Assembly: GCA_030682575.1 (NCBI GenBank)
Contig: JAUXNX010000023.1
Coordinates: 1 to 64,000, forward strand
From: Gammaproteobacteria bacterium
Lineage (GTDB): Bacteria > Pseudomonadota > Gammaproteobacteria > Pseudomonadales > Pseudohongiellaceae
Reading direction: 5' to 3'
DNA length: 64,000 nt
The translations under genes and the position numbers were made by a program. Below the pieces are notes generated by a model that saw only the letters and a list, made by a program, of their open reading frames with translations, had not been told where the DNA came from and ran no database searches. Positions 1 through 64,000 of this stretch are shown here, one piece after another (the first letter of the stretch is position 1; the number at the start of each line of letters is the position of its first letter).

Positions 1-252
1 TGGGGGCTCGTCGTCCGCCGTCCCTGGCGGCCGACGGTCCACGAACGAGACACCCCGCATCCCACGCCTCTGACGCTGTGCCACATTTGTCATCTCCTTC
101 GTTCATCCCGCATTCGTGATGTCGAGAAACGACTTCAGCAATCGACTAAAAGTAGCGGCAAACCTGCAGCAACTCCTGAACTAGAGCTGTACGGTGGGGG
201 TGGTCTCATGCCGGACCGTCGGCCGCCAGGGGCGGCGGACGACGAGCCTCCA
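1..252. repeat. Long-range inverted repeat, REP-like arms
   Basis: Bases 1-40 reappear as the reverse complement at 213-252, with 38 of 40 positions matching. Each arm is GC rich and can fold on itself around CGCC/GGCG. The left arm is cut by the window edge, so the element probably extends further left. The 41-190 stretch between the arms shows no gene. The two inverted copies of one palindromic unit resemble REP/BIME-type extragenic elements; that assignment is inference. Confidence 0.7.
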
Positions 253-295
253 TGGATGGATTCACGGCGTGTCCGGCATGAGACCACCCCCACCG
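192..295. repeat. Perfect 25-bp inverted repeat upstream of moeB
   Basis: Bases 192-216 are perfectly reverse-complementary to 271-295, enclosing 54 bases that contain most of the right arm of the neighbouring 1-252 repeat. The nested arrangement could form a very stable stem. It lies 73 bases before moeB and could be a REP-type element or act on transcript stability. No transposase or RAYT gene is present nearby. Confidence 0.7.
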
Positions 296-368
296 CACAG
301 ATCGGCATTCAAGGTGCTGCTTTTCAGCTACTATTCACCGATAACTGAATTCACAACAGGGCAATCAA

Positions 369-1145
369 ATGAGGGATGAAGAGCTTCTTCGGTACAGCAG
401 GCAGATCATGCTGCCGGAGATGGATGTGGCGGGGCAGCAGAAACTGCTGGATGCCACTGTGCTGATTGTAGGTATGGGCGGACTGGGGTGTCCGGCTGCC
501 ATGTATCTTGCTGCGGCGGGAGTCGGTCATCTGATCATTGCCGACGACGATACTGTCGAGATTACCAACCTCCAGCGCCAGATCGCCCATGGTCAGGCCG
601 ATGTTGGTCAGCCCAAGGTGCTGTCTGCGCTCGCCACCCTCAAGGGCCTGAACCCCGATGTGCGCATTACGCCATTGCAACAACGCTTGACTGCCGCCGA
701 ACTCGACGACATCGTGCCAACCGCCACTCTGGTGCTGGATGCCTGCGACAACTTCACCACCCGCTTCGAGCTGAATCAGGCCTGTGTCAAACACCGTGTG
801 CCGCTGGTATCCGGGGCCGCGATCCGCATGGAAGGGCAGGTAGCTGTGTTCGACAGTCGGGACGAGACCAGCCCCTGCTATCAGTGCCTGTACAAGCTTG
901 GTGATGACGAGCAGGCCACCTGCTCCCGCAATGGTGTCATGGCGCCTGTGGTCGGGATCATCGGGGCGGTGCAGGCTATGGAGGCAATCAAGATGATCTC
1001 CGCAGTAGGCAAATCGCTGACCGGGCGGCTACTGCTGCTGGACGCGAAGAACATGCAATGGCGCGAAATGCGTCTGCCCCGCGACCCACACTGCAGTGTC
1101 TGCGGCACTGATCATGAGGTTGCTGCGGACCGATCAGGGGAGTGA
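369..1145 (+). CDS. moeB: MoeB/ThiF-family adenylyltransferase
   Basis: Cytoplasmic E1-like enzyme. MoeB adenylates the C-terminal glycine of MoaD for molybdopterin synthesis; ThiF paralogues do the same for ThiS. The 258-residue protein is the normal MoeB length. Visible features are the nucleotide loop GMGGLG (35-40), the DACDNFTTR segment near 124-132, two zinc CxxC pairs (C170/C173 and C242/C245) and a candidate catalytic Cys185 in CSRNG. There is no rhodanese domain at the C-terminus. The upstream bases AGGG give a plausible ribosome site. The closeness to modEABC (2.6-6.0 kb) supports a molybdenum-cofactor role, but MoeB and ThiF cannot be told apart with certainty from sequence alone. 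Confidence 0.88.
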   Translation: MRDEELLRYSRQIMLPEMDVAGQQKLLDATVLIVGMGGLGCPAAMYLAAAGVGHLIIADDDTVEITNLQRQIAHGQADVGQPKVLSALATLKGLNPDVRITPLQQRLTAAELDDIVPTATLVLDACDNFTTRFELNQACVKHRVPLVSGAAIRMEGQVAVFDSRDETSPCYQCLYKLGDDEQATCSRNGVMAPVVGIIGAVQAMEAIKMISAVGKSLTGRLLLLDAKNMQWREMRLPRDPHCSVCGTDHEVAADRSGE

Positions 1146-1295
1146 CCACTATTGATGTTCCAGTGCTTGGCGGCTATGATTCCTGCGCATTCACTGAAGC
1201 AACCCATAAGTGACAGATTTATAAGTAAATTCAGGACTGACAGGAGCCCTTCGGGGAAATTTTCAACAGGCCCAAGGCCACCGGCGTAGTTCCCT

Positions 1296-2600
1296 ATGGA
1301 TATTGAAACAAGCGACCAGAGGCTGAGTTTCTCAGCGTTCAATCTGGTTGAGCCACTCAACAAAGCGATAGCAGATCTAGGATTCCAGTATTGCACCCCC
1401 ATCCAGGCAGAGAGCCTGGTCTATACCCTCGAAGGACATGACGTCACTGGCCGCGCCCAGACCGGCACCGGAAAGACAGCGGCATTTCTGATCACCATCA
1501 TCAACGATCTCGTCAAGAACCCCATGGTGGGTGAGCGCTTCATCGGCGAGCCGCGTGCACTCATCATTGCGCCAACCCGCGAACTGGTGATGCAGATTGC
1601 CAGCGACGCGCAGAACCTGAGCAAGTACACGGATCTTCACGTCGTCACGATGGTGGGCGGGGAGGATTATCAGAAACAGTTGCGTGCTGTGGACAAGAGG
1701 CCCGTGGACATCGTCGTGGCGACCCCTGGCCGTCTGATCGATTTCATTCAACAGGATCAACTCTACCTCGGTCTCGTCGAACATCTTGTAATCGACGAAG
1801 CGGATCGTATGCTCGACATGGGATTCATTCCGCAGGTGCGCAGCATCGTTGCGCGCACGCCAGCCAAAGAGTGCCGTCAGACCCTGTTGTTCAGTGCCAC
1901 GTTCACGCCGGAGATTCTGGAGTTGACCAAGCGCTGGGCCATGGATCCGATCATGGTGGAGATTCAGCCGAAGCAGGTGGCAACCGACACCATCGACCAG
2001 ATCGTCTATCTCGTGACGACCGAAGACAAGTACAAGCTGCTCTACAATCTCATCAACGTTGCCGGAGCGGACAAGGTCATCGTCTTCAACAACCGTCGCG
2101 ATCAGGTGCGCAAGCTGGCGGATAATCTGTATCGCAACGGTATCAACTGTGGATTGCTGTCGGGGGAAGTGGCGCAGAACAAGCGCGTGCAGACACTCGA
2201 AGCGTTCCGCGAAGGCAAGCTGCAGGTATTGGTGGCGACAGATGTGGCAGGCCGTGGTCTGCACATCGATGACGTGACCCACGTGATCAATTACAGCCTG
2301 CCGGAAGAAGCTGAGGACTATGTGCATCGCATCGGCCGCACCGGGCGTGCGGGCAATGTCGGCACATCAATCAGTTTCGCGTGTGAGGAAGATTCCTTTC
2401 TGCTGCCGAACATCGAAGAGAAATTGGGACACAAGCTCCCTTGTATCCGTCCCGATGATGTTCTGCTGGCCCCGCCACCTCCATTCACGCGACCAACGCG
2501 CTTTACTGCGCCGCCAAAAACAGATGGTCGTGGCGGCAGTGGCGGTCGCTCCGATGGTCGTGGCCGTTCAGACAGCAGCCGAAGCAGGCCTCGTCGCTAG
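1296..2600 (+). CDS. rhlB: ATP-dependent RNA helicase RhlB
   Basis: DEAD-box RNA helicase, in known species a partner of RNase E in the degradosome. It has 434 residues with the canonical motifs in order: Q-motif region about 12-40, Walker A AQTGTGKT (54-61), PTREL (93-97), DEAD (167-170), SAT (200-202) and [10 protein letters not shown] in the second RecA lobe. The C-terminal tail is a low-complexity Gly/Arg/Ser stretch ending in RSRPRR, typical of RNA-binding tails in this subfamily. It is a single gene with about 150 bases upstream and converges on modC. RhlB is favoured over RhlE or SrmB by overall length and the [12 protein letters not shown] region. Confidence 0.9.
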
Positions 2601-2601
2601 G

Positions 2602-2621
2602 GAGCCGCTGATCAGAGGCTC
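2602..2621. terminator. Possible bidirectional terminator, rhlB/modC
   Basis: GAGCC and GGCTC arms (2602-2606 and 2617-2621) flank the palindrome CTGATCAG, directly between the rhlB stop and the modC stop. There is no T-run on either strand, so the call is tentative. Confidence 0.35.
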
Positions 2622-2622
2622 T

Positions 2623-3705
2623 CTAGCTTATCAACGCCACTGACTTGATCAGCGCATACACCTGTTGCCCCGGTGAAAGCTCCAGACGTCGGGCCGACCA
2701 GTTGGTGATTTCCGACAACAGCAATTGCCCATCGGCCAGTCGCAGACTCAGCACGACACGCTGGTCGGCAATAGTGTGCATATGCTCTATGGTGACGAAC
2801 AGGTGGTTTTGCATGCTGATACGCTGGGGGTCATCCAGAGCCACGCTGACGTCGCGGGCGAGAATGCGAACCCGTATGGACTGACCGCACTCCGGTAACT
2901 CTGTGACGTTGCCTGGGGATTGCAACCAGAGCCGGGACTGATCAGATCCAAACGCTCTCAAGCCATGCTCATTTGCGGGCCCCAGTTGCCCTGCAAGAAT
3001 GGCAGCAGCCCCTTCATCTTGAAACAGTGGAGTGTCCGGACGGGCCAGTGCCTGCTCCAGCGTTTCCACAGTCGTGATCTGTCCTGCCGCCATGAATGCC
3101 ACGTGATTCGCCAGCCGCTGCACCTCATCAGGAGAATGTGTGATCAGGATGATGGGTACCTGTGCCTGCAGGGCCAGCCGTGACAGGAACGGCATGATTT
3201 CCCGTTTGGTCTGAGTGTCCAGTGCTGACAGTGGTTCATCCAGTAACAACAGTTGCGGACTGGTCAGCAGCGCGCGGCCGAGGGATATGCGCTGGCGCTC
3301 TCCCCCGGACAATTGATCGATTCGCTGCTGCTGCAGCGAATCGATTGCCAGCATCTGCATCACTTCTTCCAGGTGCAGGCGGCGAAGTTCGGCTGGCGTG
3401 CGGTTGTAGCCGTAGAGAAGATTTTCCTTTACTGAAAGATGGGGCAGCAAACTGTGTTCCTGAAATACCAGGCCAATACGTCGCGCACTGGTGGGCACAA
3501 AGTGGGAGTCCTGCTGCCAGCAAAGATCGCCGAACTCTACGTGCGCATCGCGTACCCGCTCAAGTCCGGCGATGATGCGCAGCAAGGTGGTCTTGCCGCA
3601 CCCTGAACGACCGAACAGCGCTGTCACACCGTCCGTTGGCAGTGCAGTATCGATTAGCAGATTGAAGGCGCCCCTCTGCAGTTGCGCCCTGATGCGCAGA
3701 CTCAT
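2623..3705 (-). CDS. modC: Molybdate ABC transporter ATPase ModC
   Basis: ATP-binding subunit of the high-affinity molybdate importer on the inner face of the inner membrane. It has 360 residues: Walker A GRSGCGKT (32-39), signature LSGGERQR (132-139) and Walker B LLLLDEP (152-158). A C-terminal Mop/TOBE oxyanion-binding domain lies at about 290-355. The ATG at 3705 was chosen because it overlaps the modB stop by four bases (ATGA) and begins with the typical ModC N-terminus; the longer open frame upstream only reads through modB. Last gene of the modEABC operon. Confidence 0.93.
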   Translation of the reverse strand: MSLRIRAQLQRGAFNLLIDTALPTDGVTALFGRSGCGKTTLLRIIAGLERVRDAHVEFGDLCWQQDSHFVPTSARRIGLVFQEHSLLPHLSVKENLLYGYNRTPAELRRLHLEEVMQMLAIDSLQQQRIDQLSGGERQRISLGRALLTSPQLLLLDEPLSALDTQTKREIMPFLSRLALQAQVPIILITHSPDEVQRLANHVAFMAAGQITTVETLEQALARPDTPLFQDEGAAAILAGQLGPANEHGLRAFGSDQSRLWLQSPGNVTELPECGQSIRVRILARDVSVALDDPQRISMQNHLFVTIEHMHTIADQRVVLSLRLADGQLLLSEITNWSARRLELSPGQQVYALIKSVALIS

Positions 3706-4388
3706 ACCCGCACCACCTGAAAGCGTCTGCTGAAACCGTATACCGTGAACAGCACGAGAAAGGAAAACACCAGCAGGATCAGGGACAATCGGTGCGCGGC
3801 GTCGTAGTTCATACTCTGCGCATAGTCGTAGATCAATACCGACAACACCTTGGTCTCCCCCGGAATGCTGCCGCCCAGCATCAGGATGACTCCGAACTCC
3901 CCCAGCGTATGCGCGAAAGTCAGCGTGGCGGCAATCACATAGCCACCCTTGCACAGGGGCAGGATCACTGTGAAGAATCGATCAACAGGACCGGCACCCA
4001 GCGCACTGGCCACTTCCACCGGACGGCGCCCAAGATTGTTGAAACTCTCCAGCAATGGCTGCACGGCAAATGGCAGTGAGTATAGAACCGATGCCACCAG
4101 AATGCCTTCGAATGAAAAAGCCAGATGTGTCAGGCCGATGCTCTCCAGGGAACTCCCGAGCAGCCCGCGCGGGCCCATCGCCATCAGGAGATAGAACCCC
4201 AGCACGGTAGGTGGCAGTACCAGCGGCAGCGCCACGATCGCCTGAATAGCCACACGCAGTGACGAGGTCTTGCCGGATAACCACCATGCCAGGGGTGTGG
4301 CGATGAGCAGCAAAAATATTGTGGTGTAAAGACAGAGCTTGAGCGTGACCTCAATGGCCTGCCAGTCTGCGGGGTTGAGTCCCAACAT
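3702..4388 (-). CDS. modB: Molybdate ABC transporter permease ModB
   Basis: Inner-membrane permease of the molybdate importer. It has 228 residues, the normal size, with several hydrophobic spans. The cytoplasmic EAA-type loop that contacts ModC is seen at about 123-142 (EVASALGAG...). The gene starts 57 bases after modA and overlaps modC by four bases, so translation of modB and modC is probably coupled. Confidence 0.93.
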   Translation of the reverse strand: MLGLNPADWQAIEVTLKLCLYTTIFLLLIATPLAWWLSGKTSSLRVAIQAIVALPLVLPPTVLGFYLLMAMGPRGLLGSSLESIGLTHLAFSFEGILVASVLYSLPFAVQPLLESFNNLGRRPVEVASALGAGPVDRFFTVILPLCKGGYVIAATLTFAHTLGEFGVILMLGGSIPGETKVLSVLIYDYAQSMNYDAAHRLSLILLVFSFLVLFTVYGFSRRFQVVRV

Positions 4389-4445
4389 TTCAATTTACCT
4401 GCCAATTCAGAATATAAAGTGCATCTGGCTCTTAAAGAGGTCGCA

Positions 4446-5213
4446 TCACTCGGGCATTGCAAAACCGTAGCGCTGCATGATCGTGTGCGCCGTGTCGCTT
4501 TCCATATAGCGACTGAAGTCCAGCACCCCGGGTTTGCCCTGGCCGTAACGGGTAATGACATAGGCCTGTGTCAGGGGGGCGTGCAGGTCAGCGTCGATCA
4601 GGTGATAGCCCTGAGCGGTCATGGTGGGGAACAGAGCCAGGGACAGCGCAATGATGCCGATGTCCGCAGCGCCGGATTCGGCCATCTGGGCCGCGTGTGC
4701 AATGTTTTCACCGAACACCAGTTTAGGTTGTACCGTGCTCCAGATGCCTGTGGCCTCCAGCGCTTCCTGTGCTCTCTGACCATAGGGTGCGTGTTCGGGT
4801 TGGGCAATCGCGATGCGGCGGATGTCGTCCCTGACCAGGTCACTCAGGTGCAGGGTGGAGGCGTCCCGATTGGCGCTCCACAGGACGATGCGTCCAAGGG
4901 CATAGATCGCTGGCTCGTCTGCTGTCAGCCCGGCTTCGTGCAGCATTTGCGGATAGACGATATCGGCGGAGAAGTACAAATCATAGGGCGCGCCGTTGCT
5001 GATCTGGGCATGGAACTGCCCGGAGGAGCCGTAAATGACCGATGGCTGATGCTCGGGATGTTCGGCAATGTAGGCGGCGACGATTTCATCCAGGGCATAA
5101 CGCAGATCGGACGCAGCGACAATGGTGAAGTTCTCCGCCGTGGCCGTGCCCAGCAGGAACGAACCCAGCAACAGCAGTGACAATCTGGCGGATAGCAGGG
5201 CACGGTGTTTCAT
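4446..5213 (-). CDS. modA: Periplasmic molybdate-binding protein ModA
   Basis: Solute-binding protein that delivers molybdate to ModBC. It has 255 residues with a Sec signal peptide of about 26 residues (cleavage after TATA). The mature part has the oxyanion-binding segments AASDLR near 33-38 and YGSSGQ near 61-66, typical of ModA-type proteins. The ATG overlaps the modE stop by four bases (ATGA). Tungstate specificity cannot be excluded, but adjacency to modE and modBC fits molybdate. Confidence 0.92.
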   Translation of the reverse strand: MKHRALLSARLSLLLLGSFLLGTATAENFTIVAASDLRYALDEIVAAYIAEHPEHQPSVIYGSSGQFHAQISNGAPYDLYFSADIVYPQMLHEAGLTADEPAIYALGRIVLWSANRDASTLHLSDLVRDDIRRIAIAQPEHAPYGQRAQEALEATGIWSTVQPKLVFGENIAHAAQMAESGAADIGIIALSLALFPTMTAQGYHLIDADLHAPLTQAYVITRYGQGKPGVLDFSRYMESDTAHTIMQRYGFAMPE

Positions 5214-6022
5214 GATTCCACTCCCAGGATGATGTGCGAGGATTTGATCAGGGCACAGCAGGAGTCACCGATATTGAACGCCAGTTCGTCCTGGGCTTCG
5301 CGGGTGATTGTTGCCGCCAGCGTATTGCCGCCCTGCAGTTGCAGCACCACTTCCACATTGAGTTCCCCCGGCACAATGCGCAGCACTGTGCCGCAAAGAC
5401 GATTGCGGGCTGATGTGCGTCCACACTCTGCGGCAGGGGAGAGCAGAATCCAGGATGCCTTGATCAGGGCCTGTGCCTGCGAGCCAATCTCGAGACCGAG
5501 GTCCTCGGCACTCTCCCGCGTGATCGTGGCATACAGGCTGTCACCACCGGCAAGCCGCAACTGCACTCCGGTTGTCACCGCGCTGTGCTGAATATTCTCC
5601 ACGGTGCCATGCAGTACATTGCGCGCGCTGGTGCGCATGGTGATCCTCCTGAACAGGGCCAGTGATTCATCGAGATCTCCGCTGGCCTGAACCCGCGCCA
5701 TGAAGTCCTTCTGCAGTGCCTGCAGGGCGGAAAGGTCATCGAGCAGTTTCTGACCAGCCGGGGTGAGCAGCGCGCCACCGCCTCCCTTGCCGCCCTGCTG
5801 CCGGGTCACCAGTGGCGAACCCGCCAGGTTGTTCATGATTTCCAGTGCATCCCAGGCGCCCTTATAGGTCATGCCCACCAGGCGGGCAGCGGCATTGATC
5901 GACCCACTGCTGGCAATCGCCTGCAACAGCTGCAAACGGCGCGGCGAGATTTCACCCTGTTCGGTGCTCAGAACAAAGGGAGCGGCCAGTTGGCCGTTGT
6001 AGGATTCGAGTGGTTTGGACAT
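5210..6022 (-). CDS. modE: Molybdenum-responsive regulator ModE
   Basis: LysR-like winged-helix regulator that binds molybdate and represses molybdate uptake genes in known species. It has 270 residues: HTH domain about 20-110 and two tandem Mop domains, each containing TSARN, at about 130-195 and 205-270. This is full length, like E. coli ModE. The ATG at 6022 (MSKPLES) is preferred over an in-frame TTG at 6031, because a ModE-like operator sits at 6027-6050, just before it. First gene of modEABC; its position suggests autoregulation of the whole operon. Confidence 0.93.
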   Translation of the reverse strand: MSKPLESYNGQLAAPFVLSTEQGEISPRRLQLLQAIASSGSINAAARLVGMTYKGAWDALEIMNNLAGSPLVTRQQGGKGGGGALLTPAGQKLLDDLSALQALQKDFMARVQASGDLDESLALFRRITMRTSARNVLHGTVENIQHSAVTTGVQLRLAGGDSLYATITRESAEDLGLEIGSQAQALIKASWILLSPAAECGRTSARNRLCGTVLRIVPGELNVEVVLQLQGGNTLAATITREAQDELAFNIGDSCCALIKSSHIILGVES

Positions 6023-6026
6023 GCAG

Positions 6027-6050
6027 CGCAATATACTTCACTACATAAAG
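6027..6050 (-). promoter_or_regulatory. Putative ModE operator upstream of modE
   Basis: On the plus strand the site reads CGCAATATAC, TTCA, CTACATAAAG. It matches the E. coli modA operator as I recall it (CGTTATATTG, TCGC, CTACATAACG) at 16 of 24 positions with identical spacing. It lies 5-28 bases before the modE ATG, where a bound dimer would block transcription. Supported by context, not by experiment. Confidence 0.65.
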
Positions 6051-6086
6051 AAAGCACAAGGAGTCAGCCAAAGCAAGGAGTGGCTT

Positions 6087-6410
6087 TCAGCGTGTCCTGG
6101 TGGCTCCGGCTTCTTCCAGCAGGCGTGCATACTCCGTGGATTTTCTGTGGCGCGAGACGTGATCCAGCATCGTGCTGCCATCGGCAAGCCGGGCGTTGAT
6201 GTCGCGGCCGGCCTCCATGAAGTAAACCAGAAAGCGTTCGAACGTATCCGGCAGCATGCCTCGGTAGGCCTTCAGCAGAACGTGGTAGTCCGCAGGAATG
6301 CCCTCCGGCGGCTCCATCGCGAGAAAGCTCTGCACCCGTTCATCTGTCCAGAATTCATCCCTGACCGCAGGTTGCGTGCGCGCTGCGCCGGTTTTCTTTT
6401 CTTCAATCAT
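6087..6410 (-). CDS. PA4642-like conserved hypothetical protein
   Basis: A 107-residue soluble protein resembling the small Pseudomonas PA4642 family, recalled from the shared central segment LLKAYRGMLPDTFERFL and the following FMEAGRDINARLADGSTMLDHV. That last part looks like one ankyrin-type turn. No signal peptide, membrane segment or catalytic motif is visible. It sits 39 bases downstream of gatB on the same strand and may be co-transcribed with gatCAB. Function unknown. Confidence 0.7.
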   Translation of the reverse strand: MIEEKKTGAARTQPAVRDEFWTDERVQSFLAMEPPEGIPADYHVLLKAYRGMLPDTFERFLVYFMEAGRDINARLADGSTMLDHVSRHRKSTEYARLLEEAGATRTR

Positions 6411-6449
6411 GTAGTGATAACTCGTCGTTGTGAATTCGTCGGTAGTGAT

Positions 6450-7883
6450 TCAGCCCTTCAGCTTCTGCAGCAGAAGAGCGTTGAGTTGTTCGGGGTTGGC
6501 CTTGCCCTTGGACACTTTCATGGCCTGGCCAATGAAGAAGGCAAACACCTTCTCCTTGCCGGCACGATACTGGGCGACCTGCTCGGGATTGCCGGCGATC
6601 ACTTCGTCGACCAGTTTCTCGATGGCACCGGAATCAGTCACCTGCTTGAGACCCTGGCTCTCGATGATCTCGTCCACGGATTGCTCATTGCCGATCATGG
6701 CTTCGAACACGGTCTTGGCGATCTTGCTGGAGATGGTCTGGTCCTTGATGCGACCGATGAGGGCGCCAAGACGTGCCGCATTGATCGGTGATTGATCGAT
6801 GTCGATGTCATTCCTGTTCAGCAGTGCCTGCAGGTCCACTGTGACCCAGTTGGATGACAGTTTCGCATCGCCGCAGATTTTCACGACTTCCTCGTAGAAG
6901 TTGCCCATCTCGCGGCTGCTCGCCAGCACCCCGGCGTCGTAGTCACTCAGGCCATACTGGCTGACGAAACGCGCGCGTTTGGCGTTCGGCAATTCTGGCA
7001 ATTGTGCGCGCACAGCCTCGATGTAGGCTTCGTCGATGACGACCGGAAGCAGGTCCGGTTCGGGAAAGTAGCGGTAGTCGTTCGCCACTTCCTTGCTGCG
7101 CATGGAGCGTGTTTCATCCTTGTCGGCATCGTAGAGGCGGGTTTCCTGAATCACGCGGCCACCGTCCTCGATCAGATCGATCTGGCGCTGAGCCTCGTGA
7201 AGGATCGCCTTCTCAACGAAGCGAAAGGAGTTGATGTTCTTGATCTCGGCGCGGGTGCCGAACTCCTTCGCGCCGACCTTGCGCACGGAGACATTGGCGT
7301 CACAGCGCATGGAGCCTTGGGACATGTTGCCATCGGAGATGCCGAGGTAGCGGATGATCGAGTGCAGTTTCTTCAGGTAGGCCACCGCCTCTTTCGCGCT
7401 GCGCAGTTCCGGCTCGGAGACGATCTCCAGCAGCGCGGTCCCGGCCCGGTTCAGGTCGATGCCGGTCAGCCCCTGGAAATCCTCGTGCAGTGACTTGCCC
7501 GCATCTTCTTCGATATGGGCGCGGGTGATGCCGATGACCTTCTCGGTGCCGTCTTCCATCGTGATCTGCAGACTGCCCTTGCCCACGGTGGGGAAGGCGA
7601 GTTGCGTCACCTGATAGCCCTTGGGCAGATCCGGATAGAAGTAGTTCTTGCGATCGAATACTGACTTGCGGCCGATCTCGGCATCAATCGCCAGACCGAA
7701 CTTCACTGCCATGCGCAGCACTTCCTCGTTGAAGACAGGCAGCGTGCCGGGCATCGCCAGATCGTAGATGCCCGCCTGGGTGTTGGGCTCGGCACCGAAC
7801 GTGGTGCTGCTGCCGGAGAAGAGTTTGCTCTTGGTGTCCAGTTGGACGTGTACTTCCAGACCGATGACTGTTTCCCAGACCAT
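6450..7883 (-). CDS. gatB: Asp-tRNA(Asn)/Glu-tRNA(Gln) amidotransferase subunit B
   Basis: GatB binds mischarged Glu-tRNA(Gln) or Asp-tRNA(Asn) and activates the acyl group for amidation with ammonia from GatA. It has 477 residues, the usual length. The N-terminal cradle domain begins [19 protein letters not shown] and contains PDLPKGYQ; the C-terminal part is YqeY-like. The start is four bases after the gatA stop, so the two are translationally linked. Presence of GatCAB implies that Asn- or Gln-tRNA is made at least partly by the indirect route. Confidence 0.95.
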
Positions 7884-7886
7884 GAC

Positions 7887-9335
7887 TTATACCTCCGGCC
7901 TTTGCAGGTGCCAGTCCGTGTTCTGCTGGTACTGATGCGCGATGTTGAGCAGGCGGGCCTCGTCGAAGTCCTTGCCCACCAGTTGGATGCCGATCGGCAG
8001 ACCGTTGTGCATGCCGGCGGGAATCGACATGCCCGGCAGTCCCGCCAGGTTCACGGCAATCGTATAGATGTCTTCCAGATACATGGTCACCGGGTCGTCG
8101 TTCTTCTCGCCGATCTTGAATGCCGTGTGGGGCGTGGTTGGGCCGATGATGACATCCACGTCCTTGAAAGCGTTGTCGAAGTCGTTCTTGATGAGGCGGC
8201 GGATCTGCTGGGCCTTGAGGTAGTACGCGTCGTAGAAACCGGCGGACAGCGCATAGGTGCCGACCATGATGCGGCGCTTGACCTCGCTGCCGAAGCCTTC
8301 GCTGCGGGTGCGCTTGTACATGTCCTCCAGATTCACCGGGTTCTCGCAGCGATAGCCATAACGCACGCCGTCGAAGCGGGAGAGGTTGGCTGAGGCCTCC
8401 GCCGGGGCGATCACGTAATAGGCCGAGACGGACAGGTGGCTGTTGGGAAGATCGACTTCGTGTACGGTCGCTCCAAGGCTTTCATAGAGCTTCAGCGCTT
8501 CCTGCAGTGCGCTCTCGACTTCTGCACCCAGCCCCTTGGCCAGGTGCTGGCGTGGCACACCGATGCGCAGCCCCTTCAGGGAGTCGTTCAGCGTCGCCAT
8601 GTAATCGGGAGCAGCCATGTCCACACAGGTGGAGTCCTTGATGTCCGGGCCCGCCATGACATTCATCATGAGGGCGGCATCTTCTGCACTCTTGCAGATC
8701 GGGCCTGCCTGATCGAGGCTGGAGGCGAAGGCGATCATGCCCCAGCGCGAGATGCGGCCGTAACTTGGCTTGAACCCGGTGATGCCGCAGAACGCCGCAG
8801 GCTGGCGAATCGAACCGCCTGTATCGGTACCGGTAGCCATGGCACACAGATCAGCGGCAACAGCAGCGGCTGAACCTCCGGATGACCCGCCGGGCACGCG
8901 CTCGGTATCCCAGGGGTTGCGGACCGCACCGAAGAAACTGGTTTCATTGGAAGATCCCATTGCGAACTCGTCCATGTTGGTCTTGCCGAGGGTCACAGTG
9001 CCTGCCGCATTGAAGCGCTCAACCACGGTCGCATCGTAGGGAGAAATAAAGTTAGCCAGCATCTTCGAGCCGCAGGTAGTGAGCACATCCCGCATACAAA
9101 AGATGTCCTTGTGGGCCAGCGGTATGCCTGTAAGTGGGCCATGTTCCCCGCGCGCCCTGCGCTGATCGGCAGCGGCGGCCTGAGCCAGCGCCAGCTCTTC
9201 GGTCACGGTGATGTAGGCATTGAAGACGCCGTTGAATTTCTTGATGCGATCAAGATAATCACGGGTCAATTCCGTACTGGAAAATTCACCCTGCGCCAGT
9301 GATCGGGAGAGTGCGGCGACTGTTCTGCGAGACAT
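7887..9335 (-). CDS. gatA: Asp-tRNA(Asn)/Glu-tRNA(Gln) amidotransferase subunit A
   Basis: Amidase-signature glutaminase that releases ammonia for transamidation. It has 482 residues. The Ser-cis-Ser-Lys triad is visible as K76 (LAHKDIF), S151 ([10 protein letters not shown]) and S175 ([12 protein letters not shown]), within the normal amidase-signature region. The GFKPSYGR segment follows as expected. Middle gene of gatCAB, with 82 bases separating it from gatC. Confidence 0.95.
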
Positions 9336-9417
9336 GCGTGTGTCCTTGGTCTGAAATGGGTACTTGTATGATTGGTTCTGGTCAGTATGTGCGGTGATGA
9401 GCTGATTGCCTGGGCAG

Positions 9418-9705
9418 TTACTCGATCACTTTGGGCACCAGATAAAGTCCGTCCTGTGTGGCGGGGGCTATTTTCTGCAGGTATTCGCGCTGATTCGTCT
9501 CAGTGACCACATCGGGGCGCAGTCTCTGTACAGCATCAAAGGGATGCGCGAGCGGAGCAACATTGTGCGTCTCAACACTCTGCATCTGGTCAATCATATT
9601 GAGAATGGAGGAGATTCTATTCGTGACCTCCTGCGCTTCAGTTGCGTCAATGTGCAGACGTGCCAGGTGAGCAATTTTTTCGACGTCTGATTTTTCCAAA
9701 GCCAT
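9418..9705 (-). CDS. gatC: Asp-tRNA(Asn)/Glu-tRNA(Gln) amidotransferase subunit C
   Basis: Small subunit that wraps around the GatA-GatB interface and stabilises the complex. It has 95 residues, the standard size, with the typical N-terminus [12 protein letters not shown] and the [10 protein letters not shown] segment. First gene of the gat operon. It diverges from mreB, with a 384-base intergenic region between them. Confidence 0.92.
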
Positions 9706-11130
<1,425 letters not shown>

Positions 11131-11186
11131 CCCATAGGGAGACTCCCCCCAGAGGTTTCATCATCAAGACTCTATTCATCAAAGGC

Positions 11187-12215
11187 GTGTCTCTGGAATA
11201 CCGTGTTGCGGCATTCGTGATGCTGTCTGTAGCGGTCATGTTTGCAGACAGCCGCTTCGATTATCTGGACAGAGTGCGTTACAGCATTGGTTTCCTCACC
11301 GCCCCAGTATTCTGGGTCGCCGACATTCCCGCCCGTGTTTCCTACTGGATCGACGATGTATTTGTCTCCCACCGTGATCTCATCGAAGAAAACACCCGTC
11401 TGCGCGAAGAGCTCCTGTTTGCTCAGCGCGAACTGCAGCTTCTTGCGGGCCTGGCCAGTGAAAACAGCCGTCTGCGGGCATTGCAGGAGGCTTCGATTTC
11501 GGTCAATGGCAAGATACTGACCGCTGAAATCATCAATATTTCTTCCGATCCTGGCTCCCGTCGTGTGCTTATAAATCGCGGTGCGCAGCATGGTGTAGAG
11601 ACTGGGCAGGCGCTGTTGGATGCCTATGGGCTCATGGGGCAGGTGGTCGAAGTGTTGCCTTTTACCAGTTGGGTGATGCTCATCACAGACTCCCGCCATG
11701 GCACTCCCGTGCAGGTCAATCGCAATGGTGAAAGAGCTATCGCCAGAGGCAGTCGTGGCGATTTCCCGGAATTGGAGCTTGAGTATGTGCCGGATACTTC
11801 AGACATTGTAGTGGGCGATTTACTGGTAAGTTCCGGTCTCGGGCAGCGTTTCCCCAAGGACTATCCAGTAGCCGAGGTCACCAGCGTTGTGCATGACCGT
11901 GGCCAGCCTTTTGCCACCATCAAGGCCAGGCCCCTGGCCCAGCTTGACCGGACACGCCATGTGATGTTGATCGAACTGGCGCAGAATGAGTTGGATGCCC
12001 AGCTTCAAGGCGTTGGCGCGGCGGTGTGGCTGGAAAACGATGCTGAAACCAGGAATACGCCTGTGGAGGACGTATTGGCGGAGGAAGATGTCATGATTCT
12101 GGAGAGCGACACCGTGGTGCCTCTCGATGCCGACCCGGATGCTGATCCGGAGCCAGTAGCAGATGCCAGGCTCGATACAACGACCAGCCCGGCACCGTCA
12201 GCAGGGCAGGAGTAG
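11187..12215 (+). CDS. mreC: Rod shape-determining protein MreC
   Basis: Bitopic inner-membrane protein of the elongasome, linking MreB with the PBP2/RodA complex through its periplasmic domain. From the GTG used here it is 342 residues: one N-terminal membrane segment, a coiled-coil around residues 60-90 and a beta-rich periplasmic domain. The GTG is doubtful. It cuts off the family-typical N-terminus KTLFIKG, which remains open upstream, and its only nearby purine stretch (AAAGG) is too close. An AGAGG site at 11151-11155 instead points to ATC at 11163. See the separate finding. Confidence 0.9.
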   Translation: MSLEYRVAAFVMLSVAVMFADSRFDYLDRVRYSIGFLTAPVFWVADIPARVSYWIDDVFVSHRDLIEENTRLREELLFAQRELQLLAGLASENSRLRALQEASISVNGKILTAEIINISSDPGSRRVLINRGAQHGVETGQALLDAYGLMGQVVEVLPFTSWVMLITDSRHGTPVQVNRNGERAIARGSRGDFPELELEYVPDTSDIVVGDLLVSSGLGQRFPKDYPVAEVTSVVHDRGQPFATIKARPLAQLDRTRHVMLIELAQNELDAQLQGVGAAVWLENDAETRNTPVEDVLAEEDVMILESDTVVPLDADPDADPEPVADARLDTTTSPAPSAGQE

Positions 12216-12218
12216 AGA

Positions 12219-12707
12219 ATGGAACAGCGCACCAATGGCAGTTGGGTGATTTTCCTCAGTTTCTTTGTCGCTTACCTGTTGGCAATTGTCCCGTTCCCGG
12301 AGTGGGCCATGAACTACCGGCCGCAGTGGGTAGCGATGGTGCTGATTTACTGGGCAATGGCTCTGCCTTATCGCGTGGGAATCGGTTTCGCCTGGGTAGC
12401 CGGCCTCTTGATGGACATTCTGGAGGGGTCACTGTTGGGCCTGAATGCATTGGCACTGGCGATCATTGCCTACATCGCATTGAGCCTGCACCAGCGATTG
12501 CGAATGTTTTCGGCGCTACAGCAGAGTACAGTCGTGTTGGCCCTGATCGGCCTGCATTTGATGATGACGCATTGGATGAAGATCGCTGCGGAGCAGGCGG
12601 TTTCGTCTGATCTGCTGTTTTTGCTGGGGGCGCTGTCCAGCGCATTTGTGTGGCCGTGGATGTTTGTACTGCTGCGGCAGATGCGTCGCGGTTTCAGTGT
12701 CAGGTAG
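12219..12707 (+). CDS. mreD: Rod shape-determining protein MreD
   Basis: Polytopic inner-membrane partner of MreB and MreC. It has 162 residues, almost entirely hydrophobic, with about five or six membrane spans, and contains the conserved PQWVAMVLIYWAMALP segment. It starts three bases after the mreC stop, so it belongs to the same operon. Confidence 0.92.
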   Translation: MEQRTNGSWVIFLSFFVAYLLAIVPFPEWAMNYRPQWVAMVLIYWAMALPYRVGIGFAWVAGLLMDILEGSLLGLNALALAIIAYIALSLHQRLRMFSALQQSTVVLALIGLHLMMTHWMKIAAEQAVSSDLLFLLGALSSAFVWPWMFVLLRQMRRGFSVR

Positions 12708-12765
12708 CGGTGGTATGCCCCGAAGTCTGTGAGAGCGGGATTGGGATCAGGGTTCAGGGAGCGTT

Positions 12766-13413
12766 ATGGCAGCAGGTGTTTTCGGGGCAACAAGATTCAG
12801 TGGTGTAGTGCTTGCGTCAGCTTCGCCCCGGCGCAGAGAGTTGCTGGAGCAAATTGGCGTCCGTTACGAAATCGCCGAACACACCATTTCCGAAGTCGCC
12901 AATCCTGGCGAATCTCCCACGGCATTTGTCAGACGACTCGCACTTGAGAAGGCGCAGTCCGCCCAAGCCCTCCTTCCCGGACATCTCTGGCCCGTTCTCG
13001 GTGCCGACACCATCGTGGTGTATGACCAGCATATTCTTGGTAAACCAGTCGACAAAGCCGATGCTCTGCGGATGTGGGCGTTGTTGTCCGGGCGCGAACA
13101 TCACGTCTATTCAGCGGTGGCGCTGAGCCTGGGTCAAGAGAGCGCCGTGCTGATGTCGACCACACGTGTCAGATTTCGACAATTGACTGAACAGGAATGC
13201 GAGTCCTACTGGTCCAGTGGCGAACCCGCCGGCAAGGCTGGCGCCTACGCCATTCAAGGTCTGGGAGCTCTGTTCGTGGAGAAGCTCGTGGGTAGTTACA
13301 GTGGCGTGGTGGGTCTGCCCATTTTCGAAACCGCAGAGCTGTTGCAGCGCTTTGGTGTGGATACGGGTCTCGATATTCCGCCGGAACAGAGGATCATGCG
13401 TGAAACCCCATGA
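12766..13413 (+). CDS. maf: Maf-family nucleotide pyrophosphatase (YhdE-like)
   Basis: Maf proteins hydrolyse non-canonical or dTTP/UTP nucleotides to monophosphates. It has 215 residues with the N-terminal substrate loop [11 protein letters not shown] (about 22-32) and the conserved [16 protein letters not shown] segment, whose Asp serves as general base in the family. Context after mreBCD and before rng fits the dTTP/UTP-specific YhdE branch. An AGGGAG ribosome site precedes the ATG. The last four bases overlap rng. Confidence 0.9.
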
Positions 13414-14888
13414 GTGAAGAGATACTGATCAATGTGACGCCCATGGAGACCCGTGTGGCACTGATCGAGAATGGTCTGCTGCAGGAGATCTTCATCGAAA
13501 GGCCGCACAGCAAAGGGCACGTCGGCGATATCTATCTTGGCAAGGTGGTCAGGGTCATGCCCGGCATGGAGGCAGCCTTCATCGACATAGGCCTGGAACG
13601 TGCGGCTTTCATCCACAGCGCCGATATTGCCCCGGTTGGTCCCGATGGTTTCGAGATCAGGGAAGAGCCAGCACCGACGATCGAGAGCCTGGTACGCGAA
13701 GGACAGATGATCGTCGTGCAGGTGGCCAAGGACCCGATTGGCAGCAAGGGCGCCAGATTGACTACCCATCTGACGCTGCCGTCGCGCAATCTGGTTTATC
13801 TTCCTCGTAGTAAACATATTGGAATTTCTCAACGACTTGAGAACGAAGAAGAGCGGACGCGACTGTTGGCAATGATCGATGAGTGCATTCGTGAGGAAGA
13901 TATGGAGGGGCGCGGCGGTTTTATCATTCGCACGGCTGCGGAAGGTTGTGCAGCCGAGGAAATGATAGAGGATGTCCGTTTTCTGAAGAAGCTGTGGGTA
14001 GCAGTGGAACGACGCGTAGGCGAAAGTCGTGATGTGCATATACTCTATCGCGATGTGCCGCTCTACATGCGTGCGATGCGTGATCTGATCACGCCGCATA
14101 TCGAGAAAATACGGATCGACACGCAGAGTGCGTTCGATGAAATCTCACGCTTCATTCAGGATTTCATACCCGAGTGTCGAAATAATGTTGAACTCTATGC
14201 AGGAGAGAGACCGATCTTCGATCTCTACGGCATCGAAGAGGAAATCAACAAGGCACTTGGGCGTCAGGTCAAACTCAAATCTGGTGGCGACCTTATTATC
14301 GATCAGACTGAAGCCATGACCACCGTCGACGTGAACACGGGCGCATATCTCGGCAGCAAGAATCACGCAGAAACAATTCTCAAGACCAATCTCGAAGCAG
14401 CCACCGCAATCGCAAGGCAACTGCGCGTGCGCAATCTCGGTGGAATCATAATTCTGGATTTCATCGATATGCTCGACCCGGAGCACCAGCGCCAGGTGCT
14501 GCGTACTCTGAGCAAGGCGTTGGAAAAAGATCATGCTCGCACCACGATCACCGGCATGTCCGAACTGGGGTTGGTAGAGATGACGCGCAAGCGTACCCGC
14601 GAAAGCCTTGGTCAACTGCTTTGCAGCGAGTGTGTTGTATGCAAGGGGCGAGGGAGGCTGAAGACCGCAGAGACCATCTGCTACGAAATATTCCGTGAAA
14701 TCATGCGGGTTGCCCGTGTCTACGAGAATGACGTGATCCTGGTTATGGCATCGCAGCGAGTGGTTGACAGACTGCTCGATGAGGAGTCCAGCACCTTGGC
14801 CGACCTGGAAGAATTAATCGGCAAGACGGTCAGGTTTGAGGTGGAACCCATGTATACTCAAGAGCAGTTTGATGTCGTGCTGTTCTAG
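13410..14888 (+). CDS. rng: Ribonuclease G
   Basis: Endoribonuclease of the RNase E/G family, involved in 16S rRNA 5'-end maturation and mRNA decay. It has 492 residues, the length of RNase G and lacking the long RNase E scaffold tail. S1 RNA-binding domain about 36-125; catalytic magnesium aspartates D307 (VDVNTG) and D350 (LDFIDM); zinc-link cysteines C408 and C411 before KGRG. The ATG overlaps the maf stop by four bases. Confidence 0.94.
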
Positions 14889-14954
14889 TTCTTTCCAGTG
14901 CCTGGCCGATGTTGCTGTGGTCTCCGCAATCACGCCCGAGTCCTCTTGTCTCTG

Positions 14955-17900
14955 ATGACCATGATTAAAACGTTACTGAAAAAGCTAATCTCGTTGCTGC
15001 TGACAACCAGTCTGGTACTGTTGTTGGCGGTGGCTGTGTACGTGAGTCTCGGTCGTCAGCTCCTGCCGTATGTGGTCAACTACCGCGCCGATATCGAGGC
15101 GCAGCTATCCGCCAGCATCGGACAGTATGTGCAGGTGGGCAGCTTGCAGGGCGACTGGCGCCGCTTCAACCCAATCATATCGCTGCAGCAGGTGTTGATT
15201 TTTCCGGCAGGATCTGCTGAATCAGCACAGGTAATGCTGTTCGATAATCTCAGTCTGGAGCTGGACGTCTGGTCGAGCCTGCTGGCCCGGCGCTGGGTGC
15301 TCGCCAACATTGAGGTGATCGGTCCCGAATTCACACTTGCCGAACAGGAAGATGGTGGCTGGCAATTGCGCGGTTTCGAGACCGGCACTGAGGCTCCCAT
15401 GAATCCCGATCAGATCCTGGATCTGGCATCGCGGGTCAATAATCTGGTTCTCAGCAACATGAGCATGACGCTGCAGCGTCATGATGGTCGATCGACCCGA
15501 TTGGAGCGCGGTCGCTTGCGGTTGCAGAGTCGTGATCAGCAATACTATCTGCATCTGGACGCCTGGCAGACGGACGTCGTCGGGCCACTGAGTGTGGCTG
15601 CTGAACTGAGCGGTAGTTCGGCTGCCGAGATATCCGGTCTACTCTACCTGTTGCTGCCGGGTAATGATTACTCGGAACTGGTCGCTGGGCGTTATGCAGA
15701 AGCTCTGGACCTTGACGCTTTCGACGGCAGTGGTGAATTCTGGGTCGAGATTGATCAGGGGCAAGTGCAGGCCGTGCAGGGCAGCGCTGCCATCAACAGC
15801 GTGGCACTGGGTCTGGTCGAGAACGATGCCGTAGTCGCGCTCGACAACCTTGAAGCCCGCTTTTTTGCACGCAGAACCATTACAGGTTCAGGAAATGAGA
15901 GTGACAAGGCACCTTCCTGGGAAATCCTGTTGCAGGACCTGAGCTTTCAGTGGAATGACATGACTTGGCGTGAGAGTGACCTGTATGTGAACTATCAGGC
16001 ACAGCAAACGCTGCAACTGCGCGCTGACAGTTTCAATCTGGGAATCGCGACGGGAATATTAGCGAGCGTGGAAATACTCAATGCAGAGGGCAGTGCACAA
16101 CTTGCTGAACACAATCCGCGTGGCGAGATGCAGAATCTGGAAGTGTGGTTGTCACTGCAGGACCCAGGGGCAGTGGAGACACTGCATGATGAGAAAGAAA
16201 CATTCCGTCTCTCGGCCAATTTGAGTGATGTGGCTTTCAGTGCGCGTGGCGCTGCGCCCGCATTGTGGGGAGTTGATGGTTTTGCAGAGGTCTCTTTCGA
16301 TGCGACAGCGCAGACATTGACGGGCTCAGTAGAAGTGGATTCTTCACGGTTCATGATTCAGCTCCCGACATTGTTCAATGACGCCTGGGCCTATGATCAC
16401 GTCAATGGTCGTGTACGTTTTTCTCTAGATATCAGTCAGGGGCAGCATCTGCGCCTGGCCAGCAGTGTGATCGTTGCCGAGTCGGATGCTGTGAATGGTC
16501 GAGCGATGTTCTCTACCGAGTACAGAAGGACGACAGATGAAAATAGAACGTCGACGCTTGAACTGATGGTGGGTGCACTCACTGCTGATGTCAGCCAGAA
16601 GAGTCTCTATCTGCCAACTGCGCCCAGAGTCAGCGATAGTCTTCGCGGTGTAATGAATTGGGTGGACGGCGCCGTACTTGGTGGTCGAGCTGTAGAGAGC
16701 GGCGTCATCTTCCGCGGCTCGCTGCTCGCCGGTTCTGCGCCCGAGGACAAGACTCTGCAGATGTATTACAACGTTCAGGATGGCACATTGCGCTTTGATC
16801 CGCAGTGGCCGGTACTCGAGAATCTGCATGGCAATGTCATCATAAAGGATCGTGAGGTAGATATCCGTGTCGAGAGCGGACAGTCACTCGGGATGGAGTT
16901 TGATGCCACTAATGCAGCCATTCGCCCGAATCCCGGAGGTGGCAGTTGGCTCAGTGTTGCTGGTCGTGGCAATGGTGCAGCACAGCAGGGACTGCGGTAT
17001 CTGCAGGAGACACCTGTCACGCGTGGCTTTGGCGATTACATGGCGGACTGGGTAGCGCAAGGCAGCGTCAGTCTCAATCTGGATCTGAGCATCCCGCTGG
17101 GAATCCCCGACATACAACCGCGTGTTGATGTTGGTTTGGCTCTGCACGACAATTCACTGTCTATTCCCGAGTTCGAATTGCACTTCACCCAGCTGGGCGG
17201 GGATCTCAGCTACAGCACACAGAGCGGTTTGAGTGGGGAGCAGATGAGTGCCACTCTTTTCGACAAGCCGGTTGCGGTGAATATTCGCAGCGAGGTCGAC
17301 GCACAACGAACTACAAACACATTTGTCGAACTTGCGGGTAGTGCTGATACGCAGGCGTTGCGCGACTGGCCTCTGCAGAGTGCTTTTGTGCAGGGTTTGC
17401 TGCGTCGCGCAGAAGGAGAAATGAATTACCAGGCACGTCTTGATCTGGCGCAGCCATCTGCAGCGCAACAGGATGGCGTGGCAGCCCGCCGGAGCCTGAC
17501 TATTACATCCAGTTTGCAGGGTGTGGCGCTGGATTATCCAGCACCTCTACGCAAGGAGACCCATGAGGAGCTTGCGCTGGATCTCAGGATTGCATTCCTC
17601 GGCGATCAGCAGGATCTTCGTGTTGCGCTCGGAGATGTCGGCTCAGTCAATGTTCGTCTTGAACGTGGTGCCGTGCGCAATGGTCTGGTGTTTCTCGGCA
17701 GACGTGCTGAAGGTGTGACCGTGCGACGCTTGAATGCGAATGCCCCGGGGCTTGATGTGGTAGGCAGTCTGCCTTTCTTCAGTTACGACGATTGGATGAG
17801 TGCGTTGCGTTCTGATCCCGATGCTGTCGCACCTTCATCCGCAAGTGATACGAATTTCTCGCAGTTGCGTGAAGCCATCAATGCTGTCGATGTCACCATA

Positions 17901-19145
17901 GGAGAAGCGCATGTTTTCGGACAGACTTTCGATGATCTCAATGTGCAGATTGCCAGTGAGGACCGGGATTGGGTCTTGACGCTTGCGAGCGAAAAAGTTG
18001 GCGGGGTTGTCAGGGTGCCCTATGCTGCCGATGTGCCTCTCAATGTTCATTTGACGCATCTGCATTTTCCCGCTCCTCTTGAACCCGAAGTGGCAGAGGA
18101 TGATGTTTCTGTTGTGGAGGGGGCGGTTGCTCCAGATTCAGTCGCCGCTTCGCCATCGACACCTGATGATGTTGAGGAGGAGCGCATGGATCCGCTGCTG
18201 GATTTCGATCCTCGCAATCTGCCAAGCATGCGCTTTACTGCCGACCAGATTCTGCGCGGTGATGCGGACTACGGTCGCTGGCAATTCATGCTGGAGCCTA
18301 TAACTAATGGTGCACAGTTCACTGACTTGATTGTAGAGGCAAGAGGGCTTCGTGCGGGCAGGGAGGGAGAGGAGGCTCGCTTCGTCTGGAATTACGATGG
18401 GACGACCCACCACAGTTATCTGACTGCGGCACTGGAAGCGAACAACATTGCCACTGTGCTGAGTGGTTTTGGCTATGCCCCCAGCCTTGAGAGCACAACG
18501 GCGAAGTTCAATGCCACGCTCGATTGGCCGGGAAGCCCCGCCTTCTTTGCCAGTACCGGACTCAGCGGCGAGTTGGACATGAATATCATGGAAGGGCGCT
18601 TCCAGCAGGGGGCGACTGGTGCGGGCAGTGGTGCGCTGAAGCTTATCAGCATCATCAACTTTGATGCCCTGGTGCGGCGACTGCGCTTCAGCGATGACCT
18701 TGTGCGCAGTGGCTTGTCATTCGAGCAGATCACAGGAGCCATGACATTGCGCAACGGCATCGTCACCATTCGTGATCGTCTGCAGATCATTGGGCCGGCC
18801 AGTCTCTTTCAGGTTACCGGGCAGTTGGATTTGCCGCAGCAAACCATTGATGGAAACCTCTACATCACCTTGCCTATCAGTGACAATATTCCCTGGCTCA
18901 GTGGCATCGCTATTCTGAACAATCTGATCAATTGGCAACTGGCAGTTGGTGTGTTCCTGTTTGACCAGATATTTGGCGATCAGGTGGATAGCCTTACCAG
19001 CGCGCAGTACACGCTCCAGGGGCCATGGGAAGGACTGGAACCCAGATTGAGTCAGGTCTTTGGCAATCCATCGGCGCCTGCAACGACCACAACTGCGCCG
19101 ATTCCACCGACACCAATCCCACCCGCTAATCAAGCTAATCAATAA
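14955..19145 (+). CDS. yhdP: YhdP-type AsmA-like envelope protein
   Basis: Very large inner-membrane-anchored protein of the YhdP/TamB/AsmA group, implicated in E. coli in phospholipid traffic across the periplasm. It has 1396 residues from the ATG at 14955: one N-terminal membrane segment (about 8-32), then long beta-rich periplasmic sequence and the conserved C-terminal AsmA-like domain, followed by a Pro/Thr-rich tail. An upstream ATG at 14898 would add 19 residues before the signal anchor and is less likely; an ATG at 14961 is also possible. A Pro/Ser/Glu-rich low-complexity insert lies near residues 1043-1080. The position after rng is the classic one. Confidence 0.88.
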   Translation: MTMIKTLLKKLISLLLTTSLVLLLAVAVYVSLGRQLLPYVVNYRADIEAQLSASIGQYVQVGSLQGDWRRFNPIISLQQVLIFPAGSAESAQVMLFDNLSLELDVWSSLLARRWVLANIEVIGPEFTLAEQEDGGWQLRGFETGTEAPMNPDQILDLASRVNNLVLSNMSMTLQRHDGRSTRLERGRLRLQSRDQQYYLHLDAWQTDVVGPLSVAAELSGSSAAEISGLLYLLLPGNDYSELVAGRYAEALDLDAFDGSGEFWVEIDQGQVQAVQGSAAINSVALGLVENDAVVALDNLEARFFARRTITGSGNESDKAPSWEILLQDLSFQWNDMTWRESDLYVNYQAQQTLQLRADSFNLGIATGILASVEILNAEGSAQLAEHNPRGEMQNLEVWLSLQDPGAVETLHDEKETFRLSANLSDVAFSARGAAPALWGVDGFAEVSFDATAQTLTGSVEVDSSRFMIQLPTLFNDAWAYDHVNGRVRFSLDISQGQHLRLASSVIVAESDAVNGRAMFSTEYRRTTDENRTSTLELMVGALTADVSQKSLYLPTAPRVSDSLRGVMNWVDGAVLGGRAVESGVIFRGSLLAGSAPEDKTLQMYYNVQDGTLRFDPQWPVLENLHGNVIIKDREVDIRVESGQSLGMEFDATNAAIRPNPGGGSWLSVAGRGNGAAQQGLRYLQETPVTRGFGDYMADWVAQGSVSLNLDLSIPLGIPDIQPRVDVGLALHDNSLSIPEFELHFTQLGGDLSYSTQSGLSGEQMSATLFDKPVAVNIRSEVDAQRTTNTFVELAGSADTQALRDWPLQSAFVQGLLRRAEGEMNYQARLDLAQPSAAQQDGVAARRSLTITSSLQGVALDYPAPLRKETHEELALDLRIAFLGDQQDLRVALGDVGSVNVRLERGAVRNGLVFLGRRAEGVTVRRLNANAPGLDVVGSLPFFSYDDWMSALRSDPDAVAPSSASDTNFSQLREAINAVDVTIGEAHVFGQTFDDLNVQIASEDRDWVLTLASEKVGGVVRVPYAADVPLNVHLTHLHFPAPLEPEVAEDDVSVVEGAVAPDSVAASPSTPDDVEEERMDPLLDFDPRNLPSMRFTADQILRGDADYGRWQFMLEPITNGAQFTDLIVEARGLRAGREGEEARFVWNYDGTTHHSYLTAALEANNIATVLSGFGYAPSLESTTAKFNATLDWPGSPAFFASTGLSGELDMNIMEGRFQQGATGAGSGALKLISIINFDALVRRLRFSDDLVRSGLSFEQITGAMTLRNGIVTIRDRLQIIGPASLFQVTGQLDLPQQTIDGNLYITLPISDNIPWLSGIAILNNLINWQLAVGVFLFDQIFGDQVDSLTSAQYTLQGPWEGLEPRLSQVFGNPSAPATTTTAPIPPTPIPPANQANQ

Positions 19146-19155
19146 GGCAGGACAT

Positions 19156-20001
19156 ATGGATCGCAAGGCTGCAGTGGTGCAGATGGTCAGCTCCGGCAAT
19201 ATTCACGCAAACCTTGCCAGCGCAGAAAGATTGATTGGCGATGCCGCCGCTGCAGGTGCAGTGCTGGTGGTGCTGCCGGAAAATTTCGCTGTCCTTGATG
19301 GCGGACCGCTGAGTCAGTATGCGGAAAGTGAGGGCGATACAAACGCACTGCTGCAGGGTTTTCTTGCGAAGCAGGCACGGAAGCACAGCATCATTCTGGT
19401 CGCCGGAACCATGCCCATGGCGACACGTCCGACAATATCCGGAGGTGCAGTCGAGACCGTAACGGATGGTCGGGTCCGTCCCTCCTGTCTCGTCTACAGT
19501 CCTGAGGGATTGTTGATGGCGCGTTACGACAAGATGCATCTCTTTGATGTCGAAGTTGCTGACAAGCAAGCCCAGTACATGGAATCGCGCAGTTTTGAAT
19601 CGGGTGACCGCGTCGTGACGCTGGCAACCCCGCTGGGTAAGCTGGGGTTGAGTATCTGTTACGATCTGCGTTTTCCAGAGCTTTATCGTCGGCTGCTGGA
19701 GGAGGGTACGGAGATCATCACGGTTCCCTCCGCTTTCACGAATGTCACCGGTGAAGCGCACTGGGAGGTGTTGCTGCGAGCCCGAGCCATCGAAAATCAG
19801 TGCTATGTGGTCGCCGCCAATCAGGGAGGTCTACACAACGCCTCGCGAGAAACTTACGGGCACTCGATGATCGTCGATCCCTGGGGGCGTGTGGTGGCGA
19901 GAGTTGAGAAAGGCGAAGGCATTGCCGTGGCCGAGATTGATCTGGACCAACTTCATGAACTGCGCCGGAAGATGCCGGTGCAATCCCATCGCAGACTCTG
20001 A
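19156..20001 (+). CDS. Nitrilase-superfamily amidase (Nit1/Nit2-like)
   Basis: Carbon-nitrogen hydrolase of the Nit family, in characterised members hydrolysing deaminated glutathione or omega-amidated 2-oxo acids. It has 281 residues. The Glu-Lys-Cys triad is visible: E42 (PENFAVL), K126 (YDKMHLFD) and C168 (ICYDLRFPELY). The ATG at 19156 has AAGG nine bases upstream; the open frame further upstream overlaps yhdP and is not coding. It keeps the conserved place after yhdP, but tldD, which often follows in related genomes, is replaced by a DUF445 gene. Confidence 0.88.
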   Translation: MDRKAAVVQMVSSGNIHANLASAERLIGDAAAAGAVLVVLPENFAVLDGGPLSQYAESEGDTNALLQGFLAKQARKHSIILVAGTMPMATRPTISGGAVETVTDGRVRPSCLVYSPEGLLMARYDKMHLFDVEVADKQAQYMESRSFESGDRVVTLATPLGKLGLSICYDLRFPELYRRLLEEGTEIITVPSAFTNVTGEAHWEVLLRARAIENQCYVVAANQGGLHNASRETYGHSMIVDPWGRVVARVEKGEGIAVAEIDLDQLHELRRKMPVQSHRRL

Positions 20002-20058
20002 CTGTAGTTCCGCAGATTGAATCGCCAGTCTGCATTCCTTATCATTCGCGCCATTTCA

Positions 20059-20076
20059 GCGGACCAGTCGGTCCGC
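20059..20076. promoter_or_regulatory. Hairpin upstream of DUF445 gene
   Basis: GCGGACC and GGTCCGC form a perfect 7-bp stem with loop AGTC between the amidase stop and the DUF445 start. It could be a weak terminator without a T-run or an operator. It ends 17 bases before the GTG start. Confidence 0.4.
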
Positions 20077-20093
20077 ATTGGAGGAATTGAACA

Positions 20094-20825
20094 GTGGTAA
20101 TTGACAAGAGTCTGGTGACGAATCTGGTGGCATTGACTCTGGTTCTTCTGGGGGTACTTTTGCCTGTAAACATTGCTCCCTGGTTCATGAGCGTGGGGTT
20201 GTTTGCCCTGTCGGGAAGTGTCACCAACTGGTTGGCAATCCATATGCTGTTCGAGCGGGTGCCGGGCTTTTATGGTTCCGGGGTCGTGCCGATGCATTTC
20301 GAAGAATTCAAGAGGGGTATCCGTAAACTGATCATGCAGCAGTTCTTCAGCCAGGAGAACATTGAGAAATTTTTGCAGCAATCGGCCAGTATGTCTCGCA
20401 GCCTAGACACAGAAATTCTCAAACTGATTGACAAGCTCGACCTGGATAAGGCCTTCGAATCTCTTCTTGATGTGATCATGGCATCTTCCTTTGGAAAAAT
20501 GCTTGGCATGTTCGGTGGGCGCGATGCGCTGAATCCTCTGCGTGATCCCTTTGTTACGAAGATGCGCGATTATTTCCACAACGTGGTGGACACTGATGAG
20601 TTTCGCGCGAGTCTTGCCGATGGCATTGCAAATGCCTCGGAAGGTAGAGAATCGCTGTACAACAGAATTGAACACATCGTGGATCGGCGTCTGGACGAAT
20701 TGACGCCGCAACTGGTGAAAGAAATCGTGCAGACGATGATCAAGAAGCATCTCGGCTGGCTGGTGGTCTGGGGTGGTGTACTTGGTGGATTGATTGGTCT
20801 GGTGGTGACGGCAGTCGGCCTTTAG
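20094..20825 (+). CDS. DUF445-family membrane protein
   Basis: A 243-residue protein with N-terminal membrane spans (about 8-45), a long helical middle and one C-terminal span ending at the last residue. The segment SGSVTNWLAIHMLFERVPG, followed by YGSGVVP, is characteristic of the DUF445/YheB group, whose function is unknown. The start is GTG, chosen for the strong GGAGG site nine bases upstream. It lies 92 bases after the amidase, possibly with its own control given the hairpin between. Confidence 0.78.
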   Translation: MVIDKSLVTNLVALTLVLLGVLLPVNIAPWFMSVGLFALSGSVTNWLAIHMLFERVPGFYGSGVVPMHFEEFKRGIRKLIMQQFFSQENIEKFLQQSASMSRSLDTEILKLIDKLDLDKAFESLLDVIMASSFGKMLGMFGGRDALNPLRDPFVTKMRDYFHNVVDTDEFRASLADGIANASEGRESLYNRIEHIVDRRLDELTPQLVKEIVQTMIKKHLGWLVVWGGVLGGLIGLVVTAVGL

Positions 20826-20905
20826 TTCGCTGCAGAAGATTCCGGAATTCATGTAGAACACATGTTCTGACCATGCGGTTATGAACTGGCTCACTTTTCC
20901 ATATT

Positions 20906-20939
20906 CACAATTGTGTTATTTTGTATCATCAGATGTAAT
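20906..20939 (+). promoter_or_regulatory. Candidate promoter and palindrome before TetR gene
   Basis: TTGTGT (20911-20916) and TGTAAT (20934-20939) are spaced by 17 bases. The -35 is overlapped by the perfect palindrome CACAATTGTG (20906-20915). Another palindrome, AGAACA-CA-TGTTCT, lies upstream at 20855-20868. Either could be the TetR operator. Confidence 0.4.
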
Positions 20940-21050
20940 AAGCCTCCCCCCTGTAATACAATCCCTGCCGTTGAAAATGTCCCCCTCACTGACCAGCTGT
21001 TGGCATAGTTGGTTGTTTTAATCACATAACGATAAGACTGAGTGTTTATT

Positions 21051-21635
21051 ATGGCAAGACCAGTTGAGTTTGAGTACAACGAAGTATTGACCAATGCGAT
21101 GGAGCAGTTCTGGCGTGAAGGTTTCGAGGCCAGTTCCGTGCAAAAGTTGTTGGATGTTACCGGCATCAACCGTGGCACCTTGTATAACTCTTTCGGTGAC
21201 AAGGATACCTTTTTCAAGGCTTGTCTGGATCACTACAACAAACTCATCGCGAAGGATCTGGATGCATCCCTGAATAACGCAGACCTGGCACCCTGGGCTG
21301 CAATCGAGAAGTATTTTGACCTCGCAGTCCTCTCCGTGAGCAACAAGCAACGCAGCATGGGCTGCCTGCTGGTGAACTCATTCTGTGAAAGCATCAACTA
21401 CGACAAGGAAATACAGAAGATTGTCCGCAATTCCTTTGCTGTGATCCGCAAGGCATTGGTCAAGAGGCTGAAGGACGCAGAAAAAGATGGCAAGCTCAAG
21501 AAGGGTGTTACCGTGGAGTTTGCTGCCGATCAACTGATGAATACCTTGAACGGTCTGCGGGTTAATTCGCGCGATGCCAAACCGGTCAAGCAACTCGCTG
21601 AAATCGTTAAGTTTACAGTTGAGTCCTTGCAGTAA
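21051..21635 (+). CDS. TetR/AcrR-family transcriptional regulator
   Basis: One-component DNA-binding regulator. It has 194 residues with an N-terminal TetR HTH (about 20-55) containing TGINRGTLYNSFGDKDTFF, the hallmark helix-turn-helix and following segment. The C-terminal ligand domain has C-terminal charged helices and resembles the TetR_C group seen with redox or alkylation-responsive regulators. The ATG at 21051 (MARPVEF) is used; a GTG nine bases upstream is in frame but unsupported. The target is unknown: it precedes an orphan exbD gene on the same strand. Confidence 0.85.
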   Translation: MARPVEFEYNEVLTNAMEQFWREGFEASSVQKLLDVTGINRGTLYNSFGDKDTFFKACLDHYNKLIAKDLDASLNNADLAPWAAIEKYFDLAVLSVSNKQRSMGCLLVNSFCESINYDKEIQKIVRNSFAVIRKALVKRLKDAEKDGKLKKGVTVEFAADQLMNTLNGLRVNSRDAKPVKQLAEIVKFTVESLQ

Positions 21636-21689
21636 ATGGTGGTTGGGCATGGGCGTTCCGCCAGGGGGAGGGACGTCAGTGACCGCAGG

Positions 21690-21726
21690 ATTCGGGTATT
21701 GTGGTCGAATCATATTCGGGTATACT
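21690..21726 (+). promoter_or_regulatory. Candidate exbD promoter with direct repeats
   Basis: TTGTGG (21699-21704) and TATACT (21721-21726) are separated by 16 bases. Two exact copies of ATTCGGGTAT at 21690-21699 and 21714-21723, 24 bases apart, overlap the -35 and -10 and could be operator half-sites. Confidence 0.4.
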
Positions 21727-21803
21727 TGGGCCACGATTGTAGTCACAGACCCATCCACAATAAGAATTGATCAGCAGTATTTCCGGCTAAGGTGTAGAAA
21801 ACA

Positions 21804-22217
21804 ATGAGAAAACTAGCAGGCGCCAAAAAGAACGACGAAAGCAATGTAGACCTGACCCCCATGCTCGACGTGGTGTTCATCCTTCTGATCTTCTTCGTGG
21901 TAACAGCCACATTCCTGTCCGAAACTGCGATTGATGCCGCGAGTAACGAGAACAACGAAACTCCGCCCGAGCAGAATGACGACAAGAAGAACATTCTTTT
22001 CGAGCTTGGCGCCAATAACGACATCATTCTCAATGGCGAGCCACGTCCCATTCTTGAGAGCCAGATTCGTTCCAACATCGACCGTCTCAAGGCAGAAAAT
22101 CCTTCGGCTTCCGTTATCATCCAGCCGCACGTGCGCTCCAATGTCGCTACTCTGGTTTTGGTCATGGATTCTGCGAGACAAGCCGGTATTACCAGCATTT
22201 CGATTGTTGAGCCCTGA
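21804..22217 (+). CDS. ExbD/TolR-family biopolymer transport protein
   Basis: Inner-membrane protein of ExbD/TolR type, which with an ExbB/TolQ partner harvests the proton gradient for TonB- or Tol-type machines. It has 137 residues: N-terminal cytoplasmic tail, a single membrane span (about 22-42) preceded by VDLTPMLDVVFILL containing the conserved proton-path Asp, and a periplasmic domain. No ExbB, TonB or Tol gene is adjacent, so the partner must be elsewhere. It is followed by a strong terminator, so it is a single-gene unit. Confidence 0.85.
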   Translation: MRKLAGAKKNDESNVDLTPMLDVVFILLIFFVVTATFLSETAIDAASNENNETPPEQNDDKKNILFELGANNDIILNGEPRPILESQIRSNIDRLKAENPSASVIIQPHVRSNVATLVLVMDSARQAGITSISIVEP

Positions 22218-22250
22218 TATCTGAAACACTGTGGTTTTGAATTGCACAAG

Positions 22251-22275
22251 AACGCACCCCAGAGGTGCGTTTTTT
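22251..22275 (+). terminator. Rho-independent terminator after exbD
   Basis: AACGCACC (22251-22258) pairs with GGTGCGTT (22264-22271) around the loop CCAGA, followed by a T-run. Clean intrinsic terminator 34 bases after the exbD stop. Confidence 0.9.
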
Positions 22276-22318
22276 GTTTCCGGCATATGAACATCATTGA
22301 ATTGGAAGGAACTTCGGC

Positions 22319-24301
22319 ATGAACAGTCTCTGGGATGATCAGGAAGCAGCACGCTTTGCCACTGATGCAATGCTGGGACTGAGGGTGTACAGCTCGCAAC
22401 TGCTTGGTCGGGATACCGACCTGGTACTGCATGGTGGCGGTAATACCTCGGTGAAGGGAAGCCTTGTCAATGTCTTCGGTCAGTCCGAAGAAGTGCTGTT
22501 CGTGAAAGGGTCCGGCTGGGACCTGCAAACCATTGCTGCTGGTGGTTTTGCTCCCGTGCGGCTGGACTATCTCAAGCGCCTGGCCACCCTGCCAGCGCTC
22601 AGTGATACCGGCATGATGCGGGAGTTGCGCCTGGCCCTGCTTGATCCCAATGCGCCAACCCCTTCTGTTGAAGCGATCCTGCACGCCCTGATTCCTCTGC
22701 GCTATGTGGACCATACTCATGCCGATGCGGTGGTGGCCATCAGCAATACTCCGGATGGCGAAGCGGTGCTGCGCAAGCTCTACGGCGACGAAGTCCTGAT
22801 CCTGCCTTACGTCATGCCGGGGTTCATACTGGCGCAGCAGGTGCATCAGGCGACCCTGAATGCGGACTGGTCAAGGCTCAAGGGGATTGTGCTGCTGCAC
22901 CATGGCATCATCACCTTCGACGACGACTGCCGAGCCAGTTATGAAAGCATGATCGCATTGGTCAACAAGGCCGAGGGTTATCTGCGAAATAGGGGCGCGT
23001 GGACGCAGGCAGCGACCGCACGTCATGCACCGAAGAGCGTTGATTTCATCCATCTCGCGGCGCTGCGTCATCAGGCCAGCGACATGATGGGCTCGCCCGT
23101 GCTGGCGCGCTGGGATCGTTCTGCGGAGGCAGTGGGTTACTCCCTGCTGCCGGGAGTTGCGGACATCGCCACGCGTGGCCCGCTCACACCCGACCACAGC
23201 ATCCATACCAAGGCATTCGCGGCCATCTTCGACGACGATCCCCGCGACGGTCTTGCCCGGTTTCAGAGCGCCTACAACGATTACTTTTCGCAGCATGCGG
23301 CGCCACACCACACCTGCCTGGATCAGGTGCCACGGTTTGGCATCTGGCGCGAGAAGGGCATGCTCTACATCGCGCCAGACAGCAAACGCATCGGTGTGGT
23401 AGGCGACATCTCCGCTCATACCGTGAAGGCGATACAGTGGGCAGAGGCGCTGGGTGGCTGGGTAGCGTTGCCAAAACAGGATCTATTCGACATCGAATAC
23501 TGGGAACTGGAGCAGGCCAAGCTCAAGCGCGGTCAGACGCGCGGCGAATTCGAGGGACGGGTGGTTCTCGTCACCGGCGCAGGTTCAGGTATCGGCAAGG
23601 CCTGCGTGGAGGCTTTTGTGAGCAAGGGCGCTGCCGTGGTAGCTCTGGATATCAACACGACGATCACCGGCATGTGGTCTTCCAGACAGGTGCTTGGCCG
23701 GGTCTGTGACGTCACCGATACGCAGCAGATCGAAGCCGCAGTACAGGCGGCGGTGGAGACCTTCGGCGGTATCGATGTGCTGGTCAGCAATGCGGGCAAT
23801 TTTCCACCCAGCCGTCAGCTCAAGGACATGGACGCGCAGACTTGGGAACAATCCCTGTCTCTCAATCTCAGTTCCCATATGAACATGTTGCGTGCCTGCA
23901 TTCCGTTTCTGGAATTGGGCATTGATGCATCGGTTGTCTTCATTGGTTCCAAGAACGTGCCAGCACCAGGCCCCGGCGCAAGCGCCTATTCTGTCGCCAA
24001 GGCCGGACTTGCCCAGATGGCCCGCGTGGCCGCGCTGGAGCTCGGAAGCAAGGGTATTCGCGTCAACACGATTCATCCTAACGCCGTGTTCGACACCAGC
24101 CTATGGACCGATGAGGTGCTGGCCCAGCGTGCACTGAGTTACCAGCTCACGGTGGACGAGTACAAGAAGAACAATGTGCTGGGTCGTAATGTCGGCTCCA
24201 GCGATGTGGCTCGCCTGGCCGTGCAGATGGCCGGAGAAGGATTCGCTTGCACCACCGGCGCGCAGGTGCCGGTCGATGGCGGCAACGATCGGGTGATCTG
24301 A
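22319..24301 (+). CDS. Class II aldolase / short-chain dehydrogenase fusion
   Basis: A 660-residue bifunctional protein. The N-terminal class II aldolase part (about 20-400) has candidate zinc ligands H132/H134 (DHTHAD) and H194/H195 (LLHHG), and E118 as possible catalytic acid. The C-terminal classical SDR (about 412-660) has TGAGSGIG (419-426), NAG (491-493), S544, Y557 and K561. Similar fusions are usually labelled rhamnulose-phosphate aldolase/lactaldehyde dehydrogenase, but no rhamnose gene is nearby. Its stop overlaps the mtnA start by one base, which suggests it cleaves the MtnA product, a 1-phospho-ribulose, to DHAP and an aldehyde that the SDR then reduces or oxidises. Substrate is inference. 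Confidence 0.85.
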   Translation: MNSLWDDQEAARFATDAMLGLRVYSSQLLGRDTDLVLHGGGNTSVKGSLVNVFGQSEEVLFVKGSGWDLQTIAAGGFAPVRLDYLKRLATLPALSDTGMMRELRLALLDPNAPTPSVEAILHALIPLRYVDHTHADAVVAISNTPDGEAVLRKLYGDEVLILPYVMPGFILAQQVHQATLNADWSRLKGIVLLHHGIITFDDDCRASYESMIALVNKAEGYLRNRGAWTQAATARHAPKSVDFIHLAALRHQASDMMGSPVLARWDRSAEAVGYSLLPGVADIATRGPLTPDHSIHTKAFAAIFDDDPRDGLARFQSAYNDYFSQHAAPHHTCLDQVPRFGIWREKGMLYIAPDSKRIGVVGDISAHTVKAIQWAEALGGWVALPKQDLFDIEYWELEQAKLKRGQTRGEFEGRVVLVTGAGSGIGKACVEAFVSKGAAVVALDINTTITGMWSSRQVLGRVCDVTDTQQIEAAVQAAVETFGGIDVLVSNAGNFPPSRQLKDMDAQTWEQSLSLNLSSHMNMLRACIPFLELGIDASVVFIGSKNVPAPGPGASAYSVAKAGLAQMARVAALELGSKGIRVNTIHPNAVFDTSLWTDEVLAQRALSYQLTVDEYKKNNVLGRNVGSSDVARLAVQMAGEGFACTTGAQVPVDGGNDRVI

Positions 24302-25440
24302 TGAAGATCAACGGTCTCCCACAGCGCACGATCTGGTTCGATGAGGAGCAGCAAGCTGTCCGTATCATCGACCAGACCCTGCTGCCCCACCACTTCAATA
24401 TTCTCAGTCTCAATTCCCTGGACGCGGCCTGCCATGCCATCACCACCATGCAGGTGCGCGGTGCGCCGTTGATCGGTGTTACTGCTGCCTTTGGCGTCTA
24501 CCTTGCACTGCGTGACGGTGAAACTGACCTGTCTGCTGTATGTGAGCGTTTGCTGGCGACGCGCCCCACGGCGGTCAATCTGCGCTGGGCGCTTGAGTGC
24601 GTGCAGGCGGAACTGTCTCCTCTGTGGGGGCCAATCCAGGCGGGAGTATCAACCGTTCCCTCGATAGAACCTACTCAGGTTCGCATTGAGGCTGCCCTTG
24701 CCCTTGCCCTTTGGCTCGCTGACGAAGACGCGGCCGCCTGCAGCGCCATCGGCGATCACGGGCTGGAGCTTCTGCAACAGGCCTGGTTTACCAAATTGAC
24801 GGCGGATCCCACTGCGGTATCTCTGAACATCCTCACTCATTGCAATGCCGGCTGGCTCGCCACGGTGGATTGGGGCACGGCACTGGCTCCCATCTACAAG
24901 GCCCACTCCAAGGGCATTCCGATACACGTATGGGTGGACGAAACCCGGCCCCGTAATCAGGGCGCGTTCCTGACTGCCTGGGAACTGCAGCAGGAAGGCA
25001 TTCCGCATACGGTGATCGTGGATAACGCAGGGGGGCATCTGATGCAGCATGGCGAAGTGGATCTGTGCATCGTCGGCAGCGATAGAACCACGGCGACCGG
25101 TGACGTCTGCAACAAGATCGGCACCTACCTGAAGGCGCTGGCCGCGTTCGACAACGACATCCCGTTCTATGTCGCGCTGCCTGTGTCCACCATCGACTTC
25201 AGCCTGAGCGATGGTGTTAAGGAGATTCCCATCGAGCAGCGTCACGGCAGTGAGGTGTCGCACATTCAGGGGTTGAACGAACTGGGCGAACTGAGCCGGG
25301 TGCAGGTGATGACGAGTCACAGTGCGGTGAACAACTTCGGTTTCGATGTGACGCCAGCACGGCTGGTAACGGCATTGATTACGGAGAGGGGAGTGTTCGC
25401 ACCGAATCGCGAGAGCCTGCAGGTGCTCGCCCCCCTGTAG
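24301..25440 (+). CDS. mtnA: S-methyl-5-thioribose-1-phosphate isomerase
   Basis: MtnA isomerises 5-methylthioribose-1-phosphate to 5-methylthioribulose-1-phosphate; relatives also act on 5-deoxyribose-1-phosphate. It has 379 residues with RGAP (53-56), catalytic C181 (NILTHCNAGWLAT) and D261 (GSDRTTATGDVCNKIGTY region), all as in characterised MtnA. It is longer than most by an insert around 105-130. The ATG at 24301 shares its first base with the preceding stop. No mtnP, mtnK, mtnB, mtnC or mtnD gene lies in this window, so the product most likely goes to the upstream aldolase rather than the complete Met salvage pathway. Confidence 0.9.
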   Translation: MKINGLPQRTIWFDEEQQAVRIIDQTLLPHHFNILSLNSLDAACHAITTMQVRGAPLIGVTAAFGVYLALRDGETDLSAVCERLLATRPTAVNLRWALECVQAELSPLWGPIQAGVSTVPSIEPTQVRIEAALALALWLADEDAAACSAIGDHGLELLQQAWFTKLTADPTAVSLNILTHCNAGWLATVDWGTALAPIYKAHSKGIPIHVWVDETRPRNQGAFLTAWELQQEGIPHTVIVDNAGGHLMQHGEVDLCIVGSDRTTATGDVCNKIGTYLKALAAFDNDIPFYVALPVSTIDFSLSDGVKEIPIEQRHGSEVSHIQGLNELGELSRVQVMTSHSAVNNFGFDVTPARLVTALITERGVFAPNRESLQVLAPL

Positions 25441-25469
25441 GAGAAGAGGGGTCCATCTCATCTCCTACA
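25436..25469. terminator. Hairpin between mtnA and HIT gene, REP-like ends
   Basis: TGTAGGAGA (25436-25444) pairs perfectly with TCTCCTACA (25461-25469) across a 16-base loop. It starts inside the mtnA stop region and ends before the convergent HIT gene, so it could stop both transcripts. The ends resemble the CTGTRGGAG termini of REP elements. Confidence 0.5.
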
Positions 25470-25474
25470 ATCTG

Positions 25475-25822
25475 TCAACCCGGCGGCCACGTCAGGTGCC
25501 GCCCCGCCAGCAGATGCAGATGCAGGTGACCGACGGTCTGGCCGCCATCGGTGCCTGTATTGATCACGCAGCGAAAACCGTCTTCAGCAAAACCTTCCTG
25601 CTCGGCAATCCTGCGCGCAGTCACCATCAGTCTGCCCATCACGGTGGCATCCACTTCTTCGAGGTGAGAGACACTCTCGATGTGCTTTCTCGGAATCAGC
25701 AGAATGTGCTGCGGCGCGGCAGCTTTGATATCGCGGAAAGCATACAGGTCATCATCGCTGTAGACTGTGGTGGAAGGAATCTCGCCAGCGGCGATCTTGC
25801 AGAACAGACAATTGCTTGCCAT
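25475..25822 (-). CDS. HIT-family purine nucleoside phosphoramidase (HinT-like)
   Basis: Histidine-triad protein that hydrolyses AMP-lysine or AMP phosphoramidates in known members. It has 115 residues with CLFCKIAAGEIP at the N-terminus and the histidine triad GHLHLHLLAG near the C-terminus. The ATG at 25822 (MASNCLF) is the typical start; a longer frame upstream has no family similarity. Single gene, convergent with mtnA. Confidence 0.9.
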   Translation of the reverse strand: MASNCLFCKIAAGEIPSTTVYSDDDLYAFRDIKAAAPQHILLIPRKHIESVSHLEEVDATVMGRLMVTARRIAEQEGFAEDGFRCVINTGTDGGQTVGHLHLHLLAGRHLTWPPG

Positions 25823-25919
25823 TTTCAATTGTTCTCTTAGGATTGGGTGGCCGTCGAGTGTAACGGACAGCATCAGCACCAGACAAACTTGCAAACAAAA
25901 ATAACATCAGGAGCAGGAC

Positions 25920-26957
25920 ATGTCTCACCTCGCCATTTTTCGCACTCTCATTTCCATCGCGATACTGCTGAGTGCTGCCACACTGTACGCACAGAGCATC
26001 GACAGTTCCTACCATGCAGACTACGACTGGGTGAAGATGCCCGAGGGTCAGCGCATCGGTGTGCCCAGTGGTGTTTTTCCTGATCCGGACGGGCAGCATA
26101 TCTGGGTGCTGTCACGTTGTGGTGAGAATCATTGTGCACTCCATCCTGAGGTGGATCCGATCCTGAAGTTTGATCTTGAAGGCAACGTCGTAGACAGTTT
26201 CGGCGCGGGCCTGTTTTCCTGGCCTCATGGCTTTTTCCTCGATAACGAAGGCTTCCTGTGGGTCACCGAAGGCGCGCCGGTTGGAGATGAGCGTCTGGTG
26301 GAAGGCACCAGGCGCGGTCTCGGCCATCAGGTGTTCAAACTGAACCAGCAGGGCGAGGTTGTGATGACCCTCGGCGAGGCCGGCGTGGCGGGTGCCGATG
26401 AGCGTCACTTCAACGGTCCTGCAGATGTAGTCGTCGCTCCCAACGGCGACATCTGGATCGCTGACGGGCATCGCGGCGGCAACAATCGTGTCGCCAAATT
26501 TGCCGCTGATGGGACGTTCCTCATGCAGATTGGTGGTGGACCCGATTCCATCAGCGGTGACCCTGGCCGTTTCAACGATCCCCACGGCATTACCATTGAC
26601 AGGCAGGGTCGTGTCATCGTTGCCGATCGGGGCAACAACCGCACCCAGGTCTTCGATCAGGAAGGTAATCTGTTGAAGGTGTGGACCCAGTTCGGCAGGC
26701 CGAGCACCGTGTTTGTGGACCAGCACGACATTCTGTATGCGGGCGATGGCATGTCCGACGAGCGCTGGAACCCCGGCTGGGAGCGCGGCATCCGCATCGC
26801 GCCAGCCGCTACTGGTTGGATCACGGCATTCATTCCAGATCGCGAAGTAGCGGTGGGGACTGGTGTGGAATTCCTTGGCGTCGATCTGGAGGGCAACATA
26901 TACTCCGGCGAAGTCGGGCGAGAGCGGCTGGTCAAATATGTGCGGGTGCGACCCTGA
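25920..26957 (+). CDS. Exported NHL-repeat protein, peptidyl-hydroxyglycine lyase-like
   Basis: A 345-residue protein with a signal peptide of about 24 residues (ending LYAQ) and NHL beta-propeller repeats. Segments FNGPADVVV, FNDPHGITI and VADRGNNRTQVFD resemble the catalytic lyase domain of animal peptide-amidating enzyme (PAL), and bacterial homologues are often named that way. Whether it has lyase activity is unknown: the Tyr expected near the ADG turn appears to be His. It is followed on the same strand by glutaminyl cyclase and an aminopeptidase, all exported. Confidence 0.75.
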   Translation: MSHLAIFRTLISIAILLSAATLYAQSIDSSYHADYDWVKMPEGQRIGVPSGVFPDPDGQHIWVLSRCGENHCALHPEVDPILKFDLEGNVVDSFGAGLFSWPHGFFLDNEGFLWVTEGAPVGDERLVEGTRRGLGHQVFKLNQQGEVVMTLGEAGVAGADERHFNGPADVVVAPNGDIWIADGHRGGNNRVAKFAADGTFLMQIGGGPDSISGDPGRFNDPHGITIDRQGRVIVADRGNNRTQVFDQEGNLLKVWTQFGRPSTVFVDQHDILYAGDGMSDERWNPGWERGIRIAPAATGWITAFIPDREVAVGTGVEFLGVDLEGNIYSGEVGRERLVKYVRVRP

Positions 26958-27007
26958 TCATCAAGGTCGCGCAACTGAGTGTGATGAGAAGAAGGAACAT
27001 AGTCGTA

Positions 27008-27787
27008 ATGAATGTCTTCAGATCGATGCTGGTCACTGCCAATTTCTTGCTGATGACCTGCACGGCGCAGGCCGACGTACCCGTCTACGGTTACGAAGTC
27101 GTCAAGTCCTACCCCCACAGCACCAACGCTTTCACTCAGGGATTGCAGATTCACGAGGGCTATCTTTACGAAGGCACTGGTCGCCTCGGACGTTCCTCCC
27201 TGAGTCAGATTTCGCTGGAAGACGGAGCTGTGCTCAAGACCAAGCGCCTGCCCAGCCGCTATTTCGGCGAAGGCATCACCATAGTGGAGGACAAGATCTA
27301 TCAGTTGACGTGGCAAACCAACATCGCGTTCGTATACGATCTCGAAACTTTCGACACAATCACTTCGCACTACTATCCCACTGAAGGCTGGGGTCTGACC
27401 TGGGATGGGACGCATCTGATTCTCAGCGATGGCACTGATGAGTTGCAGTTCATCGATCCGGAAACCTTCGCTGTGCTGAATAAGATTCCCGTACGCTGGG
27501 AAGGCATTCCAGTTCGTAATCTGAACGAGCTTGAATACATCAACGGTGAGGTCTGGGCCAATGTCTGGCTGACCAACGAGATTGTCCGCATCGACCCGCA
27601 GAGCGGTGCGGTTACGGGAATCATCGACCTTACCGGCTTGGTGGAACAGACAACTACCGGTGGCCCCGAAGCCGTACTCAACGGTATCGCATGGGAGGCG
27701 ACGGATGACGCGGGCAATGGCAGGTTGTTTGTCACCGGAAAATTGTGGGGCAATATTTTCGAGATCATATTGGTGCAAAAGCAATAA
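27008..27787 (+). CDS. Glutaminyl-peptide cyclotransferase (plant/bacterial type)
   Basis: Converts N-terminal Gln of peptides or proteins to pyroglutamate, with release of ammonia. It has 259 residues with a signal peptide ending near AQA, so the enzyme is periplasmic or secreted. Family motifs are AFTQGL, LYEGTG, GWGLTWDG and the active-site region LNELEYINGEVWANVW. The ATG at 27008 follows a GAAGGA ribosome site; ATG 26984 is an alternative that adds eight basic residues. It is 50 bases after the NHL gene, probably the same transcript. Confidence 0.85.
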   Translation: MNVFRSMLVTANFLLMTCTAQADVPVYGYEVVKSYPHSTNAFTQGLQIHEGYLYEGTGRLGRSSLSQISLEDGAVLKTKRLPSRYFGEGITIVEDKIYQLTWQTNIAFVYDLETFDTITSHYYPTEGWGLTWDGTHLILSDGTDELQFIDPETFAVLNKIPVRWEGIPVRNLNELEYINGEVWANVWLTNEIVRIDPQSGAVTGIIDLTGLVEQTTTGGPEAVLNGIAWEATDDAGNGRLFVTGKLWGNIFEIILVQKQ

Positions 27788-27849
27788 GCCAGGCGGCAGA
27801 TCGAGAGAAGGCAACGCAGAACAGGTGTGCGAGAGGACAACGACAGCGA

Positions 27850-28932
27850 ATGCGCAGATTTCTCCTCTCAATTGTTTTCGCTTTCGCCGTGATTGCGCTA
27901 CTCAGCTCCTGCGAGACTGTCGGTTACTACGGTCAGGCCGCACAGGGGCAGATATCCCTTCTATTGGAGCGTCGACAAATAGATCGATTGCTCGCGCAGG
28001 AAGATCTGGATGTCAATACGCGGCGCAAACTGGAACTGATACTCAACGCCAGACGTTTCGCTGAAGACACGCTGCTTCTTCCTGCAGGCAACAGCTATCT
28101 CTCTTATGTCGAACTGCAGCGCCCATTCGTGATCTGGAATGTTTTCGCTGCAACAGAATTCTCCACAACTCCAGTGAGCTGGTGCTATCCGATCGCGGGT
28201 TGCGTGTCCTATCGCGGATTTTTCTCGGAAGCGCGTGCACAGCGCTTTGCAATGGATTTGCAGAGCGATGGATTGGAAGTTTACAGCGGGGGCGTAGATG
28301 CCTATTCCACGCTCGGATGGTTTGCCGATCCCGTGACCAGCAGTGTGCTGCGACGCGCCGATCATCGCCTGGTGGCGTTGCTGTTCCACGAACTCTCCCA
28401 CTCGCTCATCTATCTTCCCGGCGACACCACGTTCAACGAAAGTTTCGCTACGTTTGTCGAGCAGGAAGGGTTGAGGCGGTGGCTTCAGGAATTTCCGCAG
28501 GACGGAATAGCGGCACAGATTCTTGCTGAGGAATCCATGCAGAAGCAGTTTGTGGCACTGGTCAGTGGTTATCGTGATCGCTTCGCTGAGCTCTATGCTT
28601 CTGGAATGGCCGAGGACCTCATGCGCCATCAGAAGGAGTTTTTGCGACAGTCTCTGCGGGATGACTATGCCAGCCTGCGTGGGGTATGGAATTACACAGG
28701 TTATGATCGCTGGTTCGAGGGCCCGCTCAATAACGCCCAGCTATCGACAGTGGCGTCCTACAACGATCTGGTGCCTGGGTTCGCGGCACTGCTTGAAGAG
28801 GCAGGAGGTGATCTGGCGTTGTTCTATGCCCGGGTCAGAGAACTCACCTCGCTTCCGAAGACAGAGCGTGACGCGCTGTTGGCAACCGACGCTGGTACTA
28901 ACGCCCTGCAATCCGGTTTTCAAGAGAGCTGA
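27850..28932 (+). CDS. HExxH lipoprotein aminopeptidase (PF10023-like)
   Basis: Predicted zinc aminopeptidase anchored as a lipoprotein: signal sequence with lipobox LLSSC (Cys21). It has 360 residues with HELSH at 180-184 and a candidate third ligand Glu197 in NESFATFVE, a gluzincin arrangement. WCYPIAGCVSYRG is another conserved block of this group. The ATG at 27850 is chosen because it begins the signal peptide. The 3' end overlaps the opposite-strand TPR gene by 35 bases. Its place after the cyclase suggests a shared role in processing periplasmic peptides. Confidence 0.8.
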   Translation: MRRFLLSIVFAFAVIALLSSCETVGYYGQAAQGQISLLLERRQIDRLLAQEDLDVNTRRKLELILNARRFAEDTLLLPAGNSYLSYVELQRPFVIWNVFAATEFSTTPVSWCYPIAGCVSYRGFFSEARAQRFAMDLQSDGLEVYSGGVDAYSTLGWFADPVTSSVLRRADHRLVALLFHELSHSLIYLPGDTTFNESFATFVEQEGLRRWLQEFPQDGIAAQILAEESMQKQFVALVSGYRDRFAELYASGMAEDLMRHQKEFLRQSLRDDYASLRGVWNYTGYDRWFEGPLNNAQLSTVASYNDLVPGFAALLEEAGGDLALFYARVRELTSLPKTERDALLATDAGTNALQSGFQES

Positions 28933-29647
28933 CCAGGTCCTTGTAGAACTGTGAGCCGGTGTCCAGCTCGGCAGCGGCCCGGTACTGCGTGAGTGCATCC
29001 TCCAGACGATTCTCGTCCTCGTAAATCCTGCCAAGCGTTCTGTGGATGAAGGCGTCGTTCGGCCTTACGGTCAGTGCCTTCTCGTAGATGCGTATGGCAT
29101 CGTCCCCGCGCCCTGCATTGAAATAGGTGTTCCCCATCACGAACATCTGCGACGTATTGTCAGGATCGTATTCGATCGCCTGCAGATCTACATCGATGGC
29201 TTCTTCGAAGCGGCCAGCGTCACGCAAAAGCTGGCCAAGTGTATTCAAGGAAGCAATCAGTCCCGCAGTAGGGCCCTGCCTTTTCTGCAACGTAATGAAG
29301 CGCGCCAGCATCGGAATAGCATCGTCATAGCGTTTCTGAAAGTAATAGATATTGGCGAGATTGCGATAGGAGTCGGCAAAATTCGGATCGGCTGTCACGG
29401 CCAGCTGGTATTCGGTGATGGCCTCTTCGTAACGCTCCAGATTGCTGTAGGTGTTGCCCCGGCGATAATGAGTCTGCGCGAGTCCGGCATCGATGGTGTC
29501 ACCGGCGCGCTCGACATTGAGTCCGCCGTTGCGATTGATGGTATCGGAGGCGGCGGGCCCGCTCTGGGCTGTCGTATTGGTTGCGCCTGTAGCCAGTAAT
29601 AGCAGAACGCTGGCAATGCTCAGGGTTGTTTTTGATTTCATCAACAT
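28898..29647 (-). CDS. Exported TPR-repeat protein
   Basis: A 249-residue protein with a signal peptide (about 1-28) followed by four to five TPR units spanning about 55-245, including YRRGNTYSNLERYEEAITEY and the NDAFIHRTLGRIY unit. TPR proteins mediate protein-protein contacts; no enzymatic motif is present. It follows the SelD fusion by 88 bases on the same strand and overlaps the convergent aminopeptidase at its 3' end. Function unknown. Confidence 0.78.
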   Translation of the reverse strand: MLMKSKTTLSIASVLLLLATGATNTTAQSGPAASDTINRNGGLNVERAGDTIDAGLAQTHYRRGNTYSNLERYEEAITEYQLAVTADPNFADSYRNLANIYYFQKRYDDAIPMLARFITLQKRQGPTAGLIASLNTLGQLLRDAGRFEEAIDVDLQAIEYDPDNTSQMFVMGNTYFNAGRGDDAIRIYEKALTVRPNDAFIHRTLGRIYEDENRLEDALTQYRAAAELDTGSQFYKDLVSSLENRIAGR

Positions 29648-29735
29648 TCCTCTTTCATTTGTGCGTTGCGCTTGCTCGGTACGTTAAGGGTGTTGATTGT
29701 AGTGCCAGCACGTTGATCTGTCTCACTCATGCTGT

Positions 29736-32021
29736 TCACTCTCGCAAGCCCACGGCAGCGGACTCGCCTCCCGTAGACAGTACCTCGCCAATACTGGCGG
29801 CGTTTCGATAACCTGCGGCATGAAGGTCGGCGAGACAGGCCGCAGCATTGCGGGCTGGTACAGAGGCCAGCAGTCCACCAGCAGTCTGCGGATCGAACAG
29901 CAGGTGGTAGAGCGGTTGTTTGTTCAATTGTTTTGGGTGGAACTGTTCTGCGTTGGTCAACAGAGCAGCATGTCTGGCGTTGTCTTCCTGAAGCGAGCTC
30001 AGATAACCGCCTGCGACGCACTCGAGCGCGCCATCGAGAATCGGCAGCGCATTCAAGCTCAGCACCACTCGCACGGCGTCAGGCGTGAGCATTTCACTCA
30101 AGTGACCCAACAGGCCGAAGCCAGTGATGTCGGTACAGGCATTGGCGCCATGTCGCACGAAACAATGAGACGCCATCTGATTGGAGTGCTGCATGTGGGT
30201 CAGGGCGTTCTCGATCCAGCGCTGCTTTGCCTGGTAGCGCATATCGGCGGCGAACAGTGTGCCGGTTCCCAGTGGTTTGCACAGGATCAGCACGTCGCCT
30301 GGCTGCATACCACGTTTGGTCAGTATCCTGTCTGGCTCGACGAAACCGTTGACGCTCAGACCGAAGCTCAGCTCTTGTGCCTCGCTCGAATGACCTCCAA
30401 TCAGGGCGGTGTTATGAGCGTTCAATACTTCAGTGCAGCCGCTCATGATCTCCAGCAACATGGATTGCATGATGCGTGGTGCGGCATGAGGCACACTGAC
30501 GATAGCCAGCGCCGAGTGTGCGGTGGCGCCCATGGCGTGAATGTCACTCAGGCAATGCACTGTCGCGATACGCGCAAAGAGATAGGGATCGTTGATGAAG
30601 GCGCGAAAGTGATCGACGGTTTGCAACAATGTGCGTCGCTCGTCAATGCGAATCATCGCCGCGTCTTCCGTGCTCATATGTGCGGACAGAATATCGGGGT
30701 GAGTGCAGGGATGCAGTTGTGCAAGCACGTCATGCAGCATGGTGCTGCCGACTTTCGCACCGCAGCCTGCACAGCGCAGACTGGAGGATCGTGATCCTGC
30801 AGAGAATGATCTTTCAACAGGCGCTGGTATGCGGCTGTATTTCTCTACAAAGCGCTGATCAATCCATTTCTTCCACACACCTGCCCAGCGGCCCTGCAAA
30901 GACCAGTTGCCCCGTGCGGCGATGGCAGTGCCATCGCCCAGATTGAGCAGCGCCAGCACGTGGGCCTGGGGATTGTAACTTTGCAGAGGAATTCCGGTGG
31001 CGAAGCGGCGCAGATTGCGCGCCAGGGGCATACCCTGCCGTACTGCATAGACCCCTGATCGCGGCCGTGGGCAATTTTCGATTGAAGCGATGTCGCCGGT
31101 GGCAAAGACGTTGGCATGGCTCACGCTCTGCAGATGATTGTTGACGAGAATGAAACCACCTGCATCCAGTGTCAGTCCGGTGTGTTGCAACCAGTCGGGA
31201 GCGCTGGCTCCTGTTGCCACCAGAATTCTGTCTGTCTGCAGACTCTCTACAGTAGAGGTGCCGGTTGTCTCCCAGAGCACGGCATTCTGCTCGACGCTCC
31301 TGACACTGTGCTGCAGTCGTACATCAATACCGCGTGATCGCAATGTGCACAGTGCGCGGGCCTGGGCTCCCGGATTCAGCGCGGACAGCAATACGCTACC
31401 GTTGGTCATGAGAACAATCCTGATGAAGGATTCCTGCCCCAGTCGATCAGGCAGTGGCAAACCGGCGTTTCGATACAAGCGCATCTGCATGGCGCAGGCC
31501 AGTTCGACACTTGCGGGACCACCACCGATTATCGTGATGGTATAGGGCCGCTGCTCGCTCACGGCAGAATCCACTTCCTGCTGGATACTCTCCCAGTGTT
31601 TCAGAAATTCAGGAATGGGCTTGACCGGAATTGCAAACTGTTCTGCGCCAGGAATCGCTGCAACGTCAGGCCAGGAGCCGATGTTTATCGAGAGAATATC
31701 GAATCCAATTGCGGGCCTGCCGGCACAGTGCAGCGTCCGGTTCTGCAGATCCATTTTCTCTACGGTGGCACGGATCAAACGTGCACCTGCCATCTGCGCG
31801 AGTGGGCGCAGGTCGATCAGCAGATCGTCCGTTGCACAGTCACCGTTGATCCACGCAGGTAATGCACCGGAGTAAGGGGTTTCCACGTCGCGGGTGACAA
31901 GCACAATATCCAGACCGGGAACCGGCTGCTTCGCCAGTTGCATGAGCACGGCAAGGTGGCTGTGACCGCCGCCGAGCAGAACGAGAGTCTGTGCGGCAAG
32001 TGTGGGGAAAGGATTCTTCAT
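29736..32021 (-). CDS. selD: Selenophosphate synthetase fused to NADH dehydrogenase-like domain
   Basis: SelD makes selenophosphate from selenide and ATP, the donor for selenocysteine, selenouridine and selenium cofactors. The protein has 761 residues. The N-terminal flavoprotein half (about 8-385) has FAD/NAD loops LGGGHSH (16-22) and IIGGGPAS (165-172); the C-terminal SelD half (about 412-761) has AGCGAK with C420 and K423 matching catalytic C17 and K20 of E. coli SelD. The ATG at 32021 begins the flavoprotein domain. The flavoprotein may deliver reduced selenium; that is inference. No selA, selB, selC or mnmH gene lies in the window. Confidence 0.9.
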   Translation of the reverse strand: MKNPFPTLAAQTLVLLGGGHSHLAVLMQLAKQPVPGLDIVLVTRDVETPYSGALPAWINGDCATDDLLIDLRPLAQMAGARLIRATVEKMDLQNRTLHCAGRPAIGFDILSINIGSWPDVAAIPGAEQFAIPVKPIPEFLKHWESIQQEVDSAVSEQRPYTITIIGGGPASVELACAMQMRLYRNAGLPLPDRLGQESFIRIVLMTNGSVLLSALNPGAQARALCTLRSRGIDVRLQHSVRSVEQNAVLWETTGTSTVESLQTDRILVATGASAPDWLQHTGLTLDAGGFILVNNHLQSVSHANVFATGDIASIENCPRPRSGVYAVRQGMPLARNLRRFATGIPLQSYNPQAHVLALLNLGDGTAIAARGNWSLQGRWAGVWKKWIDQRFVEKYSRIPAPVERSFSAGSRSSSLRCAGCGAKVGSTMLHDVLAQLHPCTHPDILSAHMSTEDAAMIRIDERRTLLQTVDHFRAFINDPYLFARIATVHCLSDIHAMGATAHSALAIVSVPHAAPRIMQSMLLEIMSGCTEVLNAHNTALIGGHSSEAQELSFGLSVNGFVEPDRILTKRGMQPGDVLILCKPLGTGTLFAADMRYQAKQRWIENALTHMQHSNQMASHCFVRHGANACTDITGFGLLGHLSEMLTPDAVRVVLSLNALPILDGALECVAGGYLSSLQEDNARHAALLTNAEQFHPKQLNKQPLYHLLFDPQTAGGLLASVPARNAAACLADLHAAGYRNAASIGEVLSTGGESAAVGLRE

Positions 32022-32095
32022 CGGTCGGTTGGTTCTTGAGTATGAAAGTGTGTTGGCACGGGCACATGATAGCAGGCCATTTGCGCGATGGCTGC

Positions 32096-33532
32096 TTAGC
32101 GCGACGACTGAAATCCTGTGCGGGTCATCTCGCCCCAGCTCTTCTTCTTGCGCAGAAATTCCCACCAGCCCTGTACTCGCCAGATGTTGTTGATCTGTCT
32201 ATAGCCAAAGTTCTCTATCAATACACCCAAGATAAGACGCAGCAGATCCTTCGCGGTAGGGATGCGGTGCAACGAAATCTCCTCCAACACCAGTGATCCT
32301 GCACTGATGAAAACTCCGAACACGAACGTCAACGCCAGGAACGCAATGGCATAGTCGGGGTTGAGCATGCCGGAGAACCACAGGATCGGCACGAGCAGAT
32401 AACCCAGCACCTCCACGAGTGGGCCCAGCACGTCCACCAGCAGCGAGAAGGGCATGCCAACCAAGCCGATACGCCCATAACGGGGGTTTCCCAACATGCG
32501 GATATGACGAAAGAAAGTCTCCAAGGAGCCGCGTTGCCAGCGCTTGCGTTGCCGCGAGAGAGTCTTGAGATTATCCGGCGCCTCGGTCCAGCAAACTGGC
32601 TCAGCCACCGACACTACCTCATAGGGAATTTTCTTTTCCAGATGATAGCGATGCATGCGCATCACCAGTTCATAGTCCTCGCCCACGGTGTCTGTGTCAT
32701 AACCTCCAACCGCTATGGCGGCTGGTCGGCGGAAGATGCCGAAGGCACCAGAGATCAATGTGAGAATATTCAACTCGCTCATGGCGACGCGTGCGATCAG
32801 GAATGCCCGGGTGTACTCCACGGTTTGCAGCATTGGCAGCAAGTCCTTCGAGAGTGCCACGCTCATTACTTTGCCGCCACGTACCCGACAACCATTGGCG
32901 ACGCGTATGGTGCCACCTACTGCGATCACCTTGTCAGGTTTGCTGAGAAATGGTTGCACTGCGTGCAGCAGAGCATCAGCCTCCAGCATGGAGTCGGCGT
33001 CGATTGAACAGAACAGCGGCGAGCGTGAGATATTGATCCCTGCATTGAGCGCATCTGCCTTGCCTCCGTTTTCCTTGTCGATCACGATCAGGTTGGGATA
33101 TTTCTGAGACTGATAGATCTGCCGAATTGGTTTGTGAGGTGTGACGGATTCAAAATCTCTGGCGCTGGGGCGCAGTGCAAAATTCTTGATGAGCTTGTCG
33201 AGCGTGTCATCTTTCGATCCATCATTCACTACCAGCACTTCACAGTGAGGATAACGGATGCTGAGCATGGAGCGTGTGCTCTCCACGATGCTGGCTGATT
33301 CATTGTAGGCAGGTGCGATCAGGGAAATAGGGGGGGCACTTGGCGCTGTTTGATGCCATAGTGTTTCGCTATTCTCCGAGTCGTCGCGGCGGCGCAATGC
33401 TCTGGCGGCCACAACGAGTTGGAGCAGCGCAATCAGATTCTGAGTGAGCCCAACGACGATAACGAGGCCAACGATCCACTCGGCACTGGTGTTGATCCAA
33501 CTCACAATGCTGATGGATATCTGTTCAAACAT
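32096..33532 (-). CDS. Processive family 2 glycosyltransferase, membrane
   Basis: Inner-membrane GT2 enzyme of the cellulose synthase/PgaC type that polymerises and may extrude a polysaccharide. It has 478 residues with an N-terminal membrane span (about 16-45) and C-terminal spans (about 355-430). Catalytic motifs: VVNDGS (101-106), DAD (178-180), GED (284-286) and the processivity motif QRKRW (328-332). The ATG at 33532 overlaps the end of the HEAT gene by eight bases; a start 18 bases earlier is possible. Product sugar unknown. E. coli YaiP, neighbour of YaiO, is a comparable pair. Confidence 0.85.
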   Translation of the reverse strand: MFEQISISIVSWINTSAEWIVGLVIVVGLTQNLIALLQLVVAARALRRRDDSENSETLWHQTAPSAPPISLIAPAYNESASIVESTRSMLSIRYPHCEVLVVNDGSKDDTLDKLIKNFALRPSARDFESVTPHKPIRQIYQSQKYPNLIVIDKENGGKADALNAGINISRSPLFCSIDADSMLEADALLHAVQPFLSKPDKVIAVGGTIRVANGCRVRGGKVMSVALSKDLLPMLQTVEYTRAFLIARVAMSELNILTLISGAFGIFRRPAAIAVGGYDTDTVGEDYELVMRMHRYHLEKKIPYEVVSVAEPVCWTEAPDNLKTLSRQRKRWQRGSLETFFRHIRMLGNPRYGRIGLVGMPFSLLVDVLGPLVEVLGYLLVPILWFSGMLNPDYAIAFLALTFVFGVFISAGSLVLEEISLHRIPTAKDLLRLILGVLIENFGYRQINNIWRVQGWWEFLRKKKSWGEMTRTGFQSSR

Positions 33533-34643
33533 GAAGGGTATCCTTGTCATTGCCCATCACAGCTTGCAGTTCAAGCAGTCCGTGTTCATCAAGGAGCAGT
33601 GCAGCCATGCGTCCTCCGGCATTGTCATTGACATGGCTGACGACCGAAGCGCGTTCGCGTAGTGCCTGCAATCCTCGCGTACCGAGTTCGGTTAGCGCTT
33701 CTGCGCTGCGAAATCGCACCCACCAGTTGTCGTCGTCGATCAGTCTGGCAAGTTGTGGGGTCAGATTTTCGAGACCAATCTGGCCAGCAGCAGCTGCTGC
33801 AATAGCCCGAACCTGCCACTGCGCGTCTTCCAATGCATGCTCAACTACGCTCGCCGCACCTGGATGTTGCAACGTGCCGAGAGACTTCAGGGCAGTGGTG
33901 CGAAGATTGAGATTGGCGTCATTCGCAAAATGGTAGAGATATTCCAATACTCTGAAATCACTTGACTCGGACATCGCATCTGCGATGACAATTTTCAGCC
34001 TGAGGCTGCTGTCATTCGCTACGGCAAGCTGGTACAGCACCTGAGGAGTCCGGCGCGCCATATCGCGGAACAGGGTACGGGCATCGCGAGTGTGCAGCAT
34101 GTTCTTTTCTTCGAGCTTGCGAACCAACAGCTTCGCTTCGGGCATCGCATCGATTTCCTTCAACGAACTTGCTGCAGCGAGTCTTACGCGACCATCCTTG
34201 TCGTCCATGGCACGGAGAAGAGCCGCCTTTGTTTTCTCATCGGCGAACAACTGTAGTGCAGAAACAGCGGTGCGGCGACGTTCGTGATGGCTGCTGAGAA
34301 GATCGCGAAGACACTCATCGCGAAAGCCGGTGCGGTCGAGAAGACCTGTAAGCTGTTCGCGCTCCTGTCCCTGTATGAGGTGGCAAAGATCAGTAGCCAG
34401 CCGACGCAATACCTGATGGCCAGCTTTGTCCAGATTCATGAGGTTCTTCAGATCTTTCTGTCCACTTAACCAGTCGGCATTCATGTAGCTGAAGAGAATT
34501 TGCTGGATGATGTTGCGAAGATGTTGATCGCGTCTGATGGTGCGTTCGTCCATTAGACGTCGCAGCACGAGGATAAGCATGACCAGCAGCGACGCGAACG
34601 CCAATATCAGGCTGGTCCACCAGATCAGTTGCAGCTCGTTCAT
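33525..34643 (-). CDS. Membrane-anchored HEAT-repeat protein
   Basis: A 372-residue protein with one N-terminal membrane span (about 8-30), then HEAT/armadillo-type helical repeats over about 60-350, for example RVRLAAASSLKEI, LNLRTTALKSLGTL, QVRAIAAAAAGQI and WVRFRSAEALTELG. It is likely an inner-membrane scaffold whose soluble part faces the cytoplasm, judged by the basic RRLMDERTIRR after the span. It lies 40 bases after the TPR/barrel gene and overlaps the glycosyltransferase start, so it probably assembles with those proteins. Confidence 0.82.
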   Translation of the reverse strand: MNELQLIWWTSLILAFASLLVMLILVLRRLMDERTIRRDQHLRNIIQQILFSYMNADWLSGQKDLKNLMNLDKAGHQVLRRLATDLCHLIQGQEREQLTGLLDRTGFRDECLRDLLSSHHERRRTAVSALQLFADEKTKAALLRAMDDKDGRVRLAAASSLKEIDAMPEAKLLVRKLEEKNMLHTRDARTLFRDMARRTPQVLYQLAVANDSSLRLKIVIADAMSESSDFRVLEYLYHFANDANLNLRTTALKSLGTLQHPGAASVVEHALEDAQWQVRAIAAAAAGQIGLENLTPQLARLIDDDNWWVRFRSAEALTELGTRGLQALRERASVVSHVNDNAGGRMAALLLDEHGLLELQAVMGNDKDTLHV

Positions 34644-34683
34644 GCGCGGTGTTCCATGGGATCAACAGACATCAGATGACGCC

Positions 34684-36033
34684 CTAATAGCGATATTGCA
34701 GTGTGAGTGCGACGCTTTCGCGGGTATAGGAACGTTCGCGACGGCTCTCGCTCACGTTGAGTTGCACTTGCCAGCGCGTGTCGAAACTGTAGGCCATATA
34801 ACCGCTGACACTCTGGGTTCTGGTAGTAATGGAGTTCTCCGTTTCGCCACCTTCACTATAGGCGAAACCAACACGGGCATTCGCATTTGTCTGCCAGTGA
34901 GCACCCAATTGCCAGCCACCGATGTTGGAGTTGTTCTCATCACGCAGCAGTCCGATGCCAACGCTAAGCCATGCGTCAATATTGCGAAGATAGTGGTCGG
35001 CACTGATATTGCCTCGCAACGTATTGCCCGTGGAGTATCTGGCGCTTTGGATACTGGCATTCATGAACGTGCTGCCGAAGGTGTCGCTTCCTTCGCTTAG
35101 ACGAAATCCCGTGCTGGCCCGCAGGCTGTGTTCAGGCATGAAGTGGGCGTCCGCTGTATAACTGAGCCCGAATTCAACAGGCACGCTGCTTTGTTGTCTC
35201 AACAGCAAGGAGGTGTCGATCGATGTGTCATGCTCGCCGAAGCGGTGATTGTGACTGAGCCGGAGAGACTGTTCAGATGCGATGCTGTAACGGTGACGAT
35301 ACTCGACAAAGCGATCGTGCCAGTGCTGTCCTGCGGTGTCCGTACGGCTGCGTTCATAACCAGTGATCCATGCATGTTTCGTGGCACCCGGCATGGCTGC
35401 GGCGCCCTGGCGGTTCAAGACGTCGATGTGGCCGGGTGCGAGGTCTGCTGCCCGTGTCAGCACAGTACTTGCCCCATCACGATTGCCAAGCGCGAGTTCA
35501 GCATCGTAAAGGCCGATAAGTGCCTCCAGGTCGTCGGCATTACTTTGCAGCACCTGCCTGAAAAGTGTTCTCGCGTGGGCGGGCCTGCGTTGGTACAGCG
35601 CAATGCGCCCGCTGAGATTGCGCGCCTCCTGATTGTCAGGCTGATTGATGAGGACGCTCTGGGTCAGTTCTTCTGCTTCCTGCAACACTCCCTGGTACGA
35701 CCGCACGCGGGCCTTGGCCAGCAACAGATTGTTGTCCTGCGGATAATCGACAAGTGCTGCATCCAGAATGGCAATAGCCTCTGCGTAACGTTCCTGGAAA
35801 GCTACGACCAGTCCCAGCAGATAGAAGGCTTCACTTTTGTTGCTGGCGATCTCCGACGCCTGACGTAACGCAATCTCTGCCTCGAGCATGTTGCCTGCGT
35901 TGCGAAGATTCATTGCATCCTGCACCAGCGTCTCGTAGTCCAGTACCTGTTCTGCGGCCATGCTGCTGTTGCCGACGTGGAGTGTACTGAGCAGAAGTGC
36001 GATATGGAAAAGATGTTGAGCCGAATTCTTCAT
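34684..36033 (-). CDS. TPR plus YaiO-type outer-membrane beta-barrel protein
   Basis: A 449-residue protein: signal peptide (about 1-27), periplasmic TPR region (about 30-200), then a C-terminal half (about 215-449) of alternating beta-strand sequence ending in the aromatic LTLQYRY, as in outer-membrane barrels of the YaiO family. The architecture resembles PgaA, which combines TPRs with an export barrel. Together with the GT2 gene downstream it is a good candidate exopolysaccharide exporter. The ATG overlaps the response-regulator stop by four bases. Confidence 0.82.
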   Translation of the reverse strand: MKNSAQHLFHIALLLSTLHVGNSSMAAEQVLDYETLVQDAMNLRNAGNMLEAEIALRQASEIASNKSEAFYLLGLVVAFQERYAEAIAILDAALVDYPQDNNLLLAKARVRSYQGVLQEAEELTQSVLINQPDNQEARNLSGRIALYQRRPAHARTLFRQVLQSNADDLEALIGLYDAELALGNRDGASTVLTRAADLAPGHIDVLNRQGAAAMPGATKHAWITGYERSRTDTAGQHWHDRFVEYRHRYSIASEQSLRLSHNHRFGEHDTSIDTSLLLRQQSSVPVEFGLSYTADAHFMPEHSLRASTGFRLSEGSDTFGSTFMNASIQSARYSTGNTLRGNISADHYLRNIDAWLSVGIGLLRDENNSNIGGWQLGAHWQTNANARVGFAYSEGGETENSITTRTQSVSGYMAYSFDTRWQVQLNVSESRRERSYTRESVALTLQYRY

Positions 36034-36398
36034 GGAGTTTTCAACGCTCTTTCTACGCGAAAAGTGAGTTCGTCGGGCGAGAAGGGTTTTGTCATGTAGT
36101 CAGTCACGCCAAGATCCAGCGCCTCCATCACATCGCGTTCGCGCCACTGAGCGGCGAGTATGAGGATGGGAATGTGGGCTGTGGCTGGATCATTCTTGAG
36201 TGCAGCGATGATGTCTGGCCCGTTCATGATCGGCATGAGGTAGTCCAGAATCAGCAGGTCTGGGGGGCTGCGGAGGATTGCCTCCAGAGCGAGTTCGCCG
36301 TCGGTGGCACTGTCGATCTGGTGGCCACGACGCTGCAGACGAAAGCTGATCAGATCGATGACGAGTTGATCGTCGTCTGCTATGAAAATGGATGCCAT
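36030..36398 (-). CDS. Receiver-only response regulator
   Basis: A 122-residue single-domain CheY-like receiver with no output domain. Acidic pocket D8-D10, phospho-acceptor D52 (LILDYLMP) and K104 (MTKPF) are present. The switch position that is normally Thr or Ser is Ala (A82 in ILAAQ), which should alter phosphorylation-dependent signalling. First gene of a tightly overlapping set with the YaiO-type barrel, HEAT protein and glycosyltransferase. It probably controls their activity by protein contact, but no kinase is adjacent. Confidence 0.88.
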   Translation of the reverse strand: MASIFIADDDQLVIDLISFRLQRRGHQIDSATDGELALEAILRSPPDLLILDYLMPIMNGPDIIAALKNDPATAHIPILILAAQWRERDVMEALDLGVTDYMTKPFSPDELTFRVERALKTP

Positions 36399-36485
36399 GC
36401 CCCTGCAGAGTCCTCATTGCTGAATTTATGTTCAGTGTGAGCCGAGTATAGCCAGACAGGCAACCGTTGGGAATGATGGGAGGAG

Positions 36486-36525
36486 TTGCCCGCCAAAGCT
36501 CCGAAGAGCGATGGTGGGCGGGCAA
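36486..36525 (-). terminator. Hairpin after citrate synthase gene
   Basis: TTGCCCGCC (36486-36494) pairs perfectly with GGCGGGCAA (36517-36525), with an inner stem GCTC-CGAA-GAGC at 36498-36509. It begins six bases beyond the citrate synthase stop. There is no T-run, so it may be a Rho-assisted terminator or a stabilising structure. Confidence 0.5.
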
Positions 36526-36531
36526 TCGAGG

Positions 36532-37653
36532 TTACAACGAGCGGATAGGGGAGCCCACATACAGCGCGCTGGGGCGCATGATCTTGTTGTCTTCACGGGA
36601 CTCGAGGAAATGCGCGAGCCAGCCGACACTGCGCGCCATGGCAAAGCCTGCCGTGAAATAGGTGGCAGGGATGCCGATGGCCAGATTCACCGGGCCCTTG
36701 TAGAACTCCAGGTTGGCCCAGACTTCCTTGCCCTTCTTCTGCATTTCGGCGTTGAATTCTTTTTCAATCTCTTTGAGTGTGAGGAACACATTCTCGAAAT
36801 CGGTGCCCTTGCACAGTTTTTCCGCCATTGGTTTGAGGATGGCGGCGCGCGGGTCCAGCTTGGTGTACTCGCGATGACCCATGCCCATCAGGCGACCCTT
36901 GTTGGCGAGCAGATTCACGACATATTCCCGGGCCCCAGCGGGAGCGCCGACTTTGATCGCCTCGTTCAGTGCCGCTTCATCAGCACCACCATGCAGGGTG
37001 CCATACAGGGCACCTACCGCAGAAGACAGGGCTGACTCCACCGGTGCCAGCGTGCTTGCTGTCACGCGGCACGTGAACGTGCCCGCGTTGAAGCTGTGCT
37101 CGAGCTGCAGAATCTGCAGCATCCCCAGACAGCGGATGTGATCTGCGCTGGCGTCCCTGGCGTGGAACATCGAGAGGAAGTTGTCGAGGTAGGATTTGCT
37201 GGCGTTGAAGACAGGGACATTGTCATTCAACTGCAGACGGCGGAAGGTGGCAAGCAGGGTAGGAATCCTGGCAACTACAGCCAGTCCGCGATAACCATCC
37301 TTGTTGGTAAAGGGCAGGTCCTGCGCTCCCTTTGGGGTTGTGTCCAACACTGGAATCATCGATTGCAACATGCGCATGGTATGCAGAGTACGCGGCAGAC
37401 TGGACAGGGTATTGAGCTCGCTGTCGCTCAGTGCGCCATTCGCCTTGAAGAAATTCTCCAGCTTTTCTTCCTGCTCCGCTGTGGCAAGCTCTCCGAACAA
37501 TACGAGCCAGACCACGCGTGTAAAGCTGAGGGTGACGAGCTGTTCGATGGTGTAGCCACGGTAGCTCAAGCGGCCCAGATCGCCTTCCACATTGCTGATA
37601 CTGGTCTGATCTGCGATGACGTCTTCTAGGCCTTTGGAGAATTGCACTGACAT
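36532..37653 (-). CDS. Citrate synthase family protein (short form)
   Basis: Condenses acetyl-CoA or propionyl-CoA with oxaloacetate. It has 373 residues, the short type II-like form also used by 2-methylcitrate synthases. Active-site histidines are H186 (LEHSFNAGTF), H221 (LHGGADEA) and H260 (GMGHREYTKLDPR). The catalytic Asp of the NVDFY motif is Glu316 here (ANLEFYKG), which occurs in some lineages and may change activity. It diverges from a LysR gene with an operator-like palindrome between. Citrate versus methylcitrate use cannot be decided here; no prp gene is nearby. Confidence 0.85.
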   Translation of the reverse strand: MSVQFSKGLEDVIADQTSISNVEGDLGRLSYRGYTIEQLVTLSFTRVVWLVLFGELATAEQEEKLENFFKANGALSDSELNTLSSLPRTLHTMRMLQSMIPVLDTTPKGAQDLPFTNKDGYRGLAVVARIPTLLATFRRLQLNDNVPVFNASKSYLDNFLSMFHARDASADHIRCLGMLQILQLEHSFNAGTFTCRVTASTLAPVESALSSAVGALYGTLHGGADEAALNEAIKVGAPAGAREYVVNLLANKGRLMGMGHREYTKLDPRAAILKPMAEKLCKGTDFENVFLTLKEIEKEFNAEMQKKGKEVWANLEFYKGPVNLAIGIPATYFTAGFAMARSVGWLAHFLESREDNKIMRPSALYVGSPIRSL

Positions 37654-37759
37654 GATGGGTACCCTGCGTTGGTTGGTCTGGTTCTGGTTCTTGGGTCAGG
37701 TCGTTGAGTGGATGTTCGATGGAGATTGAACGGGGGGCGGATGCCTGATCGTGGGCGGT

Positions 37760-37788
37760 ATTATAGAAACGCCCAATTTGAGGGTAAA
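37760..37788 (-). promoter_or_regulatory. Sigma-70-type promoter of citrate synthase gene
   Basis: On the minus strand, TTTACC (37788-37783) and TATAAT (37765-37760) are separated by 17 bases, about 107 bases before the citrate synthase start. The -35 touches the palindrome at 37788-37804. Confidence 0.6.
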
Positions 37789-37804
37789 ATTAGCAAAGCT
37801 AATT
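37788..37804. promoter_or_regulatory. LysR-type operator candidate
   Basis: AATTAGC-AAA-GCTAATT is a perfect palindrome with T-N11-A geometry in the divergent region between citrate synthase and the lysR gene. It abuts the -35 of the citrate synthase promoter, the usual LysR activation or repression position. A further GCTAAT lies at 37819-37824. Confidence 0.5.
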
Positions 37805-37878
37805 GCAGGTTAAGATGTGCTAATGTTTCACGGGCGTTTTCGTCCCTCTCAGTCCCACCTCCCAGAGGTTAGTTGATA

Positions 37879-38793
37879 ATGATTTCCACGCACCTGGAAA
37901 CCCAGGAAATAAGGGTTTTCAAGACGGTTTGTGACACCGGTGGTTTCAAGACCGCTGCAGACAAACTCTATGTCACGCAGTCCGCTGTCAGCCAGGCGAT
38001 CGCCAATCTTGAGCGCAAGCTCGGTACGCTGCTGATCGAGCGTGGCAAGCCTATCGCGCTGACTGAATCGGGGCAGCGTTTGCAACAGTACGCCGATCTC
38101 GTGCTGCAGGAAGAGCATGATGTGCTGACGGATATTGCTGACATCCGCCAGGGCGTGGCCTCGACGCTGCAGATCGCCATGAGTGGCAGTGTCAGCCAAT
38201 TGTTTGGCAACGAACTGCTTGAGGATTACTGCGACAGCAATCCGCTCACGCGCTTGAAGGTGGACGTGATGCCAAGCCGCAAGATCATTCAGGGAGTGAT
38301 GGCCGATACACTGGAGCTTGGCTTCGGCCCTTTCCAGCACCAGATGCCCGCACTTCTGGAAACAGTGCCGCTGTTTCGGGAGTCGCGCAAACTGGTCATC
38401 AACCGCAGCCATCCAAGACTCGGGCGTTTGTTGGAAGACCCGGAAAACTGCATTCAGGAAATTCCCTTGATGGTGTCGCACCTGGAAGATCCCGACGTGC
38501 GTCCGGCTATCGAGAAGCTGCGCAACGAGTTCGGCACGATCTGGGAGATCAGTAACCTCTCGCTGCGTCTGAACATGGTCTCGAAGAACATCGGCATGTG
38601 TTACGTGGATGAGCGTGTGCTGAAGGCAAATACGTTATGTGCGGATTTCGTGCCGCTGACCGGGCTGGCGTTTTCCGATGTGGAGCTCACTTTTGGCCTC
38701 TACTATCGCAAGCGGCGCACGCTTTCAACGGGGGCACGGCAGTTCATCGACATCTGCCAATCCTTCTCTTTTGATAACCGGGGAGAGACCTGA
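37879..38793 (+). CDS. LysR-family transcriptional regulator
   Basis: A 304-residue regulator with an N-terminal winged HTH (about 5-65; TAADKLYVTQSAVSQAI is the recognition region) and a LysR substrate-binding domain. It is transcribed divergently from citrate synthase and followed one base later by a patatin-like lipase gene. Both are possible targets, and autoregulation is likely. The ATG at 37879 has AGAGG ten bases upstream; a TTG six bases earlier is in frame but weaker. The inducer is unknown. Confidence 0.88.
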   Translation: MISTHLETQEIRVFKTVCDTGGFKTAADKLYVTQSAVSQAIANLERKLGTLLIERGKPIALTESGQRLQQYADLVLQEEHDVLTDIADIRQGVASTLQIAMSGSVSQLFGNELLEDYCDSNPLTRLKVDVMPSRKIIQGVMADTLELGFGPFQHQMPALLETVPLFRESRKLVINRSHPRLGRLLEDPENCIQEIPLMVSHLEDPDVRPAIEKLRNEFGTIWEISNLSLRLNMVSKNIGMCYVDERVLKANTLCADFVPLTGLAFSDVELTFGLYYRKRRTLSTGARQFIDICQSFSFDNRGET

Positions 38794-38794
38794 C

Positions 38795-39883
38795 ATGCAG
38801 GCGCTGCAACTGTATGCCGGACCCACTGCGCTGCAAAAAATACAGCGGGACGGCTTGAGGGCTGAGGATTTTCGCATGATCGTCGGAGCATCCGGCGGGC
38901 CGAAGTGGTTCGTGCTCTACGGGCTGGACCGCTATCTGTTCGGGGATTTCTTCGCAGGGCGTCAGCAACCATTGATGACCTTGGGCTCTTCTGCCGGAGC
39001 CTGGCGACTGGCATGTCTGGGGCTGGCCGATCCGGTGGCCGCCATGGACCGTCTGGCATTCCATTATTCGCGGCAACGTTATTCCGACAAGCCCCTGATG
39101 CAGGAGATCAGTCACGAGGCGCGCAAGCTGGTGGATATCGTGCTCGGTGCCAACGGCCCCGCAGAGATTGTCGGCAACAGGCTTGTCAGTGTGCACATCG
39201 TGGCAGATCGTGCGCGAGGTCTGTTGAAGTCAGACAAAAAGGTGCTGTTGATGGGAGGTCTGGGGTTGTGTGCTGCGGCCAATGTGATCAGCAGACGCAC
39301 CCTGCGCATGAGCTTCGAGCGGGTGATATTTCACTCGGGCCGGTTGGCGCCTGGCTTCGATCGCCTTGCAGACATGCCGACACGTTGTGTGCCTCTGCGG
39401 GAAGACAATGTACGTGAGGCGCTGTTGGCGAGCGGCTCGATTCCCATGATCATGGAGGGAGTCCGCAATGTACCGGGCGCGCCTGCGGGCGTGTATCGTG
39501 ACGGCGGCATCACGGACTATCATTTCGATATGCCATTTCTTTCCGCTGGGTCTGATGGTGGGCATCTGGTGTTGTATCCACACTTCTACTCACGGCTGAC
39601 ACCCGGATGGTTCGACAAGGCGCTGCGCTGGCGCAGGGTGAATCCTGCCCACTACCATAACGTGCTGTTGTTGGCCCCATCGCCGGAGTTTGTCCGCGCG
39701 CTGCCTTATGGCAAGATACCGGATCGCAAGGACTTTGAGATCATGGATTATGACACCCGCTTCACATACTGGCAGCGCGTGCTTGCAGAAAGCGAGAGGC
39801 TGGCAGAAGAGTTTGCGGCGCTGGTCGAGTCCGAACGAGGGGTGGAGCGCATCCGCCCGTTTGCTGAAATGCGACACCATTGA
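38795..39883 (+). CDS. Patatin-like phospholipase family protein
   Basis: A 362-residue protein with the Ser-Asp dyad signature of patatins: nucleophile elbow GSSAG (about 66-70) and a DGG motif (YRDGGITDYHFD) later, after an N-terminal glycine-rich GASGGPKW that could act as oxyanion hole. No signal peptide. It should hydrolyse acyl esters of phospholipids or lysolipids. Start ATG 38795 lies one base after the lysR stop, with which it is probably co-transcribed; a small lipoprotein and a thioesterase follow on the same strand. Confidence 0.72.
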   Translation: MQALQLYAGPTALQKIQRDGLRAEDFRMIVGASGGPKWFVLYGLDRYLFGDFFAGRQQPLMTLGSSAGAWRLACLGLADPVAAMDRLAFHYSRQRYSDKPLMQEISHEARKLVDIVLGANGPAEIVGNRLVSVHIVADRARGLLKSDKKVLLMGGLGLCAAANVISRRTLRMSFERVIFHSGRLAPGFDRLADMPTRCVPLREDNVREALLASGSIPMIMEGVRNVPGAPAGVYRDGGITDYHFDMPFLSAGSDGGHLVLYPHFYSRLTPGWFDKALRWRRVNPAHYHNVLLLAPSPEFVRALPYGKIPDRKDFEIMDYDTRFTYWQRVLAESERLAEEFAALVESERGVERIRPFAEMRHH

Positions 39884-39893
39884 GATCCTCATC

Positions 39894-40088
39894 ATGCATA
39901 CGAATATTTCCGGTAACCGCATCTGGCAAAAAGTCCTGCTGCTGCCATTGCTCAGCGTGTTGTTGCAGGGCTGTCTCGGCACTGTCGTCGGCGCAGCGGT
40001 GGACGTGACGCTAGAGGTCGCCAAGGTGCCGTTCAAGGTCGCCGGTGCGGTGGTGGATGTTGCCACGCCAGACGACGATGATGACTGA
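39894..40088 (+). CDS. Small lipoprotein (NF038104-like)
   Basis: A 64-residue lipoprotein: signal sequence with lipobox LLQGC (Cys27), a mature domain rich in Gly/Val (VVGAAVDVTLEVAKVPFKVA) and a C-terminal run of Asp. It resembles short lipoproteins carrying VDV.EVAKVPFKV that recur in Pseudomonas-type genomes (recalled as family NF038104). Function unknown. It sits ten bases after the patatin gene. Confidence 0.72.
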   Translation: MHTNISGNRIWQKVLLLPLLSVLLQGCLGTVVGAAVDVTLEVAKVPFKVAGAVVDVATPDDDDD

Positions 40089-40117
40089 GGCCCGCATCAC
40101 CGCCACGAGGACAATGA

Positions 40118-40537
40118 ATGAACCCGCAGGATTTTGATGTTCCCACCGACTATCGTCACTGGGTTGGTGATGCCGCTGAAGACTACATTGGGCCTTTCTT
40201 TTTCCGCATGCAGAATGAGGTCGCCTGCACCGCCTTTCGTGTGCGAGAGAATCATTGCAATGGTCACAAGTCAGTTCACGGAGGTCTGCTCATGGCCTTC
40301 GCAGACTATACATTGTGCATAGCAGCCAATGGTGGCAACAGCGAAAGTGTGGTAACTGTCACCTGCAACAACGAGTTCATCGCGCCGGCCTACGCTGGCG
40401 ATCTCATTCTCGGACGCGGGGAGGTAAGTCGACGTGGTGGCTCTCTGGTGTTCGTGAGAGTTGTGCTGGAATCCAACGGACAGATCATTCTGACTTCGAG
40501 CGGTGTTATCAAGATGCTGCGCAGCAAACTGTCTTGA
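40118..40537 (+). CDS. PaaI-type hotdog thioesterase
   Basis: A 139-residue hotdog-fold thioesterase hydrolysing acyl-CoA or aryl-CoA esters. The key segment HGGLLMAFADYTLCIAAN contains the HGG motif and the following acidic residue of the PaaI group. It is cytoplasmic with no signal. Last gene of the lysR-patatin-lipoprotein-thioesterase run; it stops 13 bases from the convergent amidohydrolase. Confidence 0.83.
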   Translation: MNPQDFDVPTDYRHWVGDAAEDYIGPFFFRMQNEVACTAFRVRENHCNGHKSVHGGLLMAFADYTLCIAANGGNSESVVTVTCNNEFIAPAYAGDLILGRGEVSRRGGSLVFVRVVLESNGQIILTSSGVIKMLRSKLS

Positions 40538-40550
40538 TCCGTTGTGCTGT

Positions 40551-41573
40551 TCAGAGTCTGTAAACCCTCTCTGCAGTGCCGTAGAACAGCGCATGCTTTT
40601 CGCTCTCACTGGCATCAGCCACCATTTTCTTGAAGGCATTCCACAGCACGTGATACGACAGCGATAGTCTGTCCACCGGGAAATTGCTTTCGAACATGCA
40701 GCGTTCGGCCCCGAAGAGATCAAGCACATGTAGATAATATTTTTTCTGGGTGCGCACGATTTCGTCGGAGCCAGGAGGTGTGTTGCTCTTGTCCCAACCG
40801 AAGCCATTATCCGGCATCGCCAGACCTCCCAGCTTCATGTAGACGTTCCTGCATTTCGCAATCTCGGCCATGTCCCGTTTCCACTGCGAGAAAATCTCGT
40901 CCTGTCTTCCCTTGTAGATTCCCACGCCCAGTGGTGAGCCGAAGTGGTCGAGTATCATGGTGGTATCGGGAGCTGTCTGCGCCAGTTCACAGAAGTCCTC
41001 GTTCTGATGGTGAAAGTGCCATGTATCATAAGTGAGGCCATAGTCCGGCAGCATACGCAGGCCCGTACGGAATTCTTCGCGTCCATAGAGATAGGCAGGA
41101 GCACGGCCGGTGATGAGCAGATCTTCGGGTCGATTGTCACGCGCTCCGGATTGACGAATGCCTCGCAGCAATCCGCCTGCCGCGATGCGATGTTTTTCCA
41201 GAACTTCGTGCAGGCGCTGTGGGGTGGCGCCGAGTCGCAGGTCGGCATGAGCCACTATCCCGGCGATCTGTGCCTTGCCGGTGGATGTTGTGCTGTGTTG
41301 GGCGAGTTCGCGGATTGCCGCAGTTTCACCAACGGATTGCAGATGGAGTGGGGCACTCTCGTCGTAGAAGGCGCGGCACTCGACGAACACGGTTTTGACT
41401 ATGCGATGTCCGGAACCGGTATCTGCCCGGAAATCGTCCAGCAGATAGTCGCGATTGAAGGTGTCTGTCCACAGGTGGTGATGAGGGTCAATGACAGGGC
41501 GGTCCGGCTCGATGATTTCCTCGCGAGTCAATGCGAGCCAGGCATCTGAGCCGGGAGCGGGGGGAGTCGTCAT
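40551..41573 (-). CDS. TIM-barrel amidohydrolase (amidohydrolase 2 family)
   Basis: A 340-residue metal-dependent hydrolase of the amidohydrolase 2 family, whose members act as lactonases or decarboxylases (for example on pyrone dicarboxylates). Metal motif DPHHHLW (about 28-34), later ILDHFGSP and the acidic residue in ESNFPVD. The ATG at 41573 follows AAGGA; an adjacent GTG at 41576 is less likely. No transporter or pathway partner is adjacent, so the substrate is unknown. Confidence 0.82.
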   Translation of the reverse strand: MTTPPAPGSDAWLALTREEIIEPDRPVIDPHHHLWTDTFNRDYLLDDFRADTGSGHRIVKTVFVECRAFYDESAPLHLQSVGETAAIRELAQHSTTSTGKAQIAGIVAHADLRLGATPQRLHEVLEKHRIAAGGLLRGIRQSGARDNRPEDLLITGRAPAYLYGREEFRTGLRMLPDYGLTYDTWHFHHQNEDFCELAQTAPDTTMILDHFGSPLGVGIYKGRQDEIFSQWKRDMAEIAKCRNVYMKLGGLAMPDNGFGWDKSNTPPGSDEIVRTQKKYYLHVLDLFGAERCMFESNFPVDRLSLSYHVLWNAFKKMVADASESEKHALFYGTAERVYRL

Positions 41574-41641
41574 CACGCAGATTCCTTATGGTTCTGTCCA
41601 GTGTGCTGACCTTGTTGGCATGGCAATCGGAGCTGTGCGGA

Positions 41642-41914
41642 TCAATAGCGATAGCGATCCACCGGCTTCAGAGGGGCCAGCAACAGATAGAATATCCATG
41701 CGAACCAGGAGAGGAAGATGATGGCGAGAACCCACGCCAGCTTCTCCCCGCCGCTGGTCTTGTCCGAGCCGAGAATCAACAGGATTGGCAGAAACCAGAT
41801 GAACAGACAGCCGAGCACGAAAATCAGGGACATTCCGGCTGCCAGCACTGGTACCGCCAGCAGAATGACAACGCCAACGACAAGGAAGGTGAAAAGGGCA
41901 GAAAGTAGTTTCAT
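41642..41914 (-). CDS. Small membrane protein, PLDc_N-like
   Basis: A 90-residue, three-span membrane protein with a short SDKTSGGEKLAWVL linker between spans two and three. The C-terminal part (LAWVLAIIFLSWFAWIFYLLL) resembles the small N-terminal domain of phospholipase D-like cardiolipin synthases and immunity-type membrane proteins. No enzymatic residue is visible. Single gene; about 160 non-coding bases separate it from the thiamine-diphosphate enzyme downstream. Confidence 0.7.
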   Translation of the reverse strand: MKLLSALFTFLVVGVVILLAVPVLAAGMSLIFVLGCLFIWFLPILLILGSDKTSGGEKLAWVLAIIFLSWFAWIFYLLLAPLKPVDRYRY

Positions 41915-42078
41915 CGTGGTGTTCTCATCTCCGGTAAATAGTGGATTACTGGTCTGGTAAAGCCAGTTTCATGCCAGAAATAAATATCTTTATTTTCAAT
42001 GCACTAAATGTTTTTTGAGCGTTCTGAGTGGGTGTTTTCGCCACGAAGTGGTGGATTAGCCCGACTTGCACTGATGCC

Positions 42079-43632
42079 TCAACACTGCGCCTGAATCAGG
42101 AATGGGCCCGGCTCCTGAAAGCTGCGTTCGAGCAGGGTGCAGAGCTCTTCAGCAGTGTTAGCTGTGGCGCCTGGCACGCCCATGCTCTTTGCCAGTCCCA
42201 CCCAATTTATCTCCGGATTGCTGATATCGAACAGGCTGGCCGCTACTGCTCCGACATCGGTCACGCCCAGCCTTGCGTACTCCACATTCAGGATGTTGTA
42301 GCTGCGGTTTGCGTAGATCAGCGTTGTTACATTGAGCTGTTCGCGTGCCTGCGTCCACAGGCATTGAATGGTATATCCGGCCCCTCCGTCTCCGAGCAGA
42401 GCCAGCACACGTCGATCCGGGCAGGCCAGGGCAGCACCAGTGGCTGCGGGCCCCCCTTGACCGATCGAGCCTCCGGTCAAACTAAGCCATGAGTGACGTG
42501 CGGCTCCCTGACATATTGACCATGCAGCGTTGCCACCTCCAGAGTCTGTTGCCACGATGGCATTGTCGGGCATCGTTGCTGCAACGGCCTGGGAAATGGA
42601 TCTTGTGTTCAGTGCGCCCTGCGGTTTAGGTACGGCCGACTTTTCAAAGCGTTTGATGACACTCGCTGGAGCGCTCAGGATATCGGCAACCTGTGATAGC
42701 GCATCGGCAGCATCCTCTTCAATACGGGCCAGTGTGTGAACACTGCATCCTTCAGGCACAAGTCGGCCGGACTGGTTCTGATAGGCAAAGAAACTTGCCG
42801 GTGTTTGTGCGCCCACCAGAACAAGGTGCCTTGTGCCTTCCAAAGTGGCGAGGATGTGTTCGGGGAAATAGGGCATGCGTTCCACCGACACAGTGCCAGG
42901 ACCGCCATCGGTACGTGCGGGAAAGGTGCCTGTGACAAGTCTGCAGCCGGTCTTGCCTGCGATTCGGCCAGCGGCTTCAAGGGCCTCTGCTGTCAGTGCA
43001 TCATGTTCGAGAAGCAACACCGCCTTCTCACCAGAGGCGAGAACCCTGGCAAGGGCATCTGCACGCGAGCCGTCGATGCGCGCACGGGTTGGCAGTGGAT
43101 TTGCGCGGACCGGGCCGGGTGATATGCCCCATGCCGCATCCGCACCCATGATGAGAGTGGCGATCTGTCCCTGAGAACCGGGAGTTGCGCGCAACGTGGC
43201 GGTGTACGCATCGGCACCATCCTGGGCCAGCGTTTCTGCCGTGCTGCAGGACTTGATCCATGAGGAGAAATTGCGGGCCAGCGTGTCGATGTCGGAAGTC
43301 AGCGGTGCGTCATGGCCCATGTGATATTGGGGATGATTGCCAACGATATTGATGAGTGGCGTGCCGGCCTTGCGAGCGTTGTGAAGGTTGGCGATCCCGT
43401 TGGCGAGTCCAGGCCCCAGATGCAGCAGTGTGGCAGCAGGTTTGCCGGTCATGCGGCCGTAACCATCAGCGGCGCCTGTGCATACCCCTTCAAAGAGAGT
43501 CAATACGGAGCGCATGCGTGGCACCTGATCGAGGGCCTGCACCAGATGCATCTCCGACGTGCCGGGGTTGGCCATGCATAACTCAACGCCACAGTCGGCG
43601 AGTGTTTCTATCAATGCTCTTGCGCCGTTCAT
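42079..43632 (-). CDS. Thiamine-diphosphate-dependent enzyme, acetolactate synthase-like
   Basis: A 517-residue enzyme of the AHAS/pyruvate-decarboxylase superfamily. The N-terminal Pyr domain has the activating Glu48 (LTLFEGV), the middle domain follows, and the C-terminal PP domain has the ThDP/Mg motif GDGGAGYTIQ followed about 25 residues later by N in YANRSYN. It is shorter than genuine acetolactate synthase, without an obvious ilvH partner, and resembles the benzoylformate decarboxylase/IlvB-like family. The start at 43632 (MNGARALIE) is preferred over a longer frame with no similarity. Substrate unknown. Confidence 0.83.
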   Translation of the reverse strand: MNGARALIETLADCGVELCMANPGTSEMHLVQALDQVPRMRSVLTLFEGVCTGAADGYGRMTGKPAATLLHLGPGLANGIANLHNARKAGTPLINIVGNHPQYHMGHDAPLTSDIDTLARNFSSWIKSCSTAETLAQDGADAYTATLRATPGSQGQIATLIMGADAAWGISPGPVRANPLPTRARIDGSRADALARVLASGEKAVLLLEHDALTAEALEAAGRIAGKTGCRLVTGTFPARTDGGPGTVSVERMPYFPEHILATLEGTRHLVLVGAQTPASFFAYQNQSGRLVPEGCSVHTLARIEEDAADALSQVADILSAPASVIKRFEKSAVPKPQGALNTRSISQAVAATMPDNAIVATDSGGGNAAWSICQGAARHSWLSLTGGSIGQGGPAATGAALACPDRRVLALLGDGGAGYTIQCLWTQAREQLNVTTLIYANRSYNILNVEYARLGVTDVGAVAASLFDISNPEINWVGLAKSMGVPGATANTAEELCTLLERSFQEPGPFLIQAQC

Positions 43633-43795
43633 GGTCGGCTGCTCCTTGATGCAGGGAAACGAGGCTGGCCCCGGTGTCTCAAAAAAGGATGTCAGAACGG
43701 GGGTCAGAAAGACCGGTCGCGAGAGTCTAGCACACACCGATTTTCCCTCAACCGACCGGAATGCAGGATAGTAGTGAGATTTGAAGGACTACCTC

Positions 43796-43841
43796 ATACA
43801 GTATTGTACTGTATAAATACATAGTGTATAAATATACAGTC
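43796..43841 (+). promoter_or_regulatory. Promoter with tandem SOS-box-like sites
   Basis: A sigma-70-type promoter, TTGTAC (43804-43809), 17 bases, TATAAA (43827-43832). It is covered by two overlapping LexA-box-like sites: 43807-43826, 16 of 20 matches to the E. coli box, with CTGT-N8-ATAG, and 43822-43841, 17 of 20, with GTGT-N8-ACAG. A perfect palindrome ATACAGTA-TTG-TACTGTAT (43796-43814) overlaps the -35. LexA binding is inferred only from motif similarity. Confidence 0.55.
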
Positions 43842-43911
43842 TCACTTTCAAAAGTGAAACCAATATATATCGCTCCGACCAACAAAGAAGGAAGATTAGA
43901 GGTAGAGAAGC

Positions 43912-44154
43912 ATGAAAAGCATGGTGGTTAATTCTGGTTTATCAGATGGTTACAATGGAATTTTGGATGCAGCTGTGCAAGAGCAGGAGATCTGGCAGAT
44001 TGCCTCTTTGCTGCCGCATACCACTGTACAGGACATTCGCGACAAGCTGCTCAGTCTCGCCAGCGACCAGCGCTTCGTCATGAATTACTGGCTGAAAGTG
44101 TGCAAGGTTCGGGCTACCCGTGGTCAGCCTATGCCGTGGGATCAGATTCACTGA
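43912..44154 (+). CDS. Small unknown protein behind SOS-like promoter
   Basis: An 80-residue protein that I do not recognise. It has no signal peptide or membrane span, two cysteine-poor helical stretches and a basic central-to-C-terminal part (VCKVRATRG). The ATG has an AGAGG site at 43898-43902. A 5'-leader hairpin TCACTT-TCAA-AAGTGA (43842-43857) lies between promoter and gene. The promoter geometry makes this a real, regulated gene. A possible role in DNA-damage response is only suggested by the SOS-box-like sites. Confidence 0.7.
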   Translation: MKSMVVNSGLSDGYNGILDAAVQEQEIWQIASLLPHTTVQDIRDKLLSLASDQRFVMNYWLKVCKVRATRGQPMPWDQIH

Positions 44155-44181
44155 CATTATTTGCAAGTGAATCCTTGGGTT

Positions 44182-44199
44182 ACATGAATTTTTTCATGT
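44182..44199 (+). terminator. Weak hairpin after the 80-residue gene
   Basis: ACATGAA-TTTT-TTCATGT forms a 7-bp A/T-rich stem 28 bases after the stop, without a following T-run. Possible weak terminator. The rest of 44155-44452 holds only the promoter at 44222-44249. Confidence 0.3.
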
Positions 44200-44221
44200 T
44201 GCTGGCTAATAGATTGCTGAC

Positions 44222-44249
44222 TTGATCGGTTCGGTTTCTTTGATATGAT
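44222..44249 (+). promoter_or_regulatory. Sigma-70-type promoter of DUF4105 gene
   Basis: TTGATC (44222-44227), 16-base spacer, TATGAT (44244-44249). It lies about 200 bases upstream of the chosen start codon of the DUF4105 gene. Confidence 0.5.
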
Positions 44250-44452
44250 TGCGCCCAACTGGCGTTTACCAAGCCGCCGTGCAACCCGATCGCTCAGCCG
44301 ATCCCTTTAAAGCAGCCCACTGATCATTGATTTCCATCGCCGCTAAAACCTGCCTTTCCGCTCGTGCGCAAGGTCTGCAACATCATGTGAAAACCCTTGT
44401 CTTCAAGGCGTTGTCCGTTGGCTTTTCTCGCTGGCTCAAGGCCTGTAGGTTG

Positions 44453-45820
44453 ATGGCCCGCGCGGCCACAGGAATCGTACTGCTGGTCTTTGCTGCCATG
44501 TCTGGAATCGATAATGTGCAGGCGGCGGAGGAGTTGCTTTTGCCTGATACCACTCCGGAGATCGTGGATATTTCGTCGATCCGTATGCCACGGGATTTCA
44601 GTCGGGTCGATTTCTATCTGCTTACAGTCGATGTCGGTGACAAAGTCTGGGATAACTTCGGGCACACTGCCCTGCGGGTAGTGGATAACGAAAGCAATTC
44701 CGATCTCGTCTTCAACTGGGGTTTGTTCGATATAAGCGTCGGGAATGTCACCTTCGCGAGCAATTTCCTGCGAGGCATTCTCAATTATCAGCTTGGTGTT
44801 TCGCCACCAGCCTGGGAACTGGGTCGCTACGAGCGCGAGCAGCGCACGGTATGGCAGGACAAGATCAATCTGACCAACGCTCAGAAAGCAACGTTGTATC
44901 AGCGCCTGGCCTGGAACCTCCGGGAGGAGAATATCGTCTACTCCTACCAGTATTTCTTCGACAATTGCACGACGCGGGTGCGCGATTATCTCAATGAGGC
45001 TCTCGGAGGCCGTCTGCAGGAGCAGAGTCGTGCTCTGTCGCCGCGAACCTTCCGCGATGAAGTGAAGGCCCACTACGCCTCTGTTCCTTATGTTTCTGTG
45101 TCTCTCGATATACTCATGAACAGTCGGATCGACCGGCGCATGTCACAATGGGAGGAGATGTTTCTACCGCTGCGCCTGCGTCAGGAACTGACCAGATTTG
45201 CGTCCGATGTGGTGCGAAATGGCCAGCGCCTGCCGTTGCTTGATGAGTCCCGCATCCTGATGGAGTTTCAACCGCCTGCAGAGAAGCCTGACGGTTACTA
45301 CTTTCTGGGCGCTTTCCTGTTTGTCCCGGTCATGGTCCTGTTTTTCAACCTCAAAAAGATTCCGTTGGCATCGTTCTCAAGTCAGACTGGTTTTACATTC
45401 CGCGCGCCCGGCCTCAGTTATCGCCTCCTGGGATTGCTGACCCTGGCTTTGTCCCTAGTCAGTGGCATTTACGGTCTGATCATGACGGTGGGCTGGCTTG
45501 AGTCTGGTCATCTCGATCTGCACCACAATTTGAATCTACTGCTGTTCTGGCCGACCGATTTGCTCGGCTTCTTCTTCGCACTGCGTTGGTTGTTCTCGGG
45601 GCGTGGTTGCGCCATGAGCAAGACAAGTCACAGCCTTATAATCTTTTACCTTCTTTGTCATTTGCTGGCTGCGGTCGCTTACATTCTCATGGCAGTGACT
45701 GGTATTGCTGAGCAGAATGTCAGCTCTCTGCTCATCTTCGTGGTGCCAGCGCTGACAGGCTTGACACTGTTGGTCTGGAACGCAGGATTCAGCGCCATCC
45801 GCAGAATCAGCTTCTCCTGA
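44453..45820 (+). CDS. Lnb/DUF4105-domain membrane protein
   Basis: A 455-residue protein from ATG 44453: signal peptide ending VQAA, periplasmic DUF4105 domain (about 30-270) with H71 in FGHTALRV and C172 in FFDNCTTRVRDYL, the Cys-His pair of this family, then four or more membrane spans (about 275-450). DUF4105 includes Lnb of Gram-positive bacteria, which transfers an acyl chain between lipids and lipoproteins; here the Gram-negative role is unproven. Earlier in-frame starts (TTG 44327, GTG 44387) would add a poor leader and are less convincing. Ribosome site before the ATG is weak. Confidence 0.72.
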   Translation: MARAATGIVLLVFAAMSGIDNVQAAEELLLPDTTPEIVDISSIRMPRDFSRVDFYLLTVDVGDKVWDNFGHTALRVVDNESNSDLVFNWGLFDISVGNVTFASNFLRGILNYQLGVSPPAWELGRYEREQRTVWQDKINLTNAQKATLYQRLAWNLREENIVYSYQYFFDNCTTRVRDYLNEALGGRLQEQSRALSPRTFRDEVKAHYASVPYVSVSLDILMNSRIDRRMSQWEEMFLPLRLRQELTRFASDVVRNGQRLPLLDESRILMEFQPPAEKPDGYYFLGAFLFVPVMVLFFNLKKIPLASFSSQTGFTFRAPGLSYRLLGLLTLALSLVSGIYGLIMTVGWLESGHLDLHHNLNLLLFWPTDLLGFFFALRWLFSGRGCAMSKTSHSLIIFYLLCHLLAAVAYILMAVTGIAEQNVSSLLIFVVPALTGLTLLVWNAGFSAIRRISFS

Positions 45821-45935
45821 TCTGATGCCGCCAGGAAAAGGGCGGAGGCTGGACAGATCGCGACTTCCCGTCTATTTCTTTAAGTGGGTGTGCAAGCACC
45901 CGCTTATGTGAATCCAGCAAGCCAGGGAGGCGGAG

Positions 45936-46247
45936 ATGACCAGGGAATTCGAGTACGGTGGCGGATCTGTTTGTGAGATGTTGCAGGGGCAGTGTCAGGA
46001 TGTATTGATGTGCCGCGATGTCATTCAGGACGGCAAGACAGTCAGGATCGAAGTGGAGTTCAGCGGGGACGACGGCTGGATATTGCGCATCATCGGCCGT
46101 AATGGTCAGGTCTCGGAATGGACCGAGCTTTTCTCCAGTTCCGGCGAAGCCATGACGACGGCGTTGTCTGCCATTCGGTATGAAGGCATCGACGATTTCT
46201 ACGACGATCCAATATTTCATTACCTTCAGGAACGGCATTCTCATTGA
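45936..46247 (+). CDS. Hypothetical protein, 103 residues
   Basis: Unrecognised 103-residue acidic soluble protein with a good GGGAGG-type ribosome site. The core has beta-strand character (VRIEVEFSGDDGWILRIIGRNG) and the C-terminal half ends in a helix followed by FYDDPIFHYLQE. No signal peptide. The nearest gene downstream on the same strand is an acyl-CoA dehydrogenase, 235 bases away. No function can be proposed. Confidence 0.6.
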   Translation: MTREFEYGGGSVCEMLQGQCQDVLMCRDVIQDGKTVRIEVEFSGDDGWILRIIGRNGQVSEWTELFSSSGEAMTTALSAIRYEGIDDFYDDPIFHYLQERHSH

Positions 46248-46482
46248 ATGGAAAAGCACACAAACTGCAATGGAATCAATCATGATCCGGATGCAATCAT
46301 GAGTGTTCTCTGACGTCGAACATCTGCTCGATTTTCCGTTTTCATCATGCTTGAATAATGGTAGAGTCGCCTCTGCATGCCAGTCTGGTCAGCAAATCAA
46401 GCAGAAAAATCCTGCAATTGATCGGCGAGGCTGCAAGTCGGGCAGTCATCATCGACTGCTGTCAAATGTCAGGAGAACTTGC

Positions 46483-47682
46483 GTGAACGTCGCTTTTACC
46501 GCCGAAGAATTGAAGTTCCAGCAGGATGTCCGTGAGTTTCTGGAGAACGAGTTCCCCAGGGATATCCGTGCCAAGGTGGACAACAGAATCCGTCTGGACA
46601 AGGACGATTATATTCGCTGGCAAAAGATACTTTATCGCAAGGGTTGGGTCGCTCCGAACTGGCCTGTTGAATACGGTGGTACTGGTTGGACCGCCGTGCA
46701 GAAGTACATCTTTGCGGAGGAGATGGCGCGGGTCGGCGCACCTGAGCCCGTTGCATTCGGCATGAAGATGGTGGCGCCGGTCATCTATACCTACGGCAGC
46801 GAGGAGCAGAAGAAACGCTTTCTGCCCGACATTCTCGAGAGCAATGTGTGGTGGTGCCAGGGGTACTCTGAACCCAACGCTGGCTCCGATCTTGCCTCCC
46901 TGAAAACCACTGCAGTGCGCCAGGGCGATCACTACATTGTGAATGGCACCAAGACCTGGAATACCCTCGGTCAGTACGCTGACTGGATCTTCTGTCTGGT
47001 ACGCACGGACAATACGGTCAAGAAGCAGGAAGGCATCAGCTTTCTGTTGATCGACATGAAGACGCCGGGCATCAAAGTCTCGCCAATCTACCTGCTGGAC
47101 GGTCAGCCGGAAGTGAACGAAATACATTTCGACAATGTCCGCGTGCCCGTCGAGAATCGCATCGGCGAGGAGAACCAGGGCTGGACCTATGCCAAGGTAC
47201 TGCTCACTCATGAACGCACCAACATCGCTGGTGTTCCGCGCTCCAAGATCCGCCTCGAAAAATTGCGCAAACTGGCTGCAAATACGCCCGATGGCGAGGG
47301 TGGTTCCCTGCTGGATGATCCAGTGTTCGCCAGGAAGCTGGCCGAAACAGAGATACAAGTTTTGGCGCTCGAATACGCTGAACTGCGCACACTGGCCGCT
47401 GTCAGTGTTGGCAACGCACCTGGCCCTGAGTCGTCAATTCTTAAAGTTGTTGGTACTGAAGCGACGCAGTATCTGGATGAACTTTATATGGAAGTTGCCG
47501 CATGGCACAGCCTGCCCTTCGTGCCGGAGCAGTTCGAATCCGGCTTCGATGGCGAACCTGTTGGTTCAGCCGGTGCTGCTGCAACGGCACTGCATTATTT
47601 CAACAATCGCAAGCAGTCGATCTATGGTGGATCCAACGAGATTCAGCGCAACATCATCTGCAAGGCTGTGCTCGGTCTGTAG
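46483..47682 (+). CDS. Acyl-CoA dehydrogenase 1
   Basis: FAD-dependent acyl-CoA dehydrogenase of 399 residues. It shows the N-terminal helical domain, the CQGYSEPNAGSDLAS flavin-binding segment (about 126-140), beta-domain LIDMKTPGIKV, and a C-terminal helical domain ending in RKQSIYGGSNEIQRNI. The start is GTG, chosen for AGGAG seven bases upstream; longer upstream reading has no family similarity. First gene of a four-gene cluster with a second dehydrogenase, a histidine-phosphatase-fold protein and a kinase-fold protein, which points to a specialised acyl-CoA route. Confidence 0.88.
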   Translation: MNVAFTAEELKFQQDVREFLENEFPRDIRAKVDNRIRLDKDDYIRWQKILYRKGWVAPNWPVEYGGTGWTAVQKYIFAEEMARVGAPEPVAFGMKMVAPVIYTYGSEEQKKRFLPDILESNVWWCQGYSEPNAGSDLASLKTTAVRQGDHYIVNGTKTWNTLGQYADWIFCLVRTDNTVKKQEGISFLLIDMKTPGIKVSPIYLLDGQPEVNEIHFDNVRVPVENRIGEENQGWTYAKVLLTHERTNIAGVPRSKIRLEKLRKLAANTPDGEGGSLLDDPVFARKLAETEIQVLALEYAELRTLAAVSVGNAPGPESSILKVVGTEATQYLDELYMEVAAWHSLPFVPEQFESGFDGEPVGSAGAAATALHYFNNRKQSIYGGSNEIQRNIICKAVLGL

Positions 47683-47711
47683 GGCCGAACGGCGACAACA
47701 GGAAACGCAAC

Positions 47712-48848
47712 GTGGATTTTTCATACAGTGACGAACAACAAATGCTGCAGGACAGTGTGCAGAAGTTTGTGCACCGGCATTATTCCTTCGACATGCGCAG
47801 GGATATCCTTGCCAGTGATAAAGGTTTCAGCACCGAATACTGGCAGTTGTTTGCAGAGTTGGGCTGGCTGACAGTTCCGTTCAAGGCCGAAGACGATGGC
47901 TTTGGTGGTCTCGCGGTAGATCTCATGGTGTTGATGGAAGAGTTCGGCAAGGCCATGGTAGTGGAGCCGTTCGTGCCCACGACAGTGCTTGGTGGCGGGC
48001 TCATCAGTGAGCTGGGCAGTGCGCAGCAGAGGTCCGAGTGGCTGCCACAGATCATGGCAGGCAGTCTGCAGCTTGCCTGCGCTACAGCGGAACCTGACAG
48101 CAGATACAATCTTGCGAGTGTCGGTAGCAGCGCTGTATTGCAAGGCGATAACTGGATTGTCAACGGCCACAAGATACTTGTGTTGAATGGTCCCGATGCG
48201 GATCAATTGCTCGTTTCCGTGCGCACCTCAGGTGCAGTGCGAGATGCTGATGGTATCTCCGTACTGATGATCGATGCCAACAGTCCCGGAATTCACCGGA
48301 AGAATTATACCAACATGGATGGCCATCGTGCTGCGGAAGTGAAGTTCGCCAATGTCGGCGTGCCGAATGATCGTGTGTTGGGTGCCATCGGCAAGGCTCT
48401 TCCCGCTCTGGAGCAAGTAACGGATCGTGCTATCGTGGCCGTGTGTGCCGAAGCCGTTGGCGCGCTCGACAGTCTGCTGAACAAGACCGTCGAATACAGC
48501 AAGACGCGCAAACAGTTCGGCACCGCGATTGGCACGTTCCAGGCACTGCAACATCGCATGGCGGACATGTTCATAGAATGTCAGCTGGCCCGGTCCATAG
48601 TAATGATGGCCGCGATGCGACTGGACAGCGACGTGCCTGCCACAGATAAAATGCGCGCCGTGTCGGCGGCGAAGAGCCGTGTCGGCAAGGCGATTCGCAA
48701 GGTTGGGCAGGAGGCCGTGCAGATGCATGGCGGCATCGGCATCACCGACGAACTCGACGTGGGCCATCTGTTCAAGAGGGTAACTGCCATAGAAACCCTG
48801 TTTGGCAATTCTGACCACCACACCGCCCGTTTCGCGCGGCTTGCCTGA
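47712..48848 (+). CDS. Acyl-CoA dehydrogenase 2
   Basis: A 378-residue acyl-CoA dehydrogenase, more divergent than its neighbour (CATAEPDSRYN in place of the usual YxEPxxGSD region). The C-terminal segment KVGQEAVQMHGGIGITDE is typical. It probably pairs with the upstream dehydrogenase as a heteromer, as reported for ACAD pairs in steroid and 4-hydroxyacid pathways. The start is GTG at 47712 after AGGAAA, 29 bases beyond the first gene. Confidence 0.87.
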   Translation: MDFSYSDEQQMLQDSVQKFVHRHYSFDMRRDILASDKGFSTEYWQLFAELGWLTVPFKAEDDGFGGLAVDLMVLMEEFGKAMVVEPFVPTTVLGGGLISELGSAQQRSEWLPQIMAGSLQLACATAEPDSRYNLASVGSSAVLQGDNWIVNGHKILVLNGPDADQLLVSVRTSGAVRDADGISVLMIDANSPGIHRKNYTNMDGHRAAEVKFANVGVPNDRVLGAIGKALPALEQVTDRAIVAVCAEAVGALDSLLNKTVEYSKTRKQFGTAIGTFQALQHRMADMFIECQLARSIVMMAAMRLDSDVPATDKMRAVSAAKSRVGKAIRKVGQEAVQMHGGIGITDELDVGHLFKRVTAIETLFGNSDHHTARFARLA

Positions 48849-48895
48849 CCCTTGATGCCAGAGGGCCGAACAGCAGGCTTTGGAGAGTTGTTCCA

Positions 48896-49597
48896 GTGAG
48901 TGAATTGATCTTCGTGCGTCATGGCCAGGCTTCCTTTGGCGCGCAATCCTATGACAAGCTCAGTCCCCTTGGTGTTGAACAAGTACGTCTGCTGGCCAGT
49001 CACTGGCAAGCCCACGGCGAACGCTTTGATCACATCTATTGCGGAGAGCTGTTGCGGCAGCGTGAGACCGCCACTGAACTGCTGCCACTGGTCAACGGTG
49101 GCGCAGCACAGATTGCCGTGCACCCCGGCCTGAACGAATACGATGGTAGCCCTCTCATCGATATCTACCTGAGAGATCACCATCCTGCCGATGCCGGAGT
49201 GGTTCTGCCAATCCTGGACCGTAAACTCTTTCAGCATGTCTTCGAAGCCACCACAGCGAAGTGGATCGATGGCCATCTGGTTCCCGCGCCCCACGACAAG
49301 GGCTTCGAAGCCTGGCACAAGTTCAAGGGCCGCGTGCATAATGCTATCGACGAGTTGATGGCGAAGCACAGCAACGGCAGCCGAGTGCTGGTGTCGACAT
49401 CCGGCGGCGTGATCGCGCTGGCATTGCAGCGTGTGCTGGGTCTTCCGGATGCGCAGGTCATCGCGGCCAACTGGATGGTGAACAACAGTTCCGTGACACG
49501 GCTGCGGTACGGAGGAGGGAGAGTGTCCCTGACCCTGTTCAACGGTCTTTCGCATCTGGAGAAACCCGAACTGCGGGACAAGATTACCTATCGCTGA
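48896..49597 (+). CDS. Histidine-phosphatase-fold protein with altered second motif
   Basis: A 233-residue protein of the phosphoglycerate mutase-like superfamily. The phosphohistidine loop RHGQ (8-11) and LRQRETA are intact, but the usual second HGG motif reads STSGG, so the second catalytic His appears to be Ser169. The variant occurs in a proteobacterial subgroup and may retain phosphatase activity. GTG start with a GGAGAG site. It lies between the dehydrogenases and the kinase gene and may act on a phosphorylated acyl intermediate. Confidence 0.82.
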   Translation: MSELIFVRHGQASFGAQSYDKLSPLGVEQVRLLASHWQAHGERFDHIYCGELLRQRETATELLPLVNGGAAQIAVHPGLNEYDGSPLIDIYLRDHHPADAGVVLPILDRKLFQHVFEATTAKWIDGHLVPAPHDKGFEAWHKFKGRVHNAIDELMAKHSNGSRVLVSTSGGVIALALQRVLGLPDAQVIAANWMVNNSSVTRLRYGGGRVSLTLFNGLSHLEKPELRDKITYR

Positions 49598-49615
49598 CAC
49601 GAGGACAAAAGATCA

Positions 49616-50692
49616 GTGAAGCCACAGGAATTGTTGGACAAGGCTGGGGACGTCAGACCGGGTGAAGAGCTCGACGTTGCCGTGCTGCATGACTATCTCG
49701 CACCGATACTGGGGTCGTCCATACACGATCTGCAGATCGCCCAGTTTCCCGGCGGTTTCTCCAATCTCACTTACCTGCTGACAGCGGGCAAGGAAAAGTG
49801 GGTGCTGCGGCGTCCGCCCTTTGGCAGCAAGGTGAAATCCGCCCACGATATGGGGCGTGAATTCCACGTGCTCTCCGCATTGAAAGGCATATATCCCTAT
49901 GCGCCAGAACCCGTGCATTTCTGCACCGACCACAACATTCTTGGTTGCGACTTCTATCTGATGTCCTGCATTGATGGCATCGTCATCCGCAAGGATTATC
50001 CGGCGCAGATGAAACTTTCGCCCGCGCAGGTGCGGCAGCAGTTCTTCACTCTCTTCGATGTGCTGGGCGAGTTGCATTCCGTGGATTTGCAGAAAGCAGG
50101 GCTGGAGAATTTCGGCAAGCCCGAAGGCTATGTCCGCCGCCAAGTGGAAGGTTGGAGCAAGCGTTACAGCGATGCACGCACGCCGGACGCGCCAGGCTGC
50201 GAGAACATCATGCAGTGGCTGCACGATCGCATGCCGCCCGACAGCGGCCTCGCCCGCATCATCCACAATGATTACAAACTCGACAACGTGATCTGGGCGC
50301 CAGATGACCCACTCAAGATCATCGGTGTGCTGGACTGGGAGATGAGCACCGTGGGCGACCCGCTCATGGATCTCGGTTGCACGCTCGGTTACTGGGTAGA
50401 AGAGAGTGACCCCGAAGACTATCGTCGCTTTCGCGCCATGCCCAGTGATGCGCCGGGTGCGCCGACGCGCGCCGAGATCGTTGCGCGTTTCAGTGAGCGC
50501 ACCGGTCTTGCCGTCGAGCGCTTCGATTTCTATTTCTGCTTCGGCATGTTCCGCCTCGCAGCGATTGGTCAGCAGATCTACTACCGCTATCATGCGGGCC
50601 TGACTCAGGACAGCCGCTTCGCCACCATGATTGACAAGGTCTGCAGCCTGCAGAAGATGTGCGACCGGGTCATCGCCAAATCCGATCTGTAA
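49616..50692 (+). CDS. APH-like phosphotransferase (ACAD10/11-type kinase domain)
   Basis: A 358-residue protein kinase-like phosphotransferase of the family fused to acyl-CoA dehydrogenase in animal ACAD10/ACAD11 and seen as LvaA in levulinate catabolism. Catalytic HNDYKLDN (217-224, D219 as base) and metal-binding DWE (240-242) are present; WVLRRPPFG carries the nucleotide-binding Lys/Arg region. It probably phosphorylates the 4-hydroxyl of 4-hydroxyacyl-CoA. GTG start, 18 bases after the preceding gene, so same operon. Confidence 0.87.
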   Translation: MKPQELLDKAGDVRPGEELDVAVLHDYLAPILGSSIHDLQIAQFPGGFSNLTYLLTAGKEKWVLRRPPFGSKVKSAHDMGREFHVLSALKGIYPYAPEPVHFCTDHNILGCDFYLMSCIDGIVIRKDYPAQMKLSPAQVRQQFFTLFDVLGELHSVDLQKAGLENFGKPEGYVRRQVEGWSKRYSDARTPDAPGCENIMQWLHDRMPPDSGLARIIHNDYKLDNVIWAPDDPLKIIGVLDWEMSTVGDPLMDLGCTLGYWVEESDPEDYRRFRAMPSDAPGAPTRAEIVARFSERTGLAVERFDFYFCFGMFRLAAIGQQIYYRYHAGLTQDSRFATMIDKVCSLQKMCDRVIAKSDL

Positions 50693-50780
50693 CTCAAAGT
50701 GTCACCCTGGATGTGGTTCCGGCCTGCTGTGCACATAGCGGCGAGAGTACTCCTGCCTCTGTTTTTTGTGGCAAGTGGAT

Positions 50781-50798
50781 TCTCCTGAATACAGGAGA
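50781..50798. terminator. Hairpin after the APH-like gene
   Basis: TCTCCTG-AATA-CAGGAGA forms a perfect 7-bp stem about 90 bases after the stop. There is no immediate T-run; TTTT occurs at 50808-50811. Possible terminator separating the two operons. Confidence 0.4.
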
Positions 50799-50812
50799 GG
50801 AACCCCCTTTTC

Positions 50813-50841
50813 TTGACCCATTGGGGGAGATCACGTATTTT
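50813..50841 (+). promoter_or_regulatory. Candidate promoter of membrane/SpeE-like pair
   Basis: TTGACC (50813-50818), 17-base spacer, TATTTT (50836-50841), 82 bases before the chosen GTG start of the membrane protein gene. Confidence 0.45.
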
Positions 50842-50922
50842 CAGGCACCTGATGCTGGCGACGCCCCTCGCCCTAGATCTTCCATCAATCCCGATTCCAC
50901 CCTTAAAAGAAGAACAACCATT

Positions 50923-51579
50923 GTGACTGTCTCTCCAAAGAACACCCTGCTCCAGAACGTGATTGTCGCCGCCGCCTTCATCAACGGCTTCGTCATCATG
51001 ACAATCGAACTGCTGGGCGGCCGTATCATGTCTCCCTATTTTGGCTCCAGCGTGTATGTGTGGGGGAGCATCATCACCATCTTCATGCTATCGCTGTCGC
51101 TGGGCTATCTGTGGGGCGGCAGGCTGTCCTCCCGTAATCCGAACCCGCGCACCTTTGCGCTTTTCTTTCTGCTCTCTGCCATCCTGTCGCTGCCTATCAT
51201 CTTCCTGGGCGAATGGACGATGACGCAGGTCTTCCTGTCGATCGAGGACCCCCGTTATGGCTCTCTGTTGACCGCGACTCTGTTGTATTTCCTGCCAATC
51301 TGCTTCATGGGCATGGTGTCGCCTTACTCCGTGCGTCTGTTGGTCAGTTCAGAGGAACACAGTGGACGCATGGCCGGTCTGTTGTATTTCGTATCCACGT
51401 TGGGCAGTGCGCTGGGAACGTTGATGACCTCTTTCTATTTCGTGCTCTGGTTCGAGATAGACCAGATCATGTGGGGCGCAATCGCTGGCTTGCTGCTGTC
51501 GGGTGCAGCGGTCATGATTGCTTACAGGATTCCTGTCCGTGAACGTACCGAAGTGCAGAAAGGGAGTACAGTGCTATGA
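50923..51579 (+). CDS. Polytopic membrane protein, SpeE-fusion membrane half
   Basis: A 218-residue protein of about six membrane spans, matching the N-terminal membrane part of proteins annotated as fused MFS/spermidine synthase; FVIMTIELLGGRIMSPYFG is the recurring motif. It is a separate gene here, and the catalytic-like half is encoded next door with a four-base ATGA overlap, so the two probably form one complex. The start is GTG at 50923; the frame extends upstream but without membrane-type sequence. Function unknown. Confidence 0.72.
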   Translation: MTVSPKNTLLQNVIVAAAFINGFVIMTIELLGGRIMSPYFGSSVYVWGSIITIFMLSLSLGYLWGGRLSSRNPNPRTFALFFLLSAILSLPIIFLGEWTMTQVFLSIEDPRYGSLLTATLLYFLPICFMGMVSPYSVRLLVSSEEHSGRMAGLLYFVSTLGSALGTLMTSFYFVLWFEIDQIMWGAIAGLLLSGAAVMIAYRIPVRERTEVQKGSTVL

Positions 51580-52487
51580 AGATCAGGATCATGAATCGGC
51601 AGCACAACCTGCGGGCAGCATGTCTAGCGCTGCTGGCATTGGTGTTTTCCGCAGGGCTGCACGCCGAAACTTTGCACGAGGAGCGGTCGCTGTATCGCAA
51701 CATCTTCGTGACCGAGATCGAGGGACGCCGCTGTTTGTTGTTCAACGCCGTGCGGGGCGAGCGGAACCAGACCTGCAAGAACATGCGCGACCCGAAAGAG
51801 ATCATTTTCCACTATGCCCGCATGACCATGGGCGGGCTGCTGATCAATCCAGATCCGCAGAACATCCTTATTGCCGGGCTGGGTGGCGGCACCATACCGG
51901 TCGCACTGAATGAGCTGTTTCCCGAGGCGAAGATCGACGTTCTGGAGATCGATCAAGCCGTCGTCAATGTGGCACGGGACTTCTTCGGTTTTGTCGAGAA
52001 TGACAACATGGTGGCCCACGTTGTTGACGCACGGGTCTTCATCAAGCGCGCCGCGCTACAGGGCAGGCAGTATGACTTCATCATGCTCGACGCTTTCACC
52101 GGCGAGTACATTCCCGAACACCTGCTGACCCAGGAATTTCTTGAGGAAGTGAAACAGATTCTCACGCCAGATGGTGTCGTGGTGGCCAACACCTTCTCGA
52201 CCAGCGCCCTTTACGGCCATGAGTCGGAAACCTACCGTGCTGTATTCGGCGAATTCTTCAACTTCAAGATGTCAGGTTCGGGCAATCGCGTGATCATTGC
52301 CCAGCAGAAGCCTCTGCCGAACCAGGGGGAAATGAGAATTGCCGCGCGGGCACTGCAGGGCCCTCTGCGCCCCTATGGTGTCAATATTCTGGAGTTTCCG
52401 TCGAGCATGACTACTCGTCCTGACTGGGATGAGAGCAGGCGCGTCTTGACCGATCAGTTTTCGCCAGCTAACTTGCTGGGGCAATAG
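51576..52487 (+). CDS. Spermidine synthase-like methyltransferase-fold protein with signal peptide
   Basis: A 303-residue protein whose fold half has the SAM-site loop IAGLGGGTIPVALNE, an acidic DVLEIDQAVV and LDAFTGEYIPEHL. Real SpeE has GGGDG and DxxDPxGP motifs, so true polyamine synthesis is doubtful. The N-terminus looks like a signal peptide (LALLALVFSAGLHAE). A methyltransferase-like domain outside the cytoplasm would be odd, since SAM is cytosolic; the hydrophobic stretch may instead be a membrane anchor. It overlaps the preceding membrane gene by four bases. Confidence 0.75.
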   Translation: MKIRIMNRQHNLRAACLALLALVFSAGLHAETLHEERSLYRNIFVTEIEGRRCLLFNAVRGERNQTCKNMRDPKEIIFHYARMTMGGLLINPDPQNILIAGLGGGTIPVALNELFPEAKIDVLEIDQAVVNVARDFFGFVENDNMVAHVVDARVFIKRAALQGRQYDFIMLDAFTGEYIPEHLLTQEFLEEVKQILTPDGVVVANTFSTSALYGHESETYRAVFGEFFNFKMSGSGNRVIIAQQKPLPNQGEMRIAARALQGPLRPYGVNILEFPSSMTTRPDWDESRRVLTDQFSPANLLGQ

Positions 52488-52493
52488 GCCCGC

Positions 52494-52559
52494 TGTGGGA
52501 GCTTGCCTTGCAAGCGATGCATCGTGCCAGCATGATCGCGAGCAGGGTCCGTTCCCACA
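52494..52559. repeat. REP-like palindromic element
   Basis: TGTGGGA (52494-52500) and TCCCACA (52553-52559) bound a 66-base unit whose left part contains GCTTGC...CAAGC and whose middle contains TCGCGAGCAGGG. The ends and core look like Pseudomonas REP elements. It lies just after the SpeE-like gene. Confidence 0.65.
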
Positions 52560-52592
52560 ATAGAAAACCAACAACAGTACATGGAGACTCTC

Positions 52593-53429
52593 ATGCCCTC
52601 TCCGCTTCGCATTGTCCTCTGCGCAATTCTGCTCGTCATCCCCACAGCCGCCACCGCGGCAGTAAAGATCACTCCTGACATCGTCTACGGCCACAAGGAC
52701 GGCATGGCGCTGATCTATGATATGTTCGAGCCTGAAGGCGAGAAGAATGGTGCCGCAATCATCTACATGGTCAGCGGTGGCTGGTTCTCAGTGTGGCAGG
52801 AGCCGCAGTCTCGCGGGACCGGTTTCCGGAGTTTCCTTGATGCCGGTTACACCGTGTTTGCCGTTCATCACGGCAGTGCCCCCCGCTTCAAGGTCCCGGA
52901 AGCCTATGCCGACGTGAGCCGTGCGGTACGGCATATCCGCATGAATGCCGACGAGTATCGGATCGATGCCTCCCGCATGGGTGTTACCGGAGGCAGTGCG
53001 GGTGGACACCTTTCCCTGATGCTTGGATTGAATGCCGATCGGGGACTTGGTGACGAGAATGATCCCGTACTCCAGGTCAGCAACGAGGTCGCAGTGGTGG
53101 TGGCGTACTATCCACCGGTCGATCTGCGTCGTATGACTGGTCCCTCCGAACGGTTTCCTGCCTTGGACTTTCCGAATGAGGAAGCAGCCGGAATATCTCC
53201 GCTCCTGCACGTCGATCCCCAGGACCCGCCTGTGCTGCTGATTCATGGCGATGCCGACGAACTGGTGAATATCAGCCACAGCGTCAACATGTTTGCCGAG
53301 TTGCAGAAGCACAATGTGGCCTCCAACTTCATCACCATTCCCGGTGCCGCCCATGGTTTCCGCGGCGAAGAGGCAGTGCAGGCGAGTGCCGCGCGGCTGG
53401 TGTGGTTCAATCGGTATCTGCTGGATTGA
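52593..53429 (+). CDS. Exported alpha/beta hydrolase
   Basis: A 278-residue alpha/beta hydrolase of the esterase/BD-FAE type with a signal peptide ending TAATA-A, so it is periplasmic or secreted. Nucleophile elbow GGSAGG (Ser135), charge-relay Asp in IHGDADELV and His in GAAHGF are visible. The ATG at 52593 has GGAGA just upstream; an in-frame ATG at 52581 is less likely. It precedes a PQQ-dependent dehydrogenase on the same strand by 84 bases and may be part of an exported alcohol/ester catabolic unit. Confidence 0.82.
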   Translation: MPSPLRIVLCAILLVIPTAATAAVKITPDIVYGHKDGMALIYDMFEPEGEKNGAAIIYMVSGGWFSVWQEPQSRGTGFRSFLDAGYTVFAVHHGSAPRFKVPEAYADVSRAVRHIRMNADEYRIDASRMGVTGGSAGGHLSLMLGLNADRGLGDENDPVLQVSNEVAVVVAYYPPVDLRRMTGPSERFPALDFPNEEAAGISPLLHVDPQDPPVLLIHGDADELVNISHSVNMFAELQKHNVASNFITIPGAAHGFRGEEAVQASAARLVWFNRYLLD

Positions 53430-53513
53430 TTGGTGATATTTCGTTCAGAGAAGGAGCACTACCTGCAAGAAGCAGTTCCAGAAAAACAATAACAACAGGG
53501 AGAGCAACAGACC

Positions 53514-55697
53514 ATGACACGACTCATTGGATTTTCCACGCTGGCAACGGCCGCCCTGCTCATCGCAGCATGCGGGCCCACGCCTGAGCAAACCCCATCC
53601 GCAATACCTGTGACACCAATACCAACAGCTGTGAGCGCCACTACTCCCAGTTTCGGCGCCGCCGTCAACACCGAGCGCCTTGTCGCATTTGATAGCGAAC
53701 CAGGCAACTGGATGAGCGTAGGCCGCGACTACGGTGAACAGCGTTACAGTCCACTCGAACAGATCAATGTGAACAACGTCGGCCAGTTGAGTCTCACGTG
53801 GTACGCCGACATCGACACCAGTCGCGGTCAGGAAGCAACACCAGTCGTCGTTGACGGCGCGATGTATGTCAGCACTGCGTGGAGCCATGTGAAGGCCTAT
53901 GACGTGCGCGATGGCACCCTGCTGTGGGCCTTCGATCCGGGTGTTGATCCGGCAAAAGGCGTGGATGCGTGCTGCGATGTGGTCAATCGTGGTGTTGCGG
54001 TATGGGAAGGCATTGTCTTCGTCGGCACCATCGACGGTCGTCTGATTGCACTGGACTCGCAGACCGGTGAACAAGTGTGGAGTGTCGTCACTATCGATGA
54101 AACCAAGCCCTATACCATCACTGGCGCGCCACGCATCGTGAAAGGCAAGGTCATCATCGGCAATGCTGGTGCCGAATACGGCGTGCGGGGATATGTCACA
54201 GCCTATGACGCTGCGACCGGCGAACAAGCCTGGCGTTATTACACAGTTCCGGGGAACCCCGCCGATGGCTTCGAGCAACCCGAACTGGAAATGGCAGCAC
54301 AGACATGGAACGGCGAATGGTGGACGCTCGGTGGTGGAGGAACCGTCTGGGACGCGATGGCGTATGACGCGGATCTGAACCTGCTTTACATCGGTGTCGG
54401 CAACGGCTCGCCCTGGAACCAGAGTCTGCGCAGCCCCGGCGGCGGCGATAACCTCTTCCTGACCTCCATCATGGCGCTCAATCCCGACGACGGCACCTAT
54501 CGCTGGCACTATCAGACCACACCCGGCGAGACCTGGGACTACACTGCCACACAGCACATCATGGTTGCCGATCTGATGATCGACGGGCAGCAGCGCCGCG
54601 TGGTGATGCAGGCGCCGAAGAACGGTTTCTTCTACGTGCTGGATGCAGCAACAGGACAACTGATCTCCGCCGAGAAATTCGTGCCGGTGAACTGGGCCTC
54701 GCACATCGATCTGGAAACGGATCGACCTGTCGAGATTCCGGAGGCGCGCTATGACGAGACCGGCGTGCCGATGATCGTGTATCCGGGGCCGCAGGGTGGA
54801 CACAACTGGCATCCGATGTCGTTCAGCCAGCGCACCAATCTCGTCTATCTGCCTGCGCGTGAACAACACAGAGGTTATGTGGCCGATCCGGTGCTCATCA
54901 CCACGGATCGCGGCTGGAATATCGGACTCGATTCTTCGGCTGGAGCGGCGCTGGTAGAAGCTGCAGGCGACAATGCCCCGCAGACCCAGGCCTACCTGCT
55001 GGCTTGGGACCCGGTGAATCAGCGCGAAGTCTGGCGTTCACCCCGATTGGTACCCAACGAGGCGGCTGGAGTGCTCAGCACAGCAGGGGGGTTGGTATTC
55101 CAGGGCAATGCGTCGGGTGAATTCAATGCCTACAAGGATGACAATGGCGAGTTGCTGTGGTCCGCGATGACGCAGGCGATGATAGTCGCCGCGCCGATCA
55201 CATTTACTGTCGATGGCGTACAGCACGTTGCGGTGCTCGCAGGCGGACGTTCACTGCCCACCACCGGTGCAGGAGCGATTGGTTCTACCACGCGTGCTTC
55301 CACGAACAACTCCCGCATGCTGGTGTTCAAGATAGGCGGAAATGCACAACTGCCTGATGAGTTGCCGCAGGAAGTCTCGGCGGCGGGCGAACTGAATCCA
55401 CCGCCGATGATTGGCGACAGCGAAACCATTGCGCATGGCGAACAGGTCTATGGCCGTCTGTGCAGTGTGTGTCATGGCGCCTCCGGTATCAGCGACAGCG
55501 TAGGTACGTTCCCGGATCTGCGCTACAGCGCGCGACTTGCGAGTGCGGAGGCGTGGCACTCTGTAGTGATCGGCGGAGAGCTGGTGGCGGGCGGCATGGT
55601 GTCTTTCGCGGGTGCGCTGGAGACAGCCGACCCGGAGGCGATTCGCGCGTACATCATCGCCAGGGCCACTGCAGACCGTGAGGCAATGACAAGGTAA
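53514..55697 (+). CDS. PQQ-dependent alcohol dehydrogenase with cytochrome c domain, lipoprotein
   Basis: Quinohemoprotein alcohol dehydrogenase that oxidises alcohols or aldehydes in the periplasm and passes electrons to cytochrome c or quinone. It has 727 residues. Lipobox LIAAC (Cys20) makes it a lipoprotein, probably on the outer membrane or the periplasmic face of the inner membrane. The vicinal disulphide is in VDACCDVV; the PQQ propeller segment GNGSPWN...GGGDN is typical. A C-terminal cytochrome c domain has heme motif CSVCH (650-654) and candidate axial Met about 695. Calcium versus lanthanide use cannot be judged here. No pqq genes are in the window. Confidence 0.88.
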   Translation: MTRLIGFSTLATAALLIAACGPTPEQTPSAIPVTPIPTAVSATTPSFGAAVNTERLVAFDSEPGNWMSVGRDYGEQRYSPLEQINVNNVGQLSLTWYADIDTSRGQEATPVVVDGAMYVSTAWSHVKAYDVRDGTLLWAFDPGVDPAKGVDACCDVVNRGVAVWEGIVFVGTIDGRLIALDSQTGEQVWSVVTIDETKPYTITGAPRIVKGKVIIGNAGAEYGVRGYVTAYDAATGEQAWRYYTVPGNPADGFEQPELEMAAQTWNGEWWTLGGGGTVWDAMAYDADLNLLYIGVGNGSPWNQSLRSPGGGDNLFLTSIMALNPDDGTYRWHYQTTPGETWDYTATQHIMVADLMIDGQQRRVVMQAPKNGFFYVLDAATGQLISAEKFVPVNWASHIDLETDRPVEIPEARYDETGVPMIVYPGPQGGHNWHPMSFSQRTNLVYLPAREQHRGYVADPVLITTDRGWNIGLDSSAGAALVEAAGDNAPQTQAYLLAWDPVNQREVWRSPRLVPNEAAGVLSTAGGLVFQGNASGEFNAYKDDNGELLWSAMTQAMIVAAPITFTVDGVQHVAVLAGGRSLPTTGAGAIGSTTRASTNNSRMLVFKIGGNAQLPDELPQEVSAAGELNPPPMIGDSETIAHGEQVYGRLCSVCHGASGISDSVGTFPDLRYSARLASAEAWHSVVIGGELVAGGMVSFAGALETADPEAIRAYIIARATADREAMTR

Positions 55698-55714
55698 AGC
55701 TGGTTGATGCAGGA

Positions 55715-55765
55715 GCTTGCTTGCAAGCGAACAGATCTACGCAAGAATGTTCGCTTGCAGGCAGG
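55715..55765. repeat. REP-like inverted repeat after PQQ dehydrogenase
   Basis: TGCAAGCGAACA (55722-55733) pairs perfectly with TGTTCGCTTGCA (55748-55759), extended outward by partial pairing of GCTTGC and GCAGG. The element carries GGAGCTTGC, shared with the 52494 element. Possible transcript-stabilising structure or terminator. Confidence 0.6.
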
Positions 55766-55848
55766 GGCTGCCCGCGATGGAAGCCCCAGGGGTCATAATG
55801 AAATCGACGCGATGATGAGAGTTTGACCCGCCGGGCCCGGCCCAGGTC

Positions 55849-56718
55849 TCAAGGACAGGGGTCTTCCCCGGCCACCGGGCTGGTGCCTGAAGGCAGAAAG
55901 CGACAGGGATCCGCAGACTCCAGCGACACCCGGGTGCCGGCGCGAATCAGTGCCCCGGCACCGGGTCCCTGAAAAAAGCCGTAGCCTTCACGGGTCTCCA
56001 GCCAGTTCAGTGGTCCCCCTGCTGTCAGACCCGCCGCGAGAGTGGTATCCAGAACGCGTGACACCAGCGCCTCATATTCGGGGTCGCCCTGTCTCAGTCC
56101 AGTGAAACTGCTCAGATCAGAGCTGGCCACAAACACCGCATCCACCCCCGGGGTGTTCACCACCTGGTCGATGATGTCCACGCCTTCAACCTGTTCAATC
56201 ATGGCCACTACCATGATGTTGTCGTTGGCTGCGCGCCGGTAGTCCCGCCCCCAGAGTGCGCCGTACTGCCCGCCGCCCAGGCTGCGCTTGCCCATGGGCG
56301 GATATTTGGCGTAGGTCACTGCCGTCTCGATTTCCTCGATGGCGTCCACCATGGGCACGATGATGCCCAGCGCGCCGATATCCAGGGCTTTCTGTATGTC
56401 GCCTTCCGTCGCTTCAGGAATGCGAATGAAAGGAATGGCCGGGGCATCCCTGCAGGCCCAGATCATCTCCGCCACCTGCGAGTAATTAAGCGGGCTGTGT
56501 TGCATCTCGATCCACATGAAATCGAAGCCAGCATTGGCCATGGCGCAGTATGTGGCAGGTTCTGCGGCATCGATAGTGCCACCGATGACGGACTGGCCAT
56601 TGGCGAGTTTGAGCTTGACGGTGTTGAAGATGGGGATTTCCTCCTGTTGGGCCCAGGCGGCAGGAACCAGCAGTGAGGCGAAGCATGCGAGTAGTGCGTA
56701 GTTTATTTTCATTGTCAT
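55849..56718 (-). CDS. Exported HpcH/HpaI-type aldolase
   Basis: Aldolase/citrate lyase family (HpcH/HpaI), normally a cytoplasmic metal-dependent retro-aldolase cleaving 2-keto-3-deoxy sugars or hydroxy-keto acids. It has 289 residues with an apparent signal peptide ending PAAWAQ. Family motifs: GFDFMWIEMQHSP (metal-base region), GALGIIVPMV, MIEQVEGV and ASSDLSSFTG. A sequence-encoded export signal is unusual for this family. The start at 56718 is assigned with a weak ribosome site; 56712 is an alternative. It lies downstream of FadH on the same strand, 76 bases away, and no pathway partner is evident. Confidence 0.8.
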   Translation of the reverse strand: MTMKINYALLACFASLLVPAAWAQQEEIPIFNTVKLKLANGQSVIGGTIDAAEPATYCAMANAGFDFMWIEMQHSPLNYSQVAEMIWACRDAPAIPFIRIPEATEGDIQKALDIGALGIIVPMVDAIEEIETAVTYAKYPPMGKRSLGGGQYGALWGRDYRRAANDNIMVVAMIEQVEGVDIIDQVVNTPGVDAVFVASSDLSSFTGLRQGDPEYEALVSRVLDTTLAAGLTAGGPLNWLETREGYGFFQGPGAGALIRAGTRVSLESADPCRFLPSGTSPVAGEDPCP

Positions 56719-56793
56719 GATCCGGGCGTCAGCGATTGGTGATTGCCAATTTAACACCCCCCAACCCTTGTTTGACAGTTATTCAGAGGCTCC

Positions 56794-58827
<2,034 letters not shown>

Positions 58828-59265
58828 TCAGTCGCCAACCCGCACAGTCAGGATGTCACAATTGGAACCGTGCAGCACCTTGTTCGCCGTAGAGCCAAGC
58901 AGCAGTTTCCAGCCAGAGCGGCCATGACTGCCGATCACCACCAGGTCACTGCCCAGTTCGTCGGCCATGGCGCGAATTTCCGTGGCGGCAGAGCCGACCA
59001 CAGTATGCTGTCTCTCTTTTGGAATGCCGTGTGTATTGCCGATGTCCGCCATGCGTTCGTCTGCAATTGTCATGGCTTCTTCCTGCATCTTGCTCATGTT
59101 GATTGCGTAGGCATCGATTGGATAAGCGGCAGCTACAGGCTCGACGACATGGACAAGACTGAGTTTGCCGGCATCGCCATCGGCAAGCTGTTTGGCACGC
59201 CCGATTACCTTGTCAGATTCGTTGGACAGGTCTATCGCCACCAGCAACTTCTGATATGTGCTCAT
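58828..59265 (-). CDS. Universal stress protein UspA family
   Basis: A 145-residue single-domain UspA protein. N-terminal beta strand KLLVAIDLSNES and C-terminal ATP-binding signature GSHGRSGWKLLLGSTANKVL are clear, with the G-x2-G-x9-G(S/T) pattern, so it is probably an ATP-binding Usp. Its stop abuts the FadH start with no spacer. It may be co-transcribed with fadH and serve during redox or starvation stress; that is inference. Confidence 0.9.
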   Translation of the reverse strand: MSTYQKLLVAIDLSNESDKVIGRAKQLADGDAGKLSLVHVVEPVAAAYPIDAYAINMSKMQEEAMTIADERMADIGNTHGIPKERQHTVVGSAATEIRAMADELGSDLVVIGSHGRSGWKLLLGSTANKVLHGSNCDILTVRVGD

Positions 59266-59415
59266 AATGTGCTCCGTTGAACAGTGCGCTTCGTTTATCT
59301 TTCATGCTGATGTGAGTCAGTGATGTGTTCGTTTGGAGTGTAAACGAGAAGATCGACCATTAGAAGGCAGCCGGCAGGTCGCTGCGGGTTTCTCTGACGC
59401 ACGTCAAGACAGGCT

Positions 59416-60834
59416 CTAAAGATACGGAGAGAAAAGCCAGGCAATGGAATCGCGAATGCGCTCCGGCAGAGAGCGGCTTTCGATTTCCGTCTTGGTTACT
59501 CGCCTGGATATCCCGCGCTTGGCGAGCACATACTGACTCAGTTGCTGGTTGACGTCGGGACTGAACAGCTCTACCCCCAGCTCGTAGTTCAGGCGCAGGC
59601 TGCGTGGATCGAGATTGGCTGAGCCAATCAGCGAGTACTGACCGTCGATCAGCAGCAGTTTGGAGTGAATGAACGGAGGAGGCTGGTAGTACACCGCAAT
59701 GTCGTGTTCCAGAATTGTGCGCAGGACGTTGCGCGCGGCCCAGTGTGCGGGTTTGATGTTGTTCTCGCCTGGCAACAGTATCTGCACATCCACCCCGCGC
59801 AGATGTGCTGCAATCAGCGCGCCGATCAGGTCCTGCGATGGCAGGAAGTAGGGAGTCATGATCCATACGCGGCTGCTGGCGGCGCTGATCACGCCAAGAA
59901 TCAGGTCATTGAGCCGATCAAGTTCTTTGTTTGGACCATCCAGTACCAAGCGACTCCATACAGGTGCTTCGCTGCGATTTGGATTGCTGTGACGGAAGGG
60001 GCCGAGCTTGCGGGTGCCAATGGAGTAGTGCCAGTCGCGTCGAAATGCCCACTCCAGCTCGTCGACGATGCGACCCTTGAGCCGGAAATGAATATCCTGC
60101 ACCGGGTGACGGTTACCTTCCAGGGCACACAAGTGTCTGCTGCCGATATTGGCGCCACCGGTAAAGGCGTAGAGACTGTCGATGATGAGCATCTTGCGGT
60201 GACTGCGCATGTTGATGTTCAACGATGGGGGAATCAGCGTGACAGGATTGAAGCGCGTGAATTCAATTCCGGCCCGCTGCAGCGCCTTGCCAATGCGCGG
60301 AAAACTCATCAGTTCGCCCATGCCGTCGAGGACCACTTTCACCTCTGCGCCACGCTTGCGGGCCGCGCTCAATGCTTCGACGAACTGCAGCCCCGTGCTG
60401 TCGCTGTCGAAGATGTAACTGCACAGCAACACGCGTGTTGCTGCGGCATTGATAGCTTCAAGCATTGCTGGATAGAGCCCCTCACCATTCTCCAGAATCG
60501 TCACTTCGTCGCAGGAACTCAGTCCCTTGCCTACCACACGCTCGCCAACGGTGGAGACTGGTCGAAAATTGGTTCCGACCGGGTCAGAGATCGTGTCAGT
60601 GTAGTCCTTCAACAACTTTGTGATGTATCCCTTGCGGGCTCGGTTGTTGACACGGTTGACGCCAAAGATCAGGTAGATGACAGGGCCAGCGAGGGGCAGA
60701 ATAATGCACAGAGCTATCCACCCGAAGGCGGCTCGTGAGTCCCGCTTGTTGAGCAGGGCATGGCCAGCTGCGAGAATCGCCATGAGCAGCAGCAGGGGGG
60801 GAAGAATCCATAGCAGAGCGGACGATGGCGTCAC
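59416..60834 (-). CDS. cls: Cardiolipin synthase
   Basis: Phospholipase D-family cardiolipin synthase condensing two phosphatidylglycerol molecules (or PG and PE) in the inner membrane. It has 472 residues: two N-terminal membrane spans (about 8-60), then two HKD catalytic motifs, HRKMLIID and, near the C-terminus, HSKLLLID, each followed by GGANIG or GSANLD. Full length for the Cls family. It is the last gene on the minus strand here and diverges from the histidine kinase. The UspA gene lies 150 bases downstream. Confidence 0.92.
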   Translation of the reverse strand: MTPSSALLWILPPLLLLMAILAAGHALLNKRDSRAAFGWIALCIILPLAGPVIYLIFGVNRVNNRARKGYITKLLKDYTDTISDPVGTNFRPVSTVGERVVGKGLSSCDEVTILENGEGLYPAMLEAINAAATRVLLCSYIFDSDSTGLQFVEALSAARKRGAEVKVVLDGMGELMSFPRIGKALQRAGIEFTRFNPVTLIPPSLNINMRSHRKMLIIDSLYAFTGGANIGSRHLCALEGNRHPVQDIHFRLKGRIVDELEWAFRRDWHYSIGTRKLGPFRHSNPNRSEAPVWSRLVLDGPNKELDRLNDLILGVISAASSRVWIMTPYFLPSQDLIGALIAAHLRGVDVQILLPGENNIKPAHWAARNVLRTILEHDIAVYYQPPPFIHSKLLLIDGQYSLIGSANLDPRSLRLNYELGVELFSPDVNQQLSQYVLAKRGISRRVTKTEIESRSLPERIRDSIAWLFSPYL

Positions 60835-61022
60835 AGTCCTTTATCTCCTTGAAATTGCTCTGTGGTCTGCGGATGGGGCTTGCAGATAGGGTTTGCATTC
60901 CGAGACAGAGCTAGCTTACTACACATTGATCAGGAGTGTGTCGATCCGCTTTGTCGCTGTCCCCTGTCCGTCTCATGACTGCAGTAGAGGACATCGCCCG
61001 CGAAAATGACGAGAATCCGAAG

Positions 61023-61052
61023 TGGACAGTACAGTGTCGCGAAGCTGATAAT
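61023..61052 (+). promoter_or_regulatory. Candidate promoter of histidine kinase gene
   Basis: TGGACA (61023-61028), 18-base spacer, GATAAT (61047-61052), 43 bases before the chosen ATG. Confidence 0.45.
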
Positions 61053-61094
61053 CGCCGCGGACATCAAGCAAGGTGCACAGAACCAGGGGTTGGG

Positions 61095-64000
61095 ATGAAC
61101 AAGGTGCTTATGTTGGCCAACGCCGTGCTGGCCCTGATCATGTTTGGCGGTATCGCGTTCCAGTCGATTTCCGACCGCCAGCGCGTCTATGAGTCCGCTT
61201 ACACCAATCTTGAAAATATCACTGAAGTGATGGCGATGCACACGCAACAGACTCTCGCTGCAGTCGATCTGGGTTTGTCCACCGTGGTTGATCGTCTGGA
61301 GCAAATAGACGTTACCGACGCCGCTGTGCTGGCGGAAATATACGCACTGCTGGTTCAGCGCCAGGAGAGCTCAGTAAGCACCTACTCGCTGTATATCAGT
61401 GACGCAGAAGGCAGAATAATTGCCACATCAAGACAACCCGAACCAGACGCCAGCGATCTGACGAACAATGCCGAGTTCAGCGTGCATCGCGATGGTCTTG
61501 TGGAAGGTCTGTTTATCGGGACGCCGCGCATGGGCGTGCGGGGGCTGGCGGCGGACCAATGGGTGCTCGCGCTCAGTCGAGGTTATCAGAACCAGGATGG
61601 GTCCTTCGCGGGCGTTGTTGCCACGACACTGTCGGTTCCATACCTGCTGGACTTCTACGACGCCTTGCGATTGGGAGAACAGGGAGCTGTTGGCTTGTTG
61701 AACAGTGAGCAACGGTTATTGGTGCGCAGCCCCATGATCGAGAGCTTCATGGGCGTTGATATCTCCATGACCTCCCAGTTCATGGAGAGTCAACAAACAT
61801 CCGGGAGTGGCCTCATCACCGATACCTATACCGTGCAAGGTATCCGTCGCATCTCCAGTTTTCGCAATGTCTGGAATGACCAGTTGATTGCATATGCAAA
61901 TCTCGCCGAAGAAGAGGTTTTCGCCGAGTGGCGCGAACGTCTGTACTTTCGCAGCGCGATGGGCGTGTTGTTGATGCTTCTGGCCGCCGGGGGGTCGGTT
62001 GCCATCTCCCTGTATTTCAGCCGCCGTCAGCGTTGGGCTGAAGAGACATCGCGCCGCCTGCGCTTACTGGCCGAGGGGTCGGCCTCGCTGGTCCAATGCT
62101 CGGATATCACAGCCCTGTTGCATCGGGTGACCGAGATTGCCAGTGAACTGATCGGTGCCCATCAGGCGTTCAGTTCACTACTGGGCGGCGACCATTTCCG
62201 CGATGCCATGCACGCGGTGGTGTTGTCCGACAAGTATGAGAAATGGCGAGATTACAAGGAGTCACCCGACGGTACAGGCATCTATCGACTGGTATCAGAT
62301 ATCAACAAACCCATGCTGATGACGCAGGCAGAGTTGCTGGCCAACCCTGCGTGGAAGGGCTTCGGCGCTGCCAGGGATCGTCACCCTCCCATGCGTGGCT
62401 GGCTGGCGGTTCCGATTGTCAGCCAGGATGGTCGCGCCCTTGGCATCATCCAGTTGTCGGACAAGATTGTGGGCGACTTCAATACCGACGATCTCCATGA
62501 GATGGTGCATCTGGCCAGCGTGACTGGCATCGCGGTTGATAATCTGCAGGCAATCGCAGCCCGCGAAGCGGCGCTGGAGGAAGTGACAGCGGCCAAGGCA
62601 GAGATCGAAAGCATCTTCACCTCCATTTCTGATGCTGTCTACGCGCTGGACCCACAGTGGCGTTTTGTCTACATGAACGCCGAGGCAGAAAAACTGTTGG
62701 AGCGGGCGGCGGCTGGGGTCATGGGCAAAGTGGTCTGGGACGAGTTTCCCGAGACCAGGCAGACAGTGCTCTATGGGGAGTATCTGCGGGCAAGGCGGGA
62801 TAATACACCTGTCAATTTCGAGTTTTTCTATCCTCCCCTGCAGACCTGGTTCAGTGTGCGAGCTTATCCATATACCCGAGGATTGACCGTCTACTTCCAG
62901 GATATTACGCGTCGCATTGAAACTGATGAGCGCCTGCGGCAGTCGCAAAAAATGGATGCGATTGGTCAACTCACAGGGGGTGTGGCGCACGATTTCAATA
63001 ATCTGCTCACGGTGATCCTCGGCAATGCTGATGCCGTGGAGGAGTACCTGGTCGATGCCCCGGAGTCGGTTCGCAGTCAGGCGCAAATCATTCGTAAAGC
63101 CGGAGAGCGGGCTGCTGATCTGACCCACAGACTGCTGGCCTTTGCCCGTCGTCAGCCGCTGGATCCCAAGCGCACCAACATCAACGAACTGATTACCGAT
63201 GTGGAAGGCATGCTGCGCCGCACACTCGGAGAAACAGTGTCCATAGAGCTGGTGCGGGGCAGCGGACTGTGGCAGGCCGTGGTAGATCCTCATGAGCTTG
63301 AAAATGCCATTCTCAATCTCGCCATCAACGCCCGCGATGCCATGCCCGAGGGCGGCAAACTGACCATCGAAACAGGCAATATGGCCGTGGACCAGAACTA
63401 TGCGGACATGCACCAGATTCAGGCTGGTCAATACGTGCTTGTTGGTGTTTCCGATACAGGTACCGGTATGTCACCTGCTTTGATTGCCAAGGCCTTCGAC
63501 CCTTTCTTTACTACCAAACCGGAGGGCAAGGGGGCGGGGCTCGGATTATCCATGGTCTATGGTTTTGCAAGGCAGTCCGGCGGTCACGTGAAGATCTACA
63601 GTGAAATGGGGGAGGGCACGACAATCAAGCTTTACCTGCCCCGCGCCGTTGATGACACCGAGGTGGAGTATCGCCGCTCCAACAAGGCGGCGCCCGCGCA
63701 ACGTGGGACAGAGCGTATTCTGGTGGTGGAGGACGATGAACTGGTCCGGCGCCATACGGTCGAGAGTCTGCGCAGGCTTGGTTACACGGTGACTGATTGT
63801 GCTGATGGGCCTGAGGCCATGGCGCATCTGGATAGTGGTGAGGTCTTCGATATGCTGCTGACGGATGTCGTGTTGGCTGGCGGGATGTCAGGCAAGCGGG
63901 TCGCCATTGAGGCTCTTGCCAGGGCGCCGACGTTGAAGCTGCTGTACATGTCCGGTTATACCGAGAATGCCATCGTGCATCACGGTCGTTTGGACAGAGG
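61095..64000 (+). CDS. Hybrid sensor histidine kinase, 3' end beyond window
   Basis: Membrane sensor kinase starting at the ATG at 61095 and still open at 64000 (968 codons). Domain order: N-terminal membrane segment, periplasmic sensor region about 30-275, second membrane segment about 280-310, GAF domain about 330-480, PAS domain about 500-600, HisKA with GGVAHDFNNLLTVI (about 628-641), HATPase_c with NLAINARDAMPEGG and TGTGMSPALIAKAFDPFF, and a C-terminal receiver starting ILVVEDDE with a candidate phospho-Asp in LLTDVVL. The receiver is cut by the window end. The signal sensed is unknown. Confidence 0.88.
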   Translation, partial: MNKVLMLANAVLALIMFGGIAFQSISDRQRVYESAYTNLENITEVMAMHTQQTLAAVDLGLSTVVDRLEQIDVTDAAVLAEIYALLVQRQESSVSTYSLYISDAEGRIIATSRQPEPDASDLTNNAEFSVHRDGLVEGLFIGTPRMGVRGLAADQWVLALSRGYQNQDGSFAGVVATTLSVPYLLDFYDALRLGEQGAVGLLNSEQRLLVRSPMIESFMGVDISMTSQFMESQQTSGSGLITDTYTVQGIRRISSFRNVWNDQLIAYANLAEEEVFAEWRERLYFRSAMGVLLMLLAAGGSVAISLYFSRRQRWAEETSRRLRLLAEGSASLVQCSDITALLHRVTEIASELIGAHQAFSSLLGGDHFRDAMHAVVLSDKYEKWRDYKESPDGTGIYRLVSDINKPMLMTQAELLANPAWKGFGAARDRHPPMRGWLAVPIVSQDGRALGIIQLSDKIVGDFNTDDLHEMVHLASVTGIAVDNLQAIAAREAALEEVTAAKAEIESIFTSISDAVYALDPQWRFVYMNAEAEKLLERAAAGVMGKVVWDEFPETRQTVLYGEYLRARRDNTPVNFEFFYPPLQTWFSVRAYPYTRGLTVYFQDITRRIETDERLRQSQKMDAIGQLTGGVAHDFNNLLTVILGNADAVEEYLVDAPESVRSQAQIIRKAGERAADLTHRLLAFARRQPLDPKRTNINELITDVEGMLRRTLGETVSIELVRGSGLWQAVVDPHELENAILNLAINARDAMPEGGKLTIETGNMAVDQNYADMHQIQAGQYVLVGVSDTGTGMSPALIAKAFDPFFTTKPEGKGAGLGLSMVYGFARQSGGHVKIYSEMGEGTTIKLYLPRAVDDTEVEYRRSNKAAPAQRGTERILVVEDDELVRRHTVESLRRLGYTVTDCADGPEAMAHLDSGEVFDMLLTDVVLAGGMSGKRVAIEALARAPTLKLLYMSGYTENAIVHHGRLDR

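Follow-up and report, generated by a model that had tools for sequence, protein, structure and literature searches.

A receiver, a TPR-YaiO barrel, a HEAT-repeat protein and a family-2 glycosyltransferase form a recurrent gene cassette for a predicted synthase-dependent polysaccharide system

In the current study, we characterized a four-gene operon within a 64,000-nucleotide stretch of gammaproteobacterial DNA (hereafter the window). A sequence-only reading had placed the four genes on one strand with spacings of 4, 40, and 8 bases, and this layout was confirmed throughout, coordinates included, by minus-strand open reading frames (Table 1). The receiver gene shares 4 bases with the barrel gene, which is followed by a 40-base gap and then the HEAT gene; the HEAT and glycosyltransferase (GT2) genes share 8 bases, or 26 if the GT2 starts at an earlier in-frame ATG at 33550. 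The neighbours of the operon are genes for a citrate synthase (36532-37653) and for a SelD-type fusion (29736-32021). Since two related loci (L012 and L014) keep the four genes with no citrate synthase or SelD homologue within 13.4 kb, the flanking genes seem not to be part of the cassette. Scans for promoters (4 promoter-like sites vs. 3.1 expected) and terminators (3 terminator-like sites vs. 5.1 expected) gave results at chance level.

Table 1. Genes of the operon, with their positions in the window
Feature	Coordinates	Strand	Matches
Receiver (REC), 122 aa, without output domain	36030..36398	-	Response_reg 2.3e-24
TPR + YaiO-type outer-membrane beta-barrel protein, 449 aa, predicted export	34684..36033	-	TPR families, PF19413, TIGR04390
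Membrane-anchored HEAT-repeat protein, 372 aa, putative adaptor, HEAT domain predicted cytoplasmic	33525..34643	-	HEAT_2 1.9e-23
Inner-membrane family-2 glycosyltransferase (GT2), 478 aa, processive-synthase motifs	32096..33532	-	Glycos_transf_2 1.8e-19

The four-gene arrangement is more than a chance association, since it recurs in other phyla. A profile built from 11 GT2s, all of them HEAT-linked, matched 14 of 274 genomes of the class at E 1e-70 (centre genome included) and 15 of 398 Pseudomonadota genomes at E 1e-60 (the window's own among them), and a HEAT gene lay nearby in 12 of the other 14 Pseudomonadota genomes with the GT2. PgaC was found in 5 of 120 genomes of a smaller Pseudomonadota sample. 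The profile also matched 40 of 148 genomes in the phylum of the Ignavibacteria genome G711 and 2 of 151 in the phylum of an Armatimonadetes genome, each count including the centre genome; in the Armatimonadetes genome, receiver, HEAT, and GT2 genes occur together. Ignavibacteria are placed in Bacteroidota by GTDB; one locus, L017, carries the label Ignavibacteriota in our tree output. We read 48 loci from two phyla, counting a receiver if it scored over 55 bits and preceded the GT2 on its strand by no more than 4.6 kb, and a barrel if it scored over 30 bits no more than 6.5 kb away, whichever its strand. Of these loci, 45 have a HEAT gene close to the GT2 (44 of them have it upstream in the same orientation), 34 have a receiver upstream in the same orientation, and 40 have a YaiO-type barrel close by. 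The 28 Pseudomonadota loci contributed 26 with HEAT, 17 with a receiver, and 25 with a barrel; the corresponding counts for the 20 loci from the phylum of G711 were 19, 17, and 15. The sequence-only reading had proposed comparing gene neighbourhoods and had named scattered homologues as the outcome that would speak against it; instead, the homologues occur together and usually in the same order in both phyla.

The composition of this sample bears on how the counts are read. The Pseudomonadota loci comprise 13 from the class search, 12 more from the phylum search, and L016, L020, and L021; as L020 and L021 were entered through a HEAT search, HEAT is not independent there, and without both it was near in 43 of 46. 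The loci from the phylum of G711 are L017 and the 19 next best, that is, the best 20 of 44 matches; some of the other 24 contain open frames longer than 1,100 aa, suggesting fusions. Outside the 48 stand the window, its near relatives L009-L015, L018, L019, and L088, the last a 3,007-base contig with no HEAT match. Two of the relatives, L012 and L013, come from separate contigs of a single assembly and gave identical matches. All four genes, in the same order, are present in L009, L010, L012/L013, and L014, and both L018 and L019 have receiver and HEAT. The three loci scored without HEAT were L074, where receiver and barrel are present, L076, a weak GT2 match (212 bits), and L100, which lies about 0.8 kb from a contig end. 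In L040, HEAT adjoins the GT2 on the opposite strand, and L047 was scored as HEAT although its match is split in two pieces. L017 and some other contigs end nearby, which lowers the barrel counts. As a small control, five PgaC loci (with about 1.5 kb of flank) and the regions around pga, yai, and nfr of E. coli were searched for HEAT, which was matched in none of them.

Within each of the two phyla, the distance matrices of the components agreed, with r 0.85 and 0.87 for GT2 and HEAT and 0.72 and 0.60 for receiver and barrel, the weakest pair; none of 500 shuffles was as high in any of 12 tests, with L047, L075, L076, and L088 set aside from the comparison. Agreement of this kind is evidence of a common history and not of contact. 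In a tree of 61 GT2s, a single branch (98/79, the second figure just below the starred support level) split PgaC, YaiP, NfrB, and the second GT2 of L038 from the rest. The branches of NfrB, YaiP, L076, and L075 are very long, so their placement is unsure. GT2s of Pseudomonadota and of the phylum of G711 were in part intermixed (5 label changes each), a pattern compatible with some transfer from one phylum to another.

The GT2 has the hallmarks of a polymer synthase. D, DxD, ED, and QxxRW are the signature of processive GT2s, and the protein carries them as D104, D178xD180, E285D286, and Q328xxR331W332, each position being kept in at least 48 of 52 aligned rows. With three hydrophobic stretches, it thereby presents the processive motifs in a membrane protein, as is characteristic of synthase-dependent polysaccharide systems, and its polymer-forming activity is predicted accordingly from sequence. 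One could argue instead that the GT2 is not a polymerase and makes a short oligosaccharide, a glycolipid, or a protein glycan, with the YaiO-type barrel acting as an anchor or sensor. Catalytic residues are indeed altered in L047, L048, and L049 (at E285 and R331) and in L075 (at several positions), the barrels of L037 and L041 have no TPR matched alongside, and, as described below, plain porins are frequent among the structures that match the barrel model. Given the conservation of the motifs, the conservation of the barrel near the GT2, and best named models that are polymer synthases, we consider this alternative unlikely.

The barrel protein combines TPR families with the YaiO outer-membrane barrel domain, of which it is a member by both PF19413 (27.4 bits, cut-off 23.9) and TIGR04390 (39.7 bits, cut-off 32). 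Its AF2 model, made from an alignment of five sequences, comprises helical repeats followed by 14 strands (pLDDT 84.9), consistent with a TPR-bearing periplasmic part joined to an outer-membrane barrel. In a Foldseek search with this model, the top two matches were to E. coli BcsC (best E 6e-11), ranks four and six went to OmpG-type porins and rank five to PelBC, and plain porins made up much of the list; TM-scores by query length were low, at 0.29-0.40 among the first six matches. The model thus suggests, as a prediction, that the protein resides in the outer membrane and exports the product. Among the surveyed loci, the 10 barrels re-tested from the phylum of G711 all cleared the TIGR04390 cut-off of 32 bits, with scores of 103 or higher. 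Pseudomonadota barrels of L020, L021, L037, L041, L044, L045, L048, and L049 exceeded the PF19413 cut-off, and that of L016 fell just below it (23.5 vs. 23.9); the remaining barrel calls rest on our own profile. In L009, the barrel gene is interrupted by unknown bases. The literature searched yielded no function for YaiO-domain barrels.

A likeness to PgaA/PgaC and YaiO/YaiP had been noted from the sequence, and it holds in part. PgaC_IcaA (TIGR03937) is the best named model for the GT2, and the YaiO domain is present; however, the GT2 is no PgaC by the curated cut-off, as it reaches 139.1 bits against 422.3; it shares 31% identity with E. coli PgaC over 298 residues and stands apart from it in the tree. 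The PgaABCD system for poly-N-acetylglucosamine (E. coli L051) likewise has an inner-membrane GT2 with the common motifs and a TPR-bearing outer-membrane barrel exporter. In contrast, the window operon lacks a PgaB or PgaD gene and has HEAT and receiver genes, and its barrel belongs to the YaiO domain family, matching PgaA at the level of TPRs only (23.9 bits, cut-off 366.65). The E. coli yaiO-yaiP-yaiS locus (L050) also pairs a YaiO-domain barrel with a GT2, but YaiP is 26% identical to the window GT2 over 224 residues and the region has no HEAT or receiver match. That locus further contains an acyltransferase and a putative deacetylase, and yaiO, at 257 codons, is by its length not expected to encode TPRs, unlike the window barrel. 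The cellulose system has the processive GT2 motifs in BcsA, and its BcsC heads the fold matches of the TPR-barrel model, whereas no PilZ was found in the window proteins and the UDP-forming cellulose synthase model (TIGR03030, CelA) gave the GT2 only 45.2 bits against a cut-off of 699.1. NfrA and NfrB (E. coli L052) are, according to one study, an outer-membrane partner and a c-di-GMP-dependent synthase that produce a surface glycan (PMC8669472), a pairing like that in the window. NfrB nevertheless gave no significant match to the window GT2, and the nfr region has no HEAT match and a single receiver match, the neighbouring cusR. On curated cut-offs and similarity, we therefore rejected assignment to the PGA, cellulose, Nfr, or Yai systems; despite the PgaC_IcaA score and the YaiO domain, it is very improbable that the cassette is a divergent copy of one of them, the more so as HEAT is missing from their E. 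coli pga, yai, and nfr regions and from the PgaC loci. That the cassette encodes polysaccharide machinery is well supported.

Another feature of the cassette is the HEAT protein, which had been read as a membrane-anchored scaffold of the envelope, with its side of the membrane left open. The anchor was confirmed as a single N-terminal hydrophobic helix. Among 22 aligned rows, of which L010 was set aside for a start inside its gene, all 21 that show the helix have more K/R residues on its C-terminal side than on its N-terminal side. The positive-inside rule then places the HEAT domain most likely in the cytoplasm, behind this one anchor, where it would share a side with the receiver and the catalytic domain of the GT2; a role as adaptor linking receiver to synthase is therefore a better fit than that of a scaffold in the envelope. 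The AF2 model is all helical (pLDDT 85.8) and found generic repeat matches in a structure search; sequence searches of the PDB likewise returned, for the most part, generic matches to GT2, TPR, and HEAT proteins or to artificial alphaReps. Conservation is highest in the helices at residues 276-289 and 307-319, which are candidates for a face that contacts the GT2 or the receiver.

The description of the first gene as a receiver-only regulator proved correct. Response_reg spans residues 4-115, no second domain exceeds any cut-off, and nothing in the protein would bind DNA or make c-di-GMP. The protein has the CheY-like fold, the acidic pocket (residues 8-10), the phospho-acceptor D52, and K104; among 37 aligned receivers, 35 have Asp as phospho-acceptor and 34 retain the Lys. 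The switch position is Thr or Ser in 34 of the 37, but Ala in the window (A82) and likewise in L009, L010, L012, and L014. Because the switch position is not Thr or Ser in every receiver, Ala82 does not bar the window protein from the class. It could, however, weaken the phosphorylation signal, and to that extent counts against the model that follows. The receiver gene of L021 encodes two receivers.

From these parts we propose a synthase-dependent polysaccharide system: once phosphorylated, the receiver would gate the GT2 by way of the HEAT adaptor, and the product would leave through the barrel. We give this model an even chance of being right. The inner-membrane GT2 would polymerise a nucleotide sugar and thread the chain through its own membrane helices, and the periplasmic TPRs and YaiO-type barrel would take the chain across the outer membrane. 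Control would be exerted in the cytoplasm, where a kinase whose gene lies elsewhere would phosphorylate the stand-alone receiver, which would then dock on the membrane-anchored HEAT adaptor, and the adaptor would gate the GT2. The HEAT protein would thereby fill the place of PgaD, or of the PilZ domain, in c-di-GMP-controlled synthases. The regulated polysaccharide system envisaged from the sequence thus finds support in the families, motifs, and conserved linkage of its parts, its function being predicted. Direct gating from receiver to HEAT to synthase fits this anatomy and is as yet unproven.

Alternatively, the same machinery could make and export a polysaccharide without the receiver being a direct gate: c-di-GMP or gene expression would control output, the HEAT protein would only assemble or stabilise the GT2, and the receiver would act on another partner. 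We regard this as quite possible, while leaning against it. Besides the Ala at the window's switch position, it has in its favour that the receiver is missing by the criteria used in 14 of the 48 loci, whereas HEAT is near in 45 of the 48, and that the window genome has 31 GGDEF matches. The receivers of L092 and L094 are part of GGDEF proteins, and in L090 a GGDEF-EAL protein is encoded upstream, so c-di-GMP may act in some members of the cassette. None of those 31 matches is on the window's contig, however, and the four window proteins gave no PilZ match at E up to 1 and no GGDEF match. The set therefore has no c-di-GMP-binding control part such as PilZ, a part that is not universal among synthase-dependent polysaccharide systems. 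The window receiver, moreover, is a lone domain, and in a Pfam search of chosen loci, histidine kinases adjoin the cassette at eight (L044, L065, L066, L067, L068, L069, L073, and L093); a further one was identified by eye beside the cassette in L021. HisKA was matched 25 times in the window genome, no closer to the operon than about 27 kb; that no kinase adjoins the operon counts against gating by the receiver, as does L074 with its receiver and barrel but no HEAT match.

The well-known processive synthases of Gram-negative bacteria are controlled mostly by c-di-GMP, and the present cassette couples a processive-type synthase with a receiver and a HEAT adaptor. If gating by the receiver is true, two-component signals can act on the making of surface polymers with neither transcription nor c-di-GMP in between, and YaiO-domain barrels gain a concrete, testable job. 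More broadly, and tentatively, as we put its chances a little below even, the cassette may represent a widespread class of synthases switched on directly by phosphorelay, in which a stand-alone receiver reads kinases and opens the synthase via a dedicated membrane-anchored HEAT adaptor, in parallel to c-di-GMP/PilZ and about as common as PgaC in the Pseudomonadota samples. It is apparently a variant of synthase-dependent polysaccharide systems that is widespread and undescribed in the literature searched: the arrangement of receiver, YaiO barrel, HEAT protein, and GT2 was described in none of the literature matches listed, and, as most subscription journals lay outside the search, it may be described elsewhere. 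Two candidate papers were set aside, since, in the portions available, that on EmbRS concerns a LuxR-type regulator and other polysaccharide clusters (PMC3684757) and that on lipocones names HEAT repeats for beta-catenin only (PMC12419801).

The cassette is patchy even within the genus, as only 7 of 57 close relatives, the window's own genome included, have HEAT matches. Three of the other six are strong with an adjoining GT2, L006 and L008 are weak with an adjoining GT2, and L007 is weak with no such GT2 found. The initial observation that PilZ, deacetylase, and c-di-GMP proteins are lacking holds for the window operon and does not extend to the whole family, given the GGDEF domains of L092 and L094 and a weak polysaccharide-deacetylase match (21.1 bits vs. 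a cut-off of 23.1) between HEAT and GT2 in L019. A sulfatase-type protein follows the GT2 in L018 and lies upstream of HEAT in L046, and L048 and L049 have NAD-dependent epimerases. This variation in accessory genes suggests that different lineages make different polymers.

The receiver of the proposed polysaccharide cassette carries alanine at its switch position (residue 82), both in the window and in close relatives; this position is threonine or serine in 34 of 37 members of the wider family. It is possible that the alanine represents a clade-specific change in phospho-signaling. In one branch of the family (L092 and L094), the receiver preceding the HEAT-repeat gene forms the C-terminal portion of a GGDEF protein. 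Together with a GGDEF-EAL protein encoded upstream at a further locus (L090), these receivers may mark a point where phosphorelay and c-di-GMP signaling meet.

The family 2 glycosyltransferase (GT2) also varies among relatives. Catalytic residues are changed at E285 and R331 (window numbering) in L047, L048, and L049, and several are changed in L075; the HEAT match of L047 is split into two pieces. These four GT2s are possibly decaying or altered in function. At L046, a Pfam search with a 478-aa protein encoded next to HEAT-GT2 returned nothing above cut-off, and a relative-like ORF is present at L045, L105, and L106.

Downstream of the cassette, the oxidoreductase-SelD fusion product scored above cut-off against TIGR03169 (pyridine-nucleotide oxidoreductase, 382 bits) and TIGR00476 (SelD-type domain, 293 bits), and below the cut-off of 700 against TIGR04369, "fusion_not_SelD" (513 bits). 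The nearest relatives (L009, L010, L011, and L015) retain the fusion gene 3′ of the cassette. Five other window genes are ordinary neighbors as judged by Pfam.

Features in the window and at related loci
Location	Strand	Feature	Remarks
13410-14888		RNase E/G type	Pfam; ordinary neighbor
14898-19145		YhdP	Pfam; ordinary neighbor
29736-32021	-	Pyridine-nucleotide oxidoreductase and SelD-type domain fusion	TIGR03169, TIGR00476
36030-36398	-	Receiver	Switch residue 82
53514-55697		PQQ-type beta-propeller	Pfam; ordinary neighbor
56794-58827		FMN oxidoreductase	Pfam; ordinary neighbor
59416-60834		Phospholipase-D-type protein	Pfam; ordinary neighbor
62964-63155	+	HisKA match	Within long open frame (1050 aa) near window's right end
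L046:2869-4305	-	478-aa protein	Between sulfatase-type gene and HEAT-GT2
L090:2168-5536		GGDEF-EAL protein	Upstream
L092:3981-5951		GGDEF protein, C-terminal receiver	Before HEAT
L094:4404-6029		GGDEF protein, C-terminal receiver	Before HEAT
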